From NCBI GenBank assembly GCA_938743325.2, contig OW568899.1, positions 62,001 to 126,000 on the forward strand: a DNA stretch of 64,000 nt, in the 5' to 3' direction. The notes beneath the pieces are model-generated. The model had not been told where the DNA came from. It saw only the letters and a program-made list of their open reading frames with translations, and did no database searches. Positions 1-64,000 of the stretch are shown one piece after another. The first letter of the stretch is position 1. Every line of letters begins with the position of its first letter. Made by a program: the position numbers and the translations under genes. The stretch is from Pycnococcus provasolii. Taxonomy: Eukaryota > Chlorophyta > Pseudoscourfieldiophyceae > Pseudoscourfieldiales > Pycnococcaceae.

Positions 1-1931
1 ATGTCCTCGCTATCGGCGTTGTGCCGATGCGCCTCCTGTAGGATGGCACGAGCGCCGTCCACCGCCTCGGCGCTTGGTGGCATCTGGCCTCCACCCAGCC
101 ACCGTTCCTTAGCAGCCATCAGCCAAAGCACCACCGCCTGCGGGCAGTGGCTGACAGATTTGGTGAGAATGGCGAGTACTTCGTCTGTCGCGGTACCGCA
201 TGCCTTTTCGAGCTTCACCAGCTGGCGCCACAGCGACACTTTGCCGGGGAACGCCTCGATCGCCTTCAGCAGCATCGATCGCGCCGTCTCGGGGCACGAT
301 CGACCGAGCGCATCCTCCGCGTCTGCCGACCACGTTCGCTGGCGATCAATCTCCTCGACGCCCATTCCGAGCGTGGCGAAGACAATCGCACGGCACGTGG
401 CGGGCGACTTTGACTTCTCGCACTTCTCCGCCTCGCGAAGCCACGTGTCGCGGTCGATCGCCGTGCCTGTTGAAGCGAGGCTCTTAATGGCGCGCGATAT
501 GATCTTGCCGCACATCTTCCCGTTTCCATTCGCCTCCTCGAGCTCGCTTGCCGCAATCCAGATTGACAGTTCGGTGGGTACGGCTGCTCGTGCACGATTT
601 AGCACGCCGCGAGCCGCCTCGTACGTCTCGAGGCTTGCGAGGGCGAGCCACAGCTCGGTGTGCTGCGGGCAGCACTCCACGGCTCGTGTTAGCAGGAGCC
701 GCGCATCCTCCTCGCTGCTGAGATCGACCGACGCTTTCCAGAGTTTAACGGACGTGGGAATCTGCATGAGCGCTCGTCGGAGCACGCGCTGCTTGCTGAG
801 CGTGTCCGGCTCGAGGTCCGCCGCCGCAAGCCAGAGCGAGATGGAATCGGGGTTCGCCGCCACGCCTCGCGCGAGAATCGCCTTGGCGGTGTCCGGCGGA
901 TGCAACCTCGCCGCCTCGATCCAGACGTCGTCAGACTTTGGGCATTTCTCCGTGCCCGTGAGCGCGAATCGCCGCGCTTCGCTCATCTTTCCTGCCGTCT
1001 CCTCGAGGCGCGCAGCGGCGATCCAGCCGGGAGCGTGCCCTGGGTTGGTGTTGATGACGGACTTGAGCAGAAGGCGTGCCTTTTTGATGTCCGATACCTC
1101 CGCTTCGCTGTTGACGTGCATTCCGGAGAGGCTGGTGAGATATCCTTTCGGGTCGATCGTCGTCTGTCCGCTTACGTTGTCGCTGAGCTTCGCAAGCTTC
1201 ATTCCGAGCATAGTCTGCCTTCCTTCGCCGACCGCCTTCAAATCCGTGGCGCCATCGCCACCTCCACCTGCGCCGGCACCCAGCATGGCTGTCGGGTCTA
1301 TGTGCGCGTTGGTTTCCTGTCCTTCTAGTGCGCGACGGAGCAGTGTGTCTGGCATAGCAACGGTGGTGTCGTTCTTCCTCTGTCTTTTCGCAGCCAAGTC
1401 GCTCGCGTCTGGTATAGCTTCCCACTGTTCTTCGGTGACATCCTTCAGTCGCCGCTTGAGGTCGGCGAACTGCTCGGTGATTTTCGGATTGTCCTTTCTG
1501 TTCTGTTCGATTTGGTCTTTGATTTTCTGTTCTCTCACGCCTTGCTGTCTCCTGTCCGCTAACTTTGCGTCGATGGCTTGATAGATGGCATCCGCCTCTT
1601 TGTCTTCGTCGTCGTCGTCGAATCGCTTCGCGAGGAGTCCACCGTCGTTTCCTAGCGCGGCGTTGTACGCGCCATCGTTCACGGGCTGCTGGCCAGGCGC
1701 AGCATCTGCCGGTGCTTCTTGACCCACCGCCCCGGCACCACCGAGGGACACGGCGGCAGGTCCGATATCGCTACGTGTCGTGAACCCGGATGCGCCGCGC
1801 CCTATGCCGGGCACGTAGTGCGGAGGCGGCTTGGACGTGAAGATGGACGCGAGCACGTGCGCGGGCGGAGCGAGACTGCGGTGCCGGTGCGACGAGTTGG
1901 CACTGCCGCCCCCTGCTCCCAACGACGCCAT
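1..1931 (-). CDS. PRP6: PRP6-like pre-mRNA splicing factor (U5/tri-snRNP), C-terminus beyond left edge
   Basis: PRP6 is a scaffold of the U4/U6-U5 tri-snRNP in the nucleus. From the ATG at 1931 one uninterrupted minus-strand frame runs 643 codons to the left edge. The N-terminal PRP1_N region is clear: GASGFTTRSDIGPA near residue 45, FDDDDEDKEADAIYQAID, then FADLKRRLKDVTEEQWEAIP, followed by LSDNVSGQTTIDPKGYLTSL. The rest is a run of HAT/TPR half-repeats with the W-x-x-A-A/L-x-x-E pattern (WIAAARLEE, LWLAAADLE, LWLALASLE, LWRQLVKLEKA). Known PRP6 proteins have about 900-950 residues, so roughly 250-300 C-terminal residues lie outside the window. A 526-codon plus-strand reading frame over the same DNA is an antisense shadow. 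No intron is needed to keep the frame. The identification is secure. Confidence 0.95.
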   Translation of the reverse strand, partial: MASLGAGGGSANSSHRHRSLAPPAHVLASIFTSKPPPHYVPGIGRGASGFTTRSDIGPAAVSLGGAGAVGQEAPADAAPGQQPVNDGAYNAALGNDGGLLAKRFDDDDEDKEADAIYQAIDAKLADRRQQGVREQKIKDQIEQNRKDNPKITEQFADLKRRLKDVTEEQWEAIPDASDLAAKRQRKNDTTVAMPDTLLRRALEGQETNAHIDPTAMLGAGAGGGGDGATDLKAVGEGRQTMLGMKLAKLSDNVSGQTTIDPKGYLTSLSGMHVNSEAEVSDIKKARLLLKSVINTNPGHAPGWIAAARLEETAGKMSEARRFALTGTEKCPKSDDVWIEAARLHPPDTAKAILARGVAANPDSISLWLAAADLEPDTLSKQRVLRRALMQIPTSVKLWKASVDLSSEEDARLLLTRAVECCPQHTELWLALASLETYEAARGVLNRARAAVPTELSIWIAASELEEANGNGKMCGKIISRAIKSLASTGTAIDRDTWLREAEKCEKSKSPATCRAIVFATLGMGVEEIDRQRTWSADAEDALGRSCPETARSMLLKAIEAFPGKVSLWRQLVKLEKACGTATDEVLAILTKSVSHCPQAVVLWLMAAKERWLGGGQMPPSAEAVDGARAILQEAHRHNADSED

Positions 1932-2493
1932 GATATGCGGAGGATTTCCAAAAATGACAAGGGAGGAAAGCGATGGGATGGGCGCCGCCGGGGTGGGTCA
2001 TCATAAATGCCTCAACCTAGAACGGTTCCCCCAAACCTATTTCGTGTCCCGGTAAAGTTTACCCAACCCTTTTGGTTTTGGGGTGGGGTTTGGTTTGGGG
2101 TTTTTTGGGGGTGGGCAACTTCCCGCTTCTTGCTCCTCCTGGTGGACCTCCTCCTCCACTTCCTCCTCCTCCACCTTGCTCCTCCTTGCTCCTCTGTTTG
2201 CGTTGCGTTCGTTCGCGACTTCGCGTTCGCGTCGTTCGTTCGTTCGTTTGGTGATACGCCGAGCAGCTCAAGTACTGTACTTGAGGTTAAGGTATTTTTA
2301 AGGTTTAGTACAGTAGTACTACGAGGTCACATATATGCCTGTTTGATCACCACTAGTCTTACTATCTACTATCTTCGGATCTTCCTAATCATTGGCCAAT
2401 CACTTCTTTTGAGTTTTGTTACATGTTATATAACTTAAACGGTTTCCTAATAATTTCCTTATTGAGTTACTGTACACGAATTGATTAGCTAGC
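1932..2493. other. Intergenic region upstream of PRP6
   Basis: This gap carries the PRP6 upstream region and the 3' flank of the next minus-strand gene. No convincing gene is present. It contains a C/T-rich strand bias near 2100-2200 and two short motifs that recur in other gaps: AGGTTAAGG-like sequence near 2284 and TACAGTAGTA at 2309-2318. Confidence 0.6.
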
Positions 2494-5238
2494 TTAGCTT
2501 GAGTTGGGTGGTGGTGATGGCGGAGGTGCAGCGGGCAGGTTCCAGCATGTCAGCTCCACGGCGCCGTAGTGGGATTCGCCGTCGTGCCACAGTCTCCATC
2601 GCTCGTCGGCAGGAAGCCATGCCGGCGAGTCCACGTGCGTCGTCTCTGAGTAGATATAGCAGCCAGTGCTGTTACTACCAACCTCCATGTCTTTTGAATT
2701 GCTGACAATCCATTCATGGCTTTCGGCATAATAAAGATAGCGCTTATGGCAAGACGTGGAAATGGCTCTTGTTTTGAAGAAGAACCAAAAACTATCCTCA
2801 TCGTCATTAAACGCTTCAAACACAGGCTTGCCATTGATAGTTTTGTTTGGCATTTGGAAGTAAGTACCAATCACATGGTGTCTGTACTCTCGTACATCAC
2901 GCGGTGCGGTGTTCAGAGCAGAAAATGTACACGACGGGATCAACGGGTCACCCGCAAGATGGTGAGCTGCACATTTTTCACCGACATCGGCCAGCACGGT
3001 ATAAATCATAGCAATGGCGAAAAAGAACACTCCAAGGAAATAAAATATAAAAAACAATTTGTGAAATCTAGCCTTGTCGTTCAAATGACGTTTTTCTTTT
3101 TCTGTGCGGAGTAAGGGTAGAATGTAGTACACCTGAATTTGTGTTTGCACACATTTGGCTAAGTAAAATACGACAGCTAAGCAACCAATTGCCAGAGCTA
3201 ATCCGCAGTACCACATTAAAAACCCAAGCTTTGTCTTCGCAACAAAGAAAGGAATGATGACGAAAAGCAATACGCAGTAACCCGAGTTCATATATATAAA
3301 GCCCTCAAATTTGCCTCCGACATACCCGTTCATCATACGGGAGATCAAGTCTAGATACGATGCCTTCAGCTCTTCATTGTGTGCATCAATTGCTGCCTCT
3401 CCTCGTTGTTGTTCGTCAAAACCACCACCATCGCCGTTCTCAACGCCTTGTCCAATCAGCTTGAGGATGCGCTCTTTATCAACAGGGAATCTGGCTTCAG
3501 CCTTGCGTGCATCAATGCTATTTAGAGACTTATCGAGTAGTTCAAATTCGTCACTTGTTTTCGACGATCTCAAAGCATTGCCACAAGAGAATGGATTGAT
3601 CAAGCTCCACCAGAACCACCATTTGCACAACACCGAACGGCAGACTTTGCGCAGCTTTTCGTCCTCCTCATCGCAAGCGATCCCAACAATACCGACTTTT
3701 TTGACTCGTGCTGCTCGAAGTTCAAATTGACACCATGCTCGCCTCAGAGCATGTGGAGTGTGCCAAGAATGAGTCGCCAGCCACAGCATATAGACATTTC
3801 CAACACCATCCAAGAGCTCAGTCTCTGTGTCACCTGAGTTGACGACCCACTGATTTTTGCAGAAAATGTCCACCCATCGGCGTATCCAATCGATATCATC
3901 AAGCCCACGCTGATCCATGTTTGTCACAAAGCCTTTCAGCCAAGTTTCTGGTAAGAAATAGACAAGAAGAGGTATCCCGGAAATATAGTATAACAACAAC
4001 AAGGGCATCGCAGCCACTATGCTCGGAAAGGTGAAGAGAAACCGGATGAAATATGCCAACCATCTTTGCCACCGTGGAGCAGATTCTTCCTTCCAAGTCC
4101 GAAAGAGACGACGATGAATTCTATCCATGAAGGATACCAAAAACACTGTCTCTATGAGATCACGTATCGCACGATTGAATTGACCTGCAAGTTTGCTCTG
4201 GTATTGCTTCGAACCCTTGGATGACCCGCCTGTCATTGCATCGCTGAAATCCTGGTACGAATCCATCCAAGCGTGAGAGACGAAGACGTCCGCCGTGCCA
4301 AAGTAGTTGCGCTCGACCCACTCGCGGCCTTTCGTGTGCACATCAGCGATGTGATCGACGTACGTCTTGCGCTCGCTCTTCATGACCTGATCCTTGCCCT
4401 TTTCATCTTTCTTCGTATCAAGCGCCTCCTCGAGCAGCTTGCCGTTCTTCCACTGCGTGATCGATTTGATGACGAAGTCGACGATATCCGACGTTTGCAC
4501 GAGCGCGACATCGCGAACCTTGAGAGGATTCTCGAGCTTCAGCCAGTCGGTGTTTCCGCCCTTGACACGAACGAGTCCGTCCAACTCAGTTTCAGCGTCG
4601 ATCTCAGCCGGTAACTTGTCAACGTTAATTTCCGCCTCGACAAGTTCCCACTTTTCGTTCCGGCAGCGAGGCAGGCACACGAGCTTACGCACGTGCTCGA
4701 CATAGCTCTTGCGCGCCTGCAAGCCGTCGCCTAGGTCAACGAGCTGAACCTCCTTGCCGTCCGCGTCGTAGCCAATGGTCACAGGCATCTTCTTGTCGTT
4801 CTGCGTTGTCACATCGACAGCGTGTTTGCCGTCATGCGGCTTTAAGCGCGCCAGCCACTCCTCGCGTGTCTTCGGCGTACTTAAGGCTTCCCGGGTCAGT
4901 CCAAATTGCGGCAGCACACGAGTCAAGAAGTCCTCGAGAAACGCCTCAGACACACCGACAAGCGCGTTCGCCTTCTGCTGCTCATCACCTTCCGGCGCAA
5001 CTTTCCGGCTGGCTCTCGTCACGAAAGCGACTGCGTGTCCGATTCCACGCACCATGCGTTTGAGCGCCATGCTTCGCGCGTGGTACGCTGGGTTGCTACC
5101 AACAGGCACAGCGAGCGCGGGCGTACCACCACCATTATCGTCATCGTTTGGCACCACACCCAACCTGACAACCCCAGAAATCGGCACACCCACGACACGC
5201 GCAGACGTCGCGCCGGCACCAGCACCGGGTGACGCCAT
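2494..5238 (-). CDS. Multi-pass membrane protein with a TIR-like SHAW-motif domain
   Basis: A 914-residue protein; the ATG at 5238 is preferred over an in-frame GTG two codons upstream. FVSHAW lies at about 319-324, then WVDIFCKNQ at about 455 and RAWCQFEL at about 501-507. This F(V/I)SHAW ... W(V/I)DIF..NQ ... WC..E(L/I) pattern occurs in TIR-like proteins of protists and algae. The WC..EL glutamate (about 506) sits where plant TIR domains carry their NAD-cleaving glutamate (WCLNEL), so NADase activity is possible but inferred. The stretch between the first and second motifs is unusually long (about 130 residues) and holds hydrophobic helices at about 393-434. Further membrane segments lie at about 653-697 and 727-750. 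The C-terminal tail ends in a short Pro-Ser run. I do not know its biological role. Confidence 0.85.
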   Translation of the reverse strand: MASPGAGAGATSARVVGVPISGVVRLGVVPNDDDNGGGTPALAVPVGSNPAYHARSMALKRMVRGIGHAVAFVTRASRKVAPEGDEQQKANALVGVSEAFLEDFLTRVLPQFGLTREALSTPKTREEWLARLKPHDGKHAVDVTTQNDKKMPVTIGYDADGKEVQLVDLGDGLQARKSYVEHVRKLVCLPRCRNEKWELVEAEINVDKLPAEIDAETELDGLVRVKGGNTDWLKLENPLKVRDVALVQTSDIVDFVIKSITQWKNGKLLEEALDTKKDEKGKDQVMKSERKTYVDHIADVHTKGREWVERNYFGTADVFVSHAWMDSYQDFSDAMTGGSSKGSKQYQSKLAGQFNRAIRDLIETVFLVSFMDRIHRRLFRTWKEESAPRWQRWLAYFIRFLFTFPSIVAAMPLLLLYYISGIPLLVYFLPETWLKGFVTNMDQRGLDDIDWIRRWVDIFCKNQWVVNSGDTETELLDGVGNVYMLWLATHSWHTPHALRRAWCQFELRAARVKKVGIVGIACDEEDEKLRKVCRSVLCKWWFWWSLINPFSCGNALRSSKTSDEFELLDKSLNSIDARKAEARFPVDKERILKLIGQGVENGDGGGFDEQQRGEAAIDAHNEELKASYLDLISRMMNGYVGGKFEGFIYMNSGYCVLLFVIIPFFVAKTKLGFLMWYCGLALAIGCLAVVFYLAKCVQTQIQVYYILPLLRTEKEKRHLNDKARFHKLFFIFYFLGVFFFAIAMIYTVLADVGEKCAAHHLAGDPLIPSCTFSALNTAPRDVREYRHHVIGTYFQMPNKTINGKPVFEAFNDDEDSFWFFFKTRAISTSCHKRYLYYAESHEWIVSNSKDMEVGSNSTGCYIYSETTHVDSPAWLPADERWRLWHDGESHYGAVELTCWNLPAAPPPSPPPNSS

Positions 5239-5813
5239 ACTCACTGTGATGTGATGGTGGTGATGGCCGGCCGCGAGGAAGTAAGAAAAACCCTGGGGGC
5301 AAGGAGGGGCAACACGCAGAGCCCCCTAAGGTTAGAGAGCTCATCAATCACGAAGTCCACGGGACGAGCTCACGGCAGACCGAACCCACCCCCCTCCCCC
5401 TCCTGCAGTGCATTATTGCTGAGGTTCTCTGATCATTTGATGGATGATGGATGGCGTCCGGGAGAGGCGCATCACATCACATCACATCACATCCCATCGG
5501 CATTACAGTAACTTCATCTCTCTCCTTCTCTTATTCTCTCATTCTCCCCACTTATTCTCCCCTCCCTCCCTTTCTCACCACCGACCTGTCACCTGCATCA
5601 TCCCCGACCTTTTTCACCGACCTTTCTCATCCCGACCAGGTTCATCCCCGACCTTTCTCACCGACCATTCTCATCCCCGACCAGGTTCACCGTGAACTAT
5701 GATATCGTAGGGTCGGAATATCTGGTTGGAATTTCTCTGAGATTTTTTCTTTTTCTTTTCTTTTCCCCCTCCCGTTCCGTTCCAATCCGTTTTGGTTTGT
5801 TTGCCATCATATC
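5239..5813. promoter_or_regulatory. Shared upstream region of two divergent genes
   Basis: This 575-bp gap lies between the start of the SHAW-motif protein (minus) and an SDR (plus), so it must hold both promoters. CTAAGGTTAG is at 5326-5335, 88 bp upstream of the minus-strand start. The plus strand near 5510-5690 is very pyrimidine-rich, with reiterated CATCCCCGACC / TTTCTCACCGACC units. No gene is seen. Confidence 0.5.
5469..5494. repeat. Short (CATCA)n tandem repeat
   Basis: About five direct copies of a CATCA-type pentamer in the divergent intergenic region. Confidence 0.7.
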
Positions 5814-6836
5814 ATGGCCGTCTCCCTGCTTCCCCATGGGCCTCTCGCGCTCCTCCGCCAAACGTCGTTTGTCCTGAACGGGCTCGTCAACTTCACACAA
5901 GCAGGCTTTCAACGCAACTCCAAGCACTTCCCCTCTCTCAGTTCCGGGCTCACGAACCTCGCCGGCGTGCTCTGCGTCGTCACGGGTGCCAACGCGGGAC
6001 TCGGGTACGCCGCCGCGCTTGCGTTGGCCAACCGTGGAGCGTCGGTGGTGTGCGTGTGCCGAAACGCCTCTCGAGGGGAAGCCGCGGTTAGCGCAATCAA
6101 GGCTGAAACTGGAAACGAAAATGTCACGCTTCAGCACTGCGACATCTCGTCCTTGGAAGACTCACGAAACCTTGCAAACTTCCTGAGAGGGAAACCAGTT
6201 CACTGCCTCGTCAACAACGCAGGCGTGCTGCTCTCTGAGAGACAAACCACCGTCTTCAACAAGAAAGAGGTGGAGTCGTCATTCGGCATCAACACGCTCG
6301 GGACATTTGCAGTGACTGAGACTCTCATGCCCAACTTGATGTTAGCAGCCGACGCGCCTCATGCTCAGTTAGGTAAGCCTCGGGTTGTGACAGTGACGAG
6401 TGGAGGCATGTACACTGCACCGCTCGAGTCGTGTGATTTCGACCCTCCGATTGCGCAGGCGGGACGAAACTTTGACGGCGTGAAGCTCTACGCGATGCAC
6501 AAGAGACAACAGGTGGCTCTGACGGAGCACTGGCATCGCAGCTACCCCAGCATAACGTTCGTGTCGATGCATCCTGGCTGGGCAGAAACGCCGGGCGTGC
6601 AAAACGCGCTCCCCTCCTTCTCGGCGCAAATGCAGGGTAAGCTCAGGACACCTGAGCAAGGTGCGGATACCGTGGTGTGGCTCGCGAGTTTACCGTCTGA
6701 CGCACCTGATTTGCAAGGCGGTGCGCTCTACTTCGATCGCCAGCAAGTGCGCAAGCAGTTATGGTTCGGATTTGGCACGCATCACAGTGAAGAAGCCATC
6801 AAAGAGCTTGGGGAGAATTTGCACAAATATATATAG
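5814..6836 (+). CDS. Short-chain dehydrogenase/reductase, DHRS12/retinol-dehydrogenase-like
   Basis: A 340-residue classical SDR oxidoreductase. The Rossmann cofactor motif TGANAGLG is at 57-64, NNAG at 134-137, the catalytic Ser at about 196 in VTVTSGG, and the Y-x-x-x-K pair Tyr226/Lys230 in YAMHK. The sequence after the active site (VSMHPGWAETPGV, then LRTPEQGADT) is typical of the DHRS12/WW-oxidoreductase branch, so NADP(H) and a lipophilic carbonyl or alcohol substrate are likely but not shown. About 45 residues precede the fold and could be a targeting or membrane-associating extension. The start is the first ATG in frame. An AATAAA lies 16 bp after the stop. Confidence 0.9.
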   Translation: MAVSLLPHGPLALLRQTSFVLNGLVNFTQAGFQRNSKHFPSLSSGLTNLAGVLCVVTGANAGLGYAAALALANRGASVVCVCRNASRGEAAVSAIKAETGNENVTLQHCDISSLEDSRNLANFLRGKPVHCLVNNAGVLLSERQTTVFNKKEVESSFGINTLGTFAVTETLMPNLMLAADAPHAQLGKPRVVTVTSGGMYTAPLESCDFDPPIAQAGRNFDGVKLYAMHKRQQVALTEHWHRSYPSITFVSMHPGWAETPGVQNALPSFSAQMQGKLRTPEQGADTVVWLASLPSDAPDLQGGALYFDRQQVRKQLWFGFGTHHSEEAIKELGENLHKYI

Positions 6837-6851
6837 TACTAAGGACGGTGC

Positions 6852-6857
6852 AATAAA
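6852..6857 (+). terminator. Candidate polyadenylation signal AATAAA
   Basis: The canonical hexamer is placed 16 bp downstream of the SDR stop codon. Confidence 0.45.
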
Positions 6858-7141
6858 ATCATAGACTAAAGTGTACAGACATTGTGACATACCACCATGA
6901 ATTCAGAGTACTACTGTATATTGCGTATTACTAACCCCCAATCACAGGCTGTTTGTTCCGTTGGAAACTGAACCAACCCCGAAAATCACCTTTCAGGGTG
7001 GTTCTTCTCTGTCGGGCCCGTCACTTTCCTCTGCGTTTTCTCCCGTGGCGGCGGCGGCGGCGACAACAACAACAACAACGGCGGCGTCAGCGGCTGACAG
7101 GTGACAGGGAAAGAACCACTCCACTCCACTCTTACTCCAAT

Positions 7142-8749
7142 ATGCCAGGAGGAGTCTCGTCGAAGTCGAAGAACATGAACATGAATGCCTCCGCCTCTCA
7201 GGGAAGTCGTGGAGATGATGCAGGTAGATACGTCCGTGCCTCCACGTCCCCATCACACGTGCGTGCGTCCACATCGGGTGACGTCAAACTGCGTGGTCAA
7301 CTGAAACGGGCGCGTCACCTATCAGCAGAAGCGCAGTCCGCGGCGTTCCAGGTGGACGCATGGCTCGCGACCGGCGCATCTGGTTCCCTGGAAACAGAAA
7401 CACCAACAGAACAGACGTGGAGAATCAAACAGGACGAAATCGCAAACGCCGTTCCCATCTCGCAAACAGCGAAAGCCAACTTTAAACTCGTGCTTCCCGA
7501 ACTTGGGCCGTACCGAGCCAACTTCACGCACGATGGCACGCACCTGCTATTAACGGGCAAATTGGGACACGTCGCACTGATAAAATGGACCTTGGCGGCA
7601 CCGCCCGTCTGCGAACTGCAGCTGCGAGAAACCGTACGCGACGCGTGCATGCTGCACAACGAAAGGTACTTCGCCGTCGCGCAGAAAGAATACGCATTCA
7701 TCTACGACAACAGAGGCATCGAGCTGCACAGACTCAACCACCACGTCGCGCCGTCGGCGCTCGCGTTTCTAAGAAACCACTTTCTGCTTGCCAGCAGCGG
7801 ACCGCGAGGGAGCCTCGTCTACCAGGACACGTCGACGGGTGCGGTGGTGGCGCAGCACCGAAGCGAGCTGGGACCGAGCCCGCTGCTTGCACACAACCCG
7901 TGGAACGCCGTGCTCGCAATGGGACACAACGGTGGGGCGGTGACGATGTGGACGCCCAACCTCAGCACGCCCGCCGCGACGGTGTTCTGCCATCCGTCAC
8001 CCGTGCGATGTGTCGCCTTTGACAACGACGGGAAATACATGGCAACGAGCTCGACCGACGGGCAGGTGAAGGTGTGGGACGTGCGTAAGCTCACGCCGAT
8101 GCACGCGTACGCAGTGCCCGCACCGCCCACGTCGTTAGCCATCAGCCAGCGTGGCATGCTTGCTGTCACCTTCTCGCGCCGCGTGCAGGTGTGGAACGAT
8201 GCGCTGTCGACCAAGGCGAGCGCGCCTTACATGAATCACACGGTGGAGGCTGGCCGTGTCGAGAATCTCGCATTCTGCCCGTACGAAGATGTGCTTGGCG
8301 TGGGCCACGCCGCCGGCTACTCCAACATGCTCGTTCCCGGGTGCGGTGAACCCAACTACGACGCATTCGTCGACAACCCGAATGCCACGAAGAGGCAACG
8401 CCGCGAGGCTGAGGTGCACCAGCTGCTCGACAAGCTGTCTCCGGAGATGATCACGCTCGATCCGGATGCCGTCTGCGCCGTTCGCCCGGACGCGGCGGAG
8501 TTCGCGGCGGAGAATATGCGGCGACGCGAGGAGCTGGAAAAGGATAGGAAGGCTCAGCAGAAAGAGAAGGACGATGCGAAGACGAAGATGAAGGGCAAGA
8601 AGAAGCCTACGCGTCGCTGGCGCAAGAAGCAGCTGAATGTCGTGGACGAGAAGAAGGTGTTGCGGCGGCAGGAGCAGCGTCGTGCGCGTGAAGCGGAGGA
8701 GTCGAAGGCGGCTGTTGATGTTCCAATGGCGCTCCGTCGCTTGGTGTAA
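7142..8749 (+). CDS. UTP7: UTP7/WDR46 (BING4-type) U3 snoRNP WD-repeat protein
   Basis: A 535-residue nucleolar protein of the small-subunit processome, needed for 18S rRNA maturation. The ATG at 7142 is preferred because the upstream open stretch begins with a non-ATG codon. Family hallmarks are visible: LPELGPYRANFTHDGTHLLL opening the propeller, WD repeats including FCHPSPVRCVAFDNDGKYMA and VKVWDVRKL, then the BING4 C-terminal block (NLAFCPYEDVLGVGHAAGYS, then LVPGCGEPNYDAFVDNP). A lysine/arginine-rich tail follows, as in WDR46. The N-terminal 60 residues are low-complexity and basic. An AATAAA begins 11 bp after the stop. The convergent MOSC gene ends 50 bp away. Confidence 0.95.
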   Translation: MPGGVSSKSKNMNMNASASQGSRGDDAGRYVRASTSPSHVRASTSGDVKLRGQLKRARHLSAEAQSAAFQVDAWLATGASGSLETETPTEQTWRIKQDEIANAVPISQTAKANFKLVLPELGPYRANFTHDGTHLLLTGKLGHVALIKWTLAAPPVCELQLRETVRDACMLHNERYFAVAQKEYAFIYDNRGIELHRLNHHVAPSALAFLRNHFLLASSGPRGSLVYQDTSTGAVVAQHRSELGPSPLLAHNPWNAVLAMGHNGGAVTMWTPNLSTPAATVFCHPSPVRCVAFDNDGKYMATSSTDGQVKVWDVRKLTPMHAYAVPAPPTSLAISQRGMLAVTFSRRVQVWNDALSTKASAPYMNHTVEAGRVENLAFCPYEDVLGVGHAAGYSNMLVPGCGEPNYDAFVDNPNATKRQRREAEVHQLLDKLSPEMITLDPDAVCAVRPDAAEFAAENMRRREELEKDRKAQQKEKDDAKTKMKGKKKPTRRWRKKQLNVVDEKKVLRRQEQRRAREAEESKAAVDVPMALRRLV

Positions 8750-8759
8750 AAAACGAACC

Positions 8760-8765
8760 AATAAA
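8760..8765 (+). terminator. Candidate polyadenylation signal AATAAA
   Basis: The hexamer starts 11 bp after the UTP7 stop, inside the 50-bp gap to the convergent MOSC gene. Confidence 0.45.
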
Positions 8766-8799
8766 TTACAAGAAGAAAAACTGAAAAAAGAAAAAGCAC

Positions 8800-9537
8800 C
8801 TAACCTGTTTTGCTCAGCGAAGGTCGGACGAACATGTCAGGCGTCCACGGCGTGTCGATGCGTTCGGGATGGTGTGCGCCAATCTTGAAGGCATCGCCGC
8901 ATTTGACCTCGCCGCTCACAAGAATTTCGCACGAAACACCAGCCTTGTCCCACATCTCTTCTTGCAGTCCAGGTTTTTTGAGTCGTCTTTCGAGCGGCAT
9001 GCACGGCACGGTGCGTCGGTGAGCGAACACCACGGCGGTCTTTCCAATTTTGATTTCGTGTCCAATAGCCTCGTTCAGTTCCTCGGCGGTGATGTTGTCG
9101 AGCGCGATATTTCGTCGGCACTCGGACGGTTTCACGTCAGCCGACTTGATGGCGGACGACGCGAAGAGCGTGACTTGCCTTCCTTTTTCTGGCTTGTGGC
9201 TGTAGGAGCCCTTGTTTGTGTTTGACGCGTACCTGTCCCAAATCTCTTCTTGCTTATCCGTCGTCATCACCACGCCCACGTTCGCGACGAGGCGCACCGC
9301 GGACGGCGAGAGCGCGGACGCCGTGTTGGTTGGGAAGACGTGCAGGGACGACACGCGTGCACGTCGCGACTTGAGCAAGTCGCGTCGGAGCTTCAGTAGT
9401 AAGGATACGACGATCATGAAGAAGGATAGCAGGACCTTAAGCACGTCCAAATAATTCGCCGAGGGAGAGTGTGGACGAGAAGCAAACTCCGAGTGGGCAT
9501 CTGGCACCGTCGACGAGGATGCCGAGGCCATCGCCAT
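8800..9537 (-). CDS. Membrane-anchored MOSC-domain protein
   Basis: A 245-residue protein. A single hydrophobic segment lies at about 29-48 (YLDVLKVLLSFFMIVVSLLL), followed by a basic stretch, which suggests an N-terminal membrane anchor. The MOSC fold spans about 115-235: RQVTLFASSAIKSADVKPSE, CRRNIALDNI, IGHEIKIG and the final ILVSGEVKCGD, matching the family's RRN, lxxLxG/IG and GxIxxGD landmarks. MOSC domains are the C-terminal part of molybdenum-cofactor sulfurases and also form mARC and YiiM-like enzymes. Here there is no sulfurase domain. The putative ligand cysteine is most likely in VPCMPLE, by analogy. Whether it binds molybdenum cofactor is unknown. Confidence 0.85.
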   Translation of the reverse strand: MAMASASSSTVPDAHSEFASRPHSPSANYLDVLKVLLSFFMIVVSLLLKLRRDLLKSRRARVSSLHVFPTNTASALSPSAVRLVANVGVVMTTDKQEEIWDRYASNTNKGSYSHKPEKGRQVTLFASSAIKSADVKPSECRRNIALDNITAEELNEAIGHEIKIGKTAVVFAHRRTVPCMPLERRLKKPGLQEEMWDKAGVSCEILVSGEVKCGDAFKIGAHHPERIDTPWTPDMFVRPSLSKTG

Positions 9538-9933
9538 CGCGAAACTACTTGGATGATAGTTATCAAGCTTGTTGGAGCGGAGCGGAGGGACAAAACATCA
9601 AAATATGAAAATATCCCACCGGGGTCAGCCAGCCTGTGAAATGATTGGGCAACTCCGCTGCTTCCATCAAATCAACATCAAGGGGGACCCGGCACTTGTC
9701 AAGGCAACAAGAACTGTGCACAGTGTATGTATGTAATCTGTATTACTGCAATACAGTACAGTACAGTACAGTACGCGTTTTGTTTTATGCCAAAATACAC
9801 GCACAGTAGTCTTATGAATAGGGTATGTACTTACACGCGTTTTTGAGGAACAAAGTCATCGCACAAGTTATAAGAAATACATTTACCTTATGGTACTTTA
9901 CAAATAGTACAGTACACACGTGTTCGTCGTTCC
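9538..9933. other. Intergenic region upstream of the MOSC gene
   Basis: A 396-bp gap between two minus-strand genes that should contain the MOSC promoter. It is AT-richer than the flanking genes. I see no gene in it apart from a short pentameric repeat. Confidence 0.5.
9753..9774. repeat. (ACAGT)n pentameric repeat
   Basis: Four to five tandem copies of ACAGT upstream of the MOSC gene. Confidence 0.75.
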
Positions 9934-12687
9934 TCACAGCATGTTCTCCACCTCAGAAGGCGTGCCGCTCGCGACGAGCGCGCCGTCACGGAGAACGTGC
10001 CACGCGCAGCACGAACGCACAGTCGCGAGGCGATGCGCGATCGCGACGACTGTGCGACCAACAGAAGTCGCGTCAAGAGCCTCCTGCACGACGCGCTCGC
10101 TCTCCGTGTCAAGCGCGCTCGTCGCCTCGTCGAGCAGCAGAATGGCAGGATTCGCGCACACCGCACGCGCAATGGCGATGCGCTGCTTTTGCCCGCCGGA
10201 GAAACGAACGCCGCGCTCCCCCACTTCGCTATCGAAGCCAAGAGGAAGTCTTTCGATGAAGCCGAGCGCATTCGCAAGTCGTGCGGAAGCGACGACGCGA
10301 TTCGACAGCGAATCATCTCCGCCGTCCGCATCCAGCCATCTGCGCAGCGCGCGGCCGAGCTGAACGCGCCGCGCATCCTCGAAGCTGGCGGCAAATGCAT
10401 TGCCACCGTCGGACTCAGAAAGCGAGGGTGCGGACGATGACGCCACGAGCGGCGACTCCAGGTCAACGTCGTCCATATTCGTGAGCAGCGATGCAGCTGC
10501 CGCCTTCGACTCCTTCACACCCTCAAGCTCCTCCTCCCTCACTCGGTTCGACCACCATGCGCTGCTCGACGCATCCGCATCCTCCTCCAGCTGAGCCGCG
10601 AGCTCGCCCTTGTCCTTCAGCAGGCTGTACGCGATATTAAATGCCACGCTGCCGCTGAACAGCACAGGCTCCTGGCCAACATAACCGATGAGCCGCCCGT
10701 ACAACTCGTCGCGCGTGTACTTTCGAATGTCGCGACCCAGCACCATCACGCTGCCATCGGTCGGCTCGTAGAATCGAAGCCACAGGTGGAACATCGTCGA
10801 CTTCCCGCTGCCGCTCGGTCCCACGAGCGCGACTTGATCGCCACTTGCCACCGACAGCGTGACGTCGCGGATCGCATACCGCTCATCCGCGATGTTCAGA
10901 ACGGCGCCATGCTTAAACCACACTCGTCTCATCTCCAGCGCGGGTGGTGGCGCACCCGTGCCGTATGCCGACGTCGTCACATCAGCATTGGCGCTGGCCG
11001 CCTTGCCTCCTCTCGCCTTGAAGCTGTGCGTTGCCGAGGAATCGCCGTCGTCGGAATACGCACTTCGACGCGGCTTGCGATCGAGAAGGTTGAACACCAT
11101 GCGCGACGTTCCAGAGCTCTCGTACAGGTTGGAGGCGCAGTTGATGAGCTGTCCAAACCACTCCTGCAGTTGACCTTGGTAAAGAAAGAACGCAAACAGC
11201 TTCTGCCCGTCCATCGCGTGCTGCCTGTGGTATACGAGGTAGCAGCCATACACGAGAACGGCGGCGGGAACGAGCAGGCCGTTGCAGAAGCTGAACACGA
11301 CGGAGTAGTAGCCCGCGTCGACAATCGCGGATGCGTTGGCAAGGCTGAGCACCTCCCTCGAATGACGATCGAACCGACGAAGCTCCATGTTCTCCGCGCC
11401 AAGACTCATCACCGTTCGAATCGCGCTGAGGCTCTCGTGCGCACGAGCGTTGCAGCGCGCCGCAGCATCCTGCCTAGCCGCGCTGATGCGGTACTGAAAC
11501 TGTCCGTAGATGCGGCTGACCTGCGTTGTGATGGGAACGATGGAGATGGCGACGAGCGCGAGCGGCCAGCACATGAACAGCATGTATCCCATCACGCCTC
11601 CGGTGCGCACGATCGCCTCGAGGAAGAAGCGGAACACCCACGTCAGCTTGTCCGCCATGGCGCGCGTGTCGGTGGAAATGCGGCTCGCGAGGTCGCCCGT
11701 CGCGCACTTGTCGTGGTACGCGCATTCCTGCTTGAGTGCGGCGGCGTAGAGGTTGCGCCTCAGGTCGTGCACGATGCGATTGCGCGTGACGTCGAAGAGG
11801 TACACGTTGAAGAAGTCCAAAAATGCGTTCGCTGCACCGCACACGACGTACGCCGAGAGGCTGTGCACGAGTTTTTCGTGCTCCTGCGCCATGGCGGCTG
11901 TGATGGCGACGGACGTGAAGTGCGGCAGAGCCATATTGAACGGAAGGCGGAGGAGCAAGAGCAGGCAACCCCACGTGAGAGGCACCCAGTGAGGCACGAC
12001 GAGGCTGAGTAATTTTAGGAACGACGGGCCGTCACTGTCGTCGCTGTTTGTTGTTTTCTGCTGCGCGTCACTTTCATTATGGTCGTCGTCGTCGTCGTCG
12101 TCGTCGTCGCCTTTTTGTTTCTCCGTTGCGTTGTCGTCGCCTCCTATGCTGTGTGCGTCGCGCGCCGCCGCATCCGCTTCCGCGACCAGCCTGTACCACG
12201 TGGGGAAGAGAGATGCGAGTATAGTGCTTGGTGTCGCCAGTTCCTCTTGCATGGATGTCGTCTGTGCGGAATTCCACGTGTCGTTGGACGCGGATGCTAA
12301 TAAAGCACCTCTCGTAGTGGCGTGCTTCTTCCGAGTGATTACGTTGATTTTGCGACGGCGAGCTTCGATGGCCTTTTGCGAGAAGAACGCCGGCGGGATG
12401 GCGGCTGATGACCCGGGAGGCGGCGCCGTCGCGAGGAAGCCGGGAGACAGAAGAGACAAGTACGGGTAAGTCCCAGTATTATTGAGGTGTAAAGATGAGC
12501 CAATAGGAGCTGCACCATTACCATTACCATCGTGGTGTTCTTCACCACCACCACCAGCACGTGAGCCACCACCAGCACGTTCTCCGCCGACATGGCCGCC
12601 TGGGACGCCATCGTGCGGGTCCGCCATTCCCACAACCGAAATGAACGGTCGAGTCCCCGGTCCGGATTCCCCAAACCAGTTCCCCAT
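9934..12687 (-). CDS. ABCB/TAP-type half ABC transporter
   Basis: About 917 residues from the ATG at 12687, or 897 from the ATG at 12627; the sequence does not decide between them. A long Gly/His/Asp-rich N-terminus, including a nine-Asp run from a GTC repeat near 12080, precedes one ABC exporter membrane domain of about six helices, starting near LVVPHWVPLTWGCLLLLLRL. The nucleotide-binding domain has Walker A GPSGSGKS (about 10800-10823), Q-loop YVGQEPVLF, signature RFSGGQKQR (FSGGQ instead of LSGGQ), Walker B AILLLDEATSALD and the H-loop AIAHRLAT. About 110 extra residues, acidic and Ser-rich, sit between the Q-loop and the signature, where TAP-like proteins have about 40. As a half-transporter it must dimerise. 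The substrate is unknown; TAP-like peptide export is the closest analogy. Confidence 0.9.
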   Translation of the reverse strand: MGNWFGESGPGTRPFISVVGMADPHDGVPGGHVGGERAGGGSRAGGGGEEHHDGNGNGAAPIGSSLHLNNTGTYPYLSLLSPGFLATAPPPGSSAAIPPAFFSQKAIEARRRKINVITRKKHATTRGALLASASNDTWNSAQTTSMQEELATPSTILASLFPTWYRLVAEADAAARDAHSIGGDDNATEKQKGDDDDDDDDDHNESDAQQKTTNSDDSDGPSFLKLLSLVVPHWVPLTWGCLLLLLRLPFNMALPHFTSVAITAAMAQEHEKLVHSLSAYVVCGAANAFLDFFNVYLFDVTRNRIVHDLRRNLYAAALKQECAYHDKCATGDLASRISTDTRAMADKLTWVFRFFLEAIVRTGGVMGYMLFMCWPLALVAISIVPITTQVSRIYGQFQYRISAARQDAAARCNARAHESLSAIRTVMSLGAENMELRRFDRHSREVLSLANASAIVDAGYYSVVFSFCNGLLVPAAVLVYGCYLVYHRQHAMDGQKLFAFFLYQGQLQEWFGQLINCASNLYESSGTSRMVFNLLDRKPRRSAYSDDGDSSATHSFKARGGKAASANADVTTSAYGTGAPPPALEMRRVWFKHGAVLNIADERYAIRDVTLSVASGDQVALVGPSGSGKSTMFHLWLRFYEPTDGSVMVLGRDIRKYTRDELYGRLIGYVGQEPVLFSGSVAFNIAYSLLKDKGELAAQLEEDADASSSAWWSNRVREEELEGVKESKAAAASLLTNMDDVDLESPLVASSSAPSLSESDGGNAFAASFEDARRVQLGRALRRWLDADGGDDSLSNRVVASARLANALGFIERLPLGFDSEVGERGVRFSGGQKQRIAIARAVCANPAILLLDEATSALDTESERVVQEALDATSVGRTVVAIAHRLATVRSCCAWHVLRDGALVASGTPSEVENML

Positions 12688-12706
12688 TTTCGGCGGAATT
12701 CTCGTC

Positions 12707-14116
12707 ATGCAGACGCTTCGTCGAAAACGTGAGGAAGCGCTACAAGCGGTGGAAGACGCGGCGATGTCCGAGGACGCAGATGACACGTTGTTACAAGTCA
12801 ACGTCACTGGAGACACGTCGCCTGCTCATCATGATGAACATCCTCATCGCTCACTCCGCCGCCTCTCGGAGCTTGCTTCTCCCCTTCTTCCTCGCGAACA
12901 GACGACGGAACCGGCGTCGCACTCGGGTGCTGCCTTGCACCTGCTCCAACTCGGTTCGGCGGACGCGCTCGTCGGCGCGACGTGCCGACGGGCAGCGTCG
13001 GCGCTCGAGAGCGTCGGCGCTAGCCTAGAGAGTGGAAGCGCCTTGAGCAGGCGTGCAATCGCGGTGCTATCGACCGCCGCACCGGCGATACGCCGGCTGC
13101 TTGACGCAGCGGAGAGTTACAACGGCGCTGGAGCAGGCGCAGGCGCAGGCGCAGAAGAGCGGCAGCGGCGGACTGTCACGCGTCCCATATCGGACTTCGT
13201 CGCTAGTGTACTAGGCGACTTCGATATGGGACGCGTGACCGTTCAATTCACGCGTTTGAACGAGCTAGCAGACGCGCTGATCGTCTCCACGTTCAACCGG
13301 CACTCGAGACCAGGCACCAAGGCTAGCGACGTGCTGTATGCCGTGCTCTACGAGCACAAGTTTGTGGTAGCGGCTTGTATGATAAACGTCACGCAAGTGG
13401 GCGCAAATCGCGTCGTAGGAGCAACATGCTCACATTTTTGCGTCGCGCAGTGCGCTCGCAGGCGTGGGTTGGGACGATTGCTAGCGGCTTGCATCGCGCG
13501 GCGGTTGCGCGCGTCGCCGATCGCCGTCCTCGTCATGAACGACTCCGACGCAAGAGGCTTTTGGGACAGAGTGGGAGCCAGAAGGCGGGTGAATGACGCG
13601 CACGGCGGCATATACCTCGACGGCGTCGAGCTGCATAAAGGCACCCACGCACTCGCACTCGTCGCATGTGAGCGAGTGGAGAATGCAATCAAAAAGGCGT
13701 TTGGCGATGAGGCGCCGCGAGTCCCTGATGGGCTCAAAACTCTTCCAGGCGAAGCGTCGGAGGCTGCGTCGCAACAAGCTGAGCCGGAGGCTGGTGAGGA
13801 ACCTCTTCTCGCAGATCACACGGTGGTGTGGGCGCGTGTGCAGGGCTTTCCATGGTGGCCGGGGCGAGTTGCGGACGGAACGCTCGACGGCGGACAAAAG
13901 GTGCTGGTTAACTTCGCGTTCGATGCTAAGCCGACGAATGCGAAAGTCTCGCGCAAGCGCGTTCGACGTTTCCCTGACGAGGAGATCGAGAAAGCTGCGC
14001 GTGACTTTGCGGCGACGAGATTTGCGAAGAAATCACGAACCATAAGCTTGCATTCGCACGACGTGGCACTCCTCGACAACGCAATTGCGCAGGCGAATGA
14101 TGCTTGCGAGGAATAA
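12707..14116 (+). CDS. GNAT acetyltransferase-like domain fused to a PWWP domain
   Basis: 469 residues from the ATG at 12707; an in-frame ATG at 12641 would add 22 residues but would overlap the 5' end of the divergent ABC gene. A GNAT-like domain spans about 150-300: VLYAVLYEHKFVVAACMINV as the beta-hairpin, then CARRRGLGRLLAACIARRL with the R-x-x-G-x-G acetyl-CoA loop at about 250, then VLVMNDSDARGFWDRVGARR (the ARGFW-x-x-x-GA helix typical of GNATs). The C-terminal PWWP domain begins VVWARVQGFPWWPGRV, with PWWP at 382-385, and ends RRFPDEE. PWWP domains read methyl-lysine chromatin (H3K36me) and DNA, so a nuclear chromatin-directed acetyltransferase is a fair inference. Substrate and activity are unproven. 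A perfect inverted repeat lies within the coding sequence. Confidence 0.85.
   Translation: MQTLRRKREEALQAVEDAAMSEDADDTLLQVNVTGDTSPAHHDEHPHRSLRRLSELASPLLPREQTTEPASHSGAALHLLQLGSADALVGATCRRAASALESVGASLESGSALSRRAIAVLSTAAPAIRRLLDAAESYNGAGAGAGAGAEERQRRTVTRPISDFVASVLGDFDMGRVTVQFTRLNELADALIVSTFNRHSRPGTKASDVLYAVLYEHKFVVAACMINVTQVGANRVVGATCSHFCVAQCARRRGLGRLLAACIARRLRASPIAVLVMNDSDARGFWDRVGARRRVNDAHGGIYLDGVELHKGTHALALVACERVENAIKKAFGDEAPRVPDGLKTLPGEASEAASQQAEPEAGEEPLLADHTVVWARVQGFPWWPGRVADGTLDGGQKVLVNFAFDAKPTNAKVSRKRVRRFPDEEIEKAARDFAATRFAKKSRTISLHSHDVALLDNAIAQANDACEE
13175..13239. repeat. Perfect 18-bp inverted repeat inside the GNAT-PWWP gene
   Basis: Arms are 13175-13192 (GTCACGCGTCCCATATCG) and 13222-13239, separated by 29 bp. 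The arms encode VTRPIS and DMGRVT, so the repeat is read through in frame. Confidence 0.95.
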
Positions 14117-14123
14117 ACCGATT

Positions 14124-14129
14124 TTTATT
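14124..14129 (-). terminator. Candidate minus-strand AATAAA of the dynein gene
   Basis: TTTATT on the plus strand is AATAAA for the dynein heavy-chain transcript, about 85 bp past its stop and only 8 bp from the stop codon of the convergent GNAT-PWWP gene. Confidence 0.35.
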
Positions 14130-14211
14130 TTTAAAAAACAACTTGATTTTGTTCTTCTTGTGGTTACACTTGAATTTTTTGACAACAATCAATCTCAATA
14201 ATAAAAATCAT

Positions 14212-17200
14212 TTATATGGCGAGCGCCAGCAGGAGCGCCGTGCCGCGCAAGATCCAGTGCTCCGGGTCGACGTTTCCGCTGCGTAGCTCCACCATCACCA
14301 TGAATGAAGGACGCTCGCGCGATCCCGTGCGAAGCGGGTACAGGTACATCGGGCACTGGTAGATGCCACGTCCCACCTTCTTCTTGTTCTCGATAGGCTT
14401 GAAGTGGATGATCGGCATCGTGACGATGAGCTCCATGGGATCAGGCTCGCACAGGCAGCCGTTCTCGAAGTCCCAGCCGGCACCCTCGAGGAATGTGCCA
14501 CGCACGTAAACGCCGTCGCGCGGCGGCTGCGTGATCTCCTTCTCGTCCAAATTGATGATCGAGAAGTCCCACGACAGCGTATCGATCGGGATTGCCGACT
14601 TACGCGCCGTCGTCTGTAGGACGGCGGTCAGGAAACCTGTGGGGTACGTGAAACCGCTCAGCCAGTACACGCGCGGGTACGTCTGCTCGATCCACGTGTT
14701 CAGCTCCGTCCAGCGCAGCAGCAGATCGCGGCTCCACGAGCCGAGCGGCTTGAGCGTTGGGTACGTTTTCAGCCACTTCCCGGGGACGCGAGCCTTGTCA
14801 AAGGCGTTGAAGATGGCATCGAGCTCGGCACTCATCACGACGAGACCCTTGATACCGCGCTGCACAGCCTTGCAGTCCGCGTGAATGCGATCAAGGAGAA
14901 CGTTGTACCTCTCCACCTCCTGGAATAGCACAACGTGCAGTGCTGAAGGGTCGTCCGCCTTGGCTTTCATGACGTTCTCGAGGTTCCACGCCTTCGGGAT
15001 TGTGTTGAGCAGATCCTCACACAGGTCATACACCATCTGCTCGGCACCACCCTCGCCATCGCCTCCCGAGGCATCCTGCGGCTGCAGCGAAACGAGCGAT
15101 TCGAGCACAATTTTACTGTCTTCGATCTGGAATGCAATTTCGGCATTTCCGTGCTGCCCGAAGGCTTCGGGCGAATCGTTCGTGGGGAGCGTCATGATGT
15201 AGTCCTTGTACGTCTGCAGTGGACCGGGCTCGGGGATGTAGTAGATCGACAGCGACGACAGCGGGTAGTTGGGAATACTCAGAGCGTCCTCGCAGTAGAA
15301 CTGGTCGAGGTACGAGCGAAGCACGCGTCGATCAATCTCGTCCGTCACGCGGCCGCCGTAGTTCGCCTCCGAGATGAGGTACTTGAGTGCGTCCCACGGC
15401 GTCTCCTCGTACTCGTCGAGGTAAACCTTCAGCAGGTCGTCGGACACCACGTAGTCCGTGTCGGAAAAGTCGTACGGGATGTTCAGGCCAAGGTTGCGGA
15501 ACTTGCGTCGCTCGAGGATGGTCGAGTGGAAGTACGTGAGCGAGAACAGCAGCTTGTTGTATTTAGCCTGCGTGCGGCACTCGGCGTAGCTTTCCTCCGT
15601 GACGGTGTTGTACAGGCGAAGCAGGTTGGCGCGAAGGCCCTTCGGCGGCTCCGTGGTCATCTTGATTCCACGCTGAAGGATAGCGATGGGAAAGTCCGGA
15701 CTCGGATTCGACGAAAGCCATAACCTGAAGTTCGGGTTAGGATCCGCCTTCTCGAAAGCCTCGATAATCTTGTCAAGCGCAGGCAGCCAGCTCGTCATGA
15801 GGTGGCAATTCGCAAGGAACACCCACGTTCCCTCCTTCAGGCCTTCCTCGATGAGCTTCGTGGCGACCGGCGCCTGCCCCTGCCCAAGCGCGATGGTGTG
15901 GAACTTGTCGCCAAGACCCTTCGTCTCCGCGAGGCGCCTCAGCTCCGTGGTGGGGTCAACGCCAGGACTCAGCACGAAGATGAGCGGGCTCGTGGGAACG
16001 CTGTCGGCGTGCGTCTCGCCAAGGTCCAGTCCCGGCGGCTCAACGTACTTGCGCCCGAGCGCGTTGGCGACGTAGCTCGTGGCGGCGAACATGACGCGGT
16101 CCACGCGCAGGCAACGCACGATGATCATGCGCTGCAGCTCGTTGCACTTCGACTCCCACTCGCCGGGAAGCTCGGCGCTCTCGGGCTCTCCTTGGCGATA
16201 CCAGTCCTTCTCCCACTGCGCGACGTTTCCCTCGAACGACGCGACGATACCTGAACATTTTTATTTAGTGTGTTTAGGTTGTTAGTGATTGTTGTTTTTT
16301 ATTTGTGTGTTTTGGTGGTTAGTGGTAGACTTACCCTTGAAGTGCGGGATGTTCTCCAGCTCGGTGATGTTGTCCCACGCCTCTTCCGAGATCCACGAAG
16401 GATCAGGATTCTTTTGCTGCGTGCTCCTGTCGAGCACCGAGCCGCCGCGCAGGAAGAATTGCCACTCGTCTTGATTCACCTGATTCGCCTTCTGCAGGAT
16501 GCGCACGCAAATCTGCAGCGAGAGCAGCAGCTTGTGCCTCCCGAAGAGGCCGCGCGCGGTGTACTTGTAAACCGCGTACGTGTGGTAGTCATTTAAGAAG
16601 CGGATGCGCTCCTGCAGGTTTTCGCTCTTCTGCGCCTTGGAGATGGACAGAAGCATGAGCTCGTTGTACGCGTCCAAGCTGAACTGGTACATCGGGTCAA
16701 TCGACGCCAGGTCGTTGAGAACGAAGTACAGCACCGCGGCACGAATGCTGACTGGTCGGTATCCATTACTCGCCTCTTCGATCATGATTGACGTCTCCTC
16801 AGCCACCTTCAGCGACTCGTTCACCTCCTCGAACGTGATCTTCGACTGGTCGAGCGCGTTGAGAAGCTCGACATTGTCAAGCAGCGATCCCGTCGCCGTG
16901 CTGAGCATGTACAGGATCTGGTCCTCGAGCTCAACCTGCGTGCGCTTTCCAGCCGCCACCTTCACCACCAGCTCGTTCTTCTGCTTGTCAAGGTCCGGTC
17001 GCTCCTTGCGAACGACGGTGTTGAGCAGCTGAGCCTCGAGGCCATCCTCCTTGACGGCGAAGTTGGTAATCGTCACCTTCGTGCTGATGGTTGGCTCGTA
17101 CGTTGGATTCTGCATCTTCGTGGTGATGTACAGCTTGAATGCGGGATCGTAGTCCACCTCCTTGTCACCAAGCTTGATGATGTACGCGTTACCCTTCTTC

Positions 17201-20200
17201 ACGAGCTGCTTGCTAAGCACAGGCTCCAGAGACGGGTCGAGCGTCTCGAGCACGTCCTGCAGCAGCACGGGCGTGCCAAATTGGATAGCGTTCTCCATGC
17301 GTCGCATCATGTCACCCGTGCCGTGCGACACGACGTCCACCTGCTTGGAAGCTTCCATGTTGCGAATCCACTTGTTCGCCTGCCCCTGAGGATCGATCAT
17401 GAGAGGCCAGCGCGTGCATCGCGCAACGATCACGCCATTTTCCGTCGAGAACGCGTCGGCGGGCAGGCCCTGAATGTTCCAGTCTCTCACGTCGCTCGGG
17501 TTGGCGAGGAAGTTGCTAAACGAGAACTCCGCAGAGCTGGGAATCGCGAGCTTCTTCACCTGCGGCAGCCACGTCTGCCCGACGAGCTCATTGCGGTACT
17601 CGGAGGGGAATGGGCCGGCGTAGCTCAGGAACGCGGCAGCAACCACAACGTCTCCCGGCAAGTAGCCGAGCTCCTCCTCGAACAAGACGATGCTCTGCTC
17701 CCATCGCGTTCGCTCGCCGGCGAGACCGTTGACGAGCTTTTCGGCTCGAATGAGCTTCGCCTCGAGCTCGTCCGACTCGGTTTGCAATTTCTCCTTCTGG
17801 CTCGTGGACTCGTCGTACGTGTCCTTGAGCGCCTGCACCTTCGCTAGCACCTCGGCGAGCTGCGCCTGCGCCTGCTTCAGCTGCTTCTGCTTTTTCTCCA
17901 CAGCCTGCGTAGCCTGCTTGAGCTTCTCGCGCTTGGGCGCCACCTCCTTGGCGACGTGCCCGTACGTCTCCATGGCACGCACCCACAGGCACATGCCCTT
18001 CGCCGCACCGGACACCTTGCCGACAGCATCTGGCATAAAATCGGGATTATCCGTGAATTTCTTGATTTTCTTCAGAAGTGCGTCTTGCAGCGTGTCTTTG
18101 TCGAACTCAATCAATTTCATCAGGAAGTTGGCATCTCCCATCTGCTTCTTCGCTTCGTCCCAACCGGGAGGGCGCTTGAGCGTCGTGAGAACGGCGGATA
18201 ACGTGAGCTCGACCGCCGGCGGCGGCTTCGAGTACGCCTTAAGCTCGCTGACGTCTTTCTTGGTGAGCACATTCAGAGCCTCGGTGGCGGCATTCAGTGC
18301 GGGCATCGCCTTGTCCAAACCTTCCTGGCACTCCTTCGCAATGAGCTCCGCCTCTCCCGCCTCCTTGGCAATTTTAGCAGCCTCGGCGTTGACTTGCTTT
18401 TCCTGCTCGTCAGCCACACGCTTGTCCTGAACAATCTCAACAAGCAGCGCTTCACAGTCCACCTTCGCCTGCGCGACAATCACCTTCTTCTCCTCGCACA
18501 CCACCTGCATTTCCTGCACCTGCACACCCGTTTCATCGAGCTTCTCGAGGCCACCACTCAGCTTGAACTTCTTGTCCACCAATTCCTGTTTTATTTAGTG
18601 TGTTAGGGTGTTAGTAAATTGTTTGTTTATCCGCTATGGATGGTTAGTGGTAGACTTACCTTTCTCTTCTCTTCGAGCAATCCGCGGTACCCACGAACGA
18701 ATGCCAGATAGTTGGTCGGCGTGACGAACGTTTTGCGTTTGAGCTTCTCCTCCATGTCCGCCGCCGCCTCGCTCACGGAGCTGTGCGCCGTGACCATCAC
18801 CTTGGCGATGTTCTCCTTCACGTCGGCGTCGATCTTCTCCTCTTCCAGCTGCTTCTGCGCCACCTCGAACAGAGCGTCGTTCGGCCACTCTGTAAACCAG
18901 TCGATGGTCATGCAGTTCACCAATCCTGGGAACATACGTGTTCGCTCGCGGAACGCTTCACCCACGGGGGAGAGACACAGCACGACGTGCAGGTTGGCAG
19001 CCACGCGCTTGAGGAAGAAGGAGAAGAGTTGATCCTGCGTTTCTCCCGCATTCGCAGCCTTCGCCGCCGCGCGTACATCCTCGCAGACGCCGCCAACCTC
19101 GTCCTTCGTGAACAGATTAGGCACCTCGCCACTCGTGAGGATGTTGTTGATGTCCTCCAAGAACACCTCGGTAACGACCTGGCTGTCGTCGAACAGAAAT
19201 ACGCTTGGCTTGTTCTCGACACCAGCCTGCCTGAACAGCGTCTTGAGATCCTCGTGAAATTCGTTCAGGCGGTACGTCTTCGTGATCTCAACCATGAAGC
19301 ACTTCAAATCCGCGACGTACGCGGTGAGCTTTGCCAAACTCTTTCGACCAGAGCCACCAACACCGACGAGGAGCGAGTTGCCCTTCGGCTGCTGGAGCAC
19401 GCGATGCAGTCGGCAGCAGTGCAGCAGCGCGTCTTTGAAAAGCACGAGGTCCATCGCCGTCTTGCCAGGCTCGAGCGCGTAGTCCTCGAGCTTCTCCATG
19501 AGAAACGCCTTGAGAGCTGGCATGTCCGTCACTGCCTCGTACGGCGGGTGGTCGACTTGCCGCATGAAGCTCACAAACGGAGGGCACTCGTTGTTGTTGT
19601 TCTCAAACAGATTCTCATACCGAAGCGTGAACACGGAGTCGAGCTTGGAGTCGAGCTGATTCTGCACCCAGCCCTTGTCCTTGAAGTCCCACATGCGGTC
19701 GGCGTAGATGCGAAAGCTCTCGTGGCACCACAGCTGCAGCATGGACTCCTTCGAGTCGTAGTACTGCTTCGTCGCCTGCATGACGCCTTGAATGACCTTC
19801 GACAGGTCACGCGTATTGAAGAGATAAATCTCCTTGCCAGGCACGGGGAGCATCTCACTCACGATCGTTTTGTACACCATCACGGAGGCGGCGGTGATCG
19901 GCTCCGCCAGCGGCTTGATTTCCTCGTCAAAGTCCGACAGCTTGGCAGCCAGCAGCGTGCCGAAGATACGCTTCAGCTGGTTGTCATTCGGCGTGGTGAC
20001 GTTGATGAGCGAGAATGCAGCCTGCACTCGCATCGAGAAGGGATTACGACCTCCGCCGGGCGGGGCCATCGAGCCCAAAATTTGCAGCTCCTTCACCTGC
20101 TTCACCTCGCACTTCATGCGATCGTACCAGAAGCCGTTGTCAATCCAAAGCTTCAGCAGCTCGAGCGGCGGCAGGAAGCCGAAGGCTGAGAGCTGTGGCA

Positions 20201-23200
20201 TGTTGAAGTCGTCCACGTGCACGACAAGCTTCTTGCCTCCCGTGGGCGCGAACACGCCTTTCGTGCGCTTCTCCAGTCGTCCTTCGATGGCATCCTGCAG
20301 ACTATTCGACGAGCTCTGCGCGCTGAAGTTCACGACGAACGATCCCTTGCCCTCAGGCAGGCTGGCGAGCGTGTCCTGAATGATGAGCGTTTTGCCCACA
20401 CCAACTTCGCCAGTCACGAGGCAGTGAGTTTTCAGCGTGGGGTCCGAAAGCAGCTTGAGCAGGACAAACTTCGTTCTCACGCTGTCCACCGTGGGCACCA
20501 TGAGCTGGAAGAATGGCGTGTTGTTGATGTCCGGCCTGTAATTTGCGCTCAGCTTCTCGTCCCACGGCGCCCACGTCTTCTTCGTGGGGTGCACGAAGAC
20601 GTCGTACACGGTGTCCTGCGCTGGATACCGAGAATCCATTTCGCGCATCCACAGGTCGAACTTCTTGCGGCTGTCGTTGTCCAGCGACGCGCCGATCGAC
20701 CAGATGACCGAAAAGAGGAACGTCAGTTCGATCATCGGAACGTACGTGTCGGTGCCCTCCTCCACGCCGTTCGCTTTTTTGCACAGCGAGTCGAACAGGC
20801 GCACGCACGTTCGCACGCCATTGAGCGGATCGATCGGAACCGTCTCCGCGCAGTTGAGGCGCTTGTACTCCGTCACGGGCTCGATGTACTTCTCGACCAT
20901 GCGCGCGAGCGTCTCCTTGAGCACGGCATCGGACGCCTTCGTGGCAAGCCACGACGTGAGGAACGGCTGCAGCCCGAGGTCCTCGGTGTTCGTGTACACC
21001 ATTCCCGCGCGCGACACCGTGGCAGGTGATGCCTGCGACAGATCCTCCACCTCGAACAACAGCGAAACCTGCGGGGGCATGGCAATGCGCTCTCCGGACA
21101 GAAGCGTGAGAAGCTTGTTATCGTCGAGGGTGGTGTTCATCGACTCGATCCAGAGCGTGTCGACCGGCCCATCGAACAGAATCCACTTCTGGTCGGGCGT
21201 CTCCTCGCGGCAGATGGTACGGAACACCCGAGCGAGGATGCCATCCTGCCACTCGTTGTTGGAGTTGAAGCAGCCGTACATCTCGTCGTTGCTAAGGGCG
21301 AGCGGGTTGATGGGGTACACGTGAACCCGTTGGTAATTTTCGTCCTCCGGCATCATATCCTTGAGGCGTGCCATGGCACGAGTCAGGCACTTCCAAGCCT
21401 CGCTCTTTCCCGCGCCCGTTCGCCCGACAATCATGTTTCCGTGACGTGCAACCTTGCAGTCGAATATCTGGATCATCTTGATGACAAACTCGTGCACCAC
21501 CTGAAGATTGTTGTTGACAAGTTCCTCCTCCAAAATCTTGCGCAGAATGCCTCCGTCGTTGGGCGGGAGTTCCACGCCGGGGAACAGGTCGCCCAGAAGC
21601 GCCATGAAGAGAGGAAGATCGGCGTACACCAACTTCGGTTTGATGAGATCAATCATCGTCCTGAACATAATCACCTCCTCTGAAGCGTCAACTTCAACGC
21701 GCTTCAGGTTGCCAGCGGCACGCGCAATCGGAATGACAAACGATCGCAAACCGTAGTCGTAGTGATCCTGCTTCGAGAGCTGCTGCTGAGACAGCTCCAT
21801 AATACTAATCATCTTCTTGCTGAGAATTTTCGCTGTCGAAAACCCCTCGGCGAAAAGCATGATCTCAGAAATGAGCGTGAAGTCAGGAACCATCATCGAG
21901 ACGGGTCGCACGATTGCTTTTAGGTTGTCAGGCAACTCCGAGCGACCAGCGTATCCTGGGTTCATTGTCACGAAGATACCACAGCTGGGAATCAGCCTGA
22001 TTGTCTGCCCATAGAAATCGAAGTGAGACCTATTCTCCTTGATCGCAAGCATGACGACGCTGATCTGCGACGCGACGACGGACAGCACCTCCACCTCAAT
22101 TCGGTTGAACTCGTCGAGACAGGCCCAAGCTCCAGTCTGTGCCAATCCCGAAAACATCTTCGCTGTCATCATGAAGTCGACACCATCCGAGCAGTTGAAG
22201 ACGATGACGTAGCGCGCCAGCGCCTTGCCGAAATCCTTCACAGTCTCAGTCTTGCCAGTTCCGGCGGGCCCGAGAGGGTTGCCTCCACGCCGCGTGAAGA
22301 GCGCGGCTCCCAGCGTCATGTAGCATCGATCGGTCAGCGGCGTCATAACAAGACGGCCATTGTTGCCCTGATATTCGTAGCCGTACGTAAAAATAGACAA
22401 CACCTGTCGAACGATGCAGTCGTTGTTCTCCCAGTAGAATCGCAGCTGCGACAACCACTCAAAGTCCGCGGTGGACGAGCATCCCGACTTGCCCAGCTTC
22501 TCGATGACGTCGCGCGCGTGCACCTCGATGGTGATGAGAGCCACCACCTTCTTGCGCATGATCTTGGACACCTTCCCGCGCGTGATGCCAACAAGGCGAT
22601 TCAGGTAGGACACCCACTTCTTCTTCAGCTGGCGCAGCGCACTCTTCGCCAAGTCAGGATCGCTGAGGGACTTCTCGCACTCGGTCGTCCAGATCACCTG
22701 ACCGGCGGAGATGACCGTCTGACCCAGGAAGTCGCCAACCCAGCGCTCCACCTTCATGCTCTTGCGCTCCTCGAGCGTGCGGTGAAGGTACTTCTTCGTT
22801 GCCGCGTACATCGCAGCCTCGACGCGATTCAGCCACTCCTCGGGGCGTCCCTCGGTCTGCGCGGGGGTGTTGAACGGCACGTACTCGCCGTCGGGAGACG
22901 TCATGCCAATGCTCTCGCAGTGGCGCCTACCGTCCTGTCCCGGCATCTGCATGTCAAGCTTTGACACACCCTCGAAGCACTTTTTAAGGTGCTGCTGCAC
23001 CATCTGCGGGTCCTTCGCTTGGCCGAGAATTTCCAGCAGGTCGTCGCTCGAAAGGAAGTAGAAGCGCGGGAATGCCATACGCTTCGACTCGAGGTAGGCA
23101 TCGAGACTCTTCTGAATCTTCTCGAGTTTCATCTCCATGTCCTGGAACGCCTCCAGCAGTCCAGGAGCCGTGCAGGCTGGAAGTGCCTTGGAAACGTTCG

Positions 23201-26200
23201 CCATGAACGCCATCTTCTTGATGTACGACATGTGCACTCCGTCGAACATGCGCGACTCGCCGGGCAGCTGCCTTCGGATGTCCTCGCTGCCGATGAAGAT
23301 GTTCTCCAAATAAGACCAAGCCTTCTGCACGTTGAGCGTGATCTCCACCACCTCGCCGACGAGCGAGAGCTGCTGCTCTCGCTTCAGGATGATTTCCTCG
23401 AATACCATGAAGTACTTCGAAGCCTTCATCGTGCTGAGCGTTACGACGTTGTCCTCGAGCGCGGCGTTGACATCCTCCGTGCTGCGCAGACGATAAATCA
23501 TGTGCTTCGTGGAACCCTCCTTAAACTCCTTGAATGGCTGCATGTCAAGGCGCAGCGGATCCTGCTCCGGGGTGCCCTCCCACAGCTCGCCAATCGCCTT
23601 CAGGCTGAGCTCGATCGCGAGCTCCTTGGTCGCGTTCGTCGCGAGGTCCATGATGAGCTCCGCGTGGTCGGCGAGACGAAGCTCGACGACGCGATTGAGC
23701 GTGAAGTCGTCTCCTGCCGGGTCGAAGCGCTCGCCCACGGCATCCATGAGCTGCTCCCAGTGGCGTTCGCGCAGAGCCTCGTTTCTGTTTTATTTAGGGT
23801 GTTAGGGTGTTAGTGAATTGTTTGTTTATCCGCTATGGATGGTTAGAGGTAGACTTACCTCAAGTCCACGATCAGAGGCATCGTTTTCTTGAAAGAGTCG
23901 ACGACGTCCTTGATCCAAGCCCACGCAGGCCACGCGCGGATGTCGCGTCCAATCTTGACAATCTTCTTCGAGATCGTCACCGCGGTGGTCTCCATGCCCT
24001 CCACCAGAATCTCGCGGAACAGGCCGCCTTTCCAGCTGTTGTAGTTTCCCTCCCACTCGGCCACAATGCCCCACAGATTTTCCATGAGATCGAGCTCCTT
24101 CTCCGTGTCGCTCATCTCCTTGTACGGCGGCTGTGCCATGGCGAAGATGTCCATGCCCTTCTTGATGTCCGCGCCGCTCTTTCGTCGCGCCGCCAACGCT
24201 TCCTTCTCCTTGGCGATAAACGCCTTGGCAGACTCGACGTCGAATCCCTCGTTCGTGAATGGGGCCACGGTCTGAAACGTCTCGCGCGTCTCCGCAACCT
24301 CGCGCGTGAAGGCATCCGACATCTTCGCCACGCGCTCGCGGAATCCCTCCTTGGCCGTCGCGAGGGTCTCCTCCGCAGCCAGAAGCATGCTCTTGTAGTC
24401 TTCCCACTTCGACTCGAGAGACTCGAGCAGCGCATTTTCCTCGTCCGTCACCCCAGCCTCGAAACGCTCGAGCGTCTTGTACTTGTCGTGCAGAGGCTGG
24501 AATCGAGCTTCGACGCTGTCCAGCTCGTGCGTCAGCTTCACCTGCAGGTTCACCTGGTCCGCGAGCATGTCGAGGCTCGAAACAGGTACCGCAAGCGTGC
24601 GCGTCGAACTCGAAAATTGGTCGTGCAGCTCCATAAGCTCCGTCTTTGCCATCGAGTTGAGCAGCCCCGTGAAGCGCGTGACCCACCCCTCGCAGTGCGC
24701 GACGAGGCTCTGCTTCAGCGGGCTGACGTCGATTCGCAGGAAGCGCATGTTCGTCGACGAGTCCTCGGCCACCACGTCCTCGGCAATGTCCTTGTACTTG
24801 GAAATGTCCGAGGAAAACGCGGAGAGCGGCTTGCGCGCCTTCTCGTAGCGGCGAATGTACGCCTCCTTGTCAGCCTCCCAGACGTGCTTGAACTTCTTCT
24901 CGTAGTAGCCTAGGAACTGCTGCACCTTATCCACGATGCCCGAAACGCCTGCGGTGATGGCGACGATCGTCTTGAGCGTCGTGTCCTCGTCGCTCGACAC
25001 TGTCTGGTAAAAGCTGGGAAGCTCCTCCGACTCCTTTGCCGCCGCCGCCGCCGCGGCGCTGCCCTCCTGCGCGCGCGTTCCGCGGCTCTCCGCAAGGCGA
25101 GGTACCACCTGTATGCACGTGATGAGGTCGCGCGACGTGCTGTGCACCATGTCAAACAGCTCCTTCACGGACGGGCGAAGCTCCACGCGGTTGCTGGCAT
25201 TGTCCAGAATCACAGTGACGTTGAACACCGGCACCACCTCCGTCTTCGCGTCGCCGTTCAGAGCCCTGCTAAGCTCCTGCAGGCTCTTCTTGACAGTCTG
25301 ACGCAGCGCATCCTCCATCTTCTTGTCCACGGCGCGCGTGTACTTGATCCACTCCTGCTGCACGTCCTCGCTGTCGCCACGGAACGTCTCGTAAGTGCGA
25401 TCCATCTGCTGTCGTACATCCTGGTGAAGTCGCTCGAACTTCGCGCGCGCAGCCTCGCGAATCTCCGACTGCCGCTTCTCGAACTCACCCTCGCCGTAGA
25501 CGCGCTTGCGCTCGATCGACACGAGCAGCGTCTCAGAGATCTCCTTGCACGCTTTCGCAATCTTATCGTTCGCAGCCTTGTACTCGAGCACGGTTGTCTC
25601 CACCTCGCGGCAATACTTCTTCGCCTCGCGGAGGAAGAAGTCAAGGTGGTGCTTCTGGCTCGTCCAGTTGAGGCGGTGAATTCCCGGCGCGATTCGGCGG
25701 TCAAGGTAGTTGATACGGTCCGCAAATAGCTGGCGCTCGCTTTCGTTCAGGTAAGACAGGATGCGGTTGTAGTCGCGAACGACGAGCATCACGTTCTCGC
25801 GAAGGACGCGGAAGCGCTCGCGCGAAGCGGCAATCTCCATGGCCACGAGGGGGATCTCCATGTGCAGGCGCTCCCAGTAAAGAGTCTCCTGAAACAGGCT
25901 GAGAAGCGATTTATCGAAATTCATAAGCAGACTTCCGCGTTCCGATTCCGTCTGCGTCATCAGCGAATTCTCGAGCTTTTTGGGATAGTTCGGATCAATG
26001 GTTGCCACCCATTCCGCGTGCTGCGACTGGATGTACGCGTTGATGGATTCAACTGCCAGCGCGTGAGCGTGCGCCAGGTCAGCCGACTCCGGAGTGTCGG
26101 GAAGCAGCTTGCTCGCACGCTCGAGAACCTCGTACGGGCCAACAAGGCGGCGCTTTAGGCCATCCGCCCACACCGCTGCGCCGGAGTAGCGCGGGAGCAT

Positions 26201-28144
26201 CGACTTGCGATTCAGCGGAGGCGAGCGACGATAGTAGTCGAAGTGCTTCTTCACCGTCGTGAGCTCGGCAAAGAAGGCCTGGTACGTCTCCGCCGTCTTC
26301 TTCTCCACGCAGCGCTTGATTTGCTCGCGCTTGGCCAGGCTGTTGAACGCTTCGAGCAGCTCTACGCGCGGGCGCAGGCCCCCGCAAATCTCGAAAGCAA
26401 GGATGATTTGGTTGACGAGCATCACCTCCAAGTCTCGGACACCAGACTTAAAGGTGTTGTAGTCGTCGTGCCACCTCGTAGCCTTGACGTCCAGCACCGA
26501 GTAGTTGAGCGTGCGCAGCGTGTGAGCGAGGCGCCCAAACTGCGTCTGGATGTCTGCAAGGCTCTTCGTCAGTTCCGGCCCACGCGTTCCGCCGAAGCAG
26601 GGCAGCTCGCGCTTCGGCTGGAATTGGATCTGCGCCTCGCACACCTCCTGCAGGTCGCGGCATCGTTGAACGAATGCGTCGATGTTCGCAAAGATGGAGC
26701 CAGTGCGGTCGAACTCCCACGCAGCCTCGTTTGCGTTCGTGATGGCGTCCGCCGTGCGATTGTACGCAGCCTTCCACGCCTCGCCGGCTAGAATGGACTC
26801 GCGCAGAACCTCCATGCACGACTCGACGTCGCCCTCGAAGATGTCCGGGAGGCTGATGTGAGCGCGGCATCGGTTGATGATCTCGTTCGACACCTTGCGA
26901 AGCAGGCTGATGAGTCGCGTGTCGGTGTTGTAGAATCCGCTGTAGTTCCATATCATGCGAATGCGGTGCAGCAGGCTGGGAAAGATGGGCGGGATGTCCT
27001 TCGGCTCCGCCTTGGACAGCTTGATGCACGGCTCCTCGAGCAGCATGAGGAACTTGAGATTGTCCTCCGCCGCCGCCGCCTCGCGCTGGATGGCGCCGGA
27101 CAGCGACCGGAACGTCGGCAGGTACGAGCTCTTCGCGTGCTCGAGTACCGCGGTGATGGCAGCCACGTCGGGAAGCGAGAGCTGCGCTCGAATTCCGCTG
27201 AGGTCCACCGAGCGGTTGCGCCAGAACTCAATCTCGCTGAGCGGACCAGGATCCTCCTCGAGCTGCTCGCTGTTGTCCTGCGTTCCCACCACCTCCTTGA
27301 TCTGCCTCGTCCAGTGGATGAGCGTGCTCTCGAGGCGCTGCACGAGATCCTTCTCCTTCGCCACCTCGCGCGGCTCGCCGAGCGGCTCCGCGGGCACGTA
27401 GAGCACCGTCTGGCCTCGCAGGCTCAGGTTTGCGCTCTCAGTGAGCTGCGCCATGAACTTGTGCAGCTGGCCGCTGAAGTCCTTTTTGACGCTATCGGGC
27501 CACGACTTGTTTTGCACGACGCTTGGCACGTACACGTTGGACATGAGCCGCAGCAGGCTGTCCTGCGGGCTTCCGAAGAACTTTCCGCACGTGACGACGC
27601 GTTCGATATTCTTCACGGTGATGAACTTGGCCGGATCGCGCGCGCAGTACATGCACGCGGTGCTGCTGGGCAGGTCCGCGGGCGGGGCGGCTGTGACGTG
27701 CAGAGTTCCCTCGAGCACGTACGCGAAGATTGCCCGGCACGTAACGCTCTGCAGGAACTCGCTGACGGTTGCGTCCGACTCGTCGTTCCAGAGCGACGTC
27801 AGCCACGCCTCCGCATCTTCCGCATCGGCGGGTGCAAGCAGTTCGAATCGGCTTCGCACCCACACGACGCACGCGGCGTCCGCGGCCGACGCGGAGTCGT
27901 CTTCCGCAGCCTTCGCGGCGGCGTCCGGCTCCGCGTCTTCCGAGAGGTTTGTTGGTGCAGCGTCCCCTGTCGCCGTCGCGGCGTCGCCGGCCGCGCCGCC
28001 GCCCTCTTCCCCTTCGGCTGCTGGCGCGGGCGCCTCTGTCGTTTCTAAAGAGGCTTCGCCAGTTTCCGCCGCCGCCGGGGCCTCCGCGGCTGGCTCCGCG
28101 GCTGGCTCCGCTCCCACCACGCTCGGCGCTTCCGTGTCCGCCAT
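14212..28144 (-). CDS. Axonemal dynein heavy chain, outer-arm gamma/DNAH5-like, four exons
   Basis: The motor subunit of an outer-arm dynein. The coding exons are 28144-23859, 23784-18660, 18585-16335 and 16250-14212. Together they give 13,701 nt and exactly 4,567 codons (4,566 residues), the usual size. Joining restores conserved text at each junction: DLR|NEALRERHWEQLM, EEKRK|ELVDKKFKLSGG and HFKG|IVASFEGN. The tail region (DHC_N1) comes first, then the six AAA modules: P1 GPAGTGKT near residue 1938, P2 GRTGAGKS near 2217, P3 GEVGVGKT near 2557 and P4 GVGGSGRKS near 2904. The coiled-coil stalk spans about 3140-3450. The C-terminus ends DPEHWILRGTALLLALA. The first 90 residues are an Ala/Glu/Pro-rich extension. 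Assignment to the gamma/DNAH5 class rests on the tail (KREQIKRCVEKKTAETYQ) and the C-terminus and is less certain than the dynein call itself. Confidence 0.95.
16251..16334 (-). other. Dynein intron 3 (84 bp), introner-like
   Basis: Starts GTAAGTCTACCACTAACCA and ends TTCAG. It shares its first 19 bases and its ACACTAAATAAAA tail with intron 2, but the middle is a diverged A/C-rich segment. Splicing joins HFKG to IVASF in frame. Confidence 0.9.
18586..18659 (-). other. Dynein intron 2 (74 bp), near-identical copy of intron 1
   Basis: Starts GTAAGTCTACCACTAACCA and ends AAATAAAACAG. It differs from intron 1 at three of 74 positions, with no gap. Splicing joins EEKRK to ELVDKK. Confidence 0.93.
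23785..23858 (-). other. Dynein intron 1 (74 bp), near-identical copy of intron 2
   Basis: Starts GTAAGTCTACCTCTAACCA and ends AAATAAAACAG. Splicing joins the first-exon VDL-AG to A-NEALRERHWEQ, restoring a conserved dynein segment. Confidence 0.93.
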
Positions 28145-29729
28145 AGATACACGCGGCTGGGCACGAACGTGTGAGCTCCGCCGAGGCGAAGGGAGGGGAG
28201 GGGGGGGGCAACAAACAGGGGTTTGGTTTGGCGACGATTGGACTCGCGAGGATCAGCTCCAACGCTCAGCTCGACACTGCACTCCCTTACACACGAGCGA
28301 GCTCGAGCTCTTGCTCTTCGGACGGTCTTTGTCTTTGTCTTGACGAACACAGTCTCGCGGTGGGCCCCAGTGCAGCTCGTCCTGTCTGTCGTACGAGGTA
28401 CTGCACTGTGGAGCGTGGAGTGTGGAGCGTGGACTTTGGGCTTTGGCAAAGCTTTGGACTGCACTGCCAGACCAGACCCTGTTGCCTGTGTCGTAACCTT
28501 ATACTGGCGTGCCGGTCAGACCTCAGACCTCAGACATAAGACCAGAGACAACCTCCTACGGTAGAGTAGGTCCGAGGCTCTCTCTCGTGGATCCGCGCGA
28601 GACGCGAGACCAGGACTGCCGCGAGTGACTGCAGTTGACGAGGATGGGCCCAAACAGCACGCTGGCCTCTTGTACGTATGTAAGGTATGTTTACCACGCA
28701 GCAAGCAGTCTACGATGTACGATGTACGATGTACCGTGCACTGTACGTCAACGAGAACGTTTGTGTTTGTGCGTCAGGTCTCACTTCGGCAGCTCTCCCT
28801 TGTTCAGGACTCCTTCTTGACACCCTTTGCCACTGTTTTCGCTCATGTTTTTGCGTTGGTTCGTTGGTTGAGTTGGTTGCCAAGGACCTTGGTCACAACT
28901 CACAACGGTCCGCTGCATGCATTCCGCAGGGCTCGGCGCAGGAGTTCACGTCACCGTTAACGATATGTACCGGTAAGAATACCCGTATTATTGTCTGTTT
29001 TATGGACTTGTTTCCCTGTACTGTAGCCTATGTACCAGGCCGTCTACCGAGCGAGTATGTGCATAGGTCCCACACCAACTTGTAAGTTGTACTGTAGCAC
29101 AAGTCTTCCCAGTCTCGCTCCTTGACGCTATCGTAGCTTCAAGCTTGGTCTTGACGCTCCGTAAATCACCTGGTAAAATGGCTAAATGCCCATGCTGAAT
29201 GCTGAATCGTCTCGATTCCAGCCAGGATCGTCGAGCGTCGCGATGCGCGATGCGCGTCGCGATGAGGGCTAACCTTAACTGCTTTCCTCGGCGCTTTCAC
29301 TGGCACCGGCACTGCGACTCCAAGCAGCGCCTCCGTCACTCCGTCAGGTCAGGCTCAGCTCTCTGCGGCGACACAACAAGGCTACCGGAGTACCGGGTAG
29401 CCTCAACGCCCGCCTCGCCTCAGCAGCGTGTGCGCGTGTGCGTCTGTGTTGGGGGTAAGCCCTTCACCGGAGGGGGACAGGTCTGTCGCTCGCCCTGTAG
29501 CTGCACGCACGCGCGCTGCCGTGTTGTGCCTGTTGTGGCGTCCGTCCGTCCGTCGTTGTGCCTTGTGTGCACGCACACAGGTCTAGCGCTTGGGACCTCG
29601 ACTGCCACTGGAGTGCGAGTGCTGCGAGCTTGCAGCGCCCCAGCGGACGGGGGCGGCACTTCACGGGTTGGGCGCCGGGCACACTGCGCACCGCACGTGG
29701 AAGCGTAAGTAACGAACGATTGGGGAACG
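28145..29729. promoter_or_regulatory. 1.6-kb shared upstream region of dynein and Kelch-FN3 genes
   Basis: This is the longest gap in the window. It separates two head-to-head genes, so it must hold both promoters and any 5' UTRs. I find no convincing coding sequence. Features seen are a G-run near 28200, low-complexity dyads such as GGAGTGTGGAGCGTGGA near 28420, a heptameric repeat at 28710 and CTAACCTTAA at 29269-29278. Several short frames are open but have no recognisable domain. Confidence 0.5.
28710..28732. repeat. Tandem (TACGATG)n repeat
   Basis: Three direct copies of a TACGATG heptamer in the dynein/Kelch upstream region. Confidence 0.8.
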
Positions 29730-31613
29730 ATGCCGCCCAAGAAAGATGACAAGAAGGGTGCGGCCGCGCTCACGCCCGAGGAGAAACTTGTGCTCGCCGA
29801 GCAGACGATGGAGGCGGAGAAGCAGAACATGCAGGTGGACATGGCGTTCCACAAGGATAAGCTCACGCAGAGCAAGATCGAGGCGGCCAACTATCACCAC
29901 GAGCTCGAGGATACCAAAAGCAAACTCGCCAAGGCGCTGCAGGACTCGGAGGATATTCTCACGCACAAGCAGCGCGAAATTCAACAGAAGGTGGAGCGCG
30001 TCAACACCCTCGAGGGGAAGGTGAAGGAGCTCGACGCCGTTGTCATCGAGCGTGACGAGGCTATCGCACGCATGACGCAGGAGCGCAAGGAGGTGCAGAA
30101 GCGCCTCGACGAGGCGAGCGAGACTCTCAAGGAGAAGATGGCACTCGAGAAGACAGTGCAGAACCAGGATGCGCTTATTGCGGAGCAGGATGAGGAGCTC
30201 AAAAAACTGCGCGATGCGCTTGAGGAGAGGGAGCACGAGCTGTACCTGCGCACCGAGGAGTGCGAGGACCTCACGCTCAAGGCGAACGGGTCGACGCGCC
30301 TTGCAATCTTCTTCGGCGAGCCTTGGCTGGTGACGCTGTCGCGTTTCCGCCTGCACAACCACGATAACGCCACCGACCGCGAGGATAACACGCTCACCAT
30401 CATGTCGCCGAAGCAGATTGTGCTGTGCGGCGGCCAGAGCCGCGTCGAGGGTTCGAGCTCCCTGCTGGCGGCGAACATCGACCCGTCGAAGATGGAGTGG
30501 GACGCGCCGCCGGGCGCCATGGCGAACCACCAGGCAGAACGGCACGGGCACACCTCGACGGCTGTGGCAAAGAACAAGCTGGTCGTCATCGGAGGGCGGC
30601 GCATGCACACGGTGCTGGATGAGGTTCACGTGCTGAACACGGACGGCATGAAGTGGACGACGATGAACCTTCGCGGCGTTGTTCCGCAGCGCGAGGGACA
30701 CGCCGCGACGCTGTGCGGCGAGCGCATCTACATATTCGGCGGCTCGAACGGCACGATTCTTTCGTCGGACATCTACTCGCTGGACGTCGAGCAGAGCTCC
30801 ATCGCGCAGATGTCCGTGTACGGCCCGAGTCCCACCCCTCGGCGCGACCACACGATCGTCGCGAGCGAGGATGGGCGTCGGCTCTGGATGTTCGGCGGGA
30901 ACGACGGCGGGAAGGTGCTCGGCGACCTGCAGATTTTCGAGGTGGAGAGGCAGATGTGGATTTCGAATCCGAGCACGTCGGGAACGCCGCCATGCGCTCG
31001 CGAGTGCCATGCCAGCGGATGCATTGGCAAGTACCTGATGATCGTCGGAGGTTTCGACGGAACGCGCAAGCTGTCGGACATATGGGCGCTCGACACGGAG
31101 ACGCTTTCTTGGGAGTGCATCGACGAGGGCCAGAAGCCGAACGCGAAGATGACAAACCCCGTGGACCAGGTTGTGAATCTGCAGAAGCGTGCGCGCTACA
31201 CGACGTTCTACGGCAAGGCGATCATCAGCGTGATGCCTTACAAGGCTGATCGCCTCGACGAGCTTCAGATGCTCGAGTTCCAGCTTCCTGAGGACCTGGA
31301 GGCGTTGAAGCGCAAGGGTGGCGACGACGACGCGGCGGACCGTCTTGAGCTTCTGTCTGGCATTCCGAGTGGCCCGAATGCGCTGGAGGTGAGCTGGCGC
31401 CCGCCGACGAAGAATCAAGACCGCGTCGACCGCTACAAGCTGATGGTTGCGACGAACACGGGTGTTGTGAAGGAGGTTTGCCAGGGGAAGCACGTTCGGT
31501 ACCGCGTGAGTGGTCTTCGTTCCAACACGTCTTACGTGTTCTGCGTCAAGGCGATCTACGACGACGGCTCGTTCCTGTGGTCGGAGAGCAAGGAGTACCA
31601 GACGAAATCCTAA
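29730..31613 (+). CDS. Coiled-coil, Kelch-repeat and fibronectin-III protein
   Basis: 627 residues. Residues about 15-190 are a heptad-rich, Glu/Lys-rich coiled coil (LTPEEKLVLAEQTMEAEKQN onward). A Kelch propeller follows at about 225-480, with blades marked by GG doublets (VVIGGRRMH, IYIFGGSNG, LWMFGGNDGG, LMIVGGFDG), each followed by an aromatic position. The C-terminus, about 530-625, is a fibronectin type III domain ending VSGLRSNTSYVFCVKAIYDD. It reads as a cytoplasmic scaffold. Its head-to-head position with an axonemal dynein heavy chain suggests a ciliary role, but no domain proves that. The start is the first ATG of the frame, in a Lys-rich MPPKKDDKK context. Confidence 0.88.
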   Translation: MPPKKDDKKGAAALTPEEKLVLAEQTMEAEKQNMQVDMAFHKDKLTQSKIEAANYHHELEDTKSKLAKALQDSEDILTHKQREIQQKVERVNTLEGKVKELDAVVIERDEAIARMTQERKEVQKRLDEASETLKEKMALEKTVQNQDALIAEQDEELKKLRDALEEREHELYLRTEECEDLTLKANGSTRLAIFFGEPWLVTLSRFRLHNHDNATDREDNTLTIMSPKQIVLCGGQSRVEGSSSLLAANIDPSKMEWDAPPGAMANHQAERHGHTSTAVAKNKLVVIGGRRMHTVLDEVHVLNTDGMKWTTMNLRGVVPQREGHAATLCGERIYIFGGSNGTILSSDIYSLDVEQSSIAQMSVYGPSPTPRRDHTIVASEDGRRLWMFGGNDGGKVLGDLQIFEVERQMWISNPSTSGTPPCARECHASGCIGKYLMIVGGFDGTRKLSDIWALDTETLSWECIDEGQKPNAKMTNPVDQVVNLQKRARYTTFYGKAIISVMPYKADRLDELQMLEFQLPEDLEALKRKGGDDDAADRLELLSGIPSGPNALEVSWRPPTKNQDRVDRYKLMVATNTGVVKEVCQGKHVRYRVSGLRSNTSYVFCVKAIYDDGSFLWSESKEYQTKS

Positions 31614-31830
31614 GGAAAGATCTTACCTTCTTCTTCTGATAAAATTTCTGCTTCACTTCATTTCATTTTCTTTTGAAAAGAAATTCTCTCAGTGTATCGA
31701 TACAAAGCCTTTTTCTTTCTTCTTAGTTATTTATATAATCGTTCATTCATTCAACGCGGGGAGTGTGTGAATGGCCGACCGTTGGACAGAGTAAAGTACA
31801 CTTCATTTACTGAATGAGGGATCTCAGTTT

Positions 31831-32322
31831 TTAAGGGCGCCTATTTCCCATGAAGAACCACTGCCAATCGCCTTTAAACTGCCTCAGGCAGTTGAACACG
31901 TACACGCTCCCGCCGAGCCATCCGGTCGTCATCATCGCGACCGTCCACGCGGCTGCCGCGACTTTGCTTCCTTCGCGGAACCAGATCCACATTGAGAACA
32001 CCGTGAATCCGACGTACAGGTCGACGAGGGAGACGACGCCCCAAGGGTTGGAGAGCAGCCACGTGATTTGCTCGCCGAAACTCCCTGTTGTCGCCGATAT
32101 CGCCCAAGCGATGACGACGAACATGACCAGGGAACCCATTGCGGTAAGAATCCGCGCCCCGGTAACGCTGAGAGAGTTCCGCGACGACCACATCCCCTGC
32201 TCGTTCGACGAACGACCAGGAGGAGAGGGATTTGTGCGCGCGTACGACGTGAGCAAACTGTCCTCCTCCTCCACCTCACGTCCACCACCAGGCGAGTTCT
32301 CATGAGCCAATGCACCCCACAT
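31831..32322 (-). CDS. Small multi-pass membrane protein, DUF1475-like
   Basis: 163 residues from the ATG at 32322. An upstream open stretch of Ala-Ser repeats starts at a non-ATG codon and is not accepted as coding. After an acidic, Ser-rich N-terminus come about three or four hydrophobic helices: ILTAMGSLVMFVVIAWAISA, then NPWGVVSLVDLYVGFTVFSM, then AAAWTVAMMTTGWLGGSVYV. The NPW...D-Y/F...W-x-x-x-KE/RE pattern and the glycine before the last helix resemble the plant/algal DUF1475 family, whose function is not known. The family assignment is moderate. That this is a real gene is supported by its membrane topology, its ATG and its placement. Confidence 0.6.
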   Translation of the reverse strand: MWGALAHENSPGGGREVEEEDSLLTSYARTNPSPPGRSSNEQGMWSSRNSLSVTGARILTAMGSLVMFVVIAWAISATTGSFGEQITWLLSNPWGVVSLVDLYVGFTVFSMWIWFREGSKVAAAAWTVAMMTTGWLGGSVYVFNCLRQFKGDWQWFFMGNRRP

Positions 32323-32435
32323 CTTACTACGTCTTTCTAGAATAATGTCGAATGAGTGAAGTTTGCTGAACGGTAAAGTCTCTAAGGTTAAGGTACTTCT
32401 TTTGATTTTGATGCAACACCACCAAAAGTCGAACG

Positions 32436-32485
32436 CAGATGCGGATGCGGATGCAGATGCTGATGCGGATGCGGATGCTGCATGC
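32436..32485. repeat. GATGCG/GATGCA hexanucleotide repeat
   Basis: About eight imperfect copies of a GATGC(G/A/T) hexamer about 115-165 bp upstream of the DUF1475-like start. Confidence 0.85.
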
Positions 32486-32640
32486 AACGCAACCTGTGGC
32501 TGTGATGGCACGGCACGTCACGGGAACAGTCTCACAAGAGGAGAGAGAGCGTAACCCCTAATTAACCTGAGAAAAAAAAAAAAAAAACACGAGGAGAATC
32601 GAAACCCCTAAAACACAGAACTATAAACCACCCCAAAACA

Positions 32641-32688
32641 GTTCCCCAAAACTAAAACCCCAAAACAGTTCCCCAAAACTAAAACCCT
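32641..32688. repeat. Imperfect direct repeat upstream of MCM5
   Basis: Two copies of GTTCCCCAAAACTAAAACCC in tandem, the second running into an AAACCCTAA telo-box-like motif. Confidence 0.7.
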
Positions 32689-33084
32689 AAAAACAAAACG
32701 AAACCAAGGGCATATTAACGTAGACGAAACCACCTCACTCATAGAAGTACAGAGGATACTCATACATCCAGAGGACAGAGACGGATCCCCAACAAACCCA
32801 ACCTGTGCCACCAACCCTTTTCGGTTCGGAGAGGGCCTTTATTTTGTGAAGAGGCGTCTGGCAAAAGCGTCTGGGGCCCCCCGGAAAAAACACTCTCCGG
32901 GGTGAGATTCCCGCCTCTTTGCCTCCTATTTTTTCAGGAGCTGTTTTTCCCCTCCCCCTCCAGGACCACCTCCCCCGACCCTTTTCCCCCCCGCCTATGT
33001 GAACGGACTTTCCCGCCCCATCAATCCCAACTTCCCATCACTTTTCTCATCACTCTCATCATCCCTCTCTGATATCACACCATA

Positions 33085-35454
33085 ATGTCCGGCTGGGACG
33101 AGGGTAACGTGTACTACAGCGATCAGAGGTACCTCGCCTCAGGAGAAGATGGCGATGGGAATCCTCTTAATGGTCCAACCAATATGGACCCGGTATTGGC
33201 ACGCTCGCGATTTGCGGAATTCATTCGCAACTTTCAAGGGGCACCGGGGGCGGCGGGGGCGGGGGGTAATGGCACTGCCGGTGCTGCGGGTGCTGGTGCC
33301 ACCTCAGGTGGTGATGATGCCTTACATACCAACGCTCTGGGGGGATCCGACCACGTGTCTACGGCGTTCATCTACCGAGACGCACTACTTGCCGCACGTA
33401 CGCGACTACGCGTCAAAATGGAACACATGCAGCAGTTCGACAAAGACCTCGCGGAGTGCCTCATTGAAAGACCGTCGGAGTACCTCGAACAGCTCGAACT
33501 TGCCGCCGCGGACGTACTCGCAGCTTCCAGGCACAGAGAAGATAACGGGGAAGAGCCGGAACGAACGCCCGTGCAGGTGCTCCTGTACAGCGACAGCCAG
33601 TTCGGACCGTCCACCATGCGAAACCTCACGTCGGAGAACGTCACCAAACTTGTGCGCGTCTCTGGTATCGTCATCGGTGCAAGCAAGGCGAAGGCGAAGG
33701 CGACCGCCATATGCGTCAGGTGCAAGGACTGCCTCGGAGTCATGTTCTGCCCGTGCAAGCCGGGATTCGGGGGCGTGCAGCTCCCGCGCACGTGCAACCT
33801 AGCCAACAACGTCGAGCCGGGAGCAAAGCCGTGCTCGCTCGACCCTTGGGTCGTGGAGCCGGAGAAAAGCCAGTACATCGACCAGCAGACGCTCAAGCTG
33901 CAGGAGGCGCCCGAGTCTGTTCCCAGCGGTGAAACGCCGCGATCGCTCACCGTGGCTGTCGATCGCGCACTCGTGCAGCGCATCTCGCCAGGAACGCGCG
34001 TTACGATGGTTGGCATCTACTCCATCTTCACAAGCCAGGACAGCAAGGCGGGGTCTAAGGTGGCCTCCGTGGCGGTTCGCAACCCGTACCTGCGCTGCGT
34101 GGGCCTCGAGGCGGAGAGCAACGCCAGCGGATACGACGAAACGTTCAGCGCCGAGGAGGAGGCGGAGTTCCGAGCATTTGCGCAGCGAGAGGACTGCCTC
34201 GAGCAGATCTTCGCGCGTGTTGCACCGTCCATCTTCGGCCACGACGACGTGAAGCGCGCTGTCGCCTGCCTTCTCTTCGGTGGAGGGCGCAAGAGCCTTC
34301 CTGATGCCTCCCGCCTGCGTGGCGACGTGAATGTGCTGCTGCTCGGCGACCCGTCGACGGCAAAGAGCCAGTTCCTCAAGTTTGTCGAGCGCACCGCGCC
34401 CGTCGCGGTCTACACATCTGGCAAGGGATCGAGTGCCGCAGGTCTCACCGCCAGCGTAATCCGCGACGCCCAGAGCGGCGAGTTCTACCTCGAGGGCGGC
34501 GCCATGGTGCTCGCAGACGGCGGCGTCGTGTGCATCGACGAGTTCGACAAGATGCGACCGGAGGACCGCGTCGCGATCCACGAGGCGATGGAGCAGCAGA
34601 CCATCTCAATAGCCAAGGCTGGAATCACGACCGTGCTGAACGCGCGTGCGGCGGTGCTTGCGGCGGCAAACCCTCCCAGCGGGCGCTACGACGACCTCGC
34701 GAGCGCGAGCGAGAACATCGAGCTGCAGACTACCATTCTGTCGCGCTTCGACCTCATCTTCATCGTCAAGGATCCGCGCAACTACGAGCGCGACGTGCAG
34801 ATTGCGAGCCACGTCATCAACGTTCACAAGGAGGCGCGCGAGGCGGAGGCGATTGACGGCACCATGGACGACGCTGCCATGGGCATGCTCTCCGACGAGT
34901 CGCGCCGCGACCCAAAGCAAGACTTCCTCAAGAGGTACGTCACCTACGCACGCCGCAACATCTCGCCTCGCCTGACAGCCCGTGCGGCGGACCTGCTCGA
35001 GGGACGCTACGTGCAGCTGCGAAGCCGCATTCGAAGCCGCATTGCTAGGCGTGACGAGGACGCTCCCGCTGTGCCCATCACCGTGCGTCAGCTCGAGGCG
35101 CTCGTGCGTATCGCCGAGAGCCTCGCGAAGATGCAGCTTCGCCGCGAGGTGACGGAGGAGCACGCGATCATGGCTTGGGAGCTCTTCCACCAGAGCACGA
35201 TGCAGGCTGCGGAGGCTGGTGTGCACACGGCAGCCCTGAGCAGCGAGCAGCGAGAGGAGGTGATCCTCGCGGAGGAGGCTCTTCGACAGCGCCTTGCGGT
35301 GGGCGCTGCACGCGGCGAGCGCCTGCTGCTGGACGAGATGGTGCGAACTGGCTTCGACCCGCGCGTCGCGAAGCGCGCTATGGTGAGCATGATCCAGCGT
35401 GGCGAGCTCGAGCACCGTGGTGCCCGCAAGCTCGTCGTTCGCACGAGCGCTTAG
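33085..35454 (+). CDS. MCM5: MCM5, replicative helicase subunit
   Basis: A 789-residue subunit of the MCM2-7 replicative helicase. The N-terminus MSGWDEGNVYYSD is characteristic of MCM5. The zinc-binding Cys cluster is at about 210-237 (CVRCKDC, CPC, RTC). The AAA+ core has Walker A GDPSTAKS at 421-428, Walker B VVCIDEFDKM at about 481-490, sensor-1 AAANPPSGRY and the arginine finger SRFD at 553-556. The C-terminus has the winged-helix tail expected for MCM proteins. MCM5 proteins are usually 720-740 residues; the extra length includes a Gly/Ala-rich insert at about 51-76. The start is the first in-frame ATG. A telo-box-like motif upstream fits the known use of such motifs in plant replication genes, but that link is inferred. 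Confidence 0.97.
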   Translation: MSGWDEGNVYYSDQRYLASGEDGDGNPLNGPTNMDPVLARSRFAEFIRNFQGAPGAAGAGGNGTAGAAGAGATSGGDDALHTNALGGSDHVSTAFIYRDALLAARTRLRVKMEHMQQFDKDLAECLIERPSEYLEQLELAAADVLAASRHREDNGEEPERTPVQVLLYSDSQFGPSTMRNLTSENVTKLVRVSGIVIGASKAKAKATAICVRCKDCLGVMFCPCKPGFGGVQLPRTCNLANNVEPGAKPCSLDPWVVEPEKSQYIDQQTLKLQEAPESVPSGETPRSLTVAVDRALVQRISPGTRVTMVGIYSIFTSQDSKAGSKVASVAVRNPYLRCVGLEAESNASGYDETFSAEEEAEFRAFAQREDCLEQIFARVAPSIFGHDDVKRAVACLLFGGGRKSLPDASRLRGDVNVLLLGDPSTAKSQFLKFVERTAPVAVYTSGKGSSAAGLTASVIRDAQSGEFYLEGGAMVLADGGVVCIDEFDKMRPEDRVAIHEAMEQQTISIAKAGITTVLNARAAVLAAANPPSGRYDDLASASENIELQTTILSRFDLIFIVKDPRNYERDVQIASHVINVHKEAREAEAIDGTMDDAAMGMLSDESRRDPKQDFLKRYVTYARRNISPRLTARAADLLEGRYVQLRSRIRSRIARRDEDAPAVPITVRQLEALVRIAESLAKMQLRREVTEEHAIMAWELFHQSTMQAAEAGVHTAALSSEQREEVILAEEALRQRLAVGAARGERLLLDEMVRTGFDPRVAKRAMVSMIQRGELEHRGARKLVVRTSA

Positions 35455-35669
35455 GTTGCGCGCTTTTTCTCACGTCGGAAACGCGCTTGTTGTTTTTCTT
35501 TTTTGGGTTGGTGATTGGCGGTGGTGAGCCGCCGACAACACACTTGGCGTGGAAGGAACCGAGAGGTGAAAAAGAAGAAGAAAAAAAACGATATTTAGGA
35601 ACGAATCGGTTTCCAAAACAAACACTCACACACTCACACACACGCGCTCTCTGCAACAAAGTGCCTCAT

Positions 35670-36767
35670 TTACGACGCGCGCTTCTTCATCTTAAGCACA
35701 ACCTTGACGGATGAAGAGATGTGGTCCACGTGCGAGCCCTCCGACTTGGGCGCGGACTCAGCCACCGTTGTGATGAGGCACTCGCGGTTGATGCGGTCGA
35801 ATGTGTGCTCCGTCTCCATGATCATGTGGCTCCAGTTGGGCAGCGTGCAGTGCCAGATGCGGTGCACGAACGTCGTGCTGTTGGTGCTGTACGTGCCGTA
35901 GAGTGCGAACGAGCCCTGGTACGACGCCTTGCACTCCTTCGTCGACGCGAGCGTGTTGAGGAACAGGAAGTTGGACGTGCTGACGACGGGCGCGGCGGAG
36001 TCGGAGATGATGATGCCGTAGTAGCCTCCCGGGTCGTAGAACGCGACGCCGGTCGGGTACTTGCCGAGCGGGAAGGACTTATCTGTGGAGCCGTTCTTCG
36101 TCACCTCGAACGAGGAGATGTCCCAGACGCCAACAATCCACGGCGTGACGAGCTCCTGGCTGGACGGCGGCGCTTTGATCCACTGGAACGACTGGTACTC
36201 GCTCGCGAGACCTGAGGTTCGCATCACGGGCGTGGCAAGCTCCATCTTCGTGCTCTCGGTGGATCGCAGGTGCTTGACGTGGCGCGTGATGGACTCGTCG
36301 CGGTAGTTCGGGAAGGTGGTCTGTGCAACGCGGATGGCCATCTCCTGGTCGAGCTTGGCCACCTTCCACGTTCCTGCGAAGCAGAGCTGCGTTTTGAAGC
36401 AGTGCGCCACCTCGTCGAGCGAGCTGTTCTCCACCGCCGCTGTCGGGTCCTCGGAGCCGAGCTTCACATCCTCGTGGGACTCGTGGAAGCAGAAAACCGC
36501 GCAGTCGCCCTTGTCAGAGAAGAAGGCGATTCCTCGGTTGTTGCCTCTCTTCTGCGCGCCGAGAGGGAACGTCGTGCGCAGGAGTGCCTCGGGCGGATCG
36601 CAGAACGCGACGGGGTTCTCCTTGCCGACCGCGCTGAAGAGCTTCCATGTGCCAAGGATCTTCCCGCGGAAGTCCTTGCGGAACGCGGGTATGTCAGCGA
36701 GCGGCGAGCGGTCCTCGAACACGCTCTTGGCCGTTCCGTCGGAAAAGGAGCCGCGACGCTCCGCCAT
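35670..36767 (-). CDS. Tandem lipocalin-like (Lipocalin_5-type) domain protein
   Basis: 365 residues with two copies of one beta-barrel pattern. The first copy, about 36-185, opens KILGTWKLFSAV and closes CFAGTWKVAKLDQEM. The second, about 209-345, opens IVGVWDISSFEV, continues PTGVAFYDPGGYYGIII, then GSFALYGTYS, and closes HCTLPNWSHMIMETEHTFDR. The second copy matches the lipocalin-like family (G-x-W-x-L-x-S-F ... G-x-x-x-Y-x-x-x-G ... Y-x-G-T-Y ... PNW). That family binds small hydrophobic ligands in some members, but the ligand here is unknown. There is no signal peptide, so it is probably cytosolic. The first copy is more diverged. Confidence 0.7.
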   Translation of the reverse strand: MAERRGSFSDGTAKSVFEDRSPLADIPAFRKDFRGKILGTWKLFSAVGKENPVAFCDPPEALLRTTFPLGAQKRGNNRGIAFFSDKGDCAVFCFHESHEDVKLGSEDPTAAVENSSLDEVAHCFKTQLCFAGTWKVAKLDQEMAIRVAQTTFPNYRDESITRHVKHLRSTESTKMELATPVMRTSGLASEYQSFQWIKAPPSSQELVTPWIVGVWDISSFEVTKNGSTDKSFPLGKYPTGVAFYDPGGYYGIIISDSAAPVVSTSNFLFLNTLASTKECKASYQGSFALYGTYSTNSTTFVHRIWHCTLPNWSHMIMETEHTFDRINRECLITTVAESAPKSEGSHVDHISSSVKVVLKMKKRAS

Positions 36768-37730
36768 ACCTGTACCTCTAAGGTTAGACTACTGAATGCG
36801 AGATTGAGCCGAGGAGAGAGAGAGGAGAGGGGAGAGGCCGCAAGGAGGGGCCGGAGGGGAAGGGAGACGACTGGAGTTCCACTTCAGGACGGACTGCCAG
36901 GAAGCAAAATCGGGGTCCTCGGAGAATTGGAGTGCTCAACCACTGGCAACTCCTCCTTTGAGCCGCGCGCGTGTTCGTGTTCGTGTTCGTGTTCGTCCTT
37001 GAGGCTCGAGGAATCGGTCTTGGTGGTTGGAATCGGTCTTGCCAGCCAAACTGGGGCGGCTTAATCTGGGGCGTTGTGAAATGTGTTAGAATTTCATGGA
37101 ATTTTCATGGTTTTTTTCACAAGGGGTGTTGTGTTGTGCGTACTGGTTGGTTGGGAAATATGGATGCCTTTTTTCGTCCACGATGTCTCGTCCTTGATGG
37201 TGTGTGTGGAATCAACATCGAAGATATCACACGCAAAGGCGAGAAAAAGAGGCCCTCCTCTTGTCGAAATGTCGAAATCAGAAAGACTTGCATCGATCAA
37301 TGAGCCTAATGTAGTGCATGCAGTACTGGTAAACCAAGGTCGGTGGTGTTGCTCATACGACAATAATGCGCAATTTCAAGGAAATGAGCGGAAGCGAACA
37401 ACTAACCTATGAGAACCTGAAGTGCACTGGAATTCTCCGGAATTCAGCGAAAGCTTAAGGTCGAACGTATCGAGACGAACAAACACGACGTGAGCCGTTC
37501 ATCGTCGCGAAAACTACCCATGGACCATGGACTGAAAGAAAGCAAGTGGCGCGCGAACCAAAATTTAACCAGATACCTTAACCCCGAACAACCGGGTTAT
37601 TCGGGTTTTCCCCGAAACCCGAACGTTCCACGTGGCAGAATATTCACTTTCGGGGTTGGTTGGTGTGTGGCTGAGGAGCGAGGACCATCAGCTTCATTCA
37701 TCCGTTGGGTCTCGGAGCACGCGCAGCAGC
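36768..37730. promoter_or_regulatory. Divergent intergenic region, lipocalin-like gene and SDR
   Basis: A 963-bp gap between divergent starts. CTAAGGTTAG is at 36778-36787, only 11 bp upstream of the minus-strand ATG. Direct repeats TGTTCGTGTTCGTGTTCG near 36972 and GGAATCGGTCTTG (twice near 37010) are present. The short open frames inside have no recognisable domain. Confidence 0.5.
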
Positions 37731-38498
37731 ATGTCTATGTCCGTCGCCGTCGTAGGCGCGTCGCGCGGTCTCGGCCTGTCGCTCGCGCGCCTACTGCTCG
37801 CCTCCCCGCAAATCAACCACGCCGTCCTGACGTGCCGCGACCCGTCGCACATGCCCAAAGACATACTCTCACACCCAAAAACGCACGCTTTTCTCGTATC
37901 GGCCAACGACGAAGAATCCGTCGCGTCCGTCGCCAAGTACGTGAAAACGCACTTAAACGGCAAGCTGAACGCTGTCGTGCACGTCGCAGGCGTGCTGCAT
38001 GACGAACAAGTCTACCCCGAGACGTCCATCACAAAGGTGAAGCGCGACGCTATGATGCACTCGTTCGAGGTGAACAGCGTCTTTCCCGCCATGACCGCCA
38101 AGCACTTTTTGCCTCTCTTGAAGGCGGCGGCAGCCTCACCGGACGGCAGCGGAGAGCCTGTTTATGCAGCACTCTCGGCAAGAATCGGATCGATCGGCGA
38201 TAACAGACTCGGCGGTTGGGTGTCGTACAGAGCGAGCAAGGCGGCGCTGAACCAGCTCATCAAAACGCTTGCCGTAGAAGGATCACGTGTTAAGCCGAGA
38301 CCTGTGGTTGCCGTCGGCATACACCCAGGAACCTGCGTGACAGACCTTACCGCGCCATTCCGAAAAAATGTAGACCCTGCAACCGTGCGAAGCGCAGAAC
38401 GTGGTGCTGAGGATATCTGGAAGATTGTCGCGACTGCCAGCGCGCAAGGCGTGTCTGGCAAATGCGTTGCGTACGATGGGACAATTGTACCACCATGA
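37731..38498 (+). CDS. Short-chain dehydrogenase/reductase, CsgA/C-factor-like
   Basis: 255 residues from the ATG at 37731; the longer open frame upstream begins at GTG and is rejected. The N-terminal Rossmann motif is VVGASRGLG at about 6-14. The usual NNAG is VHVAGVL here. The catalytic Ser region is ALSARIGSIGDN, with the Y-x-x-x-K pair in WVSYRASKAALNQL, and the C-terminal block is VGIHPGTCVTDLTAPF. The SARIGSIGDN...GGWVSYRASKAALN signature is that of the C-factor-like SDR group found in bacteria, algae and plants. The substrate is unknown. Its stop is 50 bp from the convergent SET gene. Confidence 0.9.
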   Translation: MSMSVAVVGASRGLGLSLARLLLASPQINHAVLTCRDPSHMPKDILSHPKTHAFLVSANDEESVASVAKYVKTHLNGKLNAVVHVAGVLHDEQVYPETSITKVKRDAMMHSFEVNSVFPAMTAKHFLPLLKAAAASPDGSGEPVYAALSARIGSIGDNRLGGWVSYRASKAALNQLIKTLAVEGSRVKPRPVVAVGIHPGTCVTDLTAPFRKNVDPATVRSAERGAEDIWKIVATASAQGVSGKCVAYDGTIVPP

Positions 38499-38527
38499 CA
38501 TCATTGTAAATACAGTTATGTGCAATC

Positions 38528-38533
38528 AATAAA
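38528..38533 (+). terminator. Candidate polyadenylation signal AATAAA
   Basis: The hexamer lies 30 bp after the SDR stop, 15 bp from the end of the convergent SET-domain gene. Confidence 0.45.
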
Positions 38534-38548
38534 TTCACTTGTTAAATT

Positions 38549-40075
38549 TTACATTCCGCGACGAAGACCGTTCAACTCGCGGAAAAGAGCCATCGCCATG
38601 GCTTCGTCATTGTCGTCTGGCTTTTCCGGCTCCACCTTCGGGGCGCGCTCCACCTTTGAGGCGCGCCCCACATTTGGGGCAGCATCCAGCTTGTGAACAG
38701 TCCTGCCACCTCGCACCTTCGGCGCGGAGTCTGGTAGCGGCGGAGGTGGAGGCGGAGGTGGGGTACACGGCGGCGTAGATGCCAGTCCTCGTGGTGGTGG
38801 CGGCGGTGGCGCGGATGACGACGACGCCGCGGATGCACCAAGCCAGCCACGGCAGTTGCGCGCGCCACACCTGCACATCTGTTGCCATCCTCCGAAGCTC
38901 TGCATACGGTAGTCGTACGTCACCTCCTCGCCTGGTAGGATTTCACGTAGGGCGAATATGCCAATGCGCGTCTCGCCTCCGACGTTCCACTTCTGCGTCT
39001 CCGCGTTCGGGTCGCAGCTGTGGTTGATGAAGCGCGCCGTGTTCGCGGCACGCGTCGCGTCCACGACACACCCGTCGGCGAGGCTCATGATGTAGTGGTG
39101 CGCCTCAGATTGGTATTCGTCGCGAAGTCGATGTGCCGCGCACCTTTCGGACACCACCTCTCCGACGTACTCGGTGAGCAGCATGCCCGCTTCGACGGCG
39201 CGGCTGGCGTACACTCCCCACCCCTTGTCGGGCAGCTTGGTATCCTTGAGTCGTAGTCCCTGTGCATACTGCCTCCTCTGGAGTCGCATGTTGCAGCACT
39301 TATCGTCGCCGAGCGGGCAATGTCCAGGCGTGCACTCGACGCACGTCGCGACGTTGGCGCAGTGGCTGTCAGATTTTTTGGAAGCGCACCCGGGCTTTCC
39401 CACGGCGCACGAGCACGTCGGCGCGTCGTCGTCAGCAAGCGTCGGTCGTGCGATGTCGTCGGCATACCGGTTCCTCCATATGTGTTCGTACGGTGGCGGT
39501 CTCGCCCCCGCCGCCTCTTCGGACTTTTTGCGTTTGATGGATTCCGCGAGCTGGCGAAAGGGCTCGGGAAGTGTGAATTCGGAGAACGGCAGAGCACGCT
39601 TCTTGGCGTTTGAAGCTTTTGTTGTTGCATCTTCTTTTGCCTTTGCACTTTTTATCTGTGTATTAGCACAAGACCTGGTTGCCCTTTTCTGCGTCGTCCG
39701 TGTCAGTGAAGGTGCAGCAGCAGCTCCCACGCCCACGCCCACGCCCACGGGTGGCGCAGGTGCGAGCTCTAACCCTAGAATACCTGCATGATGGTATTTC
39801 ACGTCACGAGTGTTTTTTACCACGACTTCACCAGAAGAAGCAGGAGCAGATGAAGAGGCGTGTAATGACGACGACGACGGTGACGACGACGTCAGCCAGT
39901 TATAAATCAGAGGTGCCGTTTCTATCAAAGTACGATGTTTCGACTCCAATAAAGCGGCACGAGCCGCACGCTGCTCACTGAGCTTAAACGCTAAAGAAGA
40001 CTTTACTAGCGCAAGTTCTAACAAAGAAGCGTTCTTATCATCCACACTGCTAAAACGAGTACTTTTCGACGCCAT
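38549..40075 (-). CDS. SET-domain histone methyltransferase, SET2/ASH1 (H3K36) type
   Basis: 508 residues from the ATG at 40075. A cysteine-rich AWS region at about 221-263 (CSCAVGKPGC ... CVECTPGHCPLGDDKC) precedes the SET domain at about 270-393, with GWGVYA, EYVGEVV, NHSCDPN at 351-357 and EEVTYDY. The post-SET CRCGARNCRG is at about 401-412. AWS-SET-post-SET order is diagnostic of the SET2/NSD/ASH1 class, which methylates H3K36. The C-terminal tail is proline-rich (two runs), with imperfect repeats of (A/R)PKVE-like text, and has no WW or SRI domain that I can see. An upstream in-frame stretch beginning at a non-ATG codon is not accepted as coding. Confidence 0.93.
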   Translation of the reverse strand: MASKSTRFSSVDDKNASLLELALVKSSLAFKLSEQRAARAALLESKHRTLIETAPLIYNWLTSSSPSSSSLHASSSAPASSGEVVVKNTRDVKYHHAGILGLELAPAPPVGVGVGVGAAAAPSLTRTTQKRATRSCANTQIKSAKAKEDATTKASNAKKRALPFSEFTLPEPFRQLAESIKRKKSEEAAGARPPPYEHIWRNRYADDIARPTLADDDAPTCSCAVGKPGCASKKSDSHCANVATCVECTPGHCPLGDDKCCNMRLQRRQYAQGLRLKDTKLPDKGWGVYASRAVEAGMLLTEYVGEVVSERCAAHRLRDEYQSEAHHYIMSLADGCVVDATRAANTARFINHSCDPNAETQKWNVGGETRIGIFALREILPGEEVTYDYRMQSFGGWQQMCRCGARNCRGWLGASAASSSSAPPPPPPRGLASTPPCTPPPPPPPPLPDSAPKVRGGRTVHKLDAAPNVGRASKVERAPKVEPEKPDDNDEAMAMALFRELNGLRRGM

Positions 40076-40206
40076 AGTGAGAATGAACCAACGAAACGTA
40101 GTCCGGAGAGCTCCGAGAGCTCCGAGGAGGAGGGAGGAGGAAGGAGGGGAGGGGGAGCGGCGGCGTTGGACGGAGAACAATAATCAGAAAGCCTGCTTCC
40201 CATAAA

Positions 40207-40296
40207 AACCCTAATCCTATCTAACCCTAATCCTATCTAACCCTAACCCTAACCCTAACCGGCGAACCCTAACCCTAACCGGCTAACCCTAACCCG
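40207..40296. repeat. Interstitial telomere-like CCCTAA tract, divergent promoter
   Basis: Perfect and degenerate CCCTAA units (CCCTAATCCTATCTAA, CCCTAACC, CCGGCGAACCCTAACC), between the SET gene start at 40075 and the RabGGTB start at 40354. Confidence 0.95.
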
Positions 40297-40353
40297 AAGG
40301 CTGGAGTTCTTTCTGCCTTTTTGGTCATTCCATTCTATTCCGGATTTCAGGGG

Positions 40354-41439
40354 ATGAATATGGCGTCTCATCAACATCTCCCTAACGTAGTAGTCGACGA
40401 CGATGACCTTGGAGTACTTGCTGGTGGTGGTGGTGGTATCCGTGGTGGTCTCATGGGGGGAAGCAGCCCTGGTGGTGGTCTTTTGGTTGACCTTCACGCG
40501 TCGTACTTAGCCACGAGTGCGAGTGTCGAGGCAAGTACGACTGTTTTCGAGCTCGCGGCGGCTAGTCACCTACGCATGTCAGGCGCGTACTGGGGACTCT
40601 GCGCGCTCAGCTTAATCAGAAAAACTAACGCAATGGACACAAACGCGCTCGTCGAGTGGGTTGCGTCCTGCCAACACAGCGACAGCGGAGGATTCGGGGC
40701 GGATACCAACCACGACGCACACATACTCTACACGCTCTCGGCGGTCCAAATTCTTGCCATCGTTGACCGCATGGACGCAATCGACGTAAAGGCGGCGGCA
40801 GACTACGTCGCCGCGAGGCAGTGCGCCGACGGGTCGTTCACAGGAGACGAGTGGGGGGAGCGGGACACAAGGTTCAGCTACTGTGCCGTCAGCTGTCTCG
40901 CTCTCCTTGGCAGGCTCGACGCCATCGACGTCGACGCCGCAACGACGCACGTGATGAGCTGCATGAACTTCGACGGTGGCTTCGGGTGTGTGCCCGGCGG
41001 TGAGAGCCACGCAGGCCAGGTGTTCACCGGAGTTGGCGCACTTTCGATCATCGATCCGCAGTTGCGCATGCTGAGCGAGGCGCAGAAGCGCACGATGGCT
41101 GCGTGGCTTGCGGAGAGGCAGACGTCCAAGGGCGGATTCAACGGACGACCGGAGAAGCTTCCTGACGTCTGCTACAGCTGGTGGGTGTTAAGCGCGCTCG
41201 CTTGTTTGGGAAAGCTGCACTACGTCGACGGTTCTAAGTTGCGCGCTTTTGTGCTCGGTTGCCAGAACGACGAGCGCGGCGGCATCAGCGACCGTCCTGA
41301 TGACGAGGCTGACGTTTACCACACGTTTTTCGGCATCGCGGGCTTAAGTTTGTTGGGTTTGGATACGGACGTCGTGGACGCGGTGGATGCGAGGTTCGCG
41401 TTGCCTGAAAAGGTCGTCGAACGCATACTTCTTCGCTAA
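40354..41439 (+). CDS. RABGGTB: Rab geranylgeranyltransferase beta subunit
   Basis: 361 residues from the ATG at 40354. The catalytic beta subunit attaches geranylgeranyl groups to Rab GTPases, with an alpha subunit and REP. It is an alpha-alpha barrel of internal repeats, each with a GG(F/I) turn: SDSGGFGADTN, ADGSFTGD, FDGGFGCVPGGESHAG, SKGGFNGRPEKLPD and ERGGISDRPDDEAD. The zinc ligands are visible as Asp and Cys in LPDVCYSWW and His in DVYHTFFG. GGESHAGQ is the characteristic prenyltransferase beta-subunit motif. The length matches the family (about 330), with a short Gly-rich N-terminal extension. No CaaX-type extra domain is present. Confidence 0.95.
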   Translation: MNMASHQHLPNVVVDDDDLGVLAGGGGGIRGGLMGGSSPGGGLLVDLHASYLATSASVEASTTVFELAAASHLRMSGAYWGLCALSLIRKTNAMDTNALVEWVASCQHSDSGGFGADTNHDAHILYTLSAVQILAIVDRMDAIDVKAAADYVAARQCADGSFTGDEWGERDTRFSYCAVSCLALLGRLDAIDVDAATTHVMSCMNFDGGFGCVPGGESHAGQVFTGVGALSIIDPQLRMLSEAQKRTMAAWLAERQTSKGGFNGRPEKLPDVCYSWWVLSALACLGKLHYVDGSKLRAFVLGCQNDERGGISDRPDDEADVYHTFFGIAGLSLLGLDTDVVDAVDARFALPEKVVERILLR

Positions 41440-41574
41440 AAGCAGCCTGAAAAACCTGAGAAAAACAAACAGCGTGAATTGTGAAGTAACATACCTTTAA
41501 GGCTTTAAGAGCACCACCGGTCATCGTCATCGATCGAGACACACACACACCGGTCATCGAGACTACATCACCCG

Positions 41575-41658
41575 AAACCCGTAACCCTAACCCTAAACGT
41601 AACCCGTAACCGTAACCGTAACCGTAACCCGTAACCCGTAACCCTAACCCTAACCCGT
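41575..41658. repeat. Interstitial telomere-like tract upstream of the amine oxidase
   Basis: CCCTAA units interspersed with ACCCGTA and AACCGT variants, ending 62 bp before the ATG at 41721. Confidence 0.95.
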
Positions 41659-41720
41659 CCCCCCTCCCTCCCTTCCTTTTCTTCCCCGCGCTAATAGAAC
41701 TCCATGCCCGTGTCGGCATA

Positions 41721-43337
41721 ATGTCATCTGTCGTCGTTGTCGTTGTCGGCGGTGGCGCGTCCGGTCTCACCGCCGCGCTTGAACTGAAGAAGTCAGCCTC
41801 TGCCTACTATACTAGTCCTATTACAGTGCTCGTTATGGAAGCCTCTTCGCGTCTGGGCGGGCGCATACTTCCGTGTGACGTTCCCGTCGAGTATGAGTCC
41901 ATTGGAGGAGGGGTGCTCTATGAGCGTGTGCAGCTCGGCGCAGAGTACGTACACGGCGGAGAACACCTCCTCGACGATTTCCTTTCGCAGAAAAATATCA
42001 AGCGAATACCTGCGTGTGTCGCGGCGCAAGGCGACGGAGGACCGAGCGGTTTCCAAGAGTCCCAAGCGACGGTCGCGTACTACTGCGGAAAGAGAAAAAC
42101 TTTCATTCGATTTCAACCTGACAACACTTCTTCCACGGAACCTTGGCTCGCCAACCTAAACGCGCACCTGCGCTCGCTCGCAGATGACAGCAACGCGACA
42201 TCAAGTGCCGCCACAACTGGCAAAAGTGTTGCAGATGGCTTGCCACGCGACTCCTTTTCACGCGAAATGGCTGACGCAGGGTACGGAAATACGCTCGCTG
42301 CTGGCTCGTGCACGCTCCTCGACGAAGGGGAGACGCGCATCATGGAGGTGGCGTGGGACAAGCAGGCGTCGGGCGATGCCACGCCAGAAGGGGGCATGTC
42401 GAGGGTCATCGAAGAGCTGGCGGCGGACGTGTGCGATGCTATTCGACTCAACCACTACGTGCACACGATCGCGCGCGATGCGGAAACAAATCGCATTCGC
42501 GTTGGCTACGTTGCTTCGTACGCTCATCCGGATGACGCCAATAGCGCCGTGCCAGAGGAACACGCGAATGAGATACTCGTGGACGCCGTCATATACACTG
42601 GTTCTCTTCCGTCACTCGCCCACGTGGATGTGAGCCCTCCTCTTCCTAAGGTGGTCATAGAGGCTGCGCGAGGATCGTCGCACTCACCCGTCGCCTTTGC
42701 ATCTGAGGCCATCAAGGCGGCTGTGATCGTGCGAGGATGCCCCTACGGCGAAGACAGTGACACGGATCTGCACGCGGTTATCTGCTCCAACAGCCTGTGG
42801 CCGGAAATTTCGTTCCGACGAGCGAAGGTTGGCGACAATCTGTGGGTTTGTGGAGGATTTGTCAGTGGAACGTGCGCCGAAGATCTCAAGTCGGCGTGCA
42901 TATCGCGCGCCGGCGCCGCGCGTTGGCGCAACGAGACTTGCGTGGTATTGCTCGAGCAGCTCGACAGCATGTTCGGTGATGGCGGCAAAGGTTGGCGGGC
43001 GAGCGCGGGTCAGCTCATTGGCGATCATGATGCCGAAGTGGTGCCTCCAAGTAATCGCGTCGTCGGCGCGGCTGCCTACGCATGGGGCTCCGACCCGCAC
43101 GCTCGAGGGGGCTACACCTTCCCCCGCCTTCCTGGCGCATCGCATGTGCGTGCGTCGCTCAATGCAGCGCTCTGGCCCGACGTGCGCGCGCCGCCGTTCT
43201 TTCTAGCCGGCGAGGCGTGCGGCGACGACGACGGCGCGCCGATGACGGTGCACGCTGCAATGGAGAGCGGTCGGCGCGCCGCGCGTCGTGCGATCGCCTC
43301 AATTGCCGGTCGTGGAACCTTGCAGTCTCGCATGTAA
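41721..43337 (+). CDS. Flavin-containing amine oxidase (polyamine oxidase/LSD1-like fold)
   Basis: 538 residues. It begins with the FAD dinucleotide fold SSVVVVVVGGGASGLTAALE, with GGGASG at 10-15 and the ribose-binding acid in VLVMEASSRLGGRI. LGAEYVHGG follows, typical of polyamine oxidases. The C-terminal FAD-binding block is GGYTFPRLPGA, then FFLAGEAC and TVHAAMESGRRAARRA, the family's closing T-x-x-G/A-A-x-x-S-G motif. Catalysis would oxidise an amine with O2, producing H2O2; polyamines are the likeliest substrate by family. There is no SWIRM or tower domain, so it is not LSD1 itself. No signal peptide is obvious. Confidence 0.9.
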   Translation: MSSVVVVVVGGGASGLTAALELKKSASAYYTSPITVLVMEASSRLGGRILPCDVPVEYESIGGGVLYERVQLGAEYVHGGEHLLDDFLSQKNIKRIPACVAAQGDGGPSGFQESQATVAYYCGKRKTFIRFQPDNTSSTEPWLANLNAHLRSLADDSNATSSAATTGKSVADGLPRDSFSREMADAGYGNTLAAGSCTLLDEGETRIMEVAWDKQASGDATPEGGMSRVIEELAADVCDAIRLNHYVHTIARDAETNRIRVGYVASYAHPDDANSAVPEEHANEILVDAVIYTGSLPSLAHVDVSPPLPKVVIEAARGSSHSPVAFASEAIKAAVIVRGCPYGEDSDTDLHAVICSNSLWPEISFRRAKVGDNLWVCGGFVSGTCAEDLKSACISRAGAARWRNETCVVLLEQLDSMFGDGGKGWRASAGQLIGDHDAEVVPPSNRVVGAAAYAWGSDPHARGGYTFPRLPGASHVRASLNAALWPDVRAPPFFLAGEACGDDDGAPMTVHAAMESGRRAARRAIASIAGRGTLQSRM

Positions 43338-44728
43338 AACAAGGGTATGATAGATGATAATTGTAGTACTAGTGAGTAGAAACGGAGTCACGGATTCTTT
43401 TTACTATCTGTCTTTTTAACGTTTGTGGAAAGAAAGCAACTTGCAAGGTCATGGTGGTCATGGGGCCCGGTGGCCCGGTGGCCCCACTGGCCCGCGCCCG
43501 CCGTTGTCCTCTCCCGATCTGAGAGGTGGTCAAGAATACAGTAGTACAAAACTAAGTCACAAACCAGGCTCCCCCCAACGCCTCAAAAGCCTCAAATAAA
43601 GACCAATAAAGATCTTGCAAATCTTCGGTGAATCCTCGGTGGTTGTTTTTGCTTGGCTGATTAACCGGGCCTAACCGCTGATTTGCCATGTCATCTTTCA
43701 TCGGTCTTTTCGCGTGTTGAAACGTCACATTCCGACAGACGCGCATTGGCAACGAAGCCTTGCAAGTCGAGTATAACTTTTCCTGGCGAAATGATCGTAC
43801 ATGTCTCCCAGCAGCGCATGGGAGAGTACACGGTTTTCCATTCGTATTTTCCGGTCGCACGCCTTGCATTTCTCGACCTGTCCCATCGTTCCTGGAGTCC
43901 CCGACCTGCAAGTCCGGTATGGGCGCCCATGTGTTTTCGTCGTATTTGGTCGAGCAGGTCGGGGAAAACGCGCACAGAAAACCACCGGATGTTCCTCGAT
44001 GCGAAAAAGTGAAGCGCGAACTTCGTCAAGCCTCCCAACTGCTGCGTTACGTTGAGCAAGCGCGTTTTTGCTCTTATCAAGCGCGTTACCCTTGAGTCTT
44101 GACTGTACAGTCAAGGGTTACCCTCCGTGATATCGCGATACTGTATCACGGACAACGGAGGCGAATGAACTGCGATGCAGTACTGCAGTGCCAATAGCTT
44201 CAGCGCTGAAATGAAGGAAATTAGCCAATTAGGGAGGAGGACTGCTGAACTAATTTTAATGAGGGGAAAATCATTCTTCTTGCAATTAATCTTGCATTCC
44301 CACCCGACAGGACTTGCCCAGGTGACTTGCCCAGGTGACTTGCCCGACCAAACGGTGCATTGCACTGCATTGCAAAGAAACACACTTGCACGGGGTTGCA
44401 TTTGCAAGCACGGTTGGGCACCTCGGTTGGGCTTGCAAATGCATCCCCGGTTGAGCCCGGTTGAATTGAGTCGACCTAGGTGGCAAGAACCACCGTGTTG
44501 CCGTGTTGGTGGATGCAATACAAGCACGTCGTTCGTCCTCGAAGTTCGTCGTTCGTCCTCCGTTAACCGTGCTCGTGCTCGTGTTGGTGTTGGTGCTCGG
44601 GAACCTGGCCAACTTTGCAAGCCAATTTGTCCAAATAATTGTTCCAATTTTGTCATTTTCCTTGTTGGTTGCTCTCTCTCATTGTCTCTCTCACTGTCTT
44701 CCTACTTAAGTAATAAGTAGACTACAGT
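43338..44728. other. 1.4-kb intergenic region with palindromes and unassigned open frames
   Basis: No gene is confidently supported between the amine oxidase and the permease. TACAGTAGTA is at 43537-43546. From about 43690 to 44110, frames on both strands stay open for about 110-130 codons but match nothing I recognise. Two dyads lie at 44098-44152. Short direct repeats (GACTTGCCCAGGT, GTCGTTCGTCCTC) fill 44300-44600. The last 300 bp probably hold the permease promoter. Confidence 0.5.
44098..44152. repeat. 18-bp perfect palindrome and adjacent 9-bp-stem hairpin
   Basis: CTTGACTGTACAGTCAAG (44098-44115) is a perfect palindrome. TCCGTGATA (44124-44132) pairs with TATCACGGA (44144-44152) across an 11-base loop. 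They lie in the gap upstream of the nucleobase permease. Confidence 0.9.
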
Positions 44729-46423
44729 ATGTCAGCCAAGGACATGCTCGTCGGCAACATGGACTTCGCGTCGCTGTGCATGCCCACCGTGCCGTGGTCC
44801 ACCGCGGAACGCAAGATGACGTTCTACCCCGCGCACAAGAAGATGCCCATCGTCACCGCAGCCATCATGGGACTGCAGCACGCGTTCGCCATGCTCGGAG
44901 GACTCATCACGCCGCCGTACGTCGTGATGCGCTTCGCCGTCGGAGGATTCCCGTTCAAGAACGTTGACCAGCAGCAGTACGCCATCGCGTGCGCGCTCAT
45001 CGTCAGCGGACTGTGCACCATCATGAACTGCATCCAGATTCCGCTGCCCATGGGATACAAGCTGGGCACCGGCGTGCTCTCCGTCGTGGGAACGTCCTTC
45101 ACGTTCCTGCCCATCTTCGAGGCGGCCATCCAACTCATGAAGGCTGACGGAGAAAGCGGCTCTGACGCCTACGGACGCATGCTCGGAACCATCATGGTCT
45201 GCTCGTTCCTGGAAATCTTCCTCAGCTTCATCCCGCCCGCCCAACTCAAGAAGGCGTTCCCGCCCATCGTCTCTGGCGTTACCGTCATGCTCATCGGCGC
45301 GGCTCTCACCGGAACGGGCATGAAGTACTGGGGTGGCGGTGCCGTGTGCGCGGACATGGCTTGGAAAACCCACGGGCAGCTCATCGGCAAGGGCGTCAGC
45401 CCGGTGCCAAGCCCCGGGTGCACAGCAGGCGAGGTGACTCTCAACTTTGGCAGCCCCCAGTGGGTCGGCCTCGGCTTTTCCGTGCTTTGCATGCTGCTCC
45501 TCGTCGAGCTGTTTGGCAGCCCATTCATGAAGAACTGCAACGTCGTCATCGCGCTGCTCTTCGGATACATGATTGCGGGCGTTTCGCAGTACTGCGATGG
45601 AGAAGGAGAAAATTACAAATGCCTGGACTACGTGACGGAGGACAAGATCAAGAGCGCCGACGACGCCACGTTCATGTGGGTGGAGACGTTCGATATAGGC
45701 TTCTACGGCCCGGCGGTGTTCCCCGTGCTGATTGCTTTCATCGTCACGACGGTGGAGACGATTGGCGACATCCGCGCCACGTACGACGCCTCCGGCCTCG
45801 AGCTTGACACGGACGAGTACTCGTCGTCGATCCAGGGCGGCCTTCTCAGCGACGGCGTCTGCAGCTTCTTCTCCGCGATCGCGACGAGCATGCCTAACAC
45901 CACCTTCTCGCAGAACAATGGAGTGATCACGATGACGAAGTGCGCCTCGCGCTACGCCGGCGTCGCGTGCGGCTGCTGGCTCATTTTCATGGGAGTCATC
46001 GCGAAGATCTCCGGAATCATCAGCTCCATCCCAGATGCTGTTATCGGTGGAATGACCACGTTCCTCTTCTGCAACGTCTTCGTGAGCGGCCTCAGCGTGA
46101 TTGCGAACGGCGTGGATCTTACGTCTCGCCGTAACCGCTTCATTCTCGCCGTTTCGCTTGGCATTGGGCTGGGCGTGGCGATGGTGCCGTACATCTTCGC
46201 GGACTTCCGCGCGTCGTCATACACGGCTGAGTTCTGGCCATGCACGGATTGCAGCGACGGGGACAAGGGTCTCAGGAACGGCATCATCATTTTCCTGTCT
46301 ACGCCATACTGCATCGGCTGCGCACTTTCGATGCTCCTGCACTTCATTTTGCCGCAGGACCCGATCATTGTGACGGAGGAGGAGGAGGAGGAGGGCCCCT
46401 CGAAGGGCGACGACACGGCTTAA
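44729..46423 (+). CDS. NCS2/NAT family nucleobase permease, UapA-like (uric acid/xanthine)
   Basis: 564 residues, about 12-14 membrane helices. The NAT signature Q/E/P-N-x-G-x-x-x-x-T is present as QNNGVITMT at 395-403. The first-helix QH motif appears as LQHAFAM. Other UapA-like landmarks are FPPIVSGVTVMLIGAALTG, VTTVETIGDIRATYDASG and ISSIPDAVIGGM. The UapA/UapC branch carries uric acid and xanthine with protons. The QNNG asparagine-glycine form and the conserved ETIGD glutamate fit that branch, so purine uptake is the best inference. The acidic C-terminal tail (EEEEEEGP) is probably cytoplasmic. An AATAAA lies 24 bp past the stop. Confidence 0.94.
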   Translation: MSAKDMLVGNMDFASLCMPTVPWSTAERKMTFYPAHKKMPIVTAAIMGLQHAFAMLGGLITPPYVVMRFAVGGFPFKNVDQQQYAIACALIVSGLCTIMNCIQIPLPMGYKLGTGVLSVVGTSFTFLPIFEAAIQLMKADGESGSDAYGRMLGTIMVCSFLEIFLSFIPPAQLKKAFPPIVSGVTVMLIGAALTGTGMKYWGGGAVCADMAWKTHGQLIGKGVSPVPSPGCTAGEVTLNFGSPQWVGLGFSVLCMLLLVELFGSPFMKNCNVVIALLFGYMIAGVSQYCDGEGENYKCLDYVTEDKIKSADDATFMWVETFDIGFYGPAVFPVLIAFIVTTVETIGDIRATYDASGLELDTDEYSSSIQGGLLSDGVCSFFSAIATSMPNTTFSQNNGVITMTKCASRYAGVACGCWLIFMGVIAKISGIISSIPDAVIGGMTTFLFCNVFVSGLSVIANGVDLTSRRNRFILAVSLGIGLGVAMVPYIFADFRASSYTAEFWPCTDCSDGDKGLRNGIIIFLSTPYCIGCALSMLLHFILPQDPIIVTEEEEEEGPSKGDDTA

Positions 46424-47028
46424 ATGGGCGAATACAACTTCAAGAAGAATAAACGACAAACGATAAACAACAACAAGCATGCAAGCAAGCGCTTCAGAAA
46501 GAATCTGGCCCATCTAATGTTCATAACAAAGGTACTTACTTTTCATGGGAAGCAGTAGTTGAATGATTCTCAAGGATTGTAATGCGGGGTCAGAGTTATT
46601 TAGTATTCAATGCGTGTTGATTCCTCACCACTAGATAGCGACCACGTGCGGGGCCCCCACCTGTCTCTCGATCGCGGTCGTCATACACGTCGATGGATCC
46701 CGCGATCACGCACAAATCAACGACAAATGCACGCGATGCGATGCTGCCATCAAATGCCGTGCACGCACGTCTAAAGTCGCCGCATACACACAAACCCGAT
46801 CAAATCCTCCCTCTTATGTACCCGTAGTCCTTTAGTTCTGCAACGTGGGATTATGGGGGGGCCGGAATGGGCAAAAAGATTTCTGAATTTCGGATTCGTA
46901 GACTTCCCCCCCTCCCTATGGTCCCTGAACCCTCCCCACCAGTCCCCACTGGACCTATGTGTGATGACACGTTTACCGTAAGAAGTAGACGATCCCCTGT
47001 GGAATTCCCTTTCAGCCAATAAATCCAG
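46424..47028. other. Intergenic region, permease to phosphatase
   Basis: A 605-bp gap between two plus-strand genes. No gene is recognised. It contains the permease 3' flank (AATAAA at 46447), a purine-rich/G-run area near 46850-46910 and the phosphatase promoter. Confidence 0.5.
46447..46452 (+). terminator. Candidate polyadenylation signal AATAAA
   Basis: The hexamer lies 24 bp after the permease stop codon. Confidence 0.45.
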
Positions 47029-49491
47029 ATGGCGTACTGCTTGTTCGCTCACCTCTGTAGGGCTGATCATGATGGTGATGATGATGATGGTAACCAACGT
47101 GACATCACACTACGTGACTGGGATACTGGTGGTGGTGGTGGTGGTGGGTCTCTGCGGTCGGGTGGGTTAGGCTTGGCCGATTCTCCCAGTTGCCTCGCTG
47201 TCGACCATTCCCTCAGTGTCACGCAGTCGTATGACATGGCCGTCGCAAGCGCTTCCGACCAGTGCTTTGACGCATGCGACGTGCAACGCATCAGAGAACA
47301 CGTGCTCATGGAGTTTGGACTCGAACGATTCAGCCACTCGGGACACTTCGTCACCAAGCTGCCCATCTCCGCGCTGCTCACGAGCGACGCTTCACACGCG
47401 TACGTGAGAAAATTAACGAGAGCCCTGGGCGCCATACGTGTGCGGCAGATACCTGGCATGGGCGAGGCGGCGCGGCAAATGCAAGCGCGCATCGCACGTC
47501 TGGAAAACTTCTGGAAGTTTGAACAGAAAATGCACCGCAAGCCGCCACTGCCTCGTCACAACCACGGTCATGTCGACGACGGCACGACGGACGGACCCAC
47601 GGCTTCTTCTCCTGGAGGAGTAGGACGGACACAACAGAAGGAGGAGGAGCAAAATACAATTCCTCAACAGATGAAATCGACTCTCCCGGATGCACAATTT
47701 TTGAGTGGTGGTGGTTCTGGCGGGTGCCAAGGTGACGACAACGACAACGACGACGACGACGGCAGTCGTTACGTCACCGCGCGCCTCTACTTTAGCACGA
47801 TTGGTGTGCAAACGAGGCCACGATTTACCTTTGATCTCGTCGGGCGCTTGGGACATCCAACGGACATGAAAATGTTACTTGGCAATGGACCCAACGGTGG
47901 GCACATTGCGAAAGGCATGACGTGGCGTTCAGCGAAACAGCAGCAGCAGTCGTCAAGGGTCGTCCGAGCTAACAGCGCTCTGCTCGAATCGGTAGTCGGG
48001 ACTCATCATCATCATCATCATCATGCGTCGTCGTCGTCGTCGTCGTCGACCCAAAGCCCTAGACATGCATTACAAAAACAACGCATCCGTCACCTCGAGA
48101 ATTACGTGGAGACGCTTCCAGAGCTCATTTTAGATGGTGAGGACATGAATCGCGTCGCATTCGTGCGCGGTCGGCGTGACAGCGAAATCAACGGATTTCT
48201 AGGCGAACTTGTGGAACTGAACGTTGGAATGGTCATTGCCTGCGGCTACACGCACGCGCACCCGTTCGACAACATCAAGACGTATGAGCACGTCAACACC
48301 AACTTCGCGCACGACGAGGAGACGGGCAATCTTGTTTACACGCTAATGGATCCGCGATGTCCCACGTACCAAGTGGTTCGCGATCCAGCCGCGGCGGCGG
48401 CGGAGGGGCACTTCAGCGAGGCAGCGAGCGTGTCGCCTCCCGTGCTCGGTGCATCGCGTGATTTTTTCAATTACTTTGGCGATGATCGTGGGGATGACGG
48501 AGTCGTCTGGGAGAGGCTAAGTCCTCCCCCAGATGATGATGATTGCTGGATCACACAACGAAGGGTCGAGGCTGAGGCTCTTGGTCTGTCATCCAATTCG
48601 TTCTCAAGACCGCGAGGCCAGCAGCAAGCAGCGGCGGCATCCTCCCCAGAGATGGCGGCACGGCGTCGAGCAAGAACATGCCACCGCACAACATTTCGCG
48701 ATTACACAGGATGCGGTCCTACGCTCGAGGTGACATCCGAACTCGTGCTTTCGAGCGACGACGTGCCAGCCGAATCGTCAGACGAAGATGACGAATTATT
48801 GGCGTTCGTTTCCGCCAATTGTGCCGCCACCAAATGCGCCGCCAATTCATCCGACGACGATGATGGCGATGCCGTCTGCTTTGGAAAGACGCTTCAGGGG
48901 AACCGATTCAACGTGTACGCTTTAGTCATTCGTTGGACGACGCAAAACGTGTTTGGATTTCAGCGGCGACGCCACGCGCATCGGATGTTTGTCTTGCACA
49001 TGGAAACAATCGATCAGAGTCCCGCTTGCCTGAGCGATGCGCAGGTGAACGTTCTTCTCGAGGCACTGATGCTGACAAAACGCCGAGGCACCTTAAAAAC
49101 AACAACAACACCGTCGTCGTCTTCTTCGACCTCTTCGATTGACGCGAGTTGTCACTTGCCCAGCGGCAGCAATGTGTTCATTCACTGCGCCGGTGGCATC
49201 GGACGCACGGGGAACATAGCATACGGCTTGATGGATCTATTTCTGCAAACGTGCCCGAGCCGTCCGGAGCACCGCCTGGCATTTCTCCGCCAATTCCGAC
49301 CGGGTGCACTACAAAGCCCCGAGCAGTGGCTCGACGGCGTACTGCTGCAGCGTGCCGTCTTGGATGGACTCCGTCAACGCGTCGATTGGATGGTTGACGA
49401 TCATCACGACGACGACGAAGGGAGCGAGGCACGCAGATTCGCGCGACGCGTGCGGACGAAATTGCGCGGTGCCATGCTGCGGCACCAATGA
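47029..49491 (+). CDS. Atypical protein tyrosine phosphatase-like protein
   Basis: 820 residues. The C-terminal catalytic loop HCAGGIGRTG has Cys720 and Arg726, the C-x5-R signature of cysteine-dependent tyrosine phosphatases. An alpha helix (NIAYGLMDLF) and a closing segment (FRPGALQSPEQW) follow. Earlier parts that fit the fold are VAFVRGRRDSEINGFLGELV at about 375-395 and the strand MFVLHMETIDQS. A classical WPD loop is not present; the nearest candidate acid is in ETIDQSP. Long low-complexity stretches interrupt the sequence (a seven-His run from a CAT repeat near 48000, Ser runs, an Asp run near 47750). Phosphotyrosine specificity is inferred. Its stop is 55 bp from the convergent kinase gene. 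Confidence 0.75.
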   Translation: MAYCLFAHLCRADHDGDDDDGNQRDITLRDWDTGGGGGGGSLRSGGLGLADSPSCLAVDHSLSVTQSYDMAVASASDQCFDACDVQRIREHVLMEFGLERFSHSGHFVTKLPISALLTSDASHAYVRKLTRALGAIRVRQIPGMGEAARQMQARIARLENFWKFEQKMHRKPPLPRHNHGHVDDGTTDGPTASSPGGVGRTQQKEEEQNTIPQQMKSTLPDAQFLSGGGSGGCQGDDNDNDDDDGSRYVTARLYFSTIGVQTRPRFTFDLVGRLGHPTDMKMLLGNGPNGGHIAKGMTWRSAKQQQQSSRVVRANSALLESVVGTHHHHHHHASSSSSSSTQSPRHALQKQRIRHLENYVETLPELILDGEDMNRVAFVRGRRDSEINGFLGELVELNVGMVIACGYTHAHPFDNIKTYEHVNTNFAHDEETGNLVYTLMDPRCPTYQVVRDPAAAAAEGHFSEAASVSPPVLGASRDFFNYFGDDRGDDGVVWERLSPPPDDDDCWITQRRVEAEALGLSSNSFSRPRGQQQAAAASSPEMAARRRARTCHRTTFRDYTGCGPTLEVTSELVLSSDDVPAESSDEDDELLAFVSANCAATKCAANSSDDDDGDAVCFGKTLQGNRFNVYALVIRWTTQNVFGFQRRRHAHRMFVLHMETIDQSPACLSDAQVNVLLEALMLTKRRGTLKTTTTPSSSSSTSSIDASCHLPSGSNVFIHCAGGIGRTGNIAYGLMDLFLQTCPSRPEHRLAFLRQFRPGALQSPEQWLDGVLLQRAVLDGLRQRVDWMVDDHHDDDEGSEARRFARRVRTKLRGAMLRHQ

Positions 49492-49546
49492 AAAACAACT
49501 TGTTATGAACTTGAAACTTTTTGAAGAAATTTTTTATCAGTATAGA

Positions 49547-51376
49547 TTACATGATGTCGTCAGCCGAACCACAGATGCCCTCCTTCCACTGCTCGAGAAG
49601 GAAAGCGCCCAATGGACTCTTCAGCGACGCAACGGCTTGTGGCACCGGTGCCTCACCAACTGCGGAGGACAGAGATGTTGAGCCATGTGCAACGCGCCGC
49701 CGCATCGCGCGCTCCACCGTAGACTCCAGCCTCGCTCCGTCAAGAGCGTCAAGCTTACGCAGGCTGTCGACGAGCTGAGACCACGCGTCAGACGCTTCGA
49801 TTGCCGTGGCGGCGGAATCGCCGCCCCTCAATGTCTCCTCCACGCTGCGCAGAAGCGCGTATGTGCTCGCTCGAATTGAGGGAAGAGCATCCTCCTCCTC
49901 CGCCGCGGAGGACGCTTTTCCACCAATTCCACGAGATGGAACGGCAGCGGCGACACCATCATTACGCACCGCCGGGGACTCCGCCACCGTCGAGTTCGTC
50001 GTGTCATCGTCAGGGTCCTCCTCGTCGAGGTCCACCGCGGCGGCGGCGGCTGCCGCAGCAGCCGCCGCGGTCGCAGTCACCGGTGCCGCTGCACCCGACG
50101 AGCGAACGCGATCCGCGAGCGCCGCAGCTGTCCGAGCTGGCTCGTAAGCCTTTAGGAATCGATGATTAATCAGCGCCTCCGCCGACGGTCGCTTGGTCGT
50201 GGGACGACGAAGGCACTTTGCCACGAGGTCGCGCAGCGCGCGGCTGTGCCCCTGGCCATCTGGCAAGCTCGGCGGCGGGTCGTGCGCAATGAGAAAGAGC
50301 GCGCGCATGGGATGCACATCGCTTCTCGGCGGTCGTCCCAGCGCCATCTCACACGCGGTGATGCCCGCGCTCCACACGTCCGCACGGTCGTTGTATCCGC
50401 TCGCAGGCTGCTCGACGGCGAAGGGGGAGAACGTTGCCAAATCAGACGTGGCTGTGGCTGAGCTGCCTCCTGCGTTTCCCTTTGCGTTTCGCGGCGCACC
50501 TAGACTTCCGCCGCAGGCGATCACCTCGGGCGCCATCCAGTACGGCGTTCCGACGAACGTTTGCCGCAGAGTGCCAAGCGTCTCGTTGAGCGTTCCGGAG
50601 ACGCCAAAGTCGCCCAACCTGACGCCTCCCGCGTCGGTCAGTAGCACGTTCGCTCCCTTGATGTCTCGGTGCAGGACGCCGTTGGCGTGCAGGTACGCGA
50701 GCCCTGAGAAGACGCCGCGCATCACGCCTGCAATCGCGCACTCGTCGAACGGCCCGTGGCTTGCGAGGTGGTCTGCGACGGACCTTCCTCCGCAGTACTC
50801 CATGACGATCCACAGCCTCGACGTTCCTGGTTCGACGCGGCTTCCATAGTAGGCGACGATGTGAGGGCTTCGACACCTTCCCAGTGCGGCGACTTCACGC
50901 ATGATGTTGTCGAGCGTGGACTCGTTTTGCGCTTCCTCGTCGAGGTCAATGATTTTCACAGCAACGAGTCGTCCTTGTGTTTTCGATGTGGGCGACGTAT
51001 CTCTTCCCAGGTAAACGTCACCAAACGAACCACTGCCTAATTTGGAGATCAACGTGTATCCCGGTGATGACGCCGACGAGGATGAAGGCTGGTTTCCTGA
51101 GCCTGAGCCTGAGCCTGAGGGCGGGGGTGACGGAGATGAATGTGCACCTGCTGCCATGGACGACGAAAGGGGTGATGACGAAGATCCAGACACACCATGC
51201 GAAGCACCTCCAACACCACCTCTTAACAACCTATCGACACCGGCGACACCACCAGCACCACCGCCGCCAGCACCAGCACCACCAGCACCGCCAGCACCAC
51301 CACCGCCGCCGCCACCACCGCCGCCGCCGCCACTGCTCCGAGGAGGCTTCAGAGGCGAACCGTGAGCAGGCTCCAT
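49547..51376 (-). CDS. STE20/MST-type serine/threonine protein kinase
   Basis: 609 residues. The kinase domain is at about 106-409: glycine loop GSGSFGDVYLG, Lys141 in VAVKII, catalytic HRDIKGANVLL with Asp238, DFG at 256-258 and GTPYWMAPEV. GTPYWMAPEV together with the HRDIKGANVLL spacing marks the STE20/germinal-centre-kinase group (MST/Hippo-like), which acts in MAPK or Hippo-type cascades. About 40 low-complexity residues are inserted between the APE motif and the SAGITACEMA helix. The N-terminal 105 residues are Gly/Ser/Pro-rich (long Gly runs). The C-terminal 200 residues contain Ala runs and no recognised regulatory domain (no SARAH or CRIB motif seen). Cytoplasmic. Confidence 0.9.
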   Translation of the reverse strand: MEPAHGSPLKPPRSSGGGGGGGGGGGGAGGAGGAGAGGGGAGGVAGVDRLLRGGVGGASHGVSGSSSSPLSSSMAAGAHSSPSPPPSGSGSGSGNQPSSSSASSPGYTLISKLGSGSFGDVYLGRDTSPTSKTQGRLVAVKIIDLDEEAQNESTLDNIMREVAALGRCRSPHIVAYYGSRVEPGTSRLWIVMEYCGGRSVADHLASHGPFDECAIAGVMRGVFSGLAYLHANGVLHRDIKGANVLLTDAGGVRLGDFGVSGTLNETLGTLRQTFVGTPYWMAPEVIACGGSLGAPRNAKGNAGGSSATATSDLATFSPFAVEQPASGYNDRADVWSAGITACEMALGRPPRSDVHPMRALFLIAHDPPPSLPDGQGHSRALRDLVAKCLRRPTTKRPSAEALINHRFLKAYEPARTAAALADRVRSSGAAAPVTATAAAAAAAAAAAVDLDEEDPDDDTTNSTVAESPAVRNDGVAAAVPSRGIGGKASSAAEEEDALPSIRASTYALLRSVEETLRGGDSAATAIEASDAWSQLVDSLRKLDALDGARLESTVERAMRRRVAHGSTSLSSAVGEAPVPQAVASLKSPLGAFLLEQWKEGICGSADDIM

Positions 51377-51471
51377 GCAAACCTTCTTCAGGAGAACGAG
51401 AACGAGAACAGGGCGGCGACGATGCCCAAGGGCCCACCTTGGGGAGTTATTTCTTGAGAAAGAAAATAACC

Positions 51472-51503
<32 letters not shown>

Positions 51504-52059
51504 GACTCCCTGACCCGTCCTCCCTAACCCGTACTCCCTGTCCCGACCTCCCTGACCCGACCTCCCTAACCCGAACTCCCCAACTCCCTATAAAACAGCC
51601 TGTATAGTCTATAGGTAGGTACGGGTAAGCTTAAGGTACGTCGCTCTCTTGTATGTACAGTACCGCATCACAGATGACAGAAGTTGAGGAAGAAACTTTA
51701 AGGAGGTGACCTATGTATGTAGTTGGTATTTTAAAAGGAACGGGAGACCTGTAGGAACGGGTAATTTTAAAGGGAGAGAGCAGAGCGGCTTAACGCTGAT
51801 TGGTCTGACAAACAAAAGGGTCAAAAACTACTACTAACCTTACTACTGTATGGTAAGCTTTTAGTGGTTGGCCACTTAAGGCCTGTGCGATCGTTCCTTT
51901 TTTCCCCTTAGTTTGGATGTTCAGGGGAAAGTCTATGTCGTGTATATAATTGTTGAAAAATATTTTCTCCTCTTGTCAAAGTAACACTTATGTTTTCATC
52001 CATCTCTCTCTTTTCTCTGCACACTCACCAAATTATGTTCTCTCCTCTACATCATCCAT
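51377..52059. promoter_or_regulatory. Upstream region of the STE20 kinase gene
   Basis: A 683-bp gap with the kinase promoter on the left and the 3' flank of the giant gene on the right. It contains a telomere-like tract and CTAACCTTACTACTGTA at 51834-51850. No gene is recognised. Confidence 0.5.
51466..51595. repeat. Interstitial telomere-like tract grading into degenerate repeats
   Basis: Four perfect CCCTAA units (51466-51495) decay into a longer array of (CCCTGACCCG/CCTCCCTAACCCG) variants. It lies 90-220 bp upstream of the kinase start codon. Confidence 0.93.
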
Positions 52060-55000
52060 CTACGCTCCAACCTGTGGCGGCGCGCTGTACAGCGGAATGC
52101 CCTGGAAGATTCCGTACAGATTTCCGTACCCTTGTCCACCATAGCTCATCAAGAAGCCATCCGAGGAAACGCTCGCGTGCTGGTAGAGTCCACCTCGTGT
52201 ATTCATCGACGAGACGCGCTCATCCGTAAGCTGACTCCACTTGTACGTCGTCAGATCCAGCTGCCACAGGTCAACAAATTCATTGCTGAACTCGTCGTAA
52301 CCACCAAATAAGTACACGAATGGCTCCGTCGGATGAGCCACCGTCGTGTGATGCATGCGACGCTGCGGCCTTGCGAGGATTGCAGTCGGGTCCACAAGGT
52401 CACGCATATCAAACATATCGTACGTCTCGAGGTCGAAGATCATCGTCTCCTCCATCGTGCGTCCCAATTTCGCCGAGTAGCCGCCATGGATGATCATCTT
52501 GGTACCCACGCGCACCGCGCTGTGGCCATAAACTCCACTCAAAAATTTCTCCATCAAGCTCGAGCTCACTACTGTCGACATATCATCGAGCCCGTGCCAC
52601 TCGTGCGTGTCCATGTCGAAGCGCCAGACATCGCTGAGAGCACCAAGCTGACTTCCACTTTTAGAGATGCTGCGGCCGCCAAAAACAAACAGCTGCTTGT
52701 TGTAGCTCACACCCGCCGCGTAGCTTCGCGGCGCGGGAGATCGCTTGTCGTTCACGCCTAAATTCAAGGGATCCACGTATTCCCAGCTATTGGAAGTTTC
52801 CTCATACCTGAACAAATCAGAGTACGCAATTCCGCTGCGTTCACCACCGTACACGTAAATACTCGAGTCGCCGTCCGACGCCAGCACAGCGCCAACACGC
52901 GGCGGTGGAGGGTTGCCGCTTGGCTTCACATCCTCGAAGCCAGATCCATCCATCCACACAACCTGCTCTGGCGCCGCAACGCCAAACTTGTCGAGAACCA
53001 TGTCCACGACAACGCCGTCCACGAACAAGACTGTATCGAAGCCAAACGACTGCGCATTGCTGGCACCCACCTCAATGTAAAACGAGTCTGCGGTCAGCTT
53101 CGTCGGCGCGCCACTCGACTGCGTCAGCTCGCGCGTCGTGCCGTCGACGTACCCACGCACGCCACGGCCGGAATCGCCGCTCGCGAGCTCGAAGGTGTGG
53201 AAGCCCGCACCGCGCGGGGCCGTGAACGCGTAGTACGGCGAATCCACCGCCCTGGCAACGTAGCTATACGGTGCGTTGTCCTCAGTCTTGGGATCGAGTC
53301 CAAGGATCGAGTTGGCTCCAGTCGTGGAATTCTCCGCCACTATCGCCACGCTCGACACCACCGGCATCTTCTTTCCGTAGTCCAAAAAGCGCGTGCGCAT
53401 GAACCAGTTTCCGGAAGTCGAATTGAACGGCAGCGGAATCTTGCCCATCTTCTTCTGCAAGCCAGCTTCCACCGCACTCTGGTTCGAGAAGAGCATCTTC
53501 GGTCCAGTCTCAGAGCTCATCAGAGTCGTCGTCGTCGTATTCGAGCCGTCCAATTGCGGAATCGTCGTATTTCCGTCAAAGTTCACAACGCTGTCGAACA
53601 CCTTATCCATGCTGCTACCAGAGTTCTTGAGTTGGCTAGCAAAGGGGTTGCCGTAGAACATGTAGATGATCGACGTCGGGTTGCGAATAAAGACTCGCGT
53701 CGACTCGCCAGGGCACGCGTTCTGCGGATCGATCCAGAACGGAAGGTCATCGCCAGATGCCGATGTGAAGCGAATGTCAGCGCAGTTCTCGGCAATTTCA
53801 GAGTAAACGCGCGTATCCAGGGTGACGGAAGTCACCTTCGTTTCCTCAGCCGTCGCGCCGAGCTGCAGGCGAACGCGCTTCGTCCATCGCTCCAACTTGG
53901 CATTGCCCGAAGCGGGCGCGGATGGAATGCGCGTTAGCGTGACGTCGTACGCATTGCCGTCAGATCCACCAATCATGTACATATTAGACTTGGTCGCCGC
54001 CATGCTGTGGCCCACGAGCGGACCCGGCGAGGAGCCGCCGACGGGAATGTTCATGGGCAAAGGCGCATCAACACCCAGGCTCACATCCGGCATCGGGGCA
54101 TAATTATTAAAGCCCGTCGATAGGTCGATATCGTACGGTATGCTCGCCGATAGGGTCATGGCGCCACCCAACGCCATCGCGTGCGGCTGCTTGATCACAA
54201 CCTTGAATCCGTAGTTGGGCACATACACCGGCTCATCCTCAATCACGAGGAGACTTGACGACGACGTAAGGGAGGGAAGAAGACTGCACTCGGACGTGCA
54301 GCTCGCACCAGTCCTCCAGGACCTCGGCACGAACAAATTCCCATATTGGTCATTCATCGCGATAAACACAGACAAGGGAACGCCGGCGAGCAGCGGGGTG
54401 GGAACACTCTCGCCCGTTGCCACGCGCATCATGGACGATCCGGGGGATGGAGTTCCCGGAACGACGAAGATCTCGGACGTGCGTCGCACCGCGGCAGTCT
54501 GATAGAAATCGAAGCCAACCTTGCGCAGTGGCAGTGCGTACTGCCACACCACGGGACCCTCTCCACTACCCACGACATCGAGCATCACCGTGTATCGTCC
54601 CGCCGCCTTGATGTCGAATTTAATGTGCGTTTCGCCGACAACGCAGCCATCTCCCTCGTACGACTTCACCGCAGAAGCCACAGCTTCCGTTGTCGAGGAC
54701 GTGGATGAGAGCAAGGTCCTCTCCAGATTTTCCTCGAGGTGACTCGGGTCCTCGCTCTCAAAGAAGGTGATCTTCGACGGAACGATGGCGATGTTCAAGT
54801 TCGCCGTGAAATCCGTTGTCGTGCGGAAACCGCACTGGTCACGCAGAATCACGCGCGCGGTGAACGTCTCTCCTGCGGGAAGCGTCGGGTTCGCAACGAG
54901 GTCGCGCGACGCCATGCCGGCGTCGTACGAGTCGTACATGCCAGTTCCGCTGTATGTGTACTCGACGATGTCCGTGTACTCGACGATGTACGTCGAGTAC

Positions 55001-58000
55001 TTGCCGCTGGGAACGTTGTTGACGATGGAACCGGGCCTCGCCTTGGCAAATTTGGAACGCTCGCCCCAAAGCGGCGCCATCGGGTCAATCACACCCTGCG
55101 CGGGGGCCGCGAACGGTCGGAGAATCCAGTCCTTGCCGCTGCCACGTGACGCAAGCGGTCCCGCGTTGAAACCCATGTAAGCCACGAGACCCTGGGGGAT
55201 GCCAACGGCTTGTCCCTTCATCGTCTGCAAAGGCACACCACCGGCGAAGCTGTAGCGCGCCTCGTTCACAAGCGGAATGCTCACGCGCTGCGGGCAGTAC
55301 ATCGACTCCTTGATTTCATCGATCGCCAGCGCGACGTTGAACAGAGAAGCGTCGTCGATCTGCCCCTCGAAGCCGGCTCCCACGAGAAGCGGGTGCTCGT
55401 ATTCGTCGAGCTTGGGAAGCTTGCTCTCCGTAAACACGCTCGTCGCCTGCAGGACCCCGTCGACATAAAGCGAGAAGGTGTTGCCGTAGGACACACCGTT
55501 CACCATCGCCGCCTTCGTGTAGACCGCAGCTACGTGGAACCATCCGTCATCGGTGTTCGGATCGCATCGCGCATCCGTGGGGCACGTAATGCTATCGAGG
55601 TCTAGGCCTCCCGTCGTGTTCACGGTGCGGTACTCGCCCTTGCCGTTGGGGTGCATGCCGTCAGCGTACACGCCAGCCTCTAGCGTGGAGAAATCGTCGC
55701 TGAACTTCATGTAGAATCCCTTGTGATCCTGCCCAATCTGCGACGTGTCACCCTTGAAGAAGATGTACTTGCCAGCAGCCTCGTACATATCAAACAAGTT
55801 CTCGCCGTCGGCGTGCAAGAGCGATCGCCGAGAGCTGTTCGACGGCGTGCCCTCTGACATCGCATCCGGCGGCGGTGGCGGCGGCGGGGTTGGCGGGCTC
55901 GGCGGCGGCGGCGGTACGCCCGCCGGGCCGCGCTTGATCCACGCGCTCATCGTGAGCTCCGTCTCAGAAAGGTCGATCGGGCTCTGGCCGGCGAAAAGCT
56001 CGTAGAACTCCACGGATCCATATCCGTCGAAGCTCATGGAGTATCCGGGGCAGTGCGTGACGCACTTCGTGTGCGCCAGCTCACCGTCGATGTAGATCTT
56101 GTACTCGTACTCACCCTCAGCCTCCGGAACGAAGCCAAACTCGAACACGCCCGCGCCAGCGTACGTCGCCTTGGACAAATCGTCTGACAGCACGGTGCTC
56201 GTTCCAACGCCCGTCACAACAACGCGGATGTCGGTCGTCGTCGGATCCTCCACGGGGCATCCCTTGGCGTCCTTCGCGTTAATCTTGACAATGTTATTCA
56301 CACCCGCGCAAACTTCCGGGATTTCGTACGTCGACATGTCAATGCTCGCTTTGGAGTGAATCACGTCAACGGGAACCACCTGACTGAAGTCACCAATGCT
56401 GATGGTAATCTCGTACTTGCTCTTGGCGCACGTGTCGCTGGTGTAGCACACGTACGACGATCCGTCACCAGGTCGCACTTCCGTGAGCACGAGCGCCTCG
56501 TCGTTTGCCGTGAACGACACCTCGTGGCCCTCGGACAGGCGCACCGCACCGCAGTACGTGAAAGCCTGCACGGCGACGCAGTTAGCCTGCTCCGTCGTCG
56601 ACGGTGGCAGGCTCGAGTCCACAATGGTGTTCATCGGCCAGCTATCGTGGTCGAACGACGCGTTCACGAACGCGGTTTTTGGCGCCGGGCCATCCACCGC
56701 GTAGCGGTCCACTGTGGCGAGCGTGCCGTCCACCGCGGGCGGCTTGCCAGCGGCGGCAGCCAGAACGCCGAGGTTCGTCAGCGGCGAGGCTCCCGGAACA
56801 AAGTTTGCGGACGTCGCACCGTATCCGTCAGCCATCCAGAGGTAGCTGCTGAGAGGCGCCGACGCTTCCTTGATGTAGCACAAGTCGCTGGTTCCTGGAA
56901 CCGCGGAGGCGTAGACGGCAACGTTCGTGACCTCTCCAAGGAAGACGTTCCAAACGTCAGTGATCGGCGCAATGGAGTATGTGTTCAATGTCTCCATGCC
57001 AAGGAACAGCGTCGCGCTTGCAGGCTCGGATTCGAGCGATGCGGCGAGAAGGAACTTCGAGGTTGGGAACGTCGCCGCCTCCATCATCACGCCGTCGAGG
57101 TACGCCGCGAGCACTGTGCCATCGTAGCTGACGTGAATCTGCACCCATCGATTTGTCGGCACGCGTGCATTCTTCGTCGCAAGCATGCGGTAGTCGGAGC
57201 AAGGCTCCACCGTGCACGTTTCCGTTTTGAGGCCAACGACGAGCTTGCCATCCTCGAGCGACACGAACATGTGCGGGTTGTCACCAGCCGTGGCGGACGG
57301 GTACGAGAGCACCGTCTGCTTGCCAACGTAATCGGAGTACTTCACCCAGACGCTGACAGCAAACGCCTTTCCGAACGTGCTCTTAGGCTCCACGAGCGAG
57401 GGTGGCGTCGCTGGCAGCGTGCGCCAGGCGGACGTGTCAACAGCCCACTCGGGCGTGAAGTACAGACTGAACACCTCGCAAGGGGCGAGAGGTCGGCCGT
57501 ACAGCCACACGTCGTCAACAATGCCGGTGAAGGTTGCATTCGAGTCCGTCATCATCGTCGTCATAAGGTCGGCGTAGTACTGGTATGCCGAGTGATCTGC
57601 GGCAATCACCTCAACGCCCACCGTAACCTGGCCCGACGCGGGCACGAAGGAGATGAGCTTCCACGCACCCGTTGCCGTATCGGGACGATAGACGCCGTCT
57701 TGCTCGTGGTCGATGTAGACCCACGCAACGATGGTAGGGCTCGTCGTGCCCGCCGCGGCGGAGAGGTCCACCACCGAGGCGAAGCTGAAGGGCGCCTCAA
57801 CCGCGGAGTCGATGCGTCCGTTGCGATCAGGCACACGCGTTCCAGCAGCCACATCATCAGCCGGGGAGAAGGAAAGGTACATGATAAGATCAATGCGCGT
57901 TTCCTCGACGCTCGCCTTGAATTCCACATCCACGGTTGGGTCAAGGTCCATGGTGGGATTGTAGTTGTGCACTCCCACCTTCTTCACACCGCACGTGCTC

Positions 58001-58886
58001 ACGAACGGTGCCACGGCAAGATTGCTGTACCCCTTGACGTACACGGACTTCTGTGACTCGCCGTCAATGCTGACATCGAAGTACTTGCTCCAGGCGAAGT
58101 TCACACCCAGAATCTCCACGAACGTTTCCGACGTGCCAGCGCGAGGCGCCTTGCTCGGCGTGCTGTCTACAATTTTCGCGGGCATCCACGGCGCGGTGGA
58201 AAGAATCCAGTACGCTCCCTGCACCTCGCCGATTGCTCCGACAGCAGTGCCAGCCGCCACACGCGTCTGCGTTCCCGGAAGTCCGGTGAAGCCAGTCTCG
58301 CTGAAGGGGAAGTACGCGTGCAGCGTAACGCTCTCCGTCACACGTCCCTGGCTTGGCTTTGCCTCGTCAGGTGTGGTGTATGTGCTGTGGATCGCGATCT
58401 CGTCCATGACGCCGCTGAAGAATTGGGACGTTTTCGCACCAGCGACCGTCGCACACATGCTGAGACCTCCGCCGATAGCCGGGCGCGACGTAGTTGTGAA
58501 CCGTGAAATCACCTTGTCGTTCTTCTTCAGATATCCCTGGCCCTGCGCATTCACGGACAGCGTGATGTAGTGCCAGATACCAGTGGTTGGGTCGTCGTCA
58601 GTCGACACGGCGTCTTCGATGCCCGAGTCGTAGTAGAAGAAGCGCTTCGAGGCCGTGTCGAACATGATCGCAGCCTTAACGTCGGATCCCGACGTAAAGG
58701 AGAGGACCGTCGTCGCCGTCGAAGTTGCGCCGGAGTCGTAGGTACCCTGGCTCGGCTGTGGGACTTCAGGCCTCAGGACTTCATGGCCGTGCAGGCGGCG
58801 GCGAACGCGGCCGACATCTAGCGGCAGAGGCGGCGCGGGAGATGGCGGCGGCGGACTCGGCGGCGGCGGGCTTGGCGGCGGCGGGC

Positions 58887-58917
<31 letters not shown>

Positions 58918-61900
58918 GAGAATTTCCTCACGATCAATCGGCAGGCCGTGCGGCCAAACCCACATGCCGACGGTGTACTCGCTGAAAGCCACACTTCCCG
59001 TCTGCATCGCCTGGTCAGCAATAACGTAATCATTCTTGCCATCACACTCAAGACTGAGCTCGGTGTACTCGAAAGTTGCATAAGCGGACGTTGTGGCGCC
59101 GCCGTTCGAAAGTGCAACACTCATCATCTTGAGTTCGCCATTCGCAGACTCTGGGATGGTGCAGCGCGCTTCGTTGTCCGAAATGAGAACGGCGTCAACT
59201 TCCACATCGCTAGGCCCAACGGCATAAGCCTTGGGAGCTACGAGGGTCGTCTCGCGGCCATCTGGGCGGCCCATCGAGAGTCCATTCACTGACTTGAGAT
59301 TGGACTTCTTCGAAAGCGTTTCCGCGTAGAGCTTGCCACCAACGGCAGCGCCATTGTCGCTGACGAGGCCATCTGTGCCTAGATCGGCGATAGGTGAGAA
59401 GAAGCACTTCAAGTGGCTGCTGTTCGCCATGTTGTATCCCTTGAAAACAATAGAGGAGCCTCCCTGGTAAGGGCCCCTGAGCACTTGCTTCGAGACACCG
59501 GGGGTGCCGCCAATGTAACCGGCGAATTCACCATCGAAGTTTTCGCTAGGGTAAGATCCGAAAACAACGGCCAAGTTGCCGTCGGAGCAAGTGCGGAACC
59601 TCTCGCCTTCACCGCAAACGCGTTCGATGGCCGTAACAACAGGCGCATACCACGGCGCGGTTGTCTCAACAAACGTCGGTGCCTTGCCAAGACCAGTCAC
59701 CGAGGTTGCTGCGACGCCTCCCAAAGGAGAGTGGTTGGGCACAGCCTTCGCATCCTTTGCCACGGCCATGCGGAAGTATCCGACAAGGTCCGTGGACAAC
59801 GCTGCCGCAGGAGTTAATGCGACGGCGAAAGGCTCGTCGGACAGCACAAAAACACCTTCCTCGTCATTGCTTGCAATAGCCTTGCTCCAGACAGTCACCT
59901 CGGCGATGTCTCCTTCCATCGTAAGGTCCGATGAGCTAGGGAAGCCGCCAATGAAGAAGTAAGAAAGGGTCGTAGACGAAGGAGGTTGAGGGCTAAGGCT
60001 CGCAACCTGGATTCCGTTCACGAAGAGCTTCGCACCGGTGATATCAGTGCGACCTCCAGAAATTCCAGGACCGAATGCGCACACCATCATGACGTAGTGC
60101 CACATGCCGGGCTTCGCTTCGCCGGTGCCGCTAAGCGACACGTCGCCCTTGCGTCCACCAAAAGCGCCATTCTGGTACGTGATGAACGTGTCGGCCTTAG
60201 CGCCTCCCCCGGCCGCATCGCTCGCAAATGCAAGCACGTAGCTCTCATTCACGTTCTGCTTTGGACGAACCCACGCGCCGAACGAGAACTCGCCGGTGAT
60301 TGACGCCACCACGCCGGAAGCGTCGAGATGTCCGTAATCCGTAAAGCTGGCAGATATGTGGGGGTGATAGCTAGCTGCGTCGGCGACGCCAGCTCCCGTC
60401 GACAGACCCGCGTCGTTCGAAATCGAAAACGTGTACTCCTGTCCCTCGGGTGCATTGAGTCCATCGCACATGACGTCATCTGACTGCCAGTACGCGTGAG
60501 ACTCGCCCTTCGCGGTAAACATTTTCGACGCGCCCATCTTGTCGATGCTAACATCGGAAAGCATCGCCGACGCGGTCGTCACGCCACGTCCTGCCAACTC
60601 ATATCCATGGTAGGTTTCAAAGAAAGTTGGCATCACCGGCGTTTGCGTGCCGAGGATGACCTCGCCCAATTCCATCGCGGCATTGCCTGGAGCTCCGCCT
60701 GCACCTGTGAAATACGTCTCCGCGACGCTCGTGAAGCCGTACGCTCCATAATTATCAACCGAGTGCGGAGGTGCGAGGCGACCGGGCATGGGAGAAGCCA
60801 CGTTGGTGAACGGAGTCGCGCCGTACGTTCCCGGTTCGGGAACATACGCGGCGGGGAACTTGTCGTTCGTCAACATGCACTTCATAAATGGTGATGGCGC
60901 TCCACCCACAACGGGAACTGCGCTGACAGGACCCAGGGAGGTTGTGGCAGCAGCTTTCGCCAACATCGGAGCCTCCCACGGCGTCGCCGCAAACACGAAC
61001 GGCGTGCTAGCATCCTTGAACAGAGGCGTTTTCGTCACCGCCTGACCCGTCCTCTGGTGCAGCGCTCCGTCTAAGAGAACGCTAGAGTCGTGCACCGGGT
61101 ACACCCGACCTCCAGTGGCCCAGTAGTAAGAGTCCATGGCCGGTGGAGTGTAGATGTACTGAGGCGGCGGCGGGCTCGGCGGCGGCGGCGGCGGTGGAGG
61201 CGGAGGCGTGTTCGGCGGCGCGCTCGGCGGCGGCGGTGGCTGCTGCATAAGCCTGCGGCGACCCACCGTCATGAATGACGGCGGTGGCGGGGGCATGATC
61301 TCGTTCGAAGGTACTTCGCACGGGGTGTTGAATTGGTAGTACCCCAGGAGCTTGTCTGTAGGGGAATCCTGCACACCCTCATCCGGGACCATGTCACGCA
61401 CAAGGATGCTCTCCGGGAGCTTGAACATGTACTCAGGCACTGATGCCGCTGGCACCGTGCGCTTGTGCACGGCAATCTCATCGGCAAAGCCCTTGAAGCC
61501 CGCAAGGCGTCCGAAGCTAAGCGTTGCCGTCTGTCCAACCTTGAATGAGCAGCGGCACTGCGAGCAGTCGGCGTTGCCGCACTTGCTGACGAGCACCGTG
61601 TTGTTCGGGCCGATGGCCGCGCCCGATGCTGTCGTCGGCTCCGTCGCAAGAAGCTTGCGCGCTGCGAAAGCTGGCAGCGGGGGTGTCGGTGGGCTCGGTG
61701 GCGGAGGCGGCGGAAGAATCGTACAATCGTGCGGACCCCAGCGGCTCTCAACCGTCACTTCTGGTACGCCATCAACGTACAGTGTAACAGGGCAGAACTC
61801 CGTGCCGCACTCGTTCAGCGCCGCGCTCACATGGTGCCACATCTTGTTGCGGTACGTCGTCTTGGAGCAGAGCTTGTCCACCTGTTCCGCGACGTCGTAG

Positions 61901-63893
61901 TCGGAGTCCTTGTCGAAGAGACAGAAGTGACCGACCACGGGAACGGCATTCACGTCGACGGGCTTCCACGCCACGCCCATGTGCATGCCGAAGCGCATGA
62001 GGACCTCCTCCGTGCGATCGGGAACGTCAACCACCTGAAGCTTGATGCAGTGAAGCGCCGTGAGATAGCGGTCGTGAGTGTGGAAGCAGGCGATGCTGTC
62101 ACGGCGCTGGTCGAGGTGCGCTTCGTAGTACGATGGCCAGCGGAAGCGACGCGACTTGCCGTGGCCGAAGGGCACCGTAAGGTCCTCCGTCGGCTCGAGC
62201 ACCGCGCCCTCAGGCATCGTTGATGCAACAACGAACAGCTCAGAGCACGAGTCAGGATCTTGAACGGCAACTTGGAAGTCGAAGTTCGTGCCCTTGTCCG
62301 CCGAAACGGTCGTAGAGGGAAGGATCTGACCGTTCGCAGAAACGCCGGGCGTGGGAGAGATGAAGCGCGGCGCCTGGTTAACGTTGCAAGCTGGCGCCGA
62401 AGGTCGCAAGCCGAATTGCTGCAGCAGATGACGGCGTCCGTCAACACCCGCCTCTTCCACCATCGCGCGGCGCACTTTGCCGACATCCTGCTGCTGACGC
62501 GGCGGGAGTGGCGGCGGCGGCGGCGAGGGGGCCAGGGGCGGGGCAAGCACGACGCCCGGCGGCGGCGGCGGCTTCGGCGGCGGGTTCGGCGGCGGCGGCG
62601 GCGGGTTCGGCGGCGGGTTCGGCGGCGGCGGCGGCGGACTCGGCGGCGGGCTCGGCGGCGGCGGCGGCGGGTCATTCACAATGCCAGGGCAGCCCGCACT
62701 CTGGTAAACTGGCTTGCAGACGGTGTAGTTTCCGGACACGCCGTTGCCGCAGATGGTACATCCGCCGTACATGCCGTCGGGATCCATCACCGTGGCGAAT
62801 CCCTTTGTCGGCTGCGGCTCGCAGTCAGCGTGGCAGTACGACATAGGCATGTAGAGGAACGCGAGGAAGTCGACGGGAACCTTCACCGTGCCGTCGCTGA
62901 CCATCACCACGAAGTTGTACAAGCCAACGGCGAGCGACGGCGTGTTCCAGGTGATGAGACCCGTCGTCTGGTCAATCGTACTAAGCTTCGGGTTCGACGG
63001 GATGTTGCCCGTCGTGGTGGCGACGGGCGAGCCGCCGTTCTGCGCCAGGAAGGCGTCGTAGTTGTAGATGCCGCCGTACTCGAACGGGCCGCCGGCTCCG
63101 TAGGCGTCGGTGCCCATGAAGTACGACAGCGGGAATCCGTCGGGGTCGTAGCCCATAACCTGGAACTGGCTGGCGCCGGACGTCTTGGGCAGCGGCAGGA
63201 TGTTCGCCATCGACGCCACCGGGCTCGCCTCGAAGTTGACTGGCTTCACCTCAACCTCGAGGCGGAAGCGGCCACCGTTGTTGTTCAGCAGCGTGCTCGG
63301 GCGGCTGCCGCCCGTGAAGTACGCGAGCCAAGGCTTTCCGGTAGAGTCGTTGCCATCCTTCGAGACGGTCACGTAGGCGTGGTCAACGGATCCATATCCG
63401 AGCACGTAGTTGCTCGTCGGTCCCGTGGCCTTGTCCACGTACGTGAGCGACACCTCCACGTCGAGGCCCGTGCCGTCACCTGTGTAGAAGCCACTCGTAC
63501 GAATCCACGGAACGCAACCCGCAGGCGTCGTGCCTGTGGTTTGCAGGTTACCCTGCGTGTCGCGCGTGCCGATGTCAAGTGGGTCCGTGCACTGGCCTGC
63601 AGTTCCGAGCGGCGTGTGCGGGAACTTGATTGCGTAGTTCACCTCCGGCGACGTCGTCAAGGCTGTACACGACACAGGTACCGTGCTTCCTGATGTTACG
63701 GCGTTGCAGTTTCCTTGCGTGTCATCCGCAATGCCCTTGTACGCCGAACCCTTGGTTTCGCTCCACAGCTCCGCGACGTTGCTACCCCACGCATAGTCGC
63801 GCTGAAAGGAAACGTGCACGTGAAACGAAACGCCGTAGAGTCCCACGCTCTTCTTCGGCGTCCAGTTAACGGAGCCGTAGTAGAAGGGAACAG
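52060..63893 (-). CDS. Giant secreted-type LamG/TIG/filamin-like/DUF2341/Kelch protein with proline rods (5' exon beyond right edge)
   Basis: At least 3,943 codons. The frame is open to the right until a stop at about 63955, with no ATG, and an AG acceptor at 63894-63895 follows a CAACAACAG tract, so an upstream exon with the start (and presumably a signal peptide) lies outside. Module order, by position: cadherin-like Ig fold (63170-62850, DPDGFPLSY ... TGLITWN), proline rod 1, LamG (62040-61340, holding rod 2), rod 3, LamG (60360-59830), TIG/IPT (59660-59070), LamG holding rod 4 (59070-58330), a second TIG (58200-57900), two LamG (57900-56900), filamin-like Ig (56390-56060), LamG holding rod 5 (56040-55300), filamin-like Ig (55030-54540), then a Kelch propeller interrupted after its first blade. 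WH-x3-V and ITLSVNAQ-like strands support the LamG calls. An extracellular or cell-wall location is inferred. Module limits are approximate. Confidence 0.85.
52080..54020 (-). other. Kelch propeller interrupted by DUF2341 and a LamG-like module
   Basis: Within the giant protein. The first blade (HSMAATKSNMYMIGGSDG, 54020-53940) is separated from later blades (IYVYGGERSG at about 52860, LFVFGGRSIS, MIIHGGYSAK, VYLFGGYDEF) by a DUF2341-type domain (53920-53560, DLPFWIDPQN ... TSIIYMFYGNPFA) and a LamG-like module (53420-52980, NWFMRTRFLDYGKK). Confidence 0.75.
62495..62670 (-). other. Proline rod 1 of the giant protein
   Basis: PPPPPSPPP-type run, followed by VGKVRRA and GRRHLLQQF (62411-62440). 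Four further rods lie at 61655-61720, 61150-61290, 58800-58920 and 55870-55930. Confidence 0.9.
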
Positions 63894-64000
63894 CTGTTGT
63901 TGTTGTTGTTGTTGTTGTTGTGTTTTGGTTGTTGTGTGTGTTTGTTGTGTGCTATGTGAGATTTCTGATGACTCGAGCTTGCGGTATGTTGTTGAGTGGT
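63894..64000 (-). other. 3' part of an intron in the giant gene
   Basis: The sequence upstream of the acceptor is A/C-rich, with a nine-unit (CAA)n tract and a (CA)n-like stretch. The minus frame has a stop here, so it cannot be coding. The donor site is probably beyond the right edge. Its A/C-rich composition resembles dynein intron 3, but I see no extended alignment. Confidence 0.6.

Follow-up and report, generated by a model that had tools for sequence, protein, structure and literature searches.

The origin of new spliceosomal introns is a long-standing question. In a survey of 3,325 genomes, introners were defined as sets of four or more introns, located in dissimilar proteins, whose similarity extends to both splice boundaries, and target-site duplications (TSDs), terminal inverted repeats (TIRs) or both were reported for 59.2% of 130 judged families, or 78.5% without ascomycetes (PMC9860276). 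Fungal introner-like elements are interpreted there as spreading by reverse splicing; they are elsewhere described as present in many copies in unrelated genes (PMC4457414) and as having a conserved secondary structure (PMC3879977). For one fungus, less than 1% of the gains of single introns are credited to tandem duplication within the same gene (PMC4457414). For Micromonas RCC299 one account gives introners (IE-C) with a mean of 67 nt, 221 copies and a GACTGACG branch motif, next to canonical Micromonas introns in which AG|GTGCGT and an NCTGAC branch motif are favoured (PMC3879977); another gives 64 +/- 7 nt and 164 copies (ABC-IE, PMC4815162). PMC3879977 relates that near-identical introns within the same gene of Oikopleura dioica have been put down to reverse splicing. 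Candidate introners are listed for mirusviruses (PMC12768974). The chromosomes of Pycnococcus provasolii have 55.5-58.0% GC and one 5-kb gene of this alga was reported intronless, while Chloropicon primus has 57.4-57.5% GC and introns in 36-37% of its genes. Among the matches listed in the literature search, no title reported introners in Pycnococcus, though this does not prove that there are none.

The DNA analysed here, called the window, is a whole stretch of 64 kb with a GC content of 58.3%. Nineteen long ORFs, hand-picked out of 86 listed, were taken as genes; the ORF at 29661-31493 was left out as antisense to a kelch gene. One of the nineteen carries three short introns, and once these are removed its frame contains a single stop, the terminal one. 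A 1,695-aa stretch of its second exon had as top PDB match the Dynein-1-beta heavy chain (8glv, 2606 bits), followed by two DNAH2 chains (1775 and 1758 bits). We take the former to be from Chlamydomonas and the DNAH2 chains to be mammalian. The Dynein-1-beta heavy chain belongs to the flagellar inner-arm I1 complex. The difference between these scores, taken among PDB relatives, points to a green-algal host. The host protein is accordingly predicted from its sequence to be an axonemal dynein heavy chain of algal type, close to DNAH2 and I1 1-beta. Peptides spanning the three junctions aligned to the 1-beta chain and to both DNAH2 chains with no gap at the junction; gaps elsewhere were one of two residues against DNAH2, about 25 residues upstream of junction 1, and a single-residue one some 15 residues past junction 3 on the downstream side. 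The features are collected in Table 1, and the intron positions proposed by an earlier sequence-only reading of this DNA were borne out, all on one strand.

Table 1. Positions in the window of the predicted dynein gene, its exons and its introns
Feature	Positions	Strand	Details
Host gene, predicted axonemal dynein heavy chain, DNAH2 / I1 1-beta type	28144-14212	minus	spliced ORF 4,566 aa
Host gene exons (n=4)	28144-23859, 23784-18660, 18585-16335, 16250-14212	minus	
Intron 1	23785-23858	minus	74 nt, phase 2, GTAAGT...CAG; ungapped protein alignment over junction
Intron 2	18586-18659	minus	74 nt, phase 0, GTAAGT...CAG; ungapped protein alignment over junction
Intron 3	16251-16334	minus	84 nt, phase 1, GTAAGT...CAG, diverged centre; ungapped at junction

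All three introns are of the GT-AG type and each holds stops in all three frames. Their donor end is GTAAGTCTACC, the stretch after the donor is TCTACCACTAACC, and an CTAAATAAAA end precedes the acceptor in each copy, with five additional bases before the CAG in intron 3. The sequence-only reading had let the element begin at CTAACCA, but the conserved start is the donor itself, which lies before that motif. The 19-base start and ACACTAAATAAAA tail that it had described as common to all three were found as such in introns 2 and 3, while intron 1 is one base off in each. The sense strand of the introns is rich in A and C and poor in G (A 43-54%, C 26-30%, G 5-8%), and in the flanking exons G is the most frequent base (32-35%). 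The exons end in GAG, AAG and AGG upstream of the introns. CTAAC occurs near the 5' end of every intron. Counted from the 3' end, it recurs at 25 nt in introns 1 and 2, which have a third occurrence at 17 nt, and at 31 nt in intron 3. The motifs at 25-31 nt are the likeliest, putative, branch points. With GT-AG ends, CTAAC motifs and an intact protein, all three are predicted to be spliced out in vivo. No stable fold was found, the values of -3.4, -3.8 and 0.0 kcal/mol standing against mononucleotide-shuffle means of -2.3, -2.0 and -0.6 and lying within about 1.1 SD. Rfam searches for encoded RNA were negative, both for the window at gathering scores and for 16100-24100 with E values up to 1.

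Introns 1 and 2 are identical at 71 of 74 positions from end to end (blastn 95.9%, E 2e-30), which agrees with the lengths and the three differences noted before. Within the window, blastn aligned intron 3 with intron 2 at 77.9% identity (77 columns, E 8e-11) and with intron 1 at 76.6% (77 columns, E 1e-9); the alignment of introns 2 and 3 starts at base 1 and stops no more than 3 bases short of the acceptor end in the former and 8 in the latter. The exon flanks, as had been claimed, are unrelated: between the sites of the introns only 10-14 of 60 positions match upstream and 15-18 of 60 downstream, so that the intron itself was the unit of copying and duplication of a gene segment is rejected. 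Similarity thus reaches both splice boundaries and ends there, as in the survey's introners, and both splice sites of each intron are contained in the copied unit. With intron 3 as outgroup in the blastn alignment, two changed sites fall in intron 1 and one in intron 2, so neither simply gave rise to the other. A recent gain, as the sequence-only reading had it, has its sole basis in the three differences between these two, and intron 3 is much more diverged.

It could be argued that an intron-poor genome keeps stereotyped introns, alike without any copying. Long conserved splice signals are known from intron-poor genomes, and intron 3 resembles the other two mainly at both ends. Introns 1 and 2, however, are also identical through the centre. 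When donor and acceptor were removed, none of 2,000 dinucleotide shuffles reached the interior score in any of the three pairs, so the similarity is not limited to splice signals; with the branch motif removed too, introns 2 and 3 still scored above all 2,000 shuffles. We consider stereotyped signals a very improbable explanation. The 18-base start, with up to three mismatches, occurs three times in the window against 0.02 expected. The 12-base tail, with up to two mismatches, has five matches, three of them the introns, against 1.02 expected, and is by itself weaker evidence of more than chance. That the three introns are homologous copies of one sequence, beyond shared splice signals, is well supported by these comparisons of sequence. 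Whole-intron homology, splice-site-exact ends, unrelated flanks, three phases and a seamless protein argue for copies placed at separate sites, and the copying asserted in the sequence-only reading is upheld on these grounds together with the shuffles.

Abutting matches between exon end and intron end amount to 2, 2 and 1 nt in introns 1, 2 and 3, and those between exon start and intron start to 0, 1 and 3 nt; in agreement with the sequence-only reading, a target-site duplication of constant length is absent beyond these 0-3 nt in the three copies, which were compared with no empty site. Set against the reverse complement of the 3' end, the 5' end agrees at just 2, 3 and 3 of 12 positions in introns 1, 2 and 3, so no terminal inverted repeats were recognised. 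These figures weigh against a short, non-autonomous, transposase-driven DNA element whose target-site duplication supplies one splice site, even though TSDs or TIRs mark the larger part of the introner families judged in the survey (PMC9860276). Intron 3 alone would suit such an element, having GGTA over each of its two boundaries and TTCA on either side; because introns 1 and 2 lack this repeat, it is not read as a target-site duplication. An origin of this kind appears improbable.

The distribution of the element is the point on which the remaining explanations divide. It is carried by one of the nineteen ORFs, the dynein, and by none of the other 18, 15 of which have Pfam domains. The statement that other genes are intronless is consistent with these hand-picked ORFs, among which small genes or terminal introns may be missed. 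They amount to about 41 kb of coding sequence, in which about nine copies would be expected at the density of the dynein gene. With insertion proportional to coding length, a post hoc calculation gives a chance of 0.027 that all three copies fall in any single gene and of 0.016 that they fall in the dynein. A fourth copy was not found within the 64-kb window by pattern searches, blastn with 7-base words or an nhmmer model of the three introns, the next nhmmer match having an E of 20. The next-best blastn matches, all to intron 3, lie at 63903-63933 (E 0.013) and at 35487-35522 and 63919-63948 (E 0.045), and were taken as composition matches because they fall in A/C-rich or repetitive stretches. 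This distribution argues against dense invasion of the whole genome and is compatible with a sparse family or with same-gene copying.

In copying of the latter kind an excised intron would re-enter its own transcript at a new site, and recombination would then carry the product into the same gene; in a variant, conversion at the DNA level would copy the intron. No dispersed family would exist. The concentration of three copies in one gene accords with it; a scheme in PMC3879977 has the cDNA of a re-inserted intron recombine back to the parent gene, and the Oikopleura introns related there provide a precedent. On the other side, at least two independent events of different ages in one gene are required. 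We regard such copying as possible but doubtful, and at that level as a serious rival to an introner family.

Viral, prokaryote, phage and plasmid collections yielded no true copies, as expected for a eukaryote. Six stretches in viral contigs match the 18-base start, five of them mutually identical over the bases compared, and the sequence after the start is unrelated. The single tail match in the collections (L007) is unrelated upstream. Gapped and centre patterns of the intron gave nothing in the viral contigs, nor did the gapped pattern in the genome contigs. Intron 2 as query found no match in plasmids and one 21-nt match in phages (E 0.2, two records of one phage). No dynein relatives were confirmed in the viral or genome contigs. 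Such misses say little, since the contents of the collections are mainly viruses, prokaryotes and plasmids.

Several other features of the window may be recorded. A loose intron scan returned, besides the three introns, 44206-44303 (minus strand), an AT-rich stretch of the form GTGGG...TTTCAG with a CTAAT motif, unlike the element; a looser one returned 3111-3208 (plus strand), equally unlike it. At 40207-40295, 41570-41658 and 51467-51584 (plus strand) there are telomere-like CCCTAA arrays and degenerate versions of them, none within the ORFs counted as genes, and a similar CACCCTAA tandem occupies 23794-23813 in the 3' half of intron 1. A giant intronless gene at 52060-63846 (minus strand) is one uninterrupted ORF of 3,928 aa, in which matches to Laminin_G_3, Kelch, DUF2341 and TIG occur alongside G/C-rich repeats. 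The 916-aa ORF at 2494-5244 (minus strand) has no Pfam match, and its 3' half (2761-4000) includes several AT-rich stretches, unlike most ORFs in the window.

Taken together, the anatomy of the dynein introns looks like that of a mobile intron, either an introner-like element or a product of reverse splicing. We lean modestly towards their descent from one self-copying short spliceosomal intron, that is an introner-like element without target-site duplication. One such intron would copy itself into new exonic positions, each copy a complete intron with the donor GTAAGTCTACC, a CTAAC branch region and the CTAAATAAAA end, placed in sense orientation behind GAG, AAG or AGG; splicing would remove each copy and leave the protein unchanged. 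The copying may proceed through RNA, by reverse splicing, reverse transcription and recombination, and not by a transposase leaving a target-site duplication, and further copies would be expected in other genes. This account is favoured by the 71 of 74 identities of introns 1 and 2, by the E values of intron 3 (8e-11 and 1e-9), the shuffles and the unrelated flanks, by the three phases and ungapped junctions, by two ages of divergence as in mobile-intron families, and by a size near that of the short introners of Micromonas RCC299. It is disfavoured by the lack of a fourth copy where about nine were expected in 18 ORFs, by the confinement to one gene (chance 0.027), by the failure to find a copy in any collection scanned, by a membership of three introns in one gene, short of the survey's four or more in dissimilar proteins, and by the lack of the TSDs or TIRs that most non-ascomycete families have. 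As the best single explanation, with copying inside the gene as its main rival, the introner-like element stands just on the probable side. It is rather unlikely that a spliceosomal intron copied itself repeatedly within this single transcript, leaving three descendants of two ages in a nearly intronless stretch.

If the introner-like reading is true, a short mobile intron that lacks a target-site duplication and has copies of two ages in a single gene of an intron-poor, probably green-algal genome would give a new lineage for intron gain and help to tell the reverse-splicing route from the transposon route. Self-copying within the transcript, if true, would document in nature the gain of introns through reverse splicing with no transposon involved. 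The dynein introns lend themselves well to a test, since a single genome search together with one RNA read set would decide between the readings.

In comparison with the described systems, DNA-transposon introners likewise make introns by insertion into exons and are precisely removed, but they bear TSDs and TIRs, whereas the dynein introns have no common TSD beyond 0-3 nt and no TIR and contain both splice sites within the copied unit. The Oikopleura introns also lie as copies within the same gene, to which the present ones are confined within 64 kb; there they occur pairwise among the roughly 75,000 introns of the genome, whereas here three copies of two ages occur with no other intron recognised in the window. 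Fungal introner-like elements share the absence of TSDs and TIRs but have a conserved structure, while the fold of the dynein introns lies at most about 1 SD below shuffles. Going by published descriptions, the canonical introns of Micromonas, with AG|GTGCGT and NCTGAC, are unlike the dynein introns, and its introners (IE-C and ABC-IE) differ in their GACTGACG branch motif, in place of which CTAAC and no CTGAC is found here, and in copies that are dispersed, against three in one gene within 64 kb. These Micromonas introners nevertheless resemble the dynein introns in being short, in their conserved sequence and GT donors and in belonging to a small-genome green alga. The dynein introns are likely a further case of a kind already known.
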